This document shows, in pieces, positions 1 to 39,567 of a stretch of 39,567 bases of DNA. The translations under genes were made by a program, and so were the position numbers. Source of the DNA: a virus; IMG/VR virus record IMGVR_UViG_3300020202_000156, positions 1 through 39,567 of that record; one strand, 5' to 3'. The notes under the pieces were generated by a model. That model searched no databases. It saw nothing but the letters and a program-made list of their open reading frames with translations, and was not told where the DNA came from. Each line of letters opens with the position of its first letter. Position 1 is the first letter of the stretch.

Positions 1-179
1 GGAGTCCTTACATCAGTGAGGTTTTTGGGGACGAGAAGGCGTATATGTACAAGTACAAAATGCCGGGAGGTAGCGATCCTATTTATTACTGGATGCATCA
101 TGATAAATCACAGCATGAAGTCATCGGAAACATTTACGAGAACGGAGAGCTACTCAATCAGCCAGACGGGAGGAAGTAA
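1..179 (+). CDS. C-terminal part of a truncated small phage protein
   Basis: The gene is cut by the left edge. The readable frame begins at base 3 and stops at TAA 177-179, giving 58 residues rich in Tyr, Asp and Lys. I recognise no family. Its stop abuts the ATG of the next gene at 180, so it belongs to the rightward early operon. If the two window ends are joined, this frame runs on from the ASCH-like frame at the right edge and would complete a protein of about 95 residues; that link is inference. Confidence 0.6.
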   Translation, partial: SPYISEVFGDEKAYMYKYKMPGGSDPIYYWMHHDKSQHEVIGNIYENGELLNQPDGRK

Positions 180-314
180 ATGAAACAATGCCCTTATTGC
201 TCTGGTCAAGGATATTACATTACTCATACTTGGGGACAAGAGAAGAAGAATGAATGTAGAGGATGTGGTGGTACAGGAGAGGTTAAGGATAATGATAAGA
301 AAGAAACAATGTAG
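180..314 (+). CDS. DnaJ-type zinc-finger mini-protein (44 aa)
   Basis: This 44-residue protein is essentially two CxxCxGxG motifs (CPYCSGQG near the N-terminus and CRGCGGTG near residue 30), the zinc-binding repeat of DnaJ and many phage mini-proteins. Two such motifs would form one zinc hairpin. The ATG directly abuts the upstream stop, which suggests translational coupling. A role in nucleic-acid or protein binding is inference. It is one of more than a dozen Cys-pair mini-proteins in this window. Confidence 0.65.
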   Translation: MKQCPYCSGQGYYITHTWGQEKKNECRGCGGTGEVKDNDKKETM

Positions 315-528
315 ATCAAAGCATTTTGCTGGAGGTAAAAGGTGTCAGGGTGTATTGGGTCATAAAGAACACCATTGGTACTACTCCTTAACTGGAGGTT
401 TATGGCAATGGAGGGATAGAAAGGGGTTAAAACCTTACGATTGGGCTTCTAGTTATACCCCGCCGGATCACCACAACTATATTCACCCTAAAGATATGAT
501 TTCTGCACGTTCAAATATGTTTGAATAA
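292..528 (+). CDS. Small hypothetical protein with His/Cys content
   Basis: I start it at the ATG at 292, preceded by an AGGAGAGG-type ribosome-binding site at about 275-282, rather than at the ATG at 250, which lies deep in the previous gene and has no such site. The protein (78 aa) has Cys residues near 7 and 18 with a nearby GHKEHHW stretch, so a single metal site is possible. The rest is aromatic-rich and unlike any family I know. It overlaps the previous gene by 23 nt. Confidence 0.6.
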   Translation: MIRKKQCRSKHFAGGKRCQGVLGHKEHHWYYSLTGGLWQWRDRKGLKPYDWASSYTPPDHHNYIHPKDMISARSNMFE

Positions 529-554
529 TTTAATTATAAGGAAGGTCAAAATAA

Positions 555-704
555 TTGAGTCCCTTTAAATGGACGTTTCCAACTTTACTAGAAAAGTGTT
601 TGAAAGAATTCGAGTGCATTAACAGCATCCAATTTCTAATCGGATTCTGGGTGTTAGTTGTTATTGGTATCTCAATCATTGTTATTCAATTTAATAAGAA
701 ATGA
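555..704 (+). CDS. Single-pass small membrane protein (TTG start)
   Basis: A 49-residue frame starts at TTG 555 behind an AAGGAAGG ribosome-binding site. After a polar N-terminal half it has one strongly hydrophobic segment of about 20 residues (FLIGFWVLVVIGISIIVIQF) and a basic NKK tail, the pattern of a single-pass inner-membrane protein. Function is unknown. It ends in the short untranslated space that carries the ribosome-binding site of the next gene. Confidence 0.55.
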   Translation: MSPFKWTFPTLLEKCLKEFECINSIQFLIGFWVLVVIGISIIVIQFNKK

Positions 705-715
705 GGTGATTTTGT

Positions 716-976
716 ATTAACGGTTATAAGCTTTTAGGTTTAGCTGTAATTCATCAAGCTTGTCTTGATGCAGTATTAAATGAAGATACACCTGAACCTG
801 TTATTCGTGACGGTAAGACCTATGTTTACTTTCCGAATAAGAAGATTAAGCAAGAGGCTTTAGCATTTATTAACTCCGAAGCCCTTGAGACATTCGTAAA
901 AGAATGGGAACTAAATATCAATATAGATTATCTAAGAAGGTACATTAAACGTGAGCCAAAGATTCTACCAAGATGA
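716..976 (+). CDS. Hypothetical protein with probable ATT start codon
   Basis: A convincing 86-residue frame (INGYKLLGLAVIHQACLDAV...) has no ATG, GTG or TTG start: an in-frame TGA sits at 707-709 and the next in-frame codons are TTT, TGT, ATT. A strong GAGGTGAT ribosome-binding site at 703-710 places initiation on ATT at 716. ATT initiation is known for infC and a few other genes. Codon use is like the neighbours and the 3' end overlaps the nuclease gene by 26 nt. The function is unknown. Confidence 0.55.
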   Translation: MNGYKLLGLAVIHQACLDAVLNEDTPEPVIRDGKTYVYFPNKKIKQEALAFINSEALETFVKEWELNINIDYLRRYIKREPKILPR

Positions 977-1649
977 AAACGGAAAAAAGTATATTTCCGT
1001 CACAAGTGTTTTAGACCAGAGGTCTAAGCCCTACCTTTATCCATTCTACGCTAAGTATGGTTTAGCTGGAGCGAATAGAGTTAAGGAAGAGTCCCAGGAC
1101 ATAGGGACTAGCTTTCATGCTTACGTTCATGGTTTTTTTCTGGACGAACCCTTAAAGGAGGTCAATAAAAAGGCGTATAACGCTATTAATAACTTTCATA
1201 TATTTTATGAAAAATATACACCCGAGCCTATCTTAATGGAGCAGACAGTATTCAACTACTGCTGCAAAAGTGAAGACTCATGTTCCATAGATTGTCAGGC
1301 TTATGCAGGTACATTTGATGGACTTTTCATTATTAAAGGAAAGGTAGTGCTGGTAGACTGGAAGACCAGCAACCAACTCGGCAATGATGTTTACTATCAA
1401 CTTATTGCATATTATTACGCCTTGACGAATATGGTCAAATTAGGTAAAATTATACTAGATAAGCCAATAGATTGCCTCTGGGCGGTACGATTTGATAAAA
1501 AGAAAGAATTTAAACCAGCAAAAGATATCATCAAAATAAAACCAGACGAAAAAATTTTGTCCGGTTATTTAGCACTTTTAAAAAGTTTTTATGCAGACTT
1601 ATACCTTAATAAACTTAGGAGGAAACGTGACAGAGTACGAAGTAAATGA
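951..1649 (+). CDS. RecB/Cas4-like PD-(D/E)XK nuclease
   Basis: The 232-residue protein has the core of RecB-family nucleases: His 56 in SFHAYVH, the GTFDG motif with Asp 123, VDWKT with Asp 136 and Lys 138, and the QLIAYYY motif with Gln 150 and Tyr 154. In phages such enzymes are usually DNA exonucleases for recombination or end processing. An unusual Cys-rich insert (CCKSEDSCSIDC, residues 104-115) precedes the active site; with few other Cys it resembles a metal site but not the Cas4 iron-sulphur pattern. Start is GTG 951 with an AAGAAGG site. It lies three genes upstream of zinc-finger and replication proteins. Confidence 0.8.
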   Translation: MSQRFYQDENGKKYISVTSVLDQRSKPYLYPFYAKYGLAGANRVKEESQDIGTSFHAYVHGFFLDEPLKEVNKKAYNAINNFHIFYEKYTPEPILMEQTVFNYCCKSEDSCSIDCQAYAGTFDGLFIIKGKVVLVDWKTSNQLGNDVYYQLIAYYYALTNMVKLGKIILDKPIDCLWAVRFDKKKEFKPAKDIIKIKPDEKILSGYLALLKSFYADLYLNKLRRKRDRVRSK

Positions 1650-1773
1650 TGTCGTTGAGTTCGACCAAAAGGAAACCTTCCACAGTATTCATCAGTTGAA
1701 TGGAAGAGTTTATGTGATTACCAATCACAGAATTATGGAAATTAAAACAAAGGAAAGGAAATCAAGTAAGTGA
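1627..1773 (+). CDS. Small hypothetical protein (48 aa)
   Basis: Start is taken as GTG 1627 because a full AGGAGG site lies 4-5 nt upstream; a longer reading from ATG 1591 would run far into the nuclease gene without such a site. The product is a short beta-rich protein ending in a basic tail (KTKERKSSK). I see no family. It overlaps the nuclease gene by 23 nt and shares its stop with the GTG of the next gene (GTGA), so it is translationally coupled on both sides. Confidence 0.6.
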   Translation: MTEYEVNDVVEFDQKETFHSIHQLNGRVYVITNHRIMEIKTKERKSSK

Positions 1774-2333
1774 AAACAGCACAATTAGAAAAAGTTCGAG
1801 GCTTCATTAAAAATATTTTAAAGGATGTACCCTGCTCTAACGGGCAAGTAAGACGTAGTTTTGTTTTGATTAAGGCAGATGATGATACTGAGGTTTTCTG
1901 TAATACCTTCGGTAAGTTTGATCGGTCTTTAGTGGGTAAAGATGTAGAGTTTGATGCTGAATACAACACTCAATACAAGAATTATACAGTCCGAGGTGAC
2001 ATCCGTGAGATTAGTGATGCAGGAAGTAATCAACCACGTAATGAAGCAGTTGCAGCAGATCCAAAACCCCAACCAAAAGCAAGAGCCAAAAAAGCAGAAA
2101 CCCAATCTGTTACTGAGGCTCCTACATCGTCTGGTCGGGAAGCTCACCGGGCAGAAGCCGAAGAAAGCTTAGTTCTTAATCTTCAATCTGCAAAGAAGAT
2201 TGCTACCCAGTTAGGTTATGAGAATCCTACCTTAACGGATCTTGTATCGGTTTCGGATATTTTAGGAAGAACAATTACTGCGATCTTCATGGACGCAAAG
2301 AAAGACGAAAGGATGAATTCTATTCGGGGTTAA
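1770..2333 (+). CDS. Possible OB-fold, ssDNA-binding-type phage protein
   Basis: The 187-residue product has a beta-rich N-terminal half (about 1-90; the segment around GKDVEFDAEYN and YTVRGDIREI reads like OB-fold strands), a low-complexity linker rich in Pro, Ala, Lys and Glu (about 90-135) and a helical C-terminal domain (LVLNLQSAKKIATQLGYE...). A single-stranded-DNA-binding or recombination-accessory role fits the position between a RecB-like nuclease and the primase-helicase, but this is inference; no signature motif is visible. Confidence 0.5.
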   Translation: MKTAQLEKVRGFIKNILKDVPCSNGQVRRSFVLIKADDDTEVFCNTFGKFDRSLVGKDVEFDAEYNTQYKNYTVRGDIREISDAGSNQPRNEAVAADPKPQPKARAKKAETQSVTEAPTSSGREAHRAEAEESLVLNLQSAKKIATQLGYENPTLTDLVSVSDILGRTITAIFMDAKKDERMNSIRG

Positions 2334-2342
2334 CTCCTGCTA

Positions 2343-2365
2343 GGGAGGGGTTCAATGCCCCTCCC
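2343..2365 (+). promoter_or_regulatory. Hairpin that sequesters the ribosome-binding site
   Basis: A perfect 8-bp stem (GGGAGGGG 2343-2350 with CCCCTCCC 2358-2365) has a 7-nt loop TTCAATG. The whole Shine-Dalgarno sequence is in the 5' arm and the start codon of the next gene is in the loop, so folding should block initiation. No T-run follows, so it is not an intrinsic terminator on this strand. Confidence 0.6.
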
Positions 2366-2843
2366 GCCCCTACTAAATATTATGGCAACACAATGGTGCT
2401 GTTTAACTTGGGAAAGTTTAGTTCCAGAACTTGAGGCTTTAAAGCGTCAGGAACTAGCTCAGTACAACGTCCCTGCAAGTACGTTTGCCTTGGTCTACAA
2501 GGTTTTAGATCAGATGAAGAACTGTTGTCCCGTTTGCGGGGAATCTCTTAATAGCGAAGCCTCTATTAATCCTCCACGAATTAAGAGAGAAGTTGTTAAG
2601 GAGGTTCCCCCTCCTTCCCCACCAGTTCAAAAGCTGGTTTGTCCTGGGTGTAAGGGGGTTGGGAATTATGGTGAGGATGCTAGAGGAATTCCAAATAAAT
2701 GCGGAGTCTGCTTAGGTGATGGATTCATTATTCCTAAGAAGAATCATAGTGATGTGATTGCTAAGGCTGATGAAATGGCTGAGAAGTTGTTAAGAGATAA
2801 GGCGAATCAAGCCAAAGCAATTCAAGTGAATCAGGAAATCTAA
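2355..2843 (+). CDS. Zinc-finger protein with three Cys-pair sites
   Basis: The 162-residue protein has three Cys pairs: CCPVCGES near residue 56 and two DnaJ-like knuckles, CPGCKGVG and CGVCLGDG, near 96 and 116, separated by a Pro-rich linker. The C-terminus is helical and charged. Start ATG 2355 has a GGGAGGGG site but this lies in a hairpin with the start codon; the internal ATG at 2382 has no site. The role is unknown; DnaJ-type fingers in early phage proteins usually mediate nucleic-acid or chaperone contacts. Confidence 0.65.
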   Translation: MPLPPLLNIMATQWCCLTWESLVPELEALKRQELAQYNVPASTFALVYKVLDQMKNCCPVCGESLNSEASINPPRIKREVVKEVPPPSPPVQKLVCPGCKGVGNYGEDARGIPNKCGVCLGDGFIIPKKNHSDVIAKADEMAEKLLRDKANQAKAIQVNQEI

Positions 2844-2844
2844 T

Positions 2845-3177
2845 ATGAATAACTATATTTGGTCTAATGACAAAGTGCGTTTCTGGGATGTTATTAGCCC
2901 AGATACGTTATCTATCGTGTTTGATTTAGGCTTTGGAATATTAAACAAACAGATTATTCGTTTAGCTAGAGTGCAATCGAATACTCATAAGCAAGATGAA
3001 GCAATTCAATTTATAGCAGAAAAGCTTTATGCAGCTAAAGAGTACAAGGTTGTGACTTACAAGCAAGGAAAGCTTGGTAAGTATTTATGTGATGTCTTCA
3101 TAGACGGCAGTAACTTGAATACTGAACTTCTTCAAAAGGGATATGTACGATCTTTTGACCCTAAAGCAAAACGATGA
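2845..3177 (+). CDS. SNase-like (thermonuclease-fold) protein, probably lacking catalytic residues
   Basis: The 110-residue sequence follows the micrococcal-nuclease fold: a beta-rich start, RLARV at the place of the RLIGIDTPE motif, an AIQFIAEKLY helix, then VVTYKQGKLGKYLCDVFIDGSNLNTELLQKGYV-like strands and helix (residues about 70-100). The conserved Asp/Glu after RLARV is not evident and the usual catalytic Arg between the strands is Lys, so activity is doubtful; a DNA-binding or inhibitory role is possible. It follows the previous stop by one base and shares ATGA with the next gene. Confidence 0.6.
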   Translation: MNNYIWSNDKVRFWDVISPDTLSIVFDLGFGILNKQIIRLARVQSNTHKQDEAIQFIAEKLYAAKEYKVVTYKQGKLGKYLCDVFIDGSNLNTELLQKGYVRSFDPKAKR

Positions 3178-3317
3178 AATTCAAGAAACCTGAGAATGGT
3201 AAAGGATCCGGTGATCGAGTCGCGGATCTTAAAAAGTTTGCAAAGAATTATGACCAAATCGACTGGGGTAAAAGCAAAGATAAATCCCAGGAAAATTTAG
3301 AGGAAGGTAAATCCTAA
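3174..3317 (+). CDS. Small charged protein upstream of primase-helicase
   Basis: A 47-residue, very hydrophilic protein (16 Lys/Arg-type and many Asp/Glu residues, no hydrophobic core) starts at ATG 3174 inside the previous stop (ATGA) and ends directly before the ATG at 3318. Both junctions indicate a coupled operon gene. It is likely disordered; a peptide that contacts the replication proteins is a guess. Confidence 0.5.
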   Translation: MKFKKPENGKGSGDRVADLKKFAKNYDQIDWGKSKDKSQENLEEGKS

Positions 3318-4988
3318 ATGCAGGTAACAGATTTTTTTAAAGAACAGCGGATTGATTACAAGATTTCTGGAAAAGAAGCTGTGGTTGGGTGTCTGTTTAA
3401 AGACTGCCCTAACTATGACCAGAAACAAATGTATATCAATGTTATGACCGGAGCCTATTACTGTCATCGTTGCGGTAAGAAAGGCAGAAATCTCAAACAG
3501 CTTCAGTATGCATTAGGTCTAATCTCTCTTAAAGACCCAGTTAAAACGAAGTTCATTACAATTCCAGAGTCAGACATTATCAAATATCACAAAGCAGCGT
3601 TAGAAAATCCTATGGCTTTGGAGTACCTGACTGAACATAGATGTTTAACTGAAGATACGATTAAACATTTCCGCTTAGGTTACACCGTTAAAGACGGTGC
3701 GCCTATCATCATTATCCCGTACTTTGATAAGAATAACGTCTGTGTAGGGATGAAATATGATTACTTCACTCGTCCCCCAGGCTTACCAAAGTACACCAAA
3801 GAAACTGGAACTAAGACTCAGCTTTTTAATTTACAGAATATTGATTTAACTCAACCTTTAGTGATTACAGAAGGTGAATATGATGCAATGTCTGGATACC
3901 AATACGGATACACAAATATTGGATCAGTCCCAAACGGTAGCCAAGGAGCTAACGGATGGGGTGAAGAGATTAATCGAGCAAAGAAATTCATCCTTTGCTT
4001 TGATAATGATTCAGCAGGTCAAGGGGGTGCTGAATTACTGGCTCAAAACTTAGGTCCCTCTAAGTGTGTCAGAGTCTATCCAAGAACCAAAGATTTAAAT
4101 GATGCCCTCCAGCTAGGAATATCCAAAGAAGAAATTGATTCCTGGTTTAAAGAAGAAACCCCATTCTTCAATGCCCCAGTTACAAGTATTCAGGAGTATG
4201 TTGGTAAAGCAGTATGTTTTCTCGAAGATACAACTCAGTCAAAAGGATACTCAACTGGATGGGATACCTTTGATTATTTACTGGGTGGTATTCGACTCAA
4301 AGAAACAACCGTAATCTCCGGTAAAACGGGGAATGGTAAAACAACTTTTGGTATGGCCCTTATTGGAAACTTACTAAAGGTTGGTATTAAGTGCCTTATT
4401 GTTTCTCCAGAAATGAGAGAAGAAAAACTTCTTATCGAACTTGCGAATAACTTCTACCGTAAGCAAGCCTCCCCTGAAGAGATTCAGAAATTTACGAAGC
4501 GTTATCAGAATGATGTATTCCTTGCCAATGTCTACGGCAAGTGGACTGAGAATCGAGATGAGTCCTTAATGACCATGCTCTTTAATCTTATTGATTATGC
4601 CTCGGAACAACAAGGCATTAAGTTTGTTTTTATAGATCATCTTCGGTTATTTACTTCATCAAGCCAAGAAAAGGAACGGGCAGACATTGATGAATTCATG
4701 CGTAAATGTGTGAAGTCTGCTGTAGTGAACGATCTGCATATCTTCATCGTAGTCCAGCCTAGAAAACTCCCCCCAGGTCAGCGCAAGGTTACGATGGCTG
4801 ATCTAAAAGGTTCTGTGAATATTGAACAGGACACCTCCAATGTTTTACTGATCCATCGTGAGGAAGGATCAGATGTTGTTGAATTCAACTTAGAGAAGAA
4901 CCGTGAATTCGGGACTGTAGGTGAATTCAAACTTAGATTTAATAAAGAATCTAAAGCTAACTATGAGGAAATTAGAGAAGGAAGGTAA
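3318..4988 (+). CDS. Bifunctional DNA primase-helicase (T7 gp4/Twinkle-like)
   Basis: This 556-residue protein unwinds DNA and lays primers. In order: a zinc-binding primase domain with Cys 25, 30, 49 and 52 (GCLFKDC and YCHRCGKKG); a TOPRIM domain with the EGEYDA motif (Glu 185, Asp 189) and the metal-binding DND at 229-231; a linker; and a DnaB-type RecA core with Walker A GKTGNGKT (335-342) and Walker B FVFIDH near 435. Domain order and length match T7 gp4. It is adjacent to an exonuclease and, on a circular map, in the same operon as the PolA gene. Confidence 0.92.
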   Translation: MQVTDFFKEQRIDYKISGKEAVVGCLFKDCPNYDQKQMYINVMTGAYYCHRCGKKGRNLKQLQYALGLISLKDPVKTKFITIPESDIIKYHKAALENPMALEYLTEHRCLTEDTIKHFRLGYTVKDGAPIIIIPYFDKNNVCVGMKYDYFTRPPGLPKYTKETGTKTQLFNLQNIDLTQPLVITEGEYDAMSGYQYGYTNIGSVPNGSQGANGWGEEINRAKKFILCFDNDSAGQGGAELLAQNLGPSKCVRVYPRTKDLNDALQLGISKEEIDSWFKEETPFFNAPVTSIQEYVGKAVCFLEDTTQSKGYSTGWDTFDYLLGGIRLKETTVISGKTGNGKTTFGMALIGNLLKVGIKCLIVSPEMREEKLLIELANNFYRKQASPEEIQKFTKRYQNDVFLANVYGKWTENRDESLMTMLFNLIDYASEQQGIKFVFIDHLRLFTSSSQEKERADIDEFMRKCVKSAVVNDLHIFIVVQPRKLPPGQRKVTMADLKGSVNIEQDTSNVLLIHREEGSDVVEFNLEKNREFGTVGEFKLRFNKESKANYEEIREGR

Positions 4989-4994
4989 AACTGA

Positions 4995-5777
4995 ATGTCA
5001 AAACCAAGAATTCTAACTCTGGATATTGAGACAGCACCCGCACTTGTCTATGTGTTTGGTCTTTATAACCAGAATATAGGATTGAATCAAATCAAAGAAC
5101 CGCACTATATGTTGTGCTGGTCAGCAAGATGGTATGGGGAATCTGAGATGCTGCACGACCGCATTATCAATTACCCAGATCATTTCAAAAAGAATCCTAC
5201 AAGTGACCTGATGATTTCAAAATCTATCTGGACCTTGTTGGATGAGGCTGATGTTGTGATAGCTCATAACGGGGATAACTTCGATCTTAAATGGCTTAAT
5301 ACCTGTTTTATTAAAAATGATCTTAAACCCGTTTCAACCTATAAATCAGTAGATACATTGAAACAAGCTAAGAATAACTTTTATTTCCTGAGTAATAAAC
5401 TGGATCACATTACGAAGGTTCTTAGTGTTGGAGAGAAAGTTCGTACAGGGGGGTTTGATCTTTGGCCTAAGTGTATGGCTGGAGATGAAGCAGCCTGGAA
5501 GCTGATGTCTCGGTACAACAAGAATGACGTTCGTATTCTTGAGATGGTTTATGACGAGATGAAACCCTTTATGAAGAATCATCCTAATCTCAGCCTGATT
5601 ACAGGTGATTTTTCTGGTTGCCCTGACTGTAGTGGTAAGGTCATTAAGTACGGATTTGCTTATACAAACTCCAATAAATACCAGAGATTTAAGTGTATTT
5701 CCTGCGGTAAGTCTCTGAGGGGGTCACAGAGTTTGCTGAGTAAAGAAGACAAGGAGCAGTTTAAGCGTGGTATCTGA
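4995..5777 (+). CDS. DEDD 3'-5' exonuclease fused to a C-terminal zinc ribbon
   Basis: The N-terminal domain (1-195) is RNase H-like with the DEDD residues Asp 10 and Glu 12 (LTLDIETAP), Asp 97 (HNGDNFD) and Asp 178 (YNKND), as in DnaQ and RNase_H_2 families. The C-terminal 60 residues carry a four-Cys ribbon (Cys 209, 212, 234, 237) followed by a basic tail; it resembles the ribbon of IS1 InsA-like proteins. The start has a GGAAGG site. It probably degrades DNA or RNA during replication or recombination; the PolA encoded at 37012 has its own exonuclease motif, so this one likely has another substrate. Confidence 0.85.
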   Translation: MSKPRILTLDIETAPALVYVFGLYNQNIGLNQIKEPHYMLCWSARWYGESEMLHDRIINYPDHFKKNPTSDLMISKSIWTLLDEADVVIAHNGDNFDLKWLNTCFIKNDLKPVSTYKSVDTLKQAKNNFYFLSNKLDHITKVLSVGEKVRTGGFDLWPKCMAGDEAAWKLMSRYNKNDVRILEMVYDEMKPFMKNHPNLSLITGDFSGCPDCSGKVIKYGFAYTNSNKYQRFKCISCGKSLRGSQSLLSKEDKEQFKRGI

Positions 5778-6105
5778 TGTACCACACATGCAAGCTCTCG
5801 TTCTCTTACATAAACTGAATGTCTGGAGTGAAGATTTATTATCCGGTGAATTTAAGTATGTGTTTGAGAGAGTGTTAAGTGACACCGAGAGAGTAGTGAC
5901 AGAGTTAAAGATTGACGGGTATAGGGACAGCGAAGTAGCCCTAAGATTAGGGGTTGAACTTAAAACCGTTAAGAGATTGATTTATAAGATTAAACGGAAA
6001 TTTAGATTAGGTATTGAAACCAGAGTTGATAACTGGGTCAGTATCATTCAGGCAAGGAGGAAACAAAAGCATGGCTTTAATCCCAAAAAGCCTAAAGGTA
6101 GTTAA
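5767..6105 (+). CDS. HTH regulator resembling sigma factor region 4 / LuxR helix-turn-helix
   Basis: The 112-residue product has an N-terminal helical part and, at about 38-82, the pattern of sigma70 region 4 / LuxR helices (LSDTERVVTEL...DGYRDSEVALRLGVELKTVKRLIYKIKRKF), followed by a basic tail. Such small phage proteins often act as late-gene or terminase-type DNA binders; here it is the last recognisable protein of the replication run and may control the late operon. GTG 5767 (AAGGAG site about 12 nt upstream) overlaps the exonuclease gene by 11 nt. Confidence 0.65.
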   Translation: MVSDVPHMQALVLLHKLNVWSEDLLSGEFKYVFERVLSDTERVVTELKIDGYRDSEVALRLGVELKTVKRLIYKIKRKFRLGIETRVDNWVSIIQARRKQKHGFNPKKPKGS

Positions 6106-6235
6106 TTACGTTCTCTTTGGCAAAGATTCAAAACTTATTGTTGAGTTCTTGAGTCGTGTTATCGAGGAGCGTAAGGATACTGAGGTTGTTGTGAAAAAGG
6201 ATGGTATCTTGCTTCGATACCGAAAGGAGTTTTAA
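6071..6235 (+). CDS. Small hypothetical protein (54 aa)
   Basis: ATG 6071 is chosen because AGGAGG lies 9 nt upstream, inside the end of the HTH gene (35-nt overlap). The product is an alpha/beta mini-protein with an EFLSRVIEERKDTEVVVKKDG pattern of helix and strand and no metal ligands. No family is recognised. Confidence 0.55.
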   Translation: MALIPKSLKVVNYVLFGKDSKLIVEFLSRVIEERKDTEVVVKKDGILLRYRKEF

Positions 6236-6243
6236 AGTGAAAT

Positions 6244-6396
6244 ATGACCGAACTAATCAAACAGGTGAGACGAAGGATTAGGAGGGTTTTACGATTACCT
6301 CTGGCTAACTACATTAAATTAGAGGTTTATGTGAGTGTAGCTACTTTTATCTTACTCGCGTTTTGGTGTTATGCAGATCTAACGAGGACTCATTAA
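6244..6396 (+). CDS. Small single-pass membrane protein (50 aa)
   Basis: A very basic N-terminus (QVRRRIRRVLR) is followed by one hydrophobic segment (VYVSVATFILLAFWCYA) and a short tail. The AAGGAG site is rather far (about 14 nt). Topology would be N-in by the positive-inside rule. It is one of two consecutive membrane mini-proteins that end just before the convergent late operon, so a lysis role (holin or related) is possible but unproven. Confidence 0.5.
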   Translation: MTELIKQVRRRIRRVLRLPLANYIKLEVYVSVATFILLAFWCYADLTRTH

Positions 6397-6397
6397 T

Positions 6398-6544
6398 ATG
6401 ATAAAGACATTTTATGAATTTATTGCAGTTACTTTAATCTTAATTGCCCTCCCCTTTATAGGGGTTGGCTTAATGGGTTTCGTCTTAATACTTACTGGCG
6501 TAAGAATTATTGAAGCCACAAGGAGCGATAATGAATCCGTTTGA
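6398..6544 (+). CDS. Small membrane protein (48 aa), possible holin-like
   Basis: Starts one base after the previous stop. Most of the protein is hydrophobic (FIAVTLILIALPFIGVGLMGFVLILTGV), which could form one long or two short membrane helices around a Pro, and it ends in a charged tail. Size and composition fit a minimal holin or antiholin, but no motif decides this. It overlaps the next gene by 14 nt. Confidence 0.5.
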   Translation: MIKTFYEFIAVTLILIALPFIGVGLMGFVLILTGVRIIEATRSDNESV

Positions 6545-6794
6545 TGAATTTGAAAGAGAATTAGCTAAAGAAGAAGAACAAGTTATTAAGTCTGTAAAAG
6601 AGTCTGTGAATAAATATAACAAAGACTATAACAAGGCTTTAGCCTGGAGCATGTATTGGTTAGCTTCTTATAAGGAAGCACGAGAGAGCCCTGAGAACGA
6701 TGCCCCAGAAGTGAAGGAAGAAATCCTTTGCTCTCTCATGCGTATTGAACATCTTCTTCTTCAGTTTATGGAAGTCATTACTAAGAAGAAGTAA
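6531..6794 (+). CDS. Helical hypothetical protein, last rightward gene of the left block
   Basis: ATG 6531 is preferred over 6510 because an AAGGAG site lies 7 nt upstream. The 87 residues are acidic and helical (FERELAKEEEQVIKSVKESV...), without Cys or membrane segments. No family is recognised. Its stop is only two bases from the stop of the convergent late operon. Confidence 0.6.
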   Translation: MNPFDEFERELAKEEEQVIKSVKESVNKYNKDYNKALAWSMYWLASYKEARESPENDAPEVKEEILCSLMRIEHLLLQFMEVITKKK

Positions 6795-6809
6795 TCTTAC
6801 TGAATTACT
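6790..6809. other. Inverted repeat across convergent stop codons
   Basis: AGTAAT 6790-6795 pairs with ATTACT 6804-6809 over an 8-nt loop, spanning both stops of the converging operons. It lacks a T-run and is weak, so I do not call it a terminator; no stronger terminator is visible for either operon here. Confidence 0.3.
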
Positions 6810-7927
6810 CCTAGAAGATCGGTGTTGGATCCTCCCGCTTGTGCGGGGTTATCAGAGAATTCAATCATCATTGCGTAGTATTTAGTCTCTGTATAAGTCA
6901 AAGATCCAAGGGTTGCTCCGTCCACATATCGGAATGCTCCGCCAGCGGCTTTTACGGCATCCGGAGTTGTCCCGGTTCCCATCGTGTAGATTGCTCCAAA
7001 GGTATCGTTAGAACTTGCTTTTTGCAGGATGTCCCAGGCCAAACCGCCAGTTACTGTAACTGGCTCAAAACAGGTTCCTCCGCCTCGTTGCTGTGCGTTC
7101 CAGTCATCCGTTATGGTTAAGTTAAGAGAGTCAGTAGTATTCTGAACAACGTGTAATGACCCAAAGTTTGAATCGCTTGTACCGTGAATACAGGTAATTT
7201 TTAAATCCTCTGTGGGTGTAAATCGGTTTCCTCGGTAGTTAGTATTTGAAGCATGGGCGGCATCTTGTACTATGTAAGGATGACCGATTGAAACACCGTC
7301 GGTTACATACTCAACAACGGCGGATCCATAGGCTCCCCCAACAGTACCATCTAAAGTCCAGCCAGAGGTGTTTTGCCAAACACGATGAGCAACTCCAGCA
7401 TTACCGCCTGGAATATGCCCTCCTTCAAGCGCACCGCGAATCTCGATAGTTGGAAAATTAGAGGCAGGAGTAGCGTGGGTATTAGCAATTATGAACCATA
7501 GGGTTTTGCCTACAGGCCAAGTTACCCCAGTAAATGTAAACACATGCCAGCCAGCACCACTAGCCATACTGATTGTATCGCTCGTATACTGAACCGTAGA
7601 GGAAGTGGTGTCCGGGCGGTCAGGATCGTCACCGGAGGCATTAGCAGGATTATAGATATAGGCCGTCATAGAATCCGGCGTACCAGTGATTGAATTGACA
7701 TAGACATAGACTCGAATCGTTTCATTGGATAAGCCGTATCTTGCAGCGTGTTCAACACCTATTGAGTCACCGCTAGTACCGAAAACGAGAGCAGAGTCAA
7801 TCGCAAACCCTGTAGAGGCTCCAACGTCAAGATCGGTACTGAGTTGGCTAGGCCAAAAATTGTACTTAGCGTATGCAGGAAAGCTTATGGTTAGAAACAA
7901 TAAAAGAAGCGCGATTAATTTGTTCAT
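6797..7927 (-). CDS. Exported beta-rich protein, distal late-operon gene (376 aa)
   Basis: The N-terminus is a clear Sec signal peptide (MNK, hydrophobic core LIALLLLFLTISF, then AYA and probable cleavage after residue 20). The mature part reads as beta-sandwich repeats rich in Thr, Ser, Gly and aromatic residues, with two cysteines. It is the last gene of the late operon, where receptor-binding or virion-surface proteins often sit, so a tail-fibre or surface role is likely but inferred. ATG overlaps the previous stop (ATGA). No family recognised. Confidence 0.7.
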   Translation of the reverse strand: MNKLIALLLLFLTISFPAYAKYNFWPSQLSTDLDVGASTGFAIDSALVFGTSGDSIGVEHAARYGLSNETIRVYVYVNSITGTPDSMTAYIYNPANASGDDPDRPDTTSSTVQYTSDTISMASGAGWHVFTFTGVTWPVGKTLWFIIANTHATPASNFPTIEIRGALEGGHIPGGNAGVAHRVWQNTSGWTLDGTVGGAYGSAVVEYVTDGVSIGHPYIVQDAAHASNTNYRGNRFTPTEDLKITCIHGTSDSNFGSLHVVQNTTDSLNLTITDDWNAQQRGGGTCFEPVTVTGGLAWDILQKASSNDTFGAIYTMGTGTTPDAVKAAGGAFRYVDGATLGSLTYTETKYYAMMIEFSDNPAQAGGSNTDLLGVIQ

Positions 7928-8298
7928 GGCAACTCCTCCACCACGATTGATTCTGTGAGGGAGAATGTTTTACCTGTAGGGGTTTTAAGTTCCTCTACTA
8001 ATTCACCGACGCTTTTAAGAGCCAGTTGAGACTTGATAATCCTTCGATTCATCTTTGTATATTCAGGATCGCTTTTGTCTTCGCATGGTTCTGTATTAAC
8101 AGGACAGCAATATTTACAATTTGCAAAATCTTCGATGTCCTGAAGAGTTCTAAATCTGTGGGACAACCCATCAGTTCCAAAATGGAGCGTATACATAACG
8201 CCCCCATCCTCATAAGGTTCTTCTTCCATACGCATTGGAACTTCAGCTCCAAAAGCTGGAGTGCAAAGTAGTAATAAAAATAAAAGTCGTTTAATCAC
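7924..8298 (-). CDS. Small exported Cys-rich protein (124 aa)
   Basis: Starts at GTG 8298 behind an AGGAG site, inside the end of the fibre gene. Residues 1-18 form a signal peptide (MIKRLLFLLLLCTPAFG). The Cys in the hydrophobic core is preceded by LLL, not a standard lipobox, so I favour signal peptidase I. The mature part has four Cys packed as NCKYCC...EPC near 60-72, and a helical, charged C-terminus. Function unknown; it lies between two exported virion-type proteins. Confidence 0.65.
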   Translation of the reverse strand: MIKRLLFLLLLCTPAFGAEVPMRMEEEPYEDGGVMYTLHFGTDGLSHRFRTLQDIEDFANCKYCCPVNTEPCEDKSDPEYTKMNRRIIKSQLALKSVGELVEELKTPTGKTFSLTESIVVEELP

Positions 8299-9586
8299 TG
8301 TAGGCTCCTGTCATACAAATTGACACCCACGTTGGAGTTCCAGAGACAGAGGCAACGTCAATATCAACCCTATCTCCGTTTGCAACGGTAGCGTCACCAT
8401 CTAATGCGCTGTCTGTGTCTGGAGTTGAAATACAGGCAAGGTCTACTGAGTCCATATCCGCAGGTGTGCCATCATCTACCTGAAGCATGGTGTTTACCGT
8501 TTGATCTGATTCACACCAAAGATCAGAAACAGTAAATGTGAATCCCGTTCTATTAACCCAGGCACTTTGAAAGTCAGTTCCTGTAGGGCTGGTAATGCGA
8601 AAGCAAACTGGTTCTGTATAGGTTTCAGCGTCTGCATCACAAGAACCAGAAGCACAAGTCACGGATCTTCCACCTGCTGCGTTTAGTTCTTGTTGAACAA
8701 ATGCAGTAGTGGCGATTGAAGTATCGTTATCATCAGCAGAAGCAGTCGTAGAAGTAGAAGCAGTTAAGGTGTCAGAGACTTCGTTGTCAGCCCAGGGGTT
8801 TGCTGTGTTGACTAAATCTTCAGTAATCGTCCCATCAGCTATGTCTGTTAGAGTTGCTTCTAAAGGCTGGTAGTTAGAAGCTGTGATCGTGTCCGGTACT
8901 TGAGCGTCCGTTACAGCCCCTTGCATATCCTGAAGATCCATCAGACCTTCAAGCTCTGCTTCCACGCCCGAACCACTAAGCTCGGATGCAGAAACAGCAT
9001 CTGCTCCAATGTCATCAGCCGTTAAAGAATCATCTGCAATCTCACCTGCTAAACCACCGTCTACTGCTCCAGCAGCTAAGGCTGTATCGCTAACTTCACC
9101 TGCATCTGGAACATCATCATCAGCAGTACAAGACTCAACTGCACCACTCGCATCAATACCCAGAGGGTAGTTACCTGCGGAACAGTTAGCCCCGTTAGCA
9201 GCCAAAGCATCTGAAAGATCAGCTTTAGGCCAGTCATTAGAAAGAGTGATTAATAGTTTGTCAGCCGAAGGCTCTGTAAAAATAGAGTTTGTATCCCCTG
9301 TAGTAGCAATCTCTGTAATTGCTGAGGATTCATTAGATCCGTTATCTGCTAAGTCAAGGGCTGTGCTAGTACCTCCACCCCCTCCACCTCCAGAGATAGT
9401 GCAATCGGTACGTCCGTTAGCTGAATTATCCTCACAACTAACACCTGCACCTGCAAAGTTCAGAATCTTTCGCTTCGTCAGCGAAGTTCCCTCATCGGCT
9501 ACTGTCGTATATTTACTCTCCGAAAAAGATGAAGCGTGTACGGGAGTGGATATAAACAGAGCAATGATTAAAAGGATTAGTACCAT
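8291..9586 (-). CDS. Exported tail-fibre-like protein (431 aa)
   Basis: Signal peptide MVLILLIIALFISTPVHA, then a body typical of phage fibres: a Gly-rich hinge (GGGGGGG), low-complexity Ala/Asp/Ser/Thr repeats (about 70-310) and STTASADDNDTSIATTAFVQQ, a phrase common just before fibre C-termini. The C-terminal domain (about 315-431) resembles that of the 501-aa fibre at 19634. By my count the mature protein has ten Cys, including CASGSC. The site GAGG lies 8 nt upstream of the start. Adhesin or receptor-binding function is inferred from architecture. Confidence 0.75.
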   Translation of the reverse strand: MVLILLIIALFISTPVHASSFSESKYTTVADEGTSLTKRKILNFAGAGVSCEDNSANGRTDCTISGGGGGGGTSTALDLADNGSNESSAITEIATTGDTNSIFTEPSADKLLITLSNDWPKADLSDALAANGANCSAGNYPLGIDASGAVESCTADDDVPDAGEVSDTALAAGAVDGGLAGEIADDSLTADDIGADAVSASELSGSGVEAELEGLMDLQDMQGAVTDAQVPDTITASNYQPLEATLTDIADGTITEDLVNTANPWADNEVSDTLTASTSTTASADDNDTSIATTAFVQQELNAAGGRSVTCASGSCDADAETYTEPVCFRITSPTGTDFQSAWVNRTGFTFTVSDLWCESDQTVNTMLQVDDGTPADMDSVDLACISTPDTDSALDGDATVANGDRVDIDVASVSGTPTWVSICMTGAYSD

Positions 9587-9864
9587 GCTAAATACCTCAA
9601 TGAAGCCGTTTCCCCTGTGTTACAGCGGATATTCATCTTGACATATCCGTAAGGAGTATCTGTATCTAAGACAAGGGTTTCTCCAGCACGAAGCTGAAAG
9701 TCAGAAGTTGTAACTGAAGTAAAGGTAATCTCGTCCTGAACAATCTTGATATAAACTTCATCTGCCCCGTCATTGATGAGCATCAAATGAAAGGTTCCTT
9801 CCAAAGCTATGTTCTGAGTGCTTTGATCCACACTCAATGTCCCGCCTATTGATCGTTTAGCCAT
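9577..9864 (-). CDS. Small beta-sandwich virion accessory protein (95 aa)
   Basis: A compact beta-rich protein with alternating hydrophobic strands (GTFHLMLINDGADEVYIKI..., RAGETLVLDTDTPYGYVKM) and no signal peptide, one Cys. It reads like a capsid-decoration or tail accessory domain, but no family is recognised. It overlaps the fibre gene by 10 nt and its start lies in the stop of the preceding 37-aa gene. Confidence 0.6.
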   Translation of the reverse strand: MAKRSIGGTLSVDQSTQNIALEGTFHLMLINDGADEVYIKIVQDEITFTSVTTSDFQLRAGETLVLDTDTPYGYVKMNIRCNTGETASLRYLAWY

Positions 9865-9970
9865 TTGGTTTTTTCCTTTTCAACTTGAATATAAAAATGT
9901 TCCAAAGTCGTTTTAACCAACCTGTTTTCTTTGGAAGTTTTTCATGTAAATTTCTAATAAAGATAGACAT
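9857..9970 (-). CDS. Basic amphipathic mini-protein (37 aa)
   Basis: A 37-residue frame starts at ATG 9970, preceded by a strong TTTGAGGT site, and overlaps the next start by 8 nt. It is very basic (ten or more Lys/Arg) with aromatic residues in a helical pattern (FIRNLHEKLPKKTGWLKRLWNIF). This could be a membrane-active or nucleic-acid-binding peptide. It fills an otherwise empty gap in the operon, which supports its being real. Confidence 0.5.
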   Translation of the reverse strand: MSIFIRNLHEKLPKKTGWLKRLWNIFIFKLKRKKPNG

Positions 9971-9979
9971 AGCTTTACC

Positions 9980-10357
9980 TCAAACTTTCTGCTTTGATCG
10001 AAAGAGTTTCTTAACTCCCCGTATGGGGACAGTAAAAATTGAAATGGGAATAAAGGTTACAAAGGCTCCAACGTGATAGAGCCTCCCATAAACGGGTTTG
10101 TCGTATTTCGCAGTAGGATTCACTACATCCAGGAGATTCTTTCCAAGATTGCCTACGAGTTTGACATCTGTAAAGACATCATCTGAAGAAGCGTTATCAT
10201 GCTTCAAAAATTGTTCATCTAACTTATCCACAGGCATTGGACAAATACCCGATTTCCGGTACTCTTCCGATGACGCGCATCTTGTCCAGTAGCCTCCATA
10301 TTTTCCGTACTGTGGATGCCACCACTTGCGAACATTTAAAATATCCAGGGGGTTCAT
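9980..10357 (-). CDS. Late-operon protein with possible phospholipase A2-like motif
   Basis: The 125-residue protein has YGKYGGYWTRC near residue 20, ICPMPVDKLDEQFLKHD at about 38-54 and a hydrophobic segment VGAFVTFIPISIFTVPI near 100 followed by a basic tail. The P-x-D-x-L-D...HD pattern with flanking Cys and Gly recalls phospholipase A2 domains (Ca loop plus HD). The Cys pattern is incomplete, so this is a tentative call. A role in membrane penetration or lysis would fit. No clear ribosome-binding site is seen at ATG 10357. Confidence 0.45.
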   Translation of the reverse strand: MNPLDILNVRKWWHPQYGKYGGYWTRCASSEEYRKSGICPMPVDKLDEQFLKHDNASSDDVFTDVKLVGNLGKNLLDVVNPTAKYDKPVYGRLYHVGAFVTFIPISIFTVPIRGVKKLFRSKQKV

Positions 10358-10397
10358 ACTTTATAAAAGTCTTAAGTAAAGGGACAAAAAAATTTCC

Positions 10398-10610
10398 TTA
10401 CTTAATCTCCTTTTTGAGCATTTGTTTTATCTCTTTCATCTCTTCCTTAATATCCTGCTTAACATCACTAACTTTCTCTTCTAACTGTGCAACTCTTGTA
10501 TGAATTGAGGAAGCCCACCAAACACCTGCACTACCGTGGATCACCAGGAATCCTATTGCTGCTAACCAAACCTTAGTACCGTTCAGGATTACTGTTCTAT
10601 CGTTCGACAT
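10398..10610 (-). CDS. Single TM plus coiled-coil protein
   Basis: The 70 residues comprise a short polar N-terminus, one membrane segment (VWLAAIGFLVIHGSAGVWWA) and a long charged coiled coil (VAQLEEKVSDVKQDIKEEMKEIKQMLKKEI). This architecture is common next to phage lysis genes (holin-associated or spanin-like), but it also occurs in tail assembly proteins. It ends a few bases before the large internal virion protein gene begins upstream. Confidence 0.55.
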   Translation of the reverse strand: MSNDRTVILNGTKVWLAAIGFLVIHGSAGVWWASSIHTRVAQLEEKVSDVKQDIKEEMKEIKQMLKKEIK

Positions 10611-10613
10611 AAA

Positions 10614-13600
10614 TCACTTATCTAGTTCGTAAAGCTTAAAAGCTTTATCTGAAGTAGTCTCCTTTCGCACCTTTTGGATTTTTCCTTGCCGAGTTAGTTT
10701 TTTAACCGTACTTTTAACGGTTTTCTCTGGGTTAAGGCCTAGAGCTTCGATAGCCTTCAGGGTTGAGTCCAGAGGCTCACTATTTAGAATCTTTTCTTCT
10801 AGTCTTCTCTTGGCCTGTTTCTCGACCCAGAATGGATTTCGTTTTTCAGCATCAATACCGAAGAATCTCATAGCTCTACGGAGCTTTTCATTCTCGTCTG
10901 ATTCTGAGGACGCAATCTTTGGAAGATCTGTAGTAAAGGAAGTTGGTCCAACACCTTTAATAAATTCCTTCACCCGATCACCCATTGAAAGTTCTTCATT
11001 GAACTTTCCTTTTCCTGTTACAGCCGGAACAACCGCGTTAAGTAGAAGGTTGGAATACCCGAACTCAGGGGATAAGGTTGTGAAGTCGAGAAGATAGTCA
11101 AAGGGGTTTACTCCAGTAGCCCCAGACATATAGAGAATTGGGGCAAACAGTCCTGAAGCATTGGAGGGTTCCATATACTCAAGATTCAGATCAAACTCTG
11201 GGTTTAAAGGATTGAGAACAGTTTCTGTTAAGGCTTCAGGGCGAGTCATGTAAAACTCACCAATGTCTTTAAGACCTAAGCCCATCATGCCTAATACAGC
11301 AGAGTTCCAGGCCATACGAGTACCAAAGTAAGCAGCCGTAAAGATACGTTGTCTTGGTTCCTTCATAGCGTTCAGGAACACTCTATGAGATTCAGTTCTG
11401 AAAGTCGTAAATGGGTTTAAGAAGAAAGCACCGAAGTTTGTATTTCTTGCGTACTGGGCTAATTGAGAAGCTTCTTCATAATTAGGAAACCATTTATACA
11501 TCTCGGCTACCGCATCAGGACGAGCCATCTTTTTACCCTGAGTGTATTCAAGGTAAGTAGCCATCTTTGGGATCATATCTTCTTGCGAGTATTTTTCGGC
11601 TGCAAACTTAACCGCGTTCTTTGCACCCTTCTTCACCTTAGACCAGACAGTATCATTCGCTACTGGGTTATAAGGATTCTTAATAAGGTCTTCTACCCAC
11701 TTAATCTGATCTGCTACAGCAGCTTCAGTACCGATGACCCGATCCTCAACCATCTGACGATAGAGTTGATAATTAGGGTGAGTTGTAGGAAGCTTGCCTT
11801 GTTGAACCTTCTTCACATCCCCCAGAATATCTAAGACTTGTTTATAACGTCCCGGCTTCTGGAAAGGAGAAGTTCCTGCCAGCATTGAGAACCAAGCAAT
11901 GTTACCGATCATGTTATGACCATGTGACTTTGGGTTTACAAAGGTCTTAATACCTTTAAGAAAACGCATGGTATTCATAAAGGCTGTATCCAAGGGATCA
12001 GACATCTGAGAGATACCACGAAGCATGTCACCTACATCTTTAGTGGTATACATTCCTTCAACCGCACCCCAGGCAATCGACTCTGCACCTTTAATTAAAT
12101 GGTCATTAATTGAAGTAGGAGCGTGGGAAACTAATCCTAAATCCTTTAACTGCTTAATCAGATTTAAATGAGTATTTGCTTCGTTAATCGCTCTAGTGGT
12201 TTGAATCAAATTGAAGCGAGGATCTTTAATCTCACCTAAAAGGTTACGGATATAATCAGGCAGATCGCGTCTTGCAATAATAGCTTTACTGTTAACATTC
12301 AGTACCCCATCCGGTCTACGGAGGTTAATAACTTTATCTCGAAGAAGAGAATTGATCTTGTTCATAGCATCATCAACAGAGATTGCAGAGCCATCAGCGA
12401 TCAGGCCTTCAACTGCATCGTCAATGATCTGTTTCGAGGGTTTATAATCTGGGTCAAAGAAGAGTTGGTAATTACGTTTAACGTAAGCACCCGTATTTTG
12501 AGCAATAACTTGTGGTAGTTCTTGAATCCCAATCTTTCTTCCAGGAACAATCTTTTCTGCAATCCTGGTAAACTGTTCGGGGTCTTGAACATACAAGTCT
12601 TCAATCGTTTTCTGTAAACGAGAAGAGGACTCGTCAATAACTTGTCTTGCTTGTCTGAAAATCGTAGTCATGGCAGGGTCCGTAGCAGCAATCTGACCTA
12701 ATGCCTCATCACTTCCTCTTAAGGCATCATCCATAACATTCAGTAAATTTGGATGCTTCTCAGCAAACCTGCTCATATCCTGAGCTAGGGTTGCACCGTC
12801 AAATACGGAAGCATCACCCATCCCGCGAGTAGCCCTAACACTCTTTACAAATTCAGGGCTGTTCGCTGCTTCTAAATTGGTCTTACCTTTCATGGCATTT
12901 TCAACAACTCGAACAATTTCATTTCCTCTGAATTTAAGAAACTGCTCTTTAAAAGCAGGATTGCTCATAGCTGCATCAGCAGCTTTCGAGATTCCTTTTC
13001 CTGCTGTTTTAAACAAGGCCCCTAATCCTGCATACACTGGAATATCAGTGATAATGTCCAGTCCGAATCCGCCTACAGCGGATAGAAACTCAGGTGCGCC
13101 CATCTTGCGGAAGATATCTCCTAACTCTGGGGAATCACTCAAACGAAGCTTTGCATTTGGAAATTCAGTCACGGCTTTACCAGCTAAAGACTCATCTAAT
13201 TGACCAAGCTTACCTGTAATAAAATTAGTCTTTGCAGCTTCGTAGCGTTCTAGTCCTTCACCAAGTAATTGAATGGGTTTTGTAAGCCCCATCAAAACAC
13301 TCATAACAGGAACTCTCATAATCGAGTCTTTAACAACTTCAGCCACTGAAGGAACTTCTTTTTCGTTAGAGATTTCTTTTAAATGACTGAAATCTGCTCT
13401 GGTCTGGTCTTCATTTAAGTTTTGTCTTAGGAAGCGGTTAATGTTTTCAGGATCATCTTTGAAGCCGTGTTGAATAAGAACCTGTCTTGCAGATTCAATA
13501 TTCGCTTCATCAGAGTAAGGGTCATATTCCTCTTCAATCGGAACCTCAGATACTTGCTCCTGTTCCTGAACCGGAGCTTGTTCAGGGTTAAGCTGTTGGC

Positions 13601-13787
13601 TTAAGAAATTAAGACCAATATCCTCTTGTGGGGCTGGCTGTGTAGGGACAGCCTGAGCCGGAATGTTTGCCCCTTGCAGGGGAACTTCATCTTGAGGAAT
13701 AGAATCTCTTTGATCTGAGGTCTTCTGTAAGAAGTTCTGTAAGAATCTTGTACCTAATCCGATTGGACCGAACTTGTAATCTGCCAT
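10614..13787 (-). CDS. Large candidate internal virion (ejection) protein, 1057 aa
   Basis: The largest product in the window. It has a disordered Gln/Pro/Glu-rich N-terminus (about 1-100), long helical regions, and Gly/Ala-rich hydrophobic stretches around 150-260 and 790-860. There is no signal peptide and I see no Cys. Its position directly after nozzle and two smaller helical proteins matches the ejection-protein cluster of T7- and P22-like podoviruses, which form a channel for DNA entry. I see no transglycosylase or protease motif. The assignment is by position and composition. Confidence 0.6.
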   Translation of the reverse strand: MADYKFGPIGLGTRFLQNFLQKTSDQRDSIPQDEVPLQGANIPAQAVPTQPAPQEDIGLNFLSQQLNPEQAPVQEQEQVSEVPIEEEYDPYSDEANIESARQVLIQHGFKDDPENINRFLRQNLNEDQTRADFSHLKEISNEKEVPSVAEVVKDSIMRVPVMSVLMGLTKPIQLLGEGLERYEAAKTNFITGKLGQLDESLAGKAVTEFPNAKLRLSDSPELGDIFRKMGAPEFLSAVGGFGLDIITDIPVYAGLGALFKTAGKGISKAADAAMSNPAFKEQFLKFRGNEIVRVVENAMKGKTNLEAANSPEFVKSVRATRGMGDASVFDGATLAQDMSRFAEKHPNLLNVMDDALRGSDEALGQIAATDPAMTTIFRQARQVIDESSSRLQKTIEDLYVQDPEQFTRIAEKIVPGRKIGIQELPQVIAQNTGAYVKRNYQLFFDPDYKPSKQIIDDAVEGLIADGSAISVDDAMNKINSLLRDKVINLRRPDGVLNVNSKAIIARRDLPDYIRNLLGEIKDPRFNLIQTTRAINEANTHLNLIKQLKDLGLVSHAPTSINDHLIKGAESIAWGAVEGMYTTKDVGDMLRGISQMSDPLDTAFMNTMRFLKGIKTFVNPKSHGHNMIGNIAWFSMLAGTSPFQKPGRYKQVLDILGDVKKVQQGKLPTTHPNYQLYRQMVEDRVIGTEAAVADQIKWVEDLIKNPYNPVANDTVWSKVKKGAKNAVKFAAEKYSQEDMIPKMATYLEYTQGKKMARPDAVAEMYKWFPNYEEASQLAQYARNTNFGAFFLNPFTTFRTESHRVFLNAMKEPRQRIFTAAYFGTRMAWNSAVLGMMGLGLKDIGEFYMTRPEALTETVLNPLNPEFDLNLEYMEPSNASGLFAPILYMSGATGVNPFDYLLDFTTLSPEFGYSNLLLNAVVPAVTGKGKFNEELSMGDRVKEFIKGVGPTSFTTDLPKIASSESDENEKLRRAMRFFGIDAEKRNPFWVEKQAKRRLEEKILNSEPLDSTLKAIEALGLNPEKTVKSTVKKLTRQGKIQKVRKETTSDKAFKLYELDK

Positions 13788-13789
13788 AA

Positions 13790-14557
13790 TTAATTAACTT
13801 GAATAGATCCGTCTTGGTTAAATTTAACTCGTTTACCGTTCTTTAATCTAAATTCTCCAGCCTTATAAAGTTCTGATGGGCTTGCTACCGAACCTTGTTT
13901 CTTGGTAACGCGTACTCCACCTGGACCAGCCGTAGTACGAATCTCTTCTCCAGCCGTTTTACCTTGGAGAAGGTCATCAGGAAGCTGGTCTAGTAATTGT
14001 TCACGAACAGTTTTACCTAAAAGAGCATCATCAATCTTTCCTTTAGCATCTCGGTAAACCGCTTTCAGTCTCTGAACAAAATCCGTTATCCCGCTAACGG
14101 ACTCACCCTTTACAACATTCCCAGTGAGAGGATCTTTACTTAAAATATCTGGGATAAATTGATTCACAATGGGAACTTGATCTAAGGCTTTAGAAATATT
14201 ATCTTTGGTTTGCTCAATCAGCCCCCCAGTACGTCTATTTGGATCAATCTCAATTCCCGTACTTTTTTTCTTAGCGGTATTCATTCGGTGTGCTGCTATG
14301 CGAGGATTTGTAGTACCAAAAATGTCGGATACTTGGCTTAATGCAGCGTTCGTCTTTATGTCAGAAGATTTCTTTGAAATAACTTGATCTAACACACCTT
14401 GGATATCATCTGCACTTAATTGACCTTGAGCTAAAAGGTTTTCAACTTGAGCGTGTCTTTGTCTTGCTACGGACTCCTGTAGTAATTCTGGAGATAACTG
14501 ACCTGTTTCAAGTAACTGTGCGATTTGTTTTTTGATGTTATTAAGATCGTTTGCCAT
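13790..14557 (-). CDS. Candidate internal virion protein (255 aa)
   Basis: ATG 14557 is preferred to 14638 because an AGAAGG site lies 8 nt upstream and the longer start would overlap the previous gene. The product is helical, Gln- and Lys-rich (DLNNIKKQIAQLLETGQLSPEL...), with a beta-rich end (EFRLKNGKRVKFNQDGSIQVN). No Cys, no membrane segment. It sits between two likely ejection proteins; function inferred from position. Confidence 0.55.
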   Translation of the reverse strand: MANDLNNIKKQIAQLLETGQLSPELLQESVARQRHAQVENLLAQGQLSADDIQGVLDQVISKKSSDIKTNAALSQVSDIFGTTNPRIAAHRMNTAKKKSTGIEIDPNRRTGGLIEQTKDNISKALDQVPIVNQFIPDILSKDPLTGNVVKGESVSGITDFVQRLKAVYRDAKGKIDDALLGKTVREQLLDQLPDDLLQGKTAGEEIRTTAGPGGVRVTKKQGSVASPSELYKAGEFRLKNGKRVKFNQDGSIQVN

Positions 14558-14561
14558 GAGA

Positions 14562-15365
14562 TTACCTTCTTCCGACTTGACGCTGATAATTTGAAATTGC
14601 TGCCCCGACCAAGGGTGCAGTTTTTGGATTTGCTGCACTAGCAGTTATATTATTAATAAAATTACTGGACCTAGAATTACCGAATGTTGCTTGAATTAGG
14701 TCTTTAATGTTTTCTGGTTTCTTCAAATGGTCTTGTACCGCTGTAGGTGTTCTCTGGGACATAAAGCTTGTAACTTTGTTGAACCCAGAGAAGAAATCCC
14801 TTCCACCGCTAATGAGCTTTTTTCCAGTAGCCGTATCAATTCGAGGCAAATCAAATCCAAGTGTCGCCAGTTGTTTTAGTTCATGGTCACTTACAGATTT
14901 ATTTGGGTCAAACCCTTGGACCATTAATCCACTTGCTAAGGATGGATTCGCTCTTAAAAAAGTAGCAAGCTCTGAAAGAGTAGAAAAGGTTCTACCTCGC
15001 ATGGCGTTATCTGCTGTACGAAGATTAAAAGCCCGTACTCTTCCTGAACTTATGTTTGTTTTACGGGATATTTTTAAAACACCACTCGGAGCATCAGGAA
15101 GGTCAGCTCCTTTGCCCGAAGACCTACCACCACCGGAACCCATACCGCGAAGAAGTCCTTGTAGAGATCCAATGGATTGTCGCCTCATATTCGATATACT
15201 TTGTTCTCGAAGCCCCTCTTGTGTAGCTAAGGATTCTCTTAACGAATCACTCAGTTCAGGAAGATTCGCTCTCTGAATTTGCTGCGCTGCAAGTGGACTT
15301 GTACCAATTCCAGAATCTATAAAGGCATCTCTTAAATCGTCTAGCGTCTGTAAACTAACTGCCAT
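14562..15365 (-). CDS. Candidate internal virion protein (267 aa)
   Basis: An Arg/Gln/Ser-rich, mainly helical protein with a Gly/Ser-rich hinge near residue 72-86 (GLLRGMGSGGGRSSGKG) and no Cys or signal peptide. It follows the nozzle gene by two bases. Small helical proteins at this position in podoviruses are commonly ejection proteins; no sequence motif confirms it. Confidence 0.55.
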   Translation of the reverse strand: MAVSLQTLDDLRDAFIDSGIGTSPLAAQQIQRANLPELSDSLRESLATQEGLREQSISNMRRQSIGSLQGLLRGMGSGGGRSSGKGADLPDAPSGVLKISRKTNISSGRVRAFNLRTADNAMRGRTFSTLSELATFLRANPSLASGLMVQGFDPNKSVSDHELKQLATLGFDLPRIDTATGKKLISGGRDFFSGFNKVTSFMSQRTPTAVQDHLKKPENIKDLIQATFGNSRSSNFINNITASAANPKTAPLVGAAISNYQRQVGRR

Positions 15366-15367
15366 AT

Positions 15368-17725
15368 TTACCTCTCGGATCGTATATCTGCGTCAACAAC
15401 ATAAGCAGATATATCTATAGGTGGATTTATTGTGTCGCTTGTGTTATACACAAAGCTTCTCAGTCCGTACTGTAACCAGGTCGCTCTTAAAGGCTTGCTG
15501 AACTTGGTTACTCGGGAATCATTAAAATCAAGTGTGAGAATTGTTTCGGGAGTTGTAGACTTATCCATATACCCATACACTTCAACATCTTGAGTTGAAT
15601 CACTTAAGTTATGAACAACCCAAAAACTATTTGTAATTGTTTCCTGTGGGGGCTTAGAGAAGGTGTATTGCTTCGTTTCTAGCTCTGGGATAATGTAAGC
15701 AATGTAGTACACATCCCCTGCAATCGGATTCGTTGTCCATGCAGGGCTTACGGTAAGTTGAGTCCCAGTATTAGAAGTAATCTGACGGTACTCACCGTTT
15801 TCATTATCTAAATAAACCCAAAGACCCGTTAATCCTGCATTGGTTGTATTGAACGTAGCTCCTGAATCAGTAAGAGTAGTGCTAGTAGATGAAGTAGTAG
15901 TTCCAGTGACTGTGCCAGATTCAATTCCATTTTCATACCCTATCCAGTTGTTATAAAAAAAGCCGAGTGTATCAACCATAACACCTTGACCAGCAGCATT
16001 AGGTGATTTGCGATATAAAGAGGCTCCCATCTTTGTCGCAGGGACATAACTCCAAGACTCATTTAGTGTATTGAAGATGAAAGAATGGGAACCTATAAAG
16101 AGGATGTAAAATCCATTATCTTTATCAAAGTAAGCGTGAGCAGAAGTATAATCGGATGGATCTAAATCTATCTGCGAGTCTGTGCCTTTAAATACTTCAT
16201 CAAGTACCGGAGATGAAATACGAATGGATTTATTATCATTCGTATTAATAATAGATCCCAGTAAGTTATCTGAGGGTTTTCGATTAACCGTTAATTTGTA
16301 AACTCCCTGAACCCCCGCAAAGAAAATAACATCACCGTTATTATCAGTTTCAATGGTCGCGTCACTAACCGTCCCAACCCCATCTAATATTTTGTTAAGA
16401 CGAAAAGATCTTGCACCAAAACCTGATAGCTCCAGTACGGACTTATCCGTAAAAGCTAACAGGGCGTTAGATGTCGCGTGAATGCCTGTTACAGAAGACT
16501 CTGTTCCGAGAGAAATTTTATCTGACTCTAACCAGTAGGTATCTGCACTTGAAACAGCAGATACTGGAAGGCGATTGAATTGAAGAGTGCTAGCTTCACC
16601 TAAGAAGATTACACCTTGATAAGACTCTATATACTTATAGGAAGGTGGGGTAATGGTATCAATCGTGGTGTCAAGTGCTGGTCCTAAAGAAGCATCAGGC
16701 TTACCGTCTGTGTAAGCTCCCGTTGTCTGATAACCTAAAAGAAAGTAATCTGATCCGCCAGCAACTGTACGATAAATTCTGTAACCATCAAACGGTGCTG
16801 AAGGGGCAGCAGCAAGTGTTCCTGTCGTGCGAGTTTCCCTTCCATGCGTAACGTATTGAATATCAGAACAGCAAGCAGCATTCCAATCACTATAAGGGCT
16901 GTCTGTATCACAAGCATTGCAGCTTGTACCTGACCAAGTAAATAAACTATCCCCGCTTAAGGTAGCATCATCAGAACTACTTGCTTCTGATTCAATTCCC
17001 CAAACTGACGAATAACTTGTTACTTTGTATTTATATGTTGTAGAGGTTCCTGCGGTTTCTAAGGTTCCGTTATCGGAACTAACGCTAGTACCCCCAGTAT
17101 CAGGTGAAGACCCTAACCAAATACATCCTGTCGCTGTTGTTGATGGCGAATTAGCACAAGCGCCGGATGCCGTCAGGTTTGGAGCAACACTAATTGGTTG
17201 TCCGGGTGTTAGACCCCCTTCACCAGTCGTAGCTGCAAAGTTGACAGAAGCAGGAGCAGAAACACCTGTAATTGCTGTTGCTGCACCAGAACCAGTCCAC
17301 CGATAAAGGCCGTCTGTAGCAGAGGTAATATAAAGCGTATCACCGATTTGAACGGCATCATGCGCTTCATTGGTTAAACCCGTATTTAATTGAGTTCGGT
17401 TCGTTCCATCTACATCATAAGAAGCAAGAACCGTATTCTCCATACGGACCAGCTTCTTCGTTGTACCAGCTGCGTTCTCGTAGTACCAGAAACCATTGGT
17501 TGTGGTATTTGTAAGAGCGGTAGAATTTAAGCGGTTTCGACCCTTAACTACTTGAATGTTTCCATCCTTGATATAGAGGTTATTAAACTTTGCATGGAAA
17601 CCGTCTTCCATCTTATCTGCTTTTTGCCTTGATAAACCAGACAGCTTATCAACCTGAATCAGTTGTGCATAAACTGGTTGAAGAGTAAGAGCAAAAATTA
17701 AAATAAAAGAAATTAGCTTTTTCAT
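15368..17725 (-). CDS. Tail nozzle (T7 gp12 / P22 stabilisation-type) protein with signal peptide
   Basis: The 785-residue protein closes the podovirus tail tube. The mature N-terminus (LSGLSRQKADKMEDGFHAKFNNLYIKDG..) and repeated short beta-strand units (LVRMENTVLASYDVDG, ALLAFTDKSVLELSGFGAR, GDVIFFAGVQGVYKLTV) match the beta-propeller nozzle pattern. Oddly, residues 1-20 are a perfect Sec signal peptide (MKKLISFILIFALTLQPVYA). The ATG has AAGG 7 nt upstream, and the next Met is only at 39, so the signal is very likely translated. By my count six Cys, four clustered (CNAC...CC). It follows the adaptor gene by zero bases. Confidence 0.8.
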   Translation of the reverse strand: MKKLISFILIFALTLQPVYAQLIQVDKLSGLSRQKADKMEDGFHAKFNNLYIKDGNIQVVKGRNRLNSTALTNTTTNGFWYYENAAGTTKKLVRMENTVLASYDVDGTNRTQLNTGLTNEAHDAVQIGDTLYITSATDGLYRWTGSGAATAITGVSAPASVNFAATTGEGGLTPGQPISVAPNLTASGACANSPSTTATGCIWLGSSPDTGGTSVSSDNGTLETAGTSTTYKYKVTSYSSVWGIESEASSSDDATLSGDSLFTWSGTSCNACDTDSPYSDWNAACCSDIQYVTHGRETRTTGTLAAAPSAPFDGYRIYRTVAGGSDYFLLGYQTTGAYTDGKPDASLGPALDTTIDTITPPSYKYIESYQGVIFLGEASTLQFNRLPVSAVSSADTYWLESDKISLGTESSVTGIHATSNALLAFTDKSVLELSGFGARSFRLNKILDGVGTVSDATIETDNNGDVIFFAGVQGVYKLTVNRKPSDNLLGSIINTNDNKSIRISSPVLDEVFKGTDSQIDLDPSDYTSAHAYFDKDNGFYILFIGSHSFIFNTLNESWSYVPATKMGASLYRKSPNAAGQGVMVDTLGFFYNNWIGYENGIESGTVTGTTTSSTSTTLTDSGATFNTTNAGLTGLWVYLDNENGEYRQITSNTGTQLTVSPAWTTNPIAGDVYYIAYIIPELETKQYTFSKPPQETITNSFWVVHNLSDSTQDVEVYGYMDKSTTPETILTLDFNDSRVTKFSKPLRATWLQYGLRSFVYNTSDTINPPIDISAYVVDADIRSER

Positions 17726-18835
17726 TTATCGCCTTGAAAGTGGATCAAAACCATTAAGACCAGATTTACGGACGTTATACTCACCTTGAGATTGCCATCG
17801 AACATCCGTAATTGCTTTGTGAGAATCACGAAGCTGTTTCAATGTTCTTTCAAAATCCGCCCTAGCTTGCTGGATACGAACAGGGTTCTTATCTTCCAGA
17901 TCATGTAAGGCAAGCCATATCGAACCGTGAAGTAAGGGAGCATGATTCGGAATAATCGAGATATCATTCCCATCAATTAGTTTTGGAGCTTTGATTAACG
18001 CATCAATTTCTACAAAATAATAATCATCCGGCGTGTCTCTTAACTGCATGATTAAAGAATTCTTTGGAGCAATCTTGTAAGACTTCCCAGAACCCGTTGA
18101 GCCTTGATAAGCTTCTCTGAGTGTTAAAGAAGTAGAGCTTGCAACCGACTGAACAACATACGGGACGGGGAATTCATTCACGATAAAAGGCATTCCTTCC
18201 ATATCAGCCGTAAACGTAGTCCCGCTTCCGGTTACGGTCTTAGAGCCGTTTGTCATGCTAACGGTTCCAGTTGTATAAAAATCAGCTTCTAATCCACCAC
18301 CAATGCAAGCTTCAGTAGGCGTACCTACAGACTCTTTAGCAAGAGTCATTCGGTCTAAGTTTTTAAGAACTAACTCTTTTCCTTCGATATAAACATTCAC
18401 AATCGAAGAGATTGAAGGATCTAAAATGTAGTTAGGATAAACAATCTTATAGGTTTGTGCTGAAGCCGTAGCTTCTGGGTATTTTGCAGCAATTTCTAAA
18501 GAAGTAGTGCTAACGGAAGAATAAGGATCTACTTTAAAGATCCGTCCGTTATGAATAAGGTATCCTGTCTTTACAATATCCGACCAAGAGGTTCCAGAAC
18601 CTGTGATCGTTGCATCACCTTGAGTAACTGAGATAGTGCCTGTCTCATACTTAGGGCGTGTAGAAATATAAAACTGTCTTAATCTCCATTCCCAATTTCG
18701 ATCAAACACAATCAGATCTTGGATCTGATTAATTCTTAATTTAACACTCGTTAGAATGTTAGAATCTACACTCGATTGGGTTAGACCCATCTGGGTTAAA
18801 ACTTCATCAATTATTGAGCCAAAGGTATCGATCAT
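17726..18835 (-). CDS. Tail adaptor (T7 gp11-like tail tubular A / connector) protein
   Basis: The N-terminal helical part (FGSIIDEVLTQMGL... VKLRINQIQDLIVFDRNWEWRLRQF) is the hallmark of podovirus head-to-tail adaptors. The middle contains two copies of a beta domain: residues about 60-130 (GTISVTQGDATITGSGTSW ... AQTYKI) and about 185-255 (GTVSMTNGSKTVTGSGTTF ... GKSYKI). The C-terminus is helical and charged. No signal peptide. Directly upstream of the nozzle gene, as expected for the two parts of the tail tube. Confidence 0.78.
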   Translation of the reverse strand: MIDTFGSIIDEVLTQMGLTQSSVDSNILTSVKLRINQIQDLIVFDRNWEWRLRQFYISTRPKYETGTISVTQGDATITGSGTSWSDIVKTGYLIHNGRIFKVDPYSSVSTTSLEIAAKYPEATASAQTYKIVYPNYILDPSISSIVNVYIEGKELVLKNLDRMTLAKESVGTPTEACIGGGLEADFYTTGTVSMTNGSKTVTGSGTTFTADMEGMPFIVNEFPVPYVVQSVASSTSLTLREAYQGSTGSGKSYKIAPKNSLIMQLRDTPDDYYFVEIDALIKAPKLIDGNDISIIPNHAPLLHGSIWLALHDLEDKNPVRIQQARADFERTLKQLRDSHKAITDVRWQSQGEYNVRKSGLNGFDPLSRR

Positions 18836-18845
18836 ATAGTCCTCT

Positions 18846-19634
18846 TTATTCGTCGAAAATTACTGGGGTACAGGTTGACGTACTGGAGCAAGTGTCTGCG
18901 TAAGCTCCTGTGGGAGCCGTAAAATTACTTGTCCAAACAGCGGTTCCTTTAACCAGCCGGATTTCATCCATCCAACCATTCAAGTCACCTGTTCCAGTCC
19001 CGCCCGTTTGACTTCCTACTGCAATATCAGAAGTGCTATTAAAGATAGTCGCTGAAAGCGTTTGTGTAGTACCGATTTGAGTTCCATCAATAAACATTAA
19101 TAAGTCATTACCGTTTCGGACTACAGCAACGTGATACCAAACAGCCGTTGTAGGGGTCCAACTATTACTCAGGGTAACGGTCGTTGATCCGTCAGTTGTG
19201 TATAAAAACCTTAAAAGATTTGATGTATTCCACTGAACAAGCCAAGCATTTTGACTCGCTACTCCAAATTGAGCGATAAGGTTTGCGTTTGTCGCCACGC
19301 TATTAAAACGCACCCAAAAATCAATCGTAAAACTTCCAGCCCCTAGATCCCAATCTGCACTATCCACAGAAGATAAGTAATCATCTGTTCCGTCAAACAA
19401 GGCTGATGCCCCGCCAAACTTCGACTGGGCTGTATCAATCTGGGCCTGGTTATTTGCTGTTACTGTTTTAGGAGTTGAACTAGAGTCAGTAAACGTAGTG
19501 GAACCATCTGAACCATCAGCATGGAGCATTAACTTCGTATCCGTATCATTGCAAGTAGACGTACTTGCAGAAAATACAGGTGAAGCAAAACCTAGGACTA
19601 AAATCAAAAAGACACTGAGTATCTTTCTAATCAT
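18846..19634 (-). CDS. Exported LamG/concanavalin-fold protein (262 aa)
   Basis: Signal peptide of about 22 residues (MIRKILSVFLILVLGFASPVFS) is followed by a complete LamG_3-type jelly roll: FGGASALFDGTDDYL, DWDLGAGSFTIDFWVRF, WYHVAVVRNGNDLLMFIDG and LNGWMDEIRLVKG are classical strand signatures. Such domains bind glycans, and in phages they occur in tail spikes and head decorations. Three Cys in the mature part, two near the C-terminus. It lies between the long fibre and the tail adaptor, so a receptor-binding virion protein is likely. Confidence 0.78.
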   Translation of the reverse strand: MIRKILSVFLILVLGFASPVFSASTSTCNDTDTKLMLHADGSDGSTTFTDSSSTPKTVTANNQAQIDTAQSKFGGASALFDGTDDYLSSVDSADWDLGAGSFTIDFWVRFNSVATNANLIAQFGVASQNAWLVQWNTSNLLRFLYTTDGSTTVTLSNSWTPTTAVWYHVAVVRNGNDLLMFIDGTQIGTTQTLSATIFNSTSDIAVGSQTGGTGTGDLNGWMDEIRLVKGTAVWTSNFTAPTGAYADTCSSTSTCTPVIFDE

Positions 19635-21139
19635 TATTCCCGATCCTTAGCATGGTACGCTGTTACTGTTACGTTTGTTACGGTTCCAGTAACCGTTCCG
19701 ACATTGATTCGGACCCAATCGCCTGCATCAATGGTTCCGTTCGTAAACGTACCATCATCTTCAGCACCATCGTTATCGCAGGTAATGTTCGCGTCCGTGG
19801 TCGTACAGTTGTCGCCCGTTGCGTCACACTCATCAACACTGATTAAGACTGATTCTGAAGAATCCGCAGGATCAACAATACAGTGAATGTCTGAAATTGT
19901 TATGGGATAACGCGCCTTAAAAATAAGAGGGTCGTTAGAAGCAGAAGGAGAACCAATCACATAGCTAAATAATTTCTTTGAGGTATGGACGTTTACAGCC
20001 GAGCCGTCATACACAAGTAAGTCTGAGGCTGTCGTATCTAATGCAGCTTCACCAGCAGCGTCTACCGTAGGTCCAGTACCTTGGGGGATGGCTAAAGAAC
20101 CTGTGATAACTTTATCAGCCATACTGGAAGGAAGACGAGCATCTTCAATCGTGCCAGCAGAAAAGAAGGAAGTTGCACTATCGCCTGTATCTGCTTCAAT
20201 CACGTTATTAGCAGCAGCTAAGGTTTTATTCGTTAATGTTTCCGTTCCTGCTAATGTAGCGAGAGTGCCAGTAGCAGATGGGAGCGTGATATCTATATCC
20301 GTTGTAACGGGATTAGCAGATGGAGAGATAATATTGAGTTCAATCGTATCCGCCGAAGTTCCTTCCCAAACCAACATTGTAGTTCCAGTCGTAGTCTTAC
20401 CGTCCGTAAAACATGCGCCATCGGAACATGCTGGACCAACATCAGAGATATCTCCTGCACCACCTCCACCGTCATCAGTGTCCCATTCAGGGGCAGTAGC
20501 TCCAGCATTCATTTCAAGAACTTGACCAGCCGTACCTTTCGGCAATGCTACCCAGTCCGTTCCGTTGTAATACATAATGTCGCCTTGAGCATCGGACCCA
20601 AGAGCAATGTCTGTACCGTCAACCGAGTTATTCTGAACCGTAGTGGCACCTGCGTTATCAATCGCAATATCTCCACTCATAGTCACTGAGGTTGCTACGT
20701 TTGAGCCATTTCCAACTAAAATATTTCCTGAAGTAAGAGAAGCGAGTTTTGAATAAGCAATCGCAGCCGAAGCATTAATATCCGCGTTTACAATCGCACC
20801 ACTATTGATATTGGCCGTAACGGTATTTGAAGTATCAACAAAATCAATATCTCCCGTTGAGGCAAAGTTAGGGTCAGTGACAGCCACGCTGTCCACACTG
20901 ACGCTATCTCCCACGGAACCTGTAGCAGCAATCGTTAAGGTTTCATTGCCACCATCATTATTTTCAGTCAAAGTAACATTTGATCCAGCAACAAGCTTTC
21001 CATTTAAATAACCTGCTGTGGTATCGTTAGAACTAACTTTGGCTTTACGCTCAAAAGCAGCTTGAGCTTCATCTACACCAAAGGCGTAGAGAAGTGTAAT
21101 TAGTAAGAAACTAAATAAGACCTTTGGTATAAACTTCAT
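19634..21139 (-). CDS. Exported tail-fibre-like protein (501 aa)
   Basis: ATG 21139 is chosen because GAGGAAGG lies close upstream; a longer reading to 21208 only adds residues inside the previous gene. Signal peptide about 27 residues (MKFIPKVLFSFLLITLLYAF...AQA). The body has standard fibre phrases: KLVAGSNVTLTENNDGGNETLTI, GTAGQVLEMNAGATAPEW, TLPSATGTLATLAGTETLTNKTL. The C-terminal domain (about 395-501) resembles the end of the 431-aa fibre. Six Cys by my count. It probably forms trimeric fibres that recognise the host; the signal is anomalous for a virion protein. Confidence 0.78.
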   Translation of the reverse strand: MKFIPKVLFSFLLITLLYAFGVDEAQAAFERKAKVSSNDTTAGYLNGKLVAGSNVTLTENNDGGNETLTIAATGSVGDSVSVDSVAVTDPNFASTGDIDFVDTSNTVTANINSGAIVNADINASAAIAYSKLASLTSGNILVGNGSNVATSVTMSGDIAIDNAGATTVQNNSVDGTDIALGSDAQGDIMYYNGTDWVALPKGTAGQVLEMNAGATAPEWDTDDGGGGAGDISDVGPACSDGACFTDGKTTTGTTMLVWEGTSADTIELNIISPSANPVTTDIDITLPSATGTLATLAGTETLTNKTLAAANNVIEADTGDSATSFFSAGTIEDARLPSSMADKVITGSLAIPQGTGPTVDAAGEAALDTTASDLLVYDGSAVNVHTSKKLFSYVIGSPSASNDPLIFKARYPITISDIHCIVDPADSSESVLISVDECDATGDNCTTTDANITCDNDGAEDDGTFTNGTIDAGDWVRINVGTVTGTVTNVTVTAYHAKDRE

Positions 21140-21536
21140 AGCCCTTCCTCTGTACTGTTTCGATAGTCTTGATCCAAGACCTTGCAAGAACATAGCCGTC
21201 CTTGTCATCTTTATTAATCACTTGTGATCCCACCACTTCACCTTGAGGGTTTGAAAAATTAATCTTTTTCTGAAGTTCTGAGACCCTTCTACAAATAGTA
21301 AATTTCGGGATTGTTATGTTATGGGTAATCCCTGTAACAAACCCATTCTCTCCCTTTGAGCTATCCCACAAACATTTATGCGTTTGATTAGAAAACCATC
21401 GAAGGGAGGGATTGTATCTAGTTACTGCATTCATCAACTCTTCCCGAAGAATACTTCCAGAGAAGTAGCCTTTTTTATAAGCATCCTCTAAGGATTCTGC
21501 GTAAACGATTATTTCTTTGGGAAGAACTTTTGCCAT
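21111..21536 (-). CDS. Hypothetical late-operon protein (141 aa)
   Basis: I favour ATG 21536 (GAGG about 9 nt upstream); a GTG at 21584 would add 16 residues but lies inside a hairpin without a good site. The protein is mixed alpha/beta with Cys near 52 and 80, begins AKVLPKEIIVYAESLEDAYKKGYFSGS and has no signal peptide. No family recognised. It overlaps the 501-aa fibre gene by 29 nt, so it may be a chaperone or assembly factor for that fibre; this is a guess. Confidence 0.5.
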   Translation of the reverse strand: MAKVLPKEIIVYAESLEDAYKKGYFSGSILREELMNAVTRYNPSLRWFSNQTHKCLWDSSKGENGFVTGITHNITIPKFTICRRVSELQKKINFSNPQGEVVGSQVINKDDKDGYVLARSWIKTIETVQRKGYEVYTKGLI

Positions 21537-21559
21537 TAGGTGTGCCTCAAGTAGAGTGA

Positions 21560-21580
21560 GTGGGGACTTTGAATCCCCAC
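21560..21580 (-). other. Intergenic hairpin after the short exported protein gene
   Basis: GTGGGGA pairs perfectly with TCCCCAC over a 7-nt loop between the stop at 21600 and the start at 21536. There is no T-run, so it is not a standard terminator. It may protect the upstream capsid mRNA from 3' decay or attenuate downstream fibre expression. Confidence 0.4.
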
Positions 21581-21599
21581 CCACCCTCGGTAAAACAAA

Positions 21600-21971
21600 T
21601 TACAGAACGTCTGCGTAGTTAGTTCCGTCGCAAACGCAAGTGTTCACGGCAGAGCCAGTTCCGCTAGCCATCGTGCAGTCTGTTGCTCCGCCAGCGTTCG
21701 TAGAGACGTAAATAAATCCCTTTAACGCAGCAGCGCAAGTAGGCGCACTAGCCTCAACACCAGCACCAGGGATAAAACCACTGGAGTTAGCAATCGTAAT
21801 GGTCCGATCGGCTGTAGGATCAGTGACACTGACCGTAGTTTCGCTAGAGTCAGCGGTTGCTCCTTCAAACACCAAACCATCAACGTCGATTTCAGCACCA
21901 TCTGGCGTGAAATACGCGAAAGCAGGTGAAGCAATTAACATCACCAAAATCGCAATTAAAAATTTCTTCAT
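21600..21971 (-). CDS. Short exported fibre-like or decoration protein (123 aa)
   Basis: Directly downstream of the capsid gene. Signal peptide MKKFLIAILVMLIASPAFA (cleavage after 19). The mature part contains TTVSVTDPTADRTITIANSSG, the phrase found in phage fibres just before their C-terminal heads, and four Cys (TC...DC...CVC), probably two disulphides. Position suggests a capsid-decoration protein; sequence suggests a miniature fibre. Which is right cannot be told by eye. Confidence 0.65.
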   Translation of the reverse strand: MKKFLIAILVMLIASPAFAYFTPDGAEIDVDGLVFEGATADSSETTVSVTDPTADRTITIANSSGFIPGAGVEASAPTCAAALKGFIYVSTNAGGATDCTMASGTGSAVNTCVCDGTNYADVL

Positions 21972-22025
21972 TTATTATTCCTCCGAATTAATTTAATTAT
22001 TAAGACTGTAAATATTCCGCAGCGA

Positions 22026-22970
22026 TTAGCCAGCGTTGTACGCCCACAAAATCTGAGCGCGGTTAGCATCAAGGAGCTTAGTCCCGAAGTACATCTTGTA
22101 ACCAACAGTTGCACGTTGGTTCAAAGGGTCTTCAGTTCCAGCAGAGCCGTGAGGCTTCACAATAATTTCCGTGTCTTTACCAGACAGGTTGCTAACACCA
22201 AACGCATTTTCACCGACGAAAATATTTCCGTAAGTGTTGGTAGATGTTGCATCTGCTCGGATGTTCGTAGAACGAAGGAGCTTGATATTAAAAGCAGTAC
22301 CAATCTCACCTTTTTCTAACGTACGTCCAGCAGAACCATTGTGCGCTGAAAGAATAATGAACGAAGAAGCAGCCGTTTCAGAAATAAGATCAAACTCCAT
22401 CAAGGGGTGAATCACACCACGATAGAGGCCGTCCGAGAAAGGCTTCACATCATTTTTACGCATAACCCGAAGAATGATTTTCAGGTCGCTAGAAGCAATA
22501 ACGTCCGTACCAGTTTCTACGTTCGCTTTAGAACTGTTGTTAGTCGGATCTGTATAACGCTGAGTTCCGTTAGCATCCAGTTCGTTACGAATGAGAGAGT
22601 CACGGCTAAGAGCAGCCATGTAACCGAGCCAATCAACAGAATCTTTCATCGTGTCATTGATTGCGGTGAACTGTAAGAAATCAGAGATCGTTACATAAGC
22701 ACCATAACCATTAATCGTTGTAGAGACTGTGCTGGAAGACATGGTTGTTCCGTCCGGCGAAACACCGTCCGTAAGAGCCGTAGTATTAGCAGTAGGAAGA
22801 GTCCAGCGGTTAAATTTGAGGACGTTACCACTATGTAGCGGTAAATCTCTTTTTTGACCGAGAGCTTCTAACTGAAGTTCCTTTTTCAGAACGTCTAAAA
22901 AGCGATTGACCAGATATGTCATCTGGTGATCGCTAAATGACGCTTTTACATGAGTATTTAATTGAGCCAT
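22026..22970 (-). CDS. Major capsid protein (N4-gp56 family)
   Basis: The 314-residue protein reads as an N4-gp56-type HK97-fold capsid subunit: an N-terminal helix (FLDVLKKELQLEALGQKRDLPLHSGNVLKFNRW), the loop TLPTANTTALTDGVSPDG, GYGAYVTISDFLQ, a spine helix region and the C-terminal TVGYKMYFGTKLLDANRAQILW. No Cys. Gene order scaffold - capsid is normal. The phage also encodes GroES, which may help fold this protein. Confidence 0.85.
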   Translation of the reverse strand: MAQLNTHVKASFSDHQMTYLVNRFLDVLKKELQLEALGQKRDLPLHSGNVLKFNRWTLPTANTTALTDGVSPDGTTMSSSTVSTTINGYGAYVTISDFLQFTAINDTMKDSVDWLGYMAALSRDSLIRNELDANGTQRYTDPTNNSSKANVETGTDVIASSDLKIILRVMRKNDVKPFSDGLYRGVIHPLMEFDLISETAASSFIILSAHNGSAGRTLEKGEIGTAFNIKLLRSTNIRADATSTNTYGNIFVGENAFGVSNLSGKDTEIIVKPHGSAGTEDPLNQRATVGYKMYFGTKLLDANRAQILWAYNAG

Positions 22971-23004
22971 TTATAATTCCTCCACGAATTAAGAAATATT
23001 AAAA

Positions 23005-23934
23005 TTAAAGTTCACCCTTGGCTCGTAAGAGTTTTTCCTGTTCTTCCAAAGAAAGCTTTTCAAAGTTTTTCAAGTCGTAAGGATCACTCGACACTTTAGA
23101 TGTCTTCGCTTTTCCTGCACCTTTAGCACTCAGAATTTCAGCTTCCCTTTTCGATTCAGAAACCTTGGGAGCCTTGGATTTCGAGATGATTTCGGCTGCG
23201 CGTTCCAGATTAGCTGCAATGACTTCTTTTTTAATTTCATCAAAGAGCTTGGGATTCTGGCTGGCAGCACGAAGTAAAGCTTCATCACTTTCAAAACGAT
23301 TGTTAATTTCAGCCATAAGTTCTGGTTCAAGTTCCTTTAGCGGTGAACCTAAAAACGAATCAACACTTTCTTGGAACCGAGCCATATTCTCTTTAGCTTC
23401 ATTAACAGTAATTTTGGATTTGAGAGTTTCGATTTCCCCTTGAATCTGCTCTTTCGCCTCTTCCAGAGCTTCCTCTTTCAGAGCCTTAAAAAGTTCAGCA
23501 GCTTCGGGGTTCTTCTCTCGAATCTTGTCAACAACAGAAGGTTTCTTGGAGTCTGTGCGAGGTTTTTCATCAGTCGTTTCAGGTTTAGCCTTTTGAGCTT
23601 CCTTCTGACGCTGGCGTGTAAACTCTGCTTGTAGATCCTTGTAACGCTTCTCCCAGTTGACCTGGGTTTCCTTTTTCTGAGTGTCCGTGGATTCGGATTC
23701 AGATTTAACTTCTTGCGAAGTTGCATCTTCTTGAGCGTGTTCTTCTTTAGAATCCTCAACTTCAGGTTGTTCCTCTGAAGAAGTCTCTTCCGATGTTTCT
23801 GAGTTCTCGTCACCGTGTTCCTGAGCTTCTAGTTCTCGAATAAGTTGTTCTTGCTTTTCTAAACTCATAGCCGACATCTCTTCGAGGCTAGGGGCTTTGG
23901 AGTGGTCTTGAGATTGTTCAGGTTTTTCAGTCAT
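23005..23934 (-). CDS. Scaffolding-like protein
   Basis: A 309-residue, highly charged, Glu/Lys/Ser-rich protein that is mostly predicted helix or coiled coil, with a disordered acidic N-terminal third and a short basic C-terminal region (YDLKNFEKLSLEEQEKLLRAKGEL). No Cys. Composition and position directly upstream of the capsid gene are typical of scaffolding proteins that guide prohead assembly and leave before maturation. Confidence 0.72.
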   Translation of the reverse strand: MTEKPEQSQDHSKAPSLEEMSAMSLEKQEQLIRELEAQEHGDENSETSEETSSEEQPEVEDSKEEHAQEDATSQEVKSESESTDTQKKETQVNWEKRYKDLQAEFTRQRQKEAQKAKPETTDEKPRTDSKKPSVVDKIREKNPEAAELFKALKEEALEEAKEQIQGEIETLKSKITVNEAKENMARFQESVDSFLGSPLKELEPELMAEINNRFESDEALLRAASQNPKLFDEIKKEVIAANLERAAEIISKSKAPKVSESKREAEILSAKGAGKAKTSKVSSDPYDLKNFEKLSLEEQEKLLRAKGEL

Positions 23935-24212
23935 TAAATTTTGTTCTCCTTTTGTAACTTAACTTTTTCATGTCGGAGAAAGTCCGACTTTGAAAGAAGT
24001 TTTTTAAGTTCATCAATACGGCTGTTTATCGCTACTAGCTGGATAGCCGAATCCATTGAAGGCGATACAGCTAACTGCTCTGCTTTCATCCTCAAATTTT
24101 TGATTTTGGATTCAATATGTTGTTCAAGTTTTTTGAAACAAGGATGACTGATTAACTCGTTCCATTCCTGAACATCAACGATCTGTGGATCAAGCAACGT
24201 CTTGGGTTCCAC
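23934..24212 (-). CDS. Small helical protein between portal and scaffold
   Basis: A 92-residue helical protein (GTG start at 24212, overlapping the portal stop by 23 nt; its last base is shared with the scaffold start). It contains WNELISHPCFKKLEQHIESKI and a coiled-coil stretch near the end. Small genes at this place occur in many podoviruses as head-assembly accessories. No family recognised. Confidence 0.6.
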   Translation of the reverse strand: MEPKTLLDPQIVDVQEWNELISHPCFKKLEQHIESKIKNLRMKAEQLAVSPSMDSAIQLVAINSRIDELKKLLSKSDFLRHEKVKLQKENKI

Positions 24213-26115
24213 TAGGTTTGAATCCTGTCTCTAAGATTTGTTTTGCCATAAGCCGTTGACCAACTGCTTCAAGAGTGTTCTTCTTCACGTTGTCCGGTAA
24301 ATCCGGTTGTGCTAAGAGTTCTCGGTAGGCAGCAAGGTAGGCATCATGGTTATCATTCAAGTTGATCTTGACGTTCTTACCCATCATCAGAAGTTGAAGT
24401 TCACCTTGAGGTGTGTCTTCGAGTGAAGACCGGACATCAACTTCCTTTTCAAGATCACCCATTCCGGTTAGTTTGAAAAATCTTAGAACCACTGGGATTG
24501 GGTCTAAGCCGTATTGGATGTAGGGAGTTAAGTTTTGCAGTAGGATGTTGAGTGCATTGATCTTAAATTCCTTTTCGCCAAGCTCTCTAAGGCCACGGAA
24601 ATTAAGATCCATTCCATCAAGAGGAATAAGGTCAGGTGTAACCTTGACAATCCCTTTTCCAACAAGTTCTACATCTCTTCCATCTGGAAGAAATTGTTGG
24701 TCAAGCATCCAAAAGTGACGAACAAGAGGCTTTAAAACATCTTCTTCAAACTGGGTAACTACAAGCTCAAAGCGTTCAAGACCGCCTTGAACCACAGTGG
24801 CAATACCCGCAGCGGTACGATCCAGTGAGCTACCTGTAGGGGTACCACCCAGAAGCTTGCTTGCCCCTGTTCCGTCTTCAATGTCTTGTTTAATTTTTTC
24901 TTCCTGCATTCCAGCAGAAGGAGAAAAGTCTTGTGGGGCAACGTCACGAATTCCGTTGATATCGTCTGTATCAATCACTAAATTTTCTAAATCTTTTAAC
25001 TGACGATCATCAATATTCGCGTCACGATTTCTAAGCCATTTCTTTTTCAGAATGAAAGTACGAAGATCCATTAACTGAGTGCGAAGCGTATTAAGTTCTG
25101 CTTCCATCGGTATGTTGACCGACATCACGCCAAGCCCGTAAGCTTGACCGTCTACTCGAATGTACCTTCCGCGAAGGTAGGGTTTTTCTTGGTGGTCAAA
25201 TGGGTTGTCAATAATGCGTAGAACTACACCACAATCACCAACAACACCTACCTCAATCAATCCGTTACAAACCGTTTGCTCTTCGCGATCTTCTTCCAAT
25301 CCAGTAACAAACCATTTCGGGATATCTCCCCAAAAACGGAAAACTTCAATTTTCTTTTCGTGCGGTCCGTACTTGTGATTTCCAATTCCTTTGGCTTCAT
25401 CGGATTCAATTTTGTCTGCGTCCTTTTCCTGGACCAATATCTTCTCTTTGAGCTTATCTACGTTTTTGTAAATCCCGATTTTTTCTCCTTCTTCTGTACG
25501 TTCGCGAAGGGAGTAAAGTTCGTGATAATTTTTTACAACTCGCTCAATAAGCGCGCCTTCTAAGTTTTCATCTTTGGGATCAATGTAAATATCCCAAATC
25601 GAGGGGGCATAAAAATCAGGGTTATCAAACAAAGTTTCCCAAACTTTGGTTCGCTGCCCGTTGACGCGCTTGTAGCGTTCTTTCTTTTTCTTATCCCAAT
25701 AAGTTGTGATAAAGACAGTCCCATAAATGCAAAGAGATCGGTAAATACCGATCATTTTGGAGCGAACCGAAACATCCCGGAACTGCTGCTTAATTAAATT
25801 GGTAACTGCTTCTGCATCTTCCCAGGAAAGATCGTCGTTATGATCTTTGGGAGTTGCTTCAAAGAAATCTCCGTCAGGAGGGAAAATAACTTTGTCCATC
25901 TTCGGGACAATGCGCTCTACAGCTTGATGCAGAGCAGGTACTCGCACTTTGGCAAGACCCTTATAAAAATCATCTGTATCGTTAAAGTAGGAGCGTTCGT
26001 AAGATTTCCACTTCTCAACTAATCCGTTGTCTATGCGAAGCTGTTCAAAATGTTTCTTCGTAGACATGACAAGTTTGAACGCTTCTTCTTCGATGATTTG
26101 TTTTGATAAGGCCAT
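24190..26115 (-). CDS. Portal protein
   Basis: A 641-residue protein with portal features: FPPDGDFFEATPKDHNDD near 80-100, a GTVFITTYWDKKKKERY stem-like region, DNPDFYAPSIWDIYIDPKD near 170-185 and ATAGIATVVQGGLERFELVVTQFEEDVLKPL around 430-460, which resembles the wing and stem helices of podovirus portals. It follows the terminase gene, as expected. It forms the dodecameric vertex ring through which DNA is packaged and to which the tail adaptor binds. Confidence 0.82.
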   Translation of the reverse strand: MALSKQIIEEEAFKLVMSTKKHFEQLRIDNGLVEKWKSYERSYFNDTDDFYKGLAKVRVPALHQAVERIVPKMDKVIFPPDGDFFEATPKDHNDDLSWEDAEAVTNLIKQQFRDVSVRSKMIGIYRSLCIYGTVFITTYWDKKKKERYKRVNGQRTKVWETLFDNPDFYAPSIWDIYIDPKDENLEGALIERVVKNYHELYSLRERTEEGEKIGIYKNVDKLKEKILVQEKDADKIESDEAKGIGNHKYGPHEKKIEVFRFWGDIPKWFVTGLEEDREEQTVCNGLIEVGVVGDCGVVLRIIDNPFDHQEKPYLRGRYIRVDGQAYGLGVMSVNIPMEAELNTLRTQLMDLRTFILKKKWLRNRDANIDDRQLKDLENLVIDTDDINGIRDVAPQDFSPSAGMQEEKIKQDIEDGTGASKLLGGTPTGSSLDRTAAGIATVVQGGLERFELVVTQFEEDVLKPLVRHFWMLDQQFLPDGRDVELVGKGIVKVTPDLIPLDGMDLNFRGLRELGEKEFKINALNILLQNLTPYIQYGLDPIPVVLRFFKLTGMGDLEKEVDVRSSLEDTPQGELQLLMMGKNVKINLNDNHDAYLAAYRELLAQPDLPDNVKKNTLEAVGQRLMAKQILETGFKPSGTQDVA

Positions 26116-26151
26116 TTAGTTATTCTCTTTTATAAAGTTTTGAATAAGTGG

Positions 26152-27807
26152 TCAGACGGGATACCCTGTGTGGGGGTTTACCCGTCTGGTAGAAAAATTC
26201 TCGGAAGGTGTGAAACGGGCAATTCCCCGTCTCTTAAAAACCTGTAAGGCAATGGCGAGTGCTATAACCCGATCATCATAGCAACCTCGTAACGCTCCCG
26301 TTGATCCGTCCGCGTGATACGAATAAGTAATTAGTTCTTCGTAGGTACTAAAATCATTAATGCGAATATGACCCTGGCGAATATATTCCCCAAGGTCCTG
26401 GATCATGATGGGTTTGGTTTTCGCGTTAGTATCCCATCCGTACTTCTTTACTCCGCCTGTTGCTCCGCCCTTTTTAATGGCATCCTGGGGTACGTCATAC
26501 TCGCTAAAGAGATTATTATATTTGTGTTCTCTGATTCGGTTTACGACCCCGAAGCCATGAAAGTTTCTCTCTGGAGCAATCCAAGCATTATTAAAGAACC
26601 TTCCTACATCTATTAATATACTCGCAAAGTTTTCAGGCGAAGTACGTCCATGCCATATCCCAACCTGTTCACAAGTCTTATGATCGAGGATCTGAGCGCA
26701 GTCATAGTCCCCGTCTTCTCGGCCTTCTGCAACGTCAGCACCAATGACGTAGTGACCTTCACCCATCGGCTTCTTTTGCTTAAATAAAACAAGTCTGCCT
26801 TTGTGGTCTTTCTTAAACTGACCGTTTACTATTTCACCCCGCATAAATTCTTTTGCGGATTGAGTCTGACCCCGAAGCAGAATTTCAACAGGGTAAACTG
26901 CCCTGTTGCTCATCTTTGCGTATTGACCTAAGACACGCGCCCGGTATTGCGATTGGTCTTCCGCCCACTTACGTTCCGTTCTTTGGATTTCGATATCCGG
27001 CAGGTGCGGATTGTCATAAGTTGACATTTGAAATACTTCAATGTCAGGGTCTGCTGAAGAGTCCGTATTCTCTCTAACCTGGAGTTCTCGGTCTTTAAGG
27101 AGTTTGATTTCTTCAAGGGTATGGATGATTCCCGGTTCTTCCGGTATCCCATGTTTATTCTTCGTAAAGTAATAGCGTTTAGCCTTTAGATACAGTTCTT
27201 GGTAGGACCAAGTTAAACCTTCCACTGGGGTAAAGGTCAGAAGAATACGGCCTGAACAGTCAATGGTACGCATGTAGGCTTCGTCATAAACATCCTTGGG
27301 ATGTTCTTCGTCCATCCAGACCTGATATCGTGAAGTTCCTTGATACTTTTCCCGGCCTGAGTCAGCCGACTTAAATCCAATCTCCCGACCTTCGGTCAAA
27401 AAATAAATCTTATCGTCTTTAGAAAATCTTTGAACAAACCGCTTAGGTAAATATTTATTTACTTTATCCTGGGTAATATCGCGGGATGAGGGGAAGTCTA
27501 GGGACGATACCCAGTATTTCCCGTTACGAATAAAATCTTTCGGATAAACCTCTGCAATGCATTTCGGAATAACCCCAGTCACTTGGATACAAGTGTCTAT
27601 TCCCCCAAACTCTGACTTACCTGATCTGTTAGCCCCTAAAACAATCCGTATCTTGGCCTTACTGATGGCAGCAGCTTGTTGAATCAAGGAGAGAACTGCA
27701 TCCTCAAGCTTGTTATCCTTGCCTATCTTCTCCTTCTCCTTCAGGAGTCTCAATATCTCGATCTTCTTCTGTAAATCCTCGGGAGGCATAGTCTTTAAGA
27801 AACTCAT
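26152..27807 (-). CDS. terL: Terminase large subunit
   Basis: The 551-residue motor protein has an ATPase domain with Walker A GANRSGKS (58-65) and Walker B YQVWMDEE (161-168, Asp 166, Glu 167), and a C-terminal RNase H-like nuclease with Asp 358 (VIGADVAEG), Glu 413 in APERN and Asp 511/512 in YDDRVIALA. It translocates and cuts the DNA into proheads. The start at 27807 has an AAAGGAG site. Its first 95 nt overlap the small gene at 27713 in another frame. Confidence 0.92.
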   Translation of the reverse strand: MSFLKTMPPEDLQKKIEILRLLKEKEKIGKDNKLEDAVLSLIQQAAAISKAKIRIVLGANRSGKSEFGGIDTCIQVTGVIPKCIAEVYPKDFIRNGKYWVSSLDFPSSRDITQDKVNKYLPKRFVQRFSKDDKIYFLTEGREIGFKSADSGREKYQGTSRYQVWMDEEHPKDVYDEAYMRTIDCSGRILLTFTPVEGLTWSYQELYLKAKRYYFTKNKHGIPEEPGIIHTLEEIKLLKDRELQVRENTDSSADPDIEVFQMSTYDNPHLPDIEIQRTERKWAEDQSQYRARVLGQYAKMSNRAVYPVEILLRGQTQSAKEFMRGEIVNGQFKKDHKGRLVLFKQKKPMGEGHYVIGADVAEGREDGDYDCAQILDHKTCEQVGIWHGRTSPENFASILIDVGRFFNNAWIAPERNFHGFGVVNRIREHKYNNLFSEYDVPQDAIKKGGATGGVKKYGWDTNAKTKPIMIQDLGEYIRQGHIRINDFSTYEELITYSYHADGSTGALRGCYDDRVIALAIALQVFKRRGIARFTPSENFSTRRVNPHTGYPV

Positions 27808-27961
27808 CCAACTCCTTTTCCTGCATTAACCAAACTTTTCCGCACCGAAAACACTCCGCTTCGTAATACTCATCTCCCTTATGATCCATGAGAAATCTCA
27901 CAGTCACTGGAGAATGCTTTTTATAAACCTCTTCACATATCCGCTGCCGGAGGGGTTTCAT
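27713..27961 (-). CDS. Small Cys-pair protein overlapping both terminase genes
   Basis: ATG 27961 has a GGGAGG site about 8 nt upstream, inside the end of the small-terminase gene (29-nt overlap). The 82-residue product carries a single CFRCGKVW knuckle and a strongly acidic C-terminus (EEDRDIETPEGEGED) which is read in a second frame over the first 95 nt of terL. A long out-of-frame overlap at conserved terminase sequence is unusual. Function unknown; a terminase-associated factor is plausible. Confidence 0.6.
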   Translation of the reverse strand: MKPLRQRICEEVYKKHSPVTVRFLMDHKGDEYYEAECFRCGKVWLMQEKELDEFLKDYASRGFTEEDRDIETPEGEGEDRQG

Positions 27962-28421
27962 TTTTAATTTCCTCCCCTTCTTTCTTGGGTTGGAACAGTT
28001 CCGGCGCAAGCCTCCTTAGCTCATCATCAATTTCCTTAGCAGTACGCTTTTGAAGATCATCGTGTTCAAAGCGTTGCTTAAATTCAGGACAGAGTTCTTT
28101 TAAGTTCTCGACTGCACGTAAATAATCTTGGGCCTTAGCCTTACCTTGGAAATACTGGGAGATAACCACCATAAGCATTCGGACTACCGCATCCTTAGTA
28201 ATGTTAATCATGGGGTCCGTTGCGAGGATCCGCCTGACTTCCGCTAAGACTTCCGGGGTAATCATCTCTCCCCCATGACATCTTGCAGTCTCAGGAGAAG
28301 CATTCGGATGAACCTTCAAATAAGCATCCTTAGCCGTATCAGTAGTTAAGAGAGCATTAGCGATCTTAAGATTCTTAACATCCTTGTAGGAGGGTCTTCC
28401 TCTTTTCCCATATTTCGACAT
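27933..28421 (-). CDS. terS: Terminase small subunit
   Basis: Start 28421 (AAAGGA upstream; a longer reading to 28475 would enter the promoter region). The 162 residues start with basic GKRGRPSYKDVKNLK, then an HTH-like unit (KIANALLTTDTAKDAYLKVHPNASPETARCHGGEMI), an oligomerisation-type helix region and an acidic tail, as in small terminases that bind the packaging site. Gene position before terL and its promoter-proximal place at the head of the late operon support it. Confidence 0.8.
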   Translation of the reverse strand: MSKYGKRGRPSYKDVKNLKIANALLTTDTAKDAYLKVHPNASPETARCHGGEMITPEVLAEVRRILATDPMINITKDAVVRMLMVVISQYFQGKAKAQDYLRAVENLKELCPEFKQRFEHDDLQKRTAKEIDDELRRLAPELFQPKKEGEEIKNETPPAADM

Positions 28422-28475
28422 ATTGAATATAATTCCTTTATATTTGCTATTAGAGGCTATTACAGCCACTTTCAT

Positions 28476-28493
28476 AGTTGAATGGTATCAACT
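28476..28493. promoter_or_regulatory. Operator-like inverted repeat O1 in the late-operon control region
   Basis: AGTTGAATGGTATCAACT, 6-bp arms around 6 nt (7 bp if the outer T-A is counted). It lies 55-72 bp upstream of terS and overlaps a possible leftward promoter (TTGAGT, 17 nt, TATGAA on the minus strand). The same layout and similar centre occur at 29987 and 30950, which suggests one shared DNA-binding regulator. Confidence 0.5.
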
Positions 28494-28501
28494 ACTCAAC
28501 T

Positions 28502-28530
28502 CAAAAAAAGAATCGCTCTAATAGGCGATT
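28502..28530 (-). terminator. Intrinsic terminator before the late operon
   Basis: Read leftwards: AATCGC, 8-nt loop, GCGATT, then C and seven T. Arms are 28525-28530 and 28511-28516. It ends leftward transcripts from the hairpin region and the 28561 gene before terS. A TTTTT run on the other side means it could also work rightwards, though less strongly. Confidence 0.75.
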
Positions 28531-28538
28531 TTTACATA

Positions 28539-28554
28539 CCTCCCCTTCGGGAGG
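28539..28554. other. GC hairpin beside the terminator
   Basis: CCTCCC and GGGAGG form a perfect 6-bp stem with a 4-nt loop CTTC. It sits between the stop at 28561 and the terminator and may reinforce it or stabilise the RNA 3' end. A second small stem, CCCC/GGGG, follows at 28558-28572. Confidence 0.45.
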
Positions 28555-28560
28555 GTACCC

Positions 28561-28743
28561 CTACTTTTGGGGATTAGATCCTTGTTTTGGACGATAATCT
28601 GGACACCGTACAATACGGATCTCTTTATGCTGCTTGCAGACATTCTTACACTGTAAACATTTACCGTTCGTTTGAAGGGGCTTTCCCTGAGTGGTGTAGT
28701 CAATCACTATCGGGTATCCCTTCTCTTCGTATCTCGAATACAT
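28561..28743 (-). CDS. Small Cys-rich protein (60 aa)
   Basis: A 60-residue protein with C...C in GKCLQCKNVC and a fourth Cys in RIVRCPDYRP, consistent with one zinc site. The ribosome-binding site is weak (TAAGG directly upstream of the start). It is the last gene before the terminator at 28502-28530 and is read leftwards. No family recognised; the Cys pattern and RCPDYRP ending resemble small phage zinc proteins. Confidence 0.5.
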   Translation of the reverse strand: MYSRYEEKGYPIVIDYTTQGKPLQTNGKCLQCKNVCKQHKEIRIVRCPDYRPKQGSNPQK

Positions 28744-28816
28744 CCTTACCGCAGATGAGGCAGATCATCTGGGTGTTGTCTTCCTGCCATATCCACAGGT
28801 GTGAGTGTAAGGTCAT
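28700..28816 (-). CDS. Possible 38-aa protein with one CxxC
   Basis: A short leftward frame (begins MTLHSHLWIWQEDN) contains CLICGKDVFEI. It overlaps the 60-aa gene by 44 nt. No ribosome-binding site is visible, so it could be chance or a leaderless/coupled micro-gene. Listed because the CxxC pattern matches the many Cys mini-proteins of this phage. Confidence 0.3.
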   Translation of the reverse strand: MTLHSHLWIWQEDNTQMICLICGKDVFEIRREGIPDSD

Positions 28817-28832
28817 GTTTTATATAGATTTA

Positions 28833-29316
28833 GGGGTACGGGCTTTTGGCCCTACCCCCTCTTCCTGGGTAATAAATATATTAATATTGCGCGAGCTTGG
28901 CTAACTCGAGAGCCATAGCGAGCATGACTGAGATAGATGGGGGCAGGCGAATTTCGCTGATCCCATCTACCCCCATCAATACTATATCGTCTGACAAGAA
29001 GTCAGACGCTATACTATATAACTTATTGTATTACAATGAGTTGCAATAACTCATTGCTATATTGTGTCTAATATGTGACTAGATTGCTACACGATCCACT
29101 AAAGATCGTGTTAGCTAATGCTATGTTCTGCTATCGCCTGGCTGGCGATATGGAACAAAGTCTCGCCTATATTCCATTAGGCTCGATAATCTATATTTCT
29201 ATTGCTAAATATGATTAAAATACCAGGTCTTTTATATAATAGGCTTTGCTTCGCTTGTGGCTACGCAAAGCCACTATTAATATTTAATATTAAATATATT
29301 CCGGCGCACAGCGCCG
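28833..29316. other. Hairpin-dense non-coding region (about ten stem-loops)
   Basis: No credible gene lies between 28817 and 29412. Stems seen: GGGGTA-c-GGGC/GCCC-TACCCC 28833-28858; TGGCT/AGCCA 28898-28915; TAGATGGG/CCCATCTA 28934-28969, with a competing GATGGGGG/CCCCCATC 28936-28977; CGTCTGAC/GTCAGACG 28988-29008; CAATGAGTT/AACTCATTG 29034-29056; ACACGATC/GATCGTGT 29089-29111; TATCGCC/GGCGATA 29132-29150 with outer TGTTC/GAACA; GCCTA/TAGGC 29165-29182; GGCTTTGC/GCAAAGCC 29242-29272; an 18-bp A/T palindrome 29280-29297; CGGCGC/GCGCCG 29302-29316. TGCTA recurs in the linkers. A structured RNA, a packaging site or a protein-binding array are all possible. Confidence 0.6.
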
Positions 29317-29376
29317 TAATAAAAATACTAAAATATAAATATCCTCGCAATTTTTTGGTGTTTTTTGCTTATTTTA

Positions 29377-29404
29377 TTGACTTTTTTTATACTTTTTTTA
29401 CAAT
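29377..29404 (+). promoter_or_regulatory. Sigma70-type promoter, probably giving a leaderless mRNA
   Basis: TTGACT (29377-29382), 16 nt of almost pure T/A, TACAAT (29399-29404). The ATG of the next gene is at 29413, only 8 nt after the -10 box, so transcription should start at or just before the start codon. No Shine-Dalgarno sequence is present, which agrees with a leaderless transcript. Confidence 0.7.
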
Positions 29405-29412
29405 ACAGACGC

Positions 29413-29703
29413 ATGAAATTGCCTATCTTCTTGATGATCTTCCTCGGTAGCTCTCTTTCTGGATATTCAGCAGAAAAAGTTGTGATCGAAGGTGACACGA
29501 TAAAGATTGAAGGCGCGCTATCGGATACAGATAAAGCCAATGAGAGATACTTGTGGGAAGAAAGACAAAGAAGAATTAAACAGCAAGTCCAAGAGCAGTT
29601 TCAAGCTGAAATAGATGCAGCATCAGCGGAATTGCAGTATCAAATGGAATTACAAAAGGCACGTGCATCAGCCCCAGTCGTAATTGTAAACGACAATGAT
29701 TAA
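29413..29703 (+). CDS. Exported coiled-coil protein, paralogue of the 38687 product
   Basis: ATG 29413 is favoured; a longer TTG reading lies inside the promoter. Signal peptide about residues 1-19 (MKLPIFLMIFLGSSLSGYS), then VVIEGDTIKIEGALSDTDKA and a long charged helix (about 45-85). The same order, with IKIEGSIPESERED and a coiled coil, occurs in the protein at 38687, so the two are probably paralogues. A periplasmic spanin-like or envelope role is possible. Function not recognised. Confidence 0.65.
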   Translation: MKLPIFLMIFLGSSLSGYSAEKVVIEGDTIKIEGALSDTDKANERYLWEERQRRIKQQVQEQFQAEIDAASAELQYQMELQKARASAPVVIVNDND

Positions 29704-29715
29704 GGGAAATTGAGT

Positions 29716-29733
29716 AGTATTAACCCTTAACCT
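29716..29733. promoter_or_regulatory. Weak operator-like site O4
   Basis: Reverse strand AGGTTAAGGGTTAATACT agrees with the O1-O3 consensus at 13 of 18 positions and lies about 70 bp upstream of the HTH gene at 29803. It may be a degenerate operator or chance. Confidence 0.25.
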
Positions 29734-29802
29734 ATCCTAAATAATGGCTTAAAACGGATTTAAACGTAAAAAATTAGGCCATAAATCCAGAAAAACCCCA
29801 AA

Positions 29803-29967
29803 ATGACCAATTCCGATGATTTGCTTACCGTTGCCGAATTCGCTAAAAAGGTTAGGCTAACAAGACAAGCGATTCATAAGGCGATTAAAGAAAAGAGAAT
29901 TAAGGCTATTAGAATCGGTTATGTTTACCTTATTCCAAAGGATCAAATAGCTATTCTACAGAAATAA
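29803..29967 (+). CDS. Small HTH (excisionase/MerR-like) DNA-binding protein
   Basis: A 54-residue protein (begins MTNSDDLLTVAEFAKKVRL) with the classical excisionase-family helix-turn-helix: LLTVAEFAKKVRLTRQAIHKAIKEKRI then KAIRIGYVYLIPKDQI, the wing. No Shine-Dalgarno site precedes the ATG. It lies between a gene with a leaderless-type promoter and the promoter-operator at 29987, so it is a good candidate for the regulator of the O-sites or of lysogeny. Confidence 0.7.
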   Translation: MTNSDDLLTVAEFAKKVRLTRQAIHKAIKEKRIKAIRIGYVYLIPKDQIAILQK

Positions 29968-29986
29968 ATATATTTTTTGCTCTAAA

Positions 29987-30017
29987 GGTTGACACCTTTC
30001 AACCGATAGACTATACT
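29987..30017 (+). promoter_or_regulatory. Consensus sigma70 promoter with embedded operator O2
   Basis: TTGACA (29989-29994), exactly 17 nt, TATACT (30012-30017). The inverted repeat GGTTGACACCTTTCAACC (29987-30004) covers the -35 box, so a protein bound there would block RNA polymerase. The -10 continues as a second small inverted repeat, ATACTAAGTAT (30013-30023). It drives the run of small genes starting at 30064. Confidence 0.75.
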
Positions 30018-30063
30018 AAGTATTAGTAAGTGATATTTGACAATACTTAATAAGGTGAATATA

Positions 30064-30273
30064 ATGGTATATAGAGCAGATTTTAATCAGGTTCCCGCAA
30101 GAATGGTTCCAGTTATATCTTCGATTGTCTGTGCATGGTGTCACAAGGCAGAGAAGATTGACGGGATATGGATTAAGACTGATTCACCTTTTGAAGATGA
30201 AAATACTTCGCATGGTATGTGTTTAGATTGTAAAAATATCTGTTTGACTAAACTTAGGAGGATTTATGACTAA
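30064..30273 (+). CDS. Small zinc-finger protein of the kinase-tail type
   Basis: ATG 30064 has an AAGGTGA site; the ATG-like start at 30037 does not. The 69 residues contain CAWCHKAEKIDGIWIK and SHGMCLDCKN, the same Cys-Cys...SHGxCxxC pattern seen as a tail on many bacterial histidine kinases and response regulators. Here it stands alone. It may have been acquired from such a host protein. Function unknown. Confidence 0.65.
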   Translation: MVYRADFNQVPARMVPVISSIVCAWCHKAEKIDGIWIKTDSPFEDENTSHGMCLDCKNICLTKLRRIYD

Positions 30274-30493
30274 AAAAGATTATGAATTAATCGCCAATGC
30301 CTTAAACAATGTGACACGTCACGATAACGGCGAAACAGTAAATTTCGAGGCAGTTATAGCAGAATTGAGTAATGCTTTTAGACGTGACAATCATAACTTT
30401 AAAAATGGAAAGTTTTATGAAGCTTGCATGAATGGTAAACACGTTCGCAAGTCAATATCTTGCCGTAATATGCGGGAATTTGACAACCTTTAA
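30266..30493 (+). CDS. Small phage hypothetical (75 aa)
   Basis: Starts with MTKKDYELIANALNNV behind TAGGAGG and overlaps the previous gene by 8 nt. The MTKKDYELIA opening is common in phage-borne hypotheticals that are annotated only as conserved. It is helical, with a C-terminal region (GKFYEACMNGKHVRKSISCRN) that could bind nucleic acid. No motif is decisive. Confidence 0.6.
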   Translation: MTKKDYELIANALNNVTRHDNGETVNFEAVIAELSNAFRRDNHNFKNGKFYEACMNGKHVRKSISCRNMREFDNL

Positions 30494-30581
30494 GCAGAGT
30501 GACAAGGGGCTAGTGTTCCCCTTGGTAATGCACAAGCTTGGTCACAAGTCCAAGCACAAAAGAAAGAGAGGGCTAGAGAGT

Positions 30582-30761
30582 ATGAAAACTAAAATGATGA
30601 GGTTTTATGGTTGTGTAGGCTGTGGATCTGAATTTAATTCAAGAGAAAAGAAAGAATGTGATAAGGACTATAACGGACTATGCAAGTTCTGCGAATGCGA
30701 CGAAAAGCTTGAGTATATCGGTCTAGTAGATCGAGAAACTTGTTATGTTGAGTTTAAATAA
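30582..30761 (+). CDS. Cys-rich mini-protein (59 aa)
   Basis: The ATG at 30582 is chosen: the protein then begins MKTKMMRFYGCVGCGSEFN and has two Cys pairs (CVGC and CKFCEC). An upstream reading from 30432 would overlap the preceding gene in another frame and adds only low-quality residues. A GAGAGGG-type site lies upstream. Probably a single zinc ribbon; the role is unknown. Confidence 0.55.
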   Translation: MKTKMMRFYGCVGCGSEFNSREKKECDKDYNGLCKFCECDEKLEYIGLVDRETCYVEFK

Positions 30762-30784
30762 CCCCCATTAAAGGAGCTTAGAAC

Positions 30785-30916
30785 ATGAAAATCTTAACCG
30801 ATGGAACGATTATTTGTTGTGGGCAAGAAATTGACGGATTTTTTGAGGATGATAAAGGACGGCAGGTTTATCAATGCGAGCTTTGCGGATATTGTAAAAC
30901 GATGGAACAGGTCTAA
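30785..30916 (+). CDS. Cys-rich mini-protein (43 aa)
   Basis: A 43-residue frame starts at ATG 30785 with AAAGGAG 8 nt upstream. It contains IICCGQEI and CELCGYCKTMEQV, a likely one-zinc site. It is the last gene before the promoter-like element of the endolysin gene. No family recognised. Confidence 0.55.
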   Translation: MKILTDGTIICCGQEIDGFFEDDKGRQVYQCELCGYCKTMEQV

Positions 30917-30938
30917 GCAACTAAACACAAGTATTTTT

Positions 30939-30967
30939 TTGACTTAAATAGTTTAAAGGTGTAAACT
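30939..30967 (+). promoter_or_regulatory. Operator-like repeat O3 with promoter-like boxes before the endolysin
   Basis: TTGACT (30939-30944), 17 nt, TAAACT (30962-30967) resembles a promoter, but the -10 touches the ATG at 30968, so transcription would start inside the gene. The inverted repeat AGTTTAAAGGTGTAAACT (30950-30967) has the same 6-6-6 layout as O1 and O2 and the identical centre AAGGTG to O2 read on the reverse strand. The centre is also the Shine-Dalgarno site, so an RNA hairpin that hides it is an alternative. Confidence 0.45.
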
Positions 30968-31423
30968 ATGAAAACATGCAGGAAATGTAATTCCCCTATG
31001 ACTACCTACACTAAACGCTATTGCGGACATTGTATCCTTAAACGGGTACTGCTTTTTTTTGCCCTAAATAGTTTAATCCTGTCAACTCCTTCCGTATACG
31101 CACACATTGACGCAAAACAGGCCATTACAGCCATTATTGGTGAGGCAGAGGGTGAACCCTTCATCGGTAAGGTTGCTGTAGCTGAGGCAATAAGAAATCG
31201 CAAAACTCTAAAGGGCGTATACGGTCTTAGATCACCGAGAGTTAAGAAAGCATCAAAGAAAGTTTGGCTCGAAGCAGAAAGAGCGTGGCTTGAATCTGAG
31301 AAATCAAATTTAGTTAAAGGAGCAGATCACTGGGAAAGCATTGATTTTAAAGTCCCTGGATGGGCCAAGGGAATGATTGTTACGGCCCAAATTGGAAAAC
31401 ATACGTTTTACAAAGCTAAATAA
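30968..31423 (+). CDS. SleB-type cell-wall hydrolase (endolysin) with zinc knuckle and signal/anchor
   Basis: The catalytic domain (about 48-150) is Hydrolase_2/SleB-like: AITAIIGEAEGEPFIGKVAVAEAIRNR with likely catalytic Glu 59 or Glu 61. It cleaves peptidoglycan at lysis. The N-terminus is odd: a four-Cys knuckle (Cys 4, 7, 19, 22) precedes a hydrophobic segment (26-45, LLFFALNSLILSTPSVYA) that looks like a cleavable signal or SAR anchor. AAAGGTG gives a good site for ATG 30968. An internal ATG at 30998 would omit two of the four Cys. Confidence 0.72.
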   Translation: MKTCRKCNSPMTTYTKRYCGHCILKRVLLFFALNSLILSTPSVYAHIDAKQAITAIIGEAEGEPFIGKVAVAEAIRNRKTLKGVYGLRSPRVKKASKKVWLEAERAWLESEKSNLVKGADHWESIDFKVPGWAKGMIVTAQIGKHTFYKAK

Positions 31424-31433
31424 GGAATCCGCA

Positions 31434-31637
31434 ATGCAAGTTATCAAGTTCAATCAGAAATGTCCTTCCTGCAAAAAAGTAACCGTCTACAAAATGTTTT
31501 TTCACGTGGTTTGGTGTACGAACTGCGGAACTAAGGAGAACCTGCCTTATGAAAACCTGGAACGACTTAACAAAACAAGAGAAGGATTTAGTTCTCAACA
31601 AGATAATGAACAGCATAACTGGAAAGAAGCCCATTAA
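31434..31637 (+). CDS. Zinc-ribbon mini-protein (67 aa)
   Basis: ATG 31434 has AAGGA 7-8 nt upstream. CPSCKKVTVYKMFFHVVWCTNCGTK forms a standard two-pair ribbon. The C-terminal third is low complexity and coded in the overlap with the next gene (89 nt, other frame). Probably a genuine early mini-protein; role unknown. Confidence 0.6.
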   Translation: MQVIKFNQKCPSCKKVTVYKMFFHVVWCTNCGTKENLPYENLERLNKTREGFSSQQDNEQHNWKEAH

Positions 31638-31713
31638 GAAATCGAAGAATAAGCAACTTAATATTAGCAATAATTCAATAACCGTAAATAAATTTAGGTT
31701 TAGCATTAACTAA
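31549..31713 (+). CDS. Small basic protein overlapping the ribbon gene (54 aa)
   Basis: ATG 31549 follows a good AAGGAG site (10 nt). The product begins MKTWNDLTKQEKDLVLNKI, is Lys/Asn-rich and probably helical. Its first 89 nt overlap the ribbon gene in another frame, yet codon use remains normal, so either both are real or the ribbon gene is shorter than drawn. No family recognised. Confidence 0.5.
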   Translation: MKTWNDLTKQEKDLVLNKIMNSITGKKPIKKSKNKQLNISNNSITVNKFRFSIN

Positions 31714-31714
31714 C

Positions 31715-31882
31715 ATGAATAAAAATTGTCCTCAAAGTAGGCACGTATTAAAAGGCTATGCCTGCGAGTCCTGCGGGGAGAGTTTCGACTTCCTCATCTA
31801 CGAATTTGACACCTTAGTTTGTACGCATTGCTCCACCCACTTTCAGTTTTATTTCCTCATTCAATATATTCAGGAACTCTAG
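31715..31882 (+). CDS. Zinc-ribbon mini-protein (55 aa)
   Basis: Starts two bases after the previous stop. Two Cys pairs, YACESCGESFDFL and LVCTHCSTHFQF, give a TFIIS-like two-knuckle pattern, and the tail is aromatic (FYFLIQYIQEL). No clear ribosome-binding site of its own, so it may be coupled to the previous gene. Confidence 0.55.
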   Translation: MNKNCPQSRHVLKGYACESCGESFDFLIYEFDTLVCTHCSTHFQFYFLIQYIQEL

Positions 31883-31995
31883 GCTATTAGTATACATAAG
31901 TACCTAATATACAAATGGTTAGGACTAAGGAAAAACCCTAGGAAACTTTCAGGAAAGACCTTATTATAGACTTATTTTATCAATTTAATAATATG

Positions 31996-32024
31996 TTGAC
32001 TGGATAAATACCTAAAGTTATACT
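31996..32024 (+). promoter_or_regulatory. Consensus sigma70 promoter
   Basis: TTGACT (31996-32001), exactly 17 nt, TATACT (32019-32024). As at 30012, the -10 box is part of ATACT-n-AGTAT (here ATACTTAGTAT) and continues as TATTAG, so the two promoters share more than the core boxes. It lies 75 nt before the gene at 32099. The rest of 31883-32098 is A/T-rich with no gene seen. Confidence 0.7.
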
Positions 32025-32098
32025 TAGTATTAGACGATTATCTAGTACATCTTAGTAGATCTAGGTAAAATCTAAGAAGAAATAAGGAGCAACTTAAA

Positions 32099-32338
32099 AT
32101 GGCTAGAGTTTCAAAGTTCAGACCTGAAAAAATGGAAATGCTGGAAAGAGTTTTGGCAAAAGAAATTCAAGTGCTTGAAACTAAGTACGGAAATATCAGC
32201 CCTGAATTAAAGGCAAGGCTTTTAAAGGATGCGATTGATGAGCGATTTGTTTTGCTGGTTAAAGAGCATCACGTTGGAGAACTTAAAAAGATCCGTGAAG
32301 AGATTGAACACTCGCGTCATAACGGGATCCAACGGTAA
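32099..32338 (+). CDS. Small charged helical protein next to attP (79 aa)
   Basis: Start ATG 32099 with AAGGAG about 9 nt upstream, behind a consensus promoter. Mostly helix with many Glu and Lys (MLERVLAKEIQVLETKYGNISPELKARLLKDAIDERF). No family recognised. Being alone in its own transcription unit beside attP, it could be a lysogeny-associated gene that would be expressed at the prophage edge. Confidence 0.6.
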   Translation: MARVSKFRPEKMEMLERVLAKEIQVLETKYGNISPELKARLLKDAIDERFVLLVKEHHVGELKKIREEIEHSRHNGIQR

Positions 32339-32339
32339 C

Positions 32340-32362
32340 GGACACATTTAGAATTTGTGTCC
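32340..32362. other. Hairpin after the 79-aa gene
   Basis: GGACACA and TGTGTCC form a perfect 7-bp stem over a 9-nt loop, starting one base after the stop at 32338. No T-run follows on the plus strand. The right arm is also part of the repeat at 32358, so this may be an integrase-binding element rather than a terminator. Confidence 0.4.
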
Positions 32363-32378
32363 AAATTGTGTCTATCTT
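32358..32378. repeat. Direct repeat A, candidate integrase arm site
   Basis: TGTCCAAATTGTGTCTATCT and one more base agree at 18 of 21 positions with 32601-32621. The two copies lie on each side of the tRNA-like core, which fits arm-type sites of a tyrosine integrase. As copy B is inside the coding end of int (read as MDTFWTK), copy A could also be a relic of an int 3' end. Confidence 0.45.
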
Positions 32379-32491
32379 ACCCCACAAAGACACTAAAAAC
32401 CCCCTTTCCTTCCTCAACACCACTTTAGCGCAAGTTCTTGCGCGTATTTGATTTACGTTTATTTTCAATAGGTTAGGAAAAGTATCGGATG

Positions 32492-32533
32492 TGATCCGTA
32501 GTCAGATGCTCTATCCAATTGAGCTACGGGCGC
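32492..32533 (-). other. attP core: 5' half of a tRNA-Arg(ACG) gene
   Basis: Read leftwards from 32533: GCGCCCGTAGCTC, D-arm AATTGGATAGAGC, then ATCTGACTACGGATCA. This matches a tRNA-Arg from base 1 through the D arm, the CTACGGA anticodon loop (anticodon ACG) and the start of the 3' anticodon stem, after which identity to tRNA stops. No 3' half occurs in the window. It starts 7 nt after the int stop on the same strand. Integration within the anticodon loop is usual for tyrosine recombinases, but most attP sites carry the 3' half. Confidence 0.8.
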
Positions 32534-32540
32534 AAGTCGT

Positions 32541-33581
32541 TTATTCGTCAGTAGTTACGAATAAATATTTGAGAGGATTTCTGCTGACAAGATCCTGTTT
32601 TGTCCAAAATGTGTCCATCCTTTTAATCTCATCTTGTTTATATTGATCGGCAATATGACCGTAGTGCTTCTCGGTAACGGTCACAGAAGAGTGTCCAAGG
32701 ATCTTAGACACAGTATAAATATCCATTGGCTTAGTCTTCCCCAGGAATCCGGTGACTAGCCAGGTAGCAAAGGTATGTCTCAGGTCGTGAAAGCGGAAAG
32801 GCTCTAGGCCGGAACGCTTAACTGCGCCTTTAAAGGCATTCTTTGGATCGAAGTTGAAATCGAAATCCTTGGATAAAATTTCTCTAACCTGAGGTGTCAT
32901 AGGAATATTATAAGCCCTTTTGGACTTTGTATTTTTGGTGATTCTAATGACGTTATTATGAAAGTCAACCTGATCTTTGGTCAGGTCTTGAATATTACCC
33001 AGTCTGAGTCCAGTTTGCAGCGCAACTGTGACCATATCCTTGAGTCTAGGGTGACACTGGGATATCAAGGTATCTGCTTGTGCGGGGGTTAGAAACCTAA
33101 AGACGATAAACTGATCCTCTGAGAACTTCTTAATCCCTTGTGCCGGGTTGTGTCTAGTATAGCCCCACTCGACGGCTTTGTTATAGAGAGTTTTTAGACA
33201 GGCAATATCGCGATTGATCGTGGATTCCTTAGCCCCTTGTTCTTTGCGGTAGCCTCGGTATTCATGGATCTTTTCTTGAGTAATTTGTTTGAGGGATAGG
33301 TGGCCTAGGTAGGCTGTGAGGTGTTTTAAGGCTCTCTCATCGTCAATATAGCCCTTCTTTTCGACCCTGGAATACTTCTCAAGGAATCTCTGGGCAAAAT
33401 CTTTAAAGAGGATTTTGCATCCCCTATCTAAATCGAGGAACTTACCTTCAGCAATCTCAACTTTACGCTTCTGAAAGACCGTCAGGGCAAGCTGACGAGA
33501 AGACCCCACAGCTTCCCTAATCCGCTTACCCTGATAATAATAATCAACGTAGTAGGTGTTTCCACGTTTGATGACGGCCAT
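32541..33581 (-). CDS. int: Tyrosine recombinase (phage integrase)
   Basis: The 346-residue protein has an N-terminal arm-binding region (GNTYYVDYYYQGKRIRE), a SAM-like core-binding domain (about 60-155) and a catalytic domain with Arg 193 (TGLRLGNI), beta-hairpin Lys near 219-221, His 265 and Arg 268 (HDLRHTFATW), His 297 (LGHSSV) and nucleophile Tyr 307 (EKHYGH). All active-site residues are present. It lies beside attP with the excisionase gene upstream, the standard module of a temperate phage. Confidence 0.93.
   Translation of the reverse strand: MAVIKRGNTYYVDYYYQGKRIREAVGSSRQLALTVFQKRKVEIAEGKFLDLDRGCKILFKDFAQRFLEKYSRVEKKGYIDDERALKHLTAYLGHLSLKQITQEKIHEYRGYRKEQGAKESTINRDIACLKTLYNKAVEWGYTRHNPAQGIKKFSEDQFIVFRFLTPAQADTLISQCHPRLKDMVTVALQTGLRLGNIQDLTKDQVDFHNNVIRITKNTKSKRAYNIPMTPQVREILSKDFDFNFDPKNAFKGAVKRSGLEPFRFHDLRHTFATWLVTGFLGKTKPMDIYTVSKILGHSSVTVTEKHYGHIADQYKQDEIKRMDTFWTKQDLVSRNPLKYLFVTTDE
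32601..32621. repeat. Direct repeat B, candidate integrase arm site within int
   Basis: Partner of the copy at 32358 (18 of 21 identical). It lies in the last part of int, about 70 bp on the other side of the tRNA-like core. Confidence 0.4.
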
Positions 33582-33589
33582 AGGTTATT

Positions 33590-33787
33590 TTAATGGTTTA
33601 AAGGTTTCAACTCAAATACTTTTTGTAAATGAGACTCCACCCATAAATCAATATCCCGCTTTCGGAATCTTAACTGCTTACCAAATTTTATAAAGGGAAT
33701 TTTACGAAGACGGACGTAGTAACGGACGGTTAGAACGGGGATATTAAGTAGATCTGCGACTTGATTAAGTGATAATAGACTTTCCAT
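33590..33787 (-). CDS. xis: Excisionase-like HTH protein
   Basis: The 65-residue protein is an excisionase/MerR-type winged helix: LLSLNQVADLLNIPVLTVRYYVRLRKIPFIKFGKQLRFRKRDIDLWVE. It presumably bends attachment DNA to favour excision. It begins behind an AGGAGG site and a consensus promoter, and int follows 8 bases after its stop, so both are co-transcribed. The VRYYV in place of the usual VYR(A/L) is a small variation. Confidence 0.8.
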   Translation of the reverse strand: MESLLSLNQVADLLNIPVLTVRYYVRLRKIPFIKFGKQLRFRKRDIDLWVESHLQKVFELKPLNH

Positions 33788-33807
33788 TGTATATTCCTCC
33801 TAGGAGA

Positions 33808-33836
33808 AATATACTCGTTCTGTCCTGATGTGTCAA
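33808..33836 (-). promoter_or_regulatory. Consensus sigma70 promoter for xis-int
   Basis: On the minus strand TTGACA (33836-33831), 17 nt, TATATT (33813-33808). An AGGAGG ribosome-binding site follows before the ATG at 33787. This promoter would also transcribe the reconstituted tRNA in a lysogen, because the tRNA half follows int. Confidence 0.75.
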
Positions 33837-33849
33837 ATATTACTTAATA

Positions 33850-34044
33850 TTATTTCTTATCTTTGGAGTTCAGGAAGTTCTTCTCGAAGTCAATCACACT
33901 CTGCTGTTGCTTGAGAAGATTGATTAAGAGGGTCTTAATCTCCTCTAACTGGGATTGAATAACATCAATACGATCCTCCGTATGAAAGACCGCTTTATAA
34001 ATCCCTTGCAACGACTGTTCTCTCTTTTTTCTGGGAATTCGCAT
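33850..34044 (-). CDS. Small basic coiled-coil protein (64 aa)
   Basis: A basic start (MRIPRKKREQSLQ) is followed by one long amphipathic helix (TEDRIDVIQSQLEEIKTLLINLLKQQQSVIDF) with heptad-like hydrophobics, suggesting a coiled-coil dimer. The AAGG site is close to the start. It lies between the xis promoter and the A/T palindrome and is read leftwards. A replication- or partition-related DNA binder is possible; nothing proves it. Confidence 0.55.
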   Translation of the reverse strand: MRIPRKKREQSLQGIYKAVFHTEDRIDVIQSQLEEIKTLLINLLKQQQSVIDFEKNFLNSKDKK

Positions 34045-34055
34045 AACCTTAATAC

Positions 34056-34130
34056 CCCCTATTATTATATATAATATATTATTATATATTAAATAATATA
34101 ATAATATATTATATAATATATATATAGGGG
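34056..34130. repeat. 75-nt A/T palindrome, possible origin unwinding element
   Basis: 34061-34126 contain only A and T, flanked by CCCC on the left and GGGG on the right. The two halves are near-perfect inverted repeats: both, read from their GC ends, contain ATATAATATATTATTATAT. The RNA or single strand would fold into one long hairpin. In phages such A/T blocks often mark origins. Confidence 0.5.
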
Positions 34131-34203
34131 CTGTTGCTCTTTTAGAGAGCCAGCCCCTTATTTATTCCGGCCCAGGGGCTAGAGGCCCATCAGGGCCGGA
34201 ATA
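34127..34203. other. Two strong GC stem-loops next to the A/T palindrome
   Basis: First: GGGGCTG, 2-nt bulge, GCTCT, 5-nt loop, AGAGC, CAGCCCC (34127-34157). Second: TATTCCGGCCC/GGGCCGGAATA, a perfect 11-bp stem (34163-34203) with an inner GGGC/GCCC stem. The remaining 34204-34343 is A/T-rich without a gene; CCTCGCA at 34227 also occurs at 29343 upstream of another promoter. Confidence 0.5.
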
Positions 34204-34343
34204 TTATATATCTATATTAATATAACCTCGCATTTTAAGGTCTTATTAAATTAAAAGTAATTAATCTTAGTTTTGTAAGTCCTTTAATTATCACAGGTTA
34301 AGACTAACATACATTAATATTAAATATTATTATTGAATATTAC

Positions 34344-34372
34344 TTGACTGGTTTGGACAGGATCAGTATTAT
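34344..34372 (+). promoter_or_regulatory. Sigma70-type promoter for the right rightward operon
   Basis: TTGACT (34344-34349), exactly 17 nt, TATTAT (34367-34372). It lies 62 nt before ATG 34434 and precedes the long coupled run to the right edge that includes DNA polymerase. Confidence 0.7.
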
Positions 34373-34433
34373 TTGTTTAGAGGCAGTTAGCAGGAGTTAT
34401 AGCTAGATTAACCAAATGCAAAGGAGATTAGCC

Positions 34434-34607
34434 ATGTCGACCCCCCATAAAAAGCAGGTCAGACAGCATTGCGTACAGCAAGGATGTGACGGTTATCCAG
34501 AGGATCGGGATAGCTATTACTGTCCAGCCCACGAATTCGCCCGGTATTACCCAGTCTTTCATCGTATCTCTCAATCTCACTCTCACTACCAAGAGGATCT
34601 TTTTTAA
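34434..34607 (+). CDS. Small Cys/His protein (57 aa)
   Basis: ATG 34434 has AAAGGAG 7 nt upstream; ATG 34416 has no such site. Contains HCVQQGCDGYPEDRDSYYCPAH, with three Cys and His residues as a likely zinc site, and is rich in His and Tyr. Its last base starts the next gene. No family recognised. Confidence 0.6.
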   Translation: MSTPHKKQVRQHCVQQGCDGYPEDRDSYYCPAHEFARYYPVFHRISQSHSHYQEDLF

Positions 34608-34891
34608 TGAACCAGTACAGACGCGGAGCCAACTTAGAACGAAAGCTAGTCAATGAATATGCAGACAAGAAGAACACCGTTTTAGTGGGACGCTTTGCGT
34701 CAAGTAAGTGCAAAGGAAAGATCAAAGTGGATGTGGTGGTTTTAAGTATGGAGCAGGACGGATCAGGAAGCTTGAAACTGATCCAGGCTAAGAAGGGTAA
34801 GCAGAACTGTAAGAAGGAAAGAGATAAGTTTCACGGAACGAAACTTCCTACCCTGGCTACAGTCACCAGGGAATTTATTGAGGTGAAATGA
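34607..34891 (+). CDS. Hjc-like PD-(D/E)XK nuclease (Holliday junction resolvase type)
   Basis: The 94 residues match the archaeal-Hjc pattern: RGANLERKLVNEYA (Glu 11), then VLVGRFASSKCKGKIKVDVVVLS with Asp 42, and LIQAKKGK with Gln 60-x-Lys 62 in place of the usual E-x-K. Phage relatives resolve branched DNA before packaging. The Glu-to-Gln change in the last motif also occurs in PD-(D/E)XK variants and need not abolish activity. It lies in the replication operon upstream of PolA. Confidence 0.72.
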   Translation: MNQYRRGANLERKLVNEYADKKNTVLVGRFASSKCKGKIKVDVVVLSMEQDGSGSLKLIQAKKGKQNCKKERDKFHGTKLPTLATVTREFIEVK

Positions 34892-35157
34892 TGGACATTC
34901 TACCCGAGGGTGCAGAGATCAGGATGACAAAAGTGAGTAATGGCTGGATTGCAGATGTTGTTATCGAAACTCGGGAACACAAGGTTAAACCCACGGTGGA
35001 TATTGACGGGCATAGCAACTGGGCGAAAGCGTTATTCAACCAGCCTTATGAGTACCCAGTAGAACCCTTAAGAGTTCAGAAAGTGTTTTTGAGTCTTCAG
35101 GATTTTGCAAACTTCCTGTTTGCCTTAGAAAAATCTTATCGTGAAAAGGTGAAATAA
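34888..35157 (+). CDS. Hypothetical protein (89 aa)
   Basis: Starts at ATGATG inside the previous stop (ATGA). Two beta-strand-like segments (GWIADVVIETREHKV) precede a helical C-terminus (LRVQKVFLSLQDFANFLFALEKSYREKVK). No Cys or membrane segment, and no family recognised. Position suggests an accessory of the nuclease or of nucleotide metabolism. Confidence 0.55.
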   Translation: MMDILPEGAEIRMTKVSNGWIADVVIETREHKVKPTVDIDGHSNWAKALFNQPYEYPVEPLRVQKVFLSLQDFANFLFALEKSYREKVK

Positions 35158-35160
35158 ACC

Positions 35161-35331
35161 ATGTTACAGAAACTGGTCTTAACCGGATCTTTAAATCTGT
35201 TGTGCGCTGGACTTGCATTGGGGATGACGATTGCGAGTGCGTTGATGGGTCAATGGGAAACTTTCTTCTTCGGAATCTTTGTCACAGTGGTAAACATTCT
35301 GTTTTGGAAAGGTATGGATGACTTGCGTTGA
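35161..35331 (+). CDS. Two-helix membrane protein (56 aa), holin candidate
   Basis: The frame has two membrane segments (LNLLCAGLALGMTIASALMG and FFFGIFVTVVNILFW) with a short loop, and a charged tail. Two-helix membrane mini-proteins of this size are often class II holins; the endolysin is however about 4 kb away in another transcription unit. It overlaps the next gene by 14 nt. Confidence 0.5.
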   Translation: MLQKLVLTGSLNLLCAGLALGMTIASALMGQWETFFFGIFVTVVNILFWKGMDDLR

Positions 35332-35452
35332 GTGCGGATCCTACATGGACCGGATTAATTACGGGTGTTGGTTCTGTAGCACTTGTGGTTTTGTAGCAGA
35401 ACTGGATTGGATGGACCTAGCTCATTACGAAATGGAGCGTGATGACAAGTGA
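35318..35452 (+). CDS. Zinc-ribbon mini-protein (44 aa)
   Basis: ATG 35318 with AAAGG upstream. CVECGSYMDRINYGCWFCSTCGF gives two Cys pairs, followed by an acidic helix. It overlaps both neighbours (14 nt and GTGA), which supports translation. Function unknown. Confidence 0.55.
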   Translation: MTCVECGSYMDRINYGCWFCSTCGFVAELDWMDLAHYEMERDDK

Positions 35453-35637
35453 GTATCGAGGAACTTAAACGAAGAATTGAGACTGATGAAAACAATATGA
35501 TGAAACTAATGACTTCACTTTACGAGCTAGAAAGCAAACTGCTTAATCAAATGGCAGAGATGGGAAAGTACATTCAGCGTCAGCAAGAACAAATTGACAA
35601 GTTAAAGGAGAAACTCAATGGACAAGCAAACAGATAA
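35449..35637 (+). CDS. Small coiled-coil protein (62 aa)
   Basis: GTG 35449 overlaps the previous stop. Almost the whole protein is one charged helix (EELKRRIETDENNMMKL ... YIQRQQEQIDKLKEKLNG) with heptad repeats, so probably a coiled-coil dimer. It overlaps the next gene by 20 nt. No family recognised. Confidence 0.6.
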   Translation: MSIEELKRRIETDENNMMKLMTSLYELESKLLNQMAEMGKYIQRQQEQIDKLKEKLNGQANR

Positions 35638-35797
35638 GCTTCAGTGTCTTTGCTGTTCACAAGGAGAAATTACAGACGAACACTTGATGCAGATGCTCTT
35701 TGGTGCATCGGTTCGCTGTAAATATTGCGGAGTGAGATTTGTCATAGATGGTAACGAAAAATCAATGCGAATTCTAATTAAAGGAGTGAAAGCCTAA
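35618..35797 (+). CDS. Zinc-ribbon mini-protein (59 aa)
   Basis: ATG 35618 has AAAGGAG about 8 nt upstream. CLCC near residue 9 and CKYC near 36 form a Cys4 ribbon, and the C-terminal part is a short alpha/beta tail. Its last base begins the next gene (TAATG). Not recognised further. Confidence 0.58.
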   Translation: MDKQTDKLQCLCCSQGEITDEHLMQMLFGASVRCKYCGVRFVIDGNEKSMRILIKGVKA

Positions 35798-36069
35798 TGC
35801 CCTACATTCACAAGGATGACCGCGTTTTTTACGATCCGATTATCGAGATGTTAAATCACCAAGTAGCTCAGAGTGATTACAACCCAGGAGTTTTAAATTA
35901 CATCATCTCCAAATTGATCTGGGAAGTATTTAAGAAAAGCCCTTGCTATACCACGGCAAATGAACTGATGGGTGTACTGGAATGTGCAAAACTTGAGTTT
36001 TACCGAAGACAGATTGCTCCTTACGAGGATACAAAAATTCATAACCCAGATAACGGAGATTTGAAATGA
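35797..36069 (+). CDS. Conserved phage hypothetical (PYI...FYRR...PYED type, 90 aa)
   Basis: It begins MPYIHKDDRVFYDPIIEML and has GVLNYIISKLIWEVF, ELMGVLECAKLEFYRRQIAPYED and a NGDLK ending. This is the pattern of a widespread small family in phages and MGEs (I believe the DUF6899 group; from memory), usually found near nucleotide-metabolism genes. No catalytic motif is evident. Start overlaps the previous stop. Confidence 0.7.
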   Translation: MPYIHKDDRVFYDPIIEMLNHQVAQSDYNPGVLNYIISKLIWEVFKKSPCYTTANELMGVLECAKLEFYRRQIAPYEDTKIHNPDNGDLK

Positions 36070-36266
36070 AACGATTTATTGTCACTGGTCAGATCGTTAT
36101 TCGTACTCCAATCGAAATAGTGATTCATGCAGAGAATGAAGAAGAGGCAGTAAATAAAGTAAATGATAAGTACGCCTTCTTTGAACTGGATCGCGTTGAT
36201 CCTACAGATATTGAGTCGGTTCAATACGAATTCGATTTCTTAAAAGATTGTGAGGAAGCTCAATGA
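36066..36266 (+). CDS. Small alpha/beta hypothetical (66 aa)
   Basis: MKRFIVTGQIVIRTPIEIVIHAENEEEAVNKVND is a strand-strand-helix start typical of small phage DpnD/PcfM-like or YcfA-like mini-proteins; the rest is acidic. ATGA overlap with the previous gene and GTG/ATGA type overlap with the next. Function unknown. Confidence 0.58.
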   Translation: MKRFIVTGQIVIRTPIEIVIHAENEEEAVNKVNDKYAFFELDRVDPTDIESVQYEFDFLKDCEEAQ

Positions 36267-36577
36267 CTAACGATGAATTTTACCAGATCCTAAAAAAGAT
36301 GGTGCTGGAAGAAGAAGACATTATGGTGAAGAAGGGCCATGAATACTGTGAAGGAAATGATGACAAGCTTCATAACTTTAAAGATGTTGCAGAAAGAACT
36401 GGATTAACTCCTATCCAAGTATGGCAGGTCTATTTTCTTAAACATATTTCATCCATTACGAACTATGTGAAAGACGGAGTTGAAGCAAGCAACGAACCTA
36501 TCGAAGGACGAATTATGGATGCAAGAAACTACCTTGCATTGCTTCGAGGATTGATCGAGGAACAAAGGAGAAAGTAG
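36263..36577 (+). CDS. Helical phage protein, DUF1599/MazG-like context
   Basis: The 104 residues match the pattern KGHEYCEGNDDKLHNF ... TGLTPIQVWQVYFLKHISSI ... PIEGRIMDARNYLALL, found in a phage helical family linked to nucleotide modification or pyrophosphatase-type functions (DUF1599-like). Glu and Asp in those motifs could bind a metal-nucleotide. Adjacent to a deoxyribosyltransferase-like gene, so a role in nucleotide pools is reasonable but inferred. Confidence 0.6.
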   Translation: MTNDEFYQILKKMVLEEEDIMVKKGHEYCEGNDDKLHNFKDVAERTGLTPIQVWQVYFLKHISSITNYVKDGVEASNEPIEGRIMDARNYLALLRGLIEEQRRK

Positions 36578-36578
36578 T

Positions 36579-37028
36579 TTGACAGAGACAATGGCTAAAA
36601 CATTCTACTGGACTAATCAGCTTAGTGATCGGCACGAAGCGAGAGTCATCGAGGAACTTATCGAGAAGCATACAGGACTTATTCTTGATAATCCTTTCTA
36701 CGGCCATGACGGAACTCCGACGAAAGAGATTGAGCAATTAGATAACGGAGAACCTGTCACGATCTCGGATGCTGAGATTGTTGCAGTAGACATGAAGAAG
36801 ATCCGTGAAGCAGATGGGATTATTGCTTACATGAAATCTTATAGCTTGGGTTCACCGATGGAGGTCTTCTATGCACATGAAATCCTAGGTAAACCCGTGT
36901 ATGTGATCTGCGTCAATGACTCTATGAGAAATCATCCCTGGTTACGTTACTGTACCAACAGAATATTTAATAACCCTAGAGAGTTCATTCGCTTTGCGAA
37001 AGAAAATCTTAATGAAAATAATGACTAA
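36579..37028 (+). CDS. Nucleoside 2-deoxyribosyltransferase-like protein
   Basis: TTG 36579 is preferred (AAAGGAG 8-9 nt upstream) over ATG 36591. The 149-residue protein has the DRT/DUF4406 features: Asp 71 in VAVDMKKI, ADG at 78-80, the SLGSPMEVFYAHE motif with catalytic-type Glu 95, and GKPVYVI. Such enzymes swap or remove bases from deoxynucleosides and supply phage nucleotide pools. Position just before DNA polymerase fits. Confidence 0.68.
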   Translation: MTETMAKTFYWTNQLSDRHEARVIEELIEKHTGLILDNPFYGHDGTPTKEIEQLDNGEPVTISDAEIVAVDMKKIREADGIIAYMKSYSLGSPMEVFYAHEILGKPVYVICVNDSMRNHPWLRYCTNRIFNNPREFIRFAKENLNENND

Positions 37029-38682
37029 AGATTACATTGCTTTTGATACTGAGACTACAGATAGCAATGCCCACAAGGCAAAGTTACTGGGGTATTCAGT
37101 AGCTCAGGAAAATAGAAGTTTCTTTTCTTCTACTGCCCCTACTGGGTCTTTGATTTGGGAATCATCAATCGTTGCTCATAACGGAAAGTATGACGCGATT
37201 GTAGTTAGTAAGAACTGCGGATTTACTCCAGAAATTCACTACGACACGATGCTGGCGTATTACCTGCTGCATATTGATCGTCCCAGGAAACTTGAAACGA
37301 TTGTCAAAGATGTTTTCGGAGTAGATAAGAAGGATCTTCAAGAAGTTTATAACGAAGCTACAGGTGAAACAAGGAAGTCTTTACCGAGTGACTGGTATCT
37401 CAAAGTACCTGAAGCAATGCTCGCTCATTATGCAGAAGAAGATGTTCGGTGGACTTATAAATTAAAGGAATATTGTGATGAGAAGTTTGAAAAGAATCCG
37501 GTTTTAAAAGATTGGTTCTTTAATATTGAAATGCCTTTACTGAACATTTTAGTTCAGTCTGAACTTCAAGGCGTGAAGCTGGATGTTGAAGAACTGAAAA
37601 GATTAGGTGAGATCTTTAGCCGTAAGAAGTCGGAGCTTGGGGCAAAGCTTCGCCGGATATCTGGGTGTCCAGAACTGAACCTAAATAGCAGTAAGCAATT
37701 ACAGGAAGTCCTTTACAAGAAATTTAAGCTTAAGGCTTCTCGTAAAACGAAGACAGGGTTCTCTACTGATACCGATGCTCTTAAGAAATTAGATCATCAT
37801 GCCTTTCCTAAGCTGTTACTGGAATATAAAGAGCTTGAGAAATTACTGAATAGCTTTGTTGAACCTTTACTTGAACTAGCTCAGGAAGATGGGCGTATTC
37901 ACTGTACGTTTAACCAAGCGCTAACGAGAACACGAAGGTTCTCATGCAGCGACCCTAACTTACAGCAGATCCCGTCCCGTTCTAAGTTAGGTCAGTTAAT
38001 CCGAGGATGCTTTGTAGCATCCGAAGGTTATAAGTTTCTGATTGCAGATTACTCTCAGATGGAACCAAGGTTACTCGCTCATTTCTCTGATGATCCGCTT
38101 TTGATTGAGTGGTTTCGTAATGGTGATGACATTTACTTAAAGACTTCAGAGTTTATGTCAAAGAAGTTAGGTAAAGAATTTACCCGGTCACAAGCAAAGA
38201 TCCTTCAGCTTTCAATTACCTACGGTAAGACATCTTACGGGTTTGCTCAGGACTGGGGATGCACAAGACAGGAAGCAGAACAGATTTTAAATACTTACTT
38301 CCAGCAGTTTAAGAGAGTCAAAGATTACATCCAAGAGCAGCAAGATGAGTGCAAGGCGAACAATGGTTGGGTGTATTCCATAGCCGGACTCCCCTTATAC
38401 GTTGAGGGAATTAACTCAAATGATAAGTGGAAGTATGAAGAGGCTATGAGGCAAGCGGTGAACTACAGAATTCAAGCAAGTTCACAGGACATTCTGAAGA
38501 GTGCGATTGTGAATATCTATAACAAGCTTAATGCTTATCCGCTTTTATATGTTCACGACGAATTAGTGTTTGAGATGACAGACTTAGATCCTGCTTTGAT
38601 TGTAGATGAAATGAAGTCTGCATGGAAGTTAGCTGTACCGTTAGAAGTGGAATTTAAAATTTCTGAAAGGTGGGTTAAATAA
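37012..38682 (+). CDS. Family A DNA polymerase with 3'-5' exonuclease domain
   Basis: About 556 aa from ATG 37012; a TTG at 36994 and an ATG at 37021 are alternatives. Proofreading domain: Asp 12 and Glu 14 (FDTETTD), HNGKYD, and YAEED. Polymerase: motif A DYSQMEPRLLAH (Asp 346), motif B RSQAKILQLSITYG, motif C YVHDE (Asp 516). In motif B the residue equal to E. coli Phe 762 is Leu 400; Leu there is typical of a large group of environmental, often temperate, phage PolAs. It is the replicative polymerase paired with the primase-helicase at 3318. Confidence 0.92.
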   Translation: MKIMTKDYIAFDTETTDSNAHKAKLLGYSVAQENRSFFSSTAPTGSLIWESSIVAHNGKYDAIVVSKNCGFTPEIHYDTMLAYYLLHIDRPRKLETIVKDVFGVDKKDLQEVYNEATGETRKSLPSDWYLKVPEAMLAHYAEEDVRWTYKLKEYCDEKFEKNPVLKDWFFNIEMPLLNILVQSELQGVKLDVEELKRLGEIFSRKKSELGAKLRRISGCPELNLNSSKQLQEVLYKKFKLKASRKTKTGFSTDTDALKKLDHHAFPKLLLEYKELEKLLNSFVEPLLELAQEDGRIHCTFNQALTRTRRFSCSDPNLQQIPSRSKLGQLIRGCFVASEGYKFLIADYSQMEPRLLAHFSDDPLLIEWFRNGDDIYLKTSEFMSKKLGKEFTRSQAKILQLSITYGKTSYGFAQDWGCTRQEAEQILNTYFQQFKRVKDYIQEQQDECKANNGWVYSIAGLPLYVEGINSNDKWKYEEAMRQAVNYRIQASSQDILKSAIVNIYNKLNAYPLLYVHDELVFEMTDLDPALIVDEMKSAWKLAVPLEVEFKISERWVK

Positions 38683-38686
38683 CCTA

Positions 38687-39133
38687 ATGGATAGATTCTG
38701 GGCGAATGTTTTATTTATCAGTTTAGTTGCAATGTTGAGTTGGGGTTTATTTCTAGTATTTCATTCTGAAGCTTTAGCATCTGAGGATTGTGAGGTTTCA
38801 TTTGAAGATAATCATATTATTACGGTATGTGATTCGATGATAAAGATCGAAGGCAGTATACCTGAGTCTGAAAGAGAAGATCAGTATGACTACTACATGT
38901 ATCGCTTAGACAAAACTAAGCAGGATGTTCAAGAAGAAATCAAACGAAGACATGAACTGGAACTTGAACTGAAGAAGTTTGAGATCTTGACTAGCCTTCA
39001 GTTAATGGAGCAACAAGTAGTGAATGTCCAGGCGAATGCAGTAAGTCGGGGTGCAGATGTAAATCAAAGAACTAATAATTCATTTAGTAATACAAGTAGT
39101 TTAACAAGCAGCCAAGACAATAATAATCGTTAA
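38687..39133 (+). CDS. Exported coiled-coil protein, paralogue of the 29413 product
   Basis: The N-terminus has an uncleaved anchor or signal (VLFISLVAMLSWGLFLVFHSEALA, about 8-31), then a small Cys-containing beta part (CEVSFEDNHIITVCDS), IKIEGSIPESERED and a coiled coil (about 65-100). The C-terminus is Ser/Asn-rich. The order anchor - (D)xIKIEG - coiled coil equals the 29413 product. Envelope or spanin-like function is possible; unknown. Confidence 0.62.
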   Translation: MDRFWANVLFISLVAMLSWGLFLVFHSEALASEDCEVSFEDNHIITVCDSMIKIEGSIPESEREDQYDYYMYRLDKTKQDVQEEIKRRHELELELKKFEILTSLQLMEQQVVNVQANAVSRGADVNQRTNNSFSNTSSLTSSQDNNNR

Positions 39134-39144
39134 GGAGAGAATAA

Positions 39145-39429
39145 ATGATCGTACCGATTGGAGATAAGGTCTTAGTAGAGATTGAGAAAGCTGAAGAAAT
39201 GACAAAGGGTGGAATTATTCTTCCTGATTTAGTCCAGGAAGAAAAGACCGTTGGAACTATTCTCGCTGTAGGTAATGGGCGTGTATTGGAAAACGGAACG
39301 ATTCAGCCTGTCAGGCTAGAAGTTGGTTCAAGAGTTATCTTCGGTAAGTTTGCTGGTGAAGAAGTTATTCACGAAGGTAAGAAGTACAGAGTTGTTAAGG
39401 AATTAGAAATTTTAGCAGTAATTAAATAA
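39145..39429 (+). CDS. groES: Co-chaperonin GroES
   Basis: The 94 residues read as a full GroES: VPIGDKVLVEIEKAEEMTKGG (with the mobile loop KGGIILPD), VGTILAVGNGRV, the roof region and the VIFGKFAGEEVIHEGKKYRVVKELEILAVI end. It caps the host GroEL ring, like T4 gp31, and may be needed to fold the capsid protein. No GroEL gene is in the window. The start has an AAGGAG site. Confidence 0.9.
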   Translation: MIVPIGDKVLVEIEKAEEMTKGGIILPDLVQEEKTVGTILAVGNGRVLENGTIQPVRLEVGSRVIFGKFAGEEVIHEGKKYRVVKELEILAVIK

Positions 39430-39458
39430 TTATCGCCCACCCCCAAGGATAGGGAGTT

Positions 39459-39567
39459 ATGAGACATTATTTGAAAATTTGGCCGCAGAACTTATTTCCA
39501 ATTCTTGAAGGCAAGAAAACTTGTGAAGTTCGTCTGAATGATCGTGATTATAAAGTTGGAGATGTTT
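39459..39567 (+). CDS. Truncated ASCH/DUF3850-like protein start
   Basis: ATG 39459 with an AGGGAG site begins MRHYLKIWPQNLFPILEGKK, then TCEVRLNDRDYKVGDV, the typical start of DUF3850/ASCH RNA-binding-like mini-proteins (KI.P..F..I..GKK..E.R.NDRD..VGD). The gene is cut by the right edge after 36 codons. Confidence 0.7.
   Translation, partial: MRHYLKIWPQNLFPILEGKKTCEVRLNDRDYKVGDV

Follow-up and report, generated by a model that had tools for sequence, protein, structure and literature searches.

The prevailing understanding is that tailed phages have their tail parts in the cytoplasm, and virion proteins that carry Sec signal peptides (SPs) and assemble from the membrane are known from filamentous phages, whose coat proteins include fd pIII. 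Across the searchable full-text literature, with subscription journals outside its coverage, the SPs found in phages belonged to endolysins or Lom-like proteins or were merely counted, and no exported tail nozzle was found, in line with an earlier note on the DNA analysed here that had held such a protein to be undescribed. The lambda protein Lom is encoded among the tail genes (PMC12309495). For P22, the title of a 1967 report (Israel 1967), listed among the references of PMC3741392, refers to morphogenesis in vitro that starts from heads and baseplate parts, and a DGR study read a lack of SPs as favouring a phage origin (PMC6199706).

The window analysed here, an entire IMG/VR virus record (39,567 bases), comes from a short-tailed phage with an integrase. 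Its late operon lies on the minus strand, as do all seven ORFs to which the earlier note, giving their low coordinates, had assigned SPs with a basic n-region. The first half of the operon encodes, in order, the large terminase (26152–27807; phrog_2, E = 3e-34), the portal (24190–26115; phrog_332, E = 1.5e-30, also phrog_1216), a scaffold-like protein (23005–23934; assigned by position and acidic composition, with no family match), the cysteine-free major capsid protein (22026–22970; phrog_1357, E = 4e-40), a small fibre-like protein whose gene immediately follows that of the capsid (21600–21971), a 157-aa protein, a fibre-like protein (19634–21139) and a laminin-G/concanavalin-like (LamG) protein (18846–19634; Pfam PF13385, E = 1e-18). 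The second half comprises an SU10-type head-tail adaptor (17726–18835; PF24175, E = 3e-4) directly upstream of the gene for a 785-aa tail nozzle of the T7 gp12/P22 gp10 type (15368–17725), three ejection-type proteins devoid of cysteine, a small membrane protein, and terminal small and fibre-like genes. Two of the ejection-type proteins were assigned by position (14562–15365, behind the nozzle, and 13790–14638); the third, of 1057 aa (10614–13787), matches the virion structural protein family phrog_22602 (E = 2e-5).

Signal peptides were called with our own simple von Heijne-type weight matrix combined with n- and h-region criteria, not with SignalP; on seven Escherichia coli signal peptides, the matrix placed the cleavage sites as expected. 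By this procedure a Sec/SPase-I signal peptide was called in six of the seven products named earlier, with predicted cleavage (marked by a slash) in the 376-aa protein that ends the late operon (6797–7927, MNKLIALLLLFLTISFPAYA/KYN), a 124-aa protein with a GTG start (7924–8298, MIKRLLFLLLLCTPAFG/AEV), the nozzle (MKKLISFILIFALTLQPVYA/QLI, at residues 20/21, the predicted SP spanning residues 1–20), the LamG-like protein (MIRKILSVFLILVLGFASPVFS/AST), the fibre-like protein (MKFIPKVLFSFLLITLLYAFGVDEAQA/AFE), in which a VKVSSNDTTAGYLNGKL-type motif stands directly behind the SP, and the post-capsid protein (MKKFLIAILVMLIASPAFA/YFT). The seventh, a fibre-like protein of 431 aa with 10 cysteines (8291–9586, MVLILLIIALFISTPVHA/SSF), has a hydrophobic core and an AxA-type site but zero basic residues before the core, so that the claim of a basic n-region does not extend to it. 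Upstream of the SP starts stand Shine-Dalgarno-like sequences. Although the ORF of the fibre is open from 21208, its real start is the one with a good Shine-Dalgarno sequence (AGAGGAAGGGCT-ATG), at 21139. Neither a lipobox nor a Tat twin-arginine motif was detected in the SP-bearing products.

The calls are selective, as had been proposed: the terminase, portal, scaffold, capsid and adaptor and the products at 14562, 13790 and 10614 obtained no SP score from the matrix. The only other late gene passing the SP score encodes a 70-aa product (10398–10610) that looks like a membrane-anchored spanin-like protein, which hints weakly at a diderm host. An endolysin-like product at 30968–31423 also has a signal-like N-terminus. 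Under the same procedure, the late regions of the control phages (T7, EcP1, Pf-WMP3, TR020, HTVC103P and two Manatee Spring phages) gave zero to three calls each, several of them spurious or in lysis genes.

Relatives were collected by scanning IMG/VR with the capsid, portal, adaptor and nozzle. Counting the window, seven close members have sequence behind the capsid gene, and SP-bearing late genes occur in all seven; the clade is monophyletic with 100/100 support and also takes in L012, a contig that stops shortly after the capsid gene. Four distinct species have sequence extending to the nozzle (window, G001, G004 = G005 and G006; nozzles 44–52% identical), and both the SP and an AxA-type cleavage site are kept in each of the four nozzles. 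The homologue alignment that the earlier note had proposed thus comes out in its favour, the N-terminal extension being retained in all known close relatives. Fibre and LamG positions are SP-bearing in the same four genomes (for the LamG place, L001, L033 and L035 besides the window), and the post-capsid gene carries an SP in the window, L001, L002, L003, L033 and L034, not in L035. Interior proteins are never SP-bearing, and in none of the four phages does the adaptor adjoining the nozzle have an SP. SP-bearing products would sit outside on the finished tail or head, and SP-less ones mostly inside or closing the head.

Within 10 kb behind the capsid gene, 21 of 52 genes are SP-bearing in the clade versus 17 of 480 in other capsid relatives (Fisher p = 9e-14). 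Among these wider relatives, mostly at ~20–35% identity, 10 of the 58 loci with at least four genes have any SP, and SPs on fibre-sized genes are scattered over L053, L029, L056, L079, L096 and L019. A 95-aa protein is SP-less in the window and L001 and SP-bearing in L003, indicating that individual genes can acquire or lose an SP. Acquisition of the SP-bearing genes as one foreign block was considered and rejected, GC content not clearly separating them from SP-less genes. All relatives recovered by portal and capsid scans of genome contigs were distant ones, in Bacilli, Eubacterium, Clostridia and Parcubacteria MAGs.

The presence of the nozzle among the SP carriers, also claimed earlier, is borne out by both its identity and its SP call. 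Pfam and PHROGs searches with the 785-aa protein gave no match, and cultured phages yielded no nozzle match. An iterated profile recovered 38 nozzle matches in wider relatives, none of them SP-bearing by the same criterion (0/38), and hhalign of clade nozzles against these SP-less nozzles gave 98.1% probability (E = 7e-14, 443 columns), with capsid, adaptor, portal and fibre controls negative. Structure models reached a pLDDT of 41 from four sequences, raised only to 49 by a 19-sequence alignment. With these low-confidence models (pLDDT 41–49), the Foldseek matches in the PDB (top 12 for one model, top 25 for the other) were all podovirus or crAss tail proteins, headed by the nozzles or muzzles of T7, Kp9, SU10, P22, VP1 and crAss001. 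In a second look with VIA-align, WD40/propeller proteins ranked mixed with nozzles, and the identification rests on Foldseek and hhalign. The adaptor-nozzle-ejection-type gene order is found in the window, G001 and G005, and on the adaptor side in G006. The 785-aa protein is thus a genuine podovirus nozzle.

The alignment to SP-less nozzles starts at window residue 23, directly behind the predicted cleavage site; the predicted signal peptide has been grafted onto the canonical N-terminus of the nozzle. Mean identity is 38% in the SP and 53% in the nozzle core, with hydrophobicity and Ala at -1 kept; a genuine signal peptide would be expected to drift faster in this way while retaining such features.

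Extracytoplasmic bacterial proteins prefer even cysteine numbers (PMC7678975). Among mature SP-bearing proteins with at least two cysteines in four phages, 19 are even and 2 odd (binomial p = 1e-4), compared with 10 even and 14 odd among 24 SP-less nozzles (p = 7e-4 versus 19:2) and 36 even and 23 odd among all SP-less proteins of at least 100 aa (p = 0.014 versus 19:2); these counts pool homologues and are not wholly independent of one another. Adding L002 and L034 gives an even:odd ratio of 20:3 for SP-bearing proteins versus 9:10 for SP-less late proteins of the same phages (p = 0.007). Within the nozzle, a clade-specific insert of ~160–185 aa, which falls in a stretch unmatched in the alignment to SP-less nozzles, contains exactly six cysteines in each phage, mostly at differing positions. 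Cysteine columns 86 and 130 are both present in two phages and both absent in the other two. Cysteine density was dropped as evidence for the nozzle, being the same in SP-bearing and SP-less nozzles (1.02 versus 0.99 per 100 aa); only parity and location differ. The even-cysteine signature suggests that the SP-bearing proteins truly fold outside the cytoplasm, with disulfides.

Together, these sequence patterns suggest a two-compartment origin of virion parts in this uncultured short-tailed phage group. The reading we prefer, at a probability of roughly 0.55, is that the outer parts would be Sec-exported and oxidatively folded while heads are cytoplasmic, the two meeting at lysis. The nozzle, fibres, LamG-like and post-capsid proteins would be made as Sec precursors. 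After export by the host Sec translocon and removal of the peptides by signal peptidase I, they would acquire disulfide bonds as they fold in the periplasm or envelope. Interior proteins would stay in the cytoplasm, where heads would be built and filled with DNA, then closed by the portal and the SP-less adaptor. A holin/endolysin step would open the inner membrane, heads and exported parts would meet, and nozzle and fibres would dock on the adaptor. The stricter proposition, that this is a tailed dsDNA lineage whose cytoplasmic DNA-filled heads are joined only at lysis to a Sec-exported, disulfide-folded nozzle and fibres, is for us evenly poised. Export as a prediction is well supported; what we infer from it is that the proteins are actually exported, cleaved and oxidised, that the adaptor closes the head, and where and when docking, and hence assembly, takes place. 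The conflict between these signals and purely cytoplasmic tail assembly, raised in the earlier note, is upheld by our results. The export model has its own weak points: exported nozzles might be degraded or lost before they dock, DNA might escape from heads still lacking one, and a strongly oxidising host periplasm has to be assumed.

Loss of the nozzle would be avoided if the peptides, uncleaved or slowly cleaved, held nozzle and fibres at the inner membrane for heads to dock before lysis, a reading that draws on the same sequence evidence as export. We regard it as doubtful: an anchor needs no cleavage site, and AxA-type sites are kept in all four nozzles and in most other products; the mature part would face the periplasm, out of reach of a cytoplasmic head without a breach; and cysteine parity points to full exposure. 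It is also unlikely that inefficient peptides leave a cytoplasmic fraction to build the virion and export the remainder for another role, such as blocking receptors or excluding superinfection. A single gene could then fill both roles, and a second, SP-less nozzle was not found in the window, G001, G005 or G006 (the last a fragment); against this, the peptides score like efficient ones in most genes, and parity implies an oxidised functional form.

The lack of a second nozzle copy in those genomes speaks against the idea that the SP-bearing products are surface proteins of the lysogen and not virion parts, the nozzle being an essential virion component. That the phage encodes an integrase, and that several SP-bearing products have no known virion role, would suit lysogenic conversion; we nevertheless judge it quite improbable, as the SP-bearing genes lie inside the head-tail operon in an order fixed in several species, and promoter-like sites in the region number 16 versus 33 in shuffles (terminator-like sites number 20 versus 13 expected). 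Of the three options in the earlier note, export with joining at lysis fits best and anchoring at the inner membrane fits less well; for the nozzle, the operon position and the failure to find a second copy speak against lysogen display. Hydrophobic N-termini might instead be structural helices kept in the virion and unrelated to Sec, which is very improbable: such termini are shared by several unrelated proteins, SP-less nozzle homology stops exactly at the peptide boundary, the small residue at -1 is kept, and the fibre resembles the nozzle in this respect, its motif being preceded in L053, L058 and L071 by another N-terminus that has no SP. Translation beginning downstream of the hydrophobic stretch is scarcely credible. 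One of the seven starts, that of the fibre, does differ from the longest-ORF start, but the SP starts have Shine-Dalgarno-like sequences and are conserved in relatives. The next nozzle Met is residue 39 in the window; in the other species it comes later, or the first 90 residues contain none. It lies beyond conserved residues, and an internal start, which the earlier note had named as refuting its proposal, would thus cost part of the conserved nozzle.

The proteins are of known kinds and the clade-wide export label is new, as far as could be checked in the searchable literature. Selective, conserved SPs on outer virion proteins, nozzle included, provide a testable case for compartment-split assembly. 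If this is true, Sec export and oxidative folding belong to tailed-phage morphogenesis, the proposed reason for export being disulfide-stabilised receptor-binding parts. The combination of an SP with even cysteine numbers offers a sequence test applicable across viral databases, and pipelines that count signal peptides against a virion role call for caution (cf. PMC6199706).

Compared with described systems, the clade nozzle resembles T7 gp12, P22 gp10, the SU10 nozzle and the crAss001 muzzle in Foldseek fold, adaptor-nozzle-ejection order and profile match, and departs from SP-less podovirus nozzles in its predicted Sec SP and its ~160–185-aa six-cysteine insert. If tail parts join completed heads late and no longer inside an intact cell, this would parallel P22 morphogenesis in vitro, as far as the title of that report conveys it. 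We know of no export of P22 tail parts, whereas compartment separation is proposed here. Like fd pIII, the virion proteins described here carry a (predicted) Sec signal peptide; unlike filamentous phages, the present dsDNA phage has a head and tail, a packaged capsid and lysis genes, and only its outer tail parts are tagged. As with Lom, an SP-bearing product is encoded in the tail region (PMC12309495), but Lom is a host outer-membrane protein and not a virion part, whereas here the essential nozzle itself is tagged.

Outside the clade, predicted Sec/SPase-I signal peptides (SPs) were found on fibre-sized genes of scattered distant relatives (L096:13095-14628, L056:11701-14435, L053:5835-9060, L079:12292-16170 and L019:27247-28632, given as locus:coordinates), while the nozzle of these same loci carried none wherever it could be identified; this combination suggests that SPs were gained repeatedly. 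Two SP-bearing fibre-sized genes also occur on L029, a phage-like contig from a Parcubacteria MAG that encodes a related capsid. No SPs were found on contigs L028, L030 and L031, which come from Bacillota MAGs. Within the clade, the 95-aa protein of the window (9577-9864) lacks an SP, as does its homologue in L001, where the gene is located before portal, and the homologue in L003 (L003:6727-7053) is SP-bearing.

On the plus strand, the gene behind the DNA polymerase (38687-39133) encodes a hydrophobic stretch at its N-terminus; the clade species G001 also has an SP-bearing gene (L021:12366-12827) near its DNA polymerase gene. A phage-encoded GroES/Cpn10 follows at 39145-39429 (+; PF00166, E 5e-27), and L002 has a Cpn10-like ORF (425-700) upstream of its terminase genes. 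Ahead of its endolysin-like part, the product of 30968-31423 (+; phrog_938; a below-cutoff match to Hydrolase_2, E 2e-4) begins like a zinc ribbon and has a hydrophobic, signal-like segment. The head-tail adaptor (17726-18835, -) contains a ~70-aa domain as two stretches, a domain otherwise present in PHROGs in tail fibre proteins.
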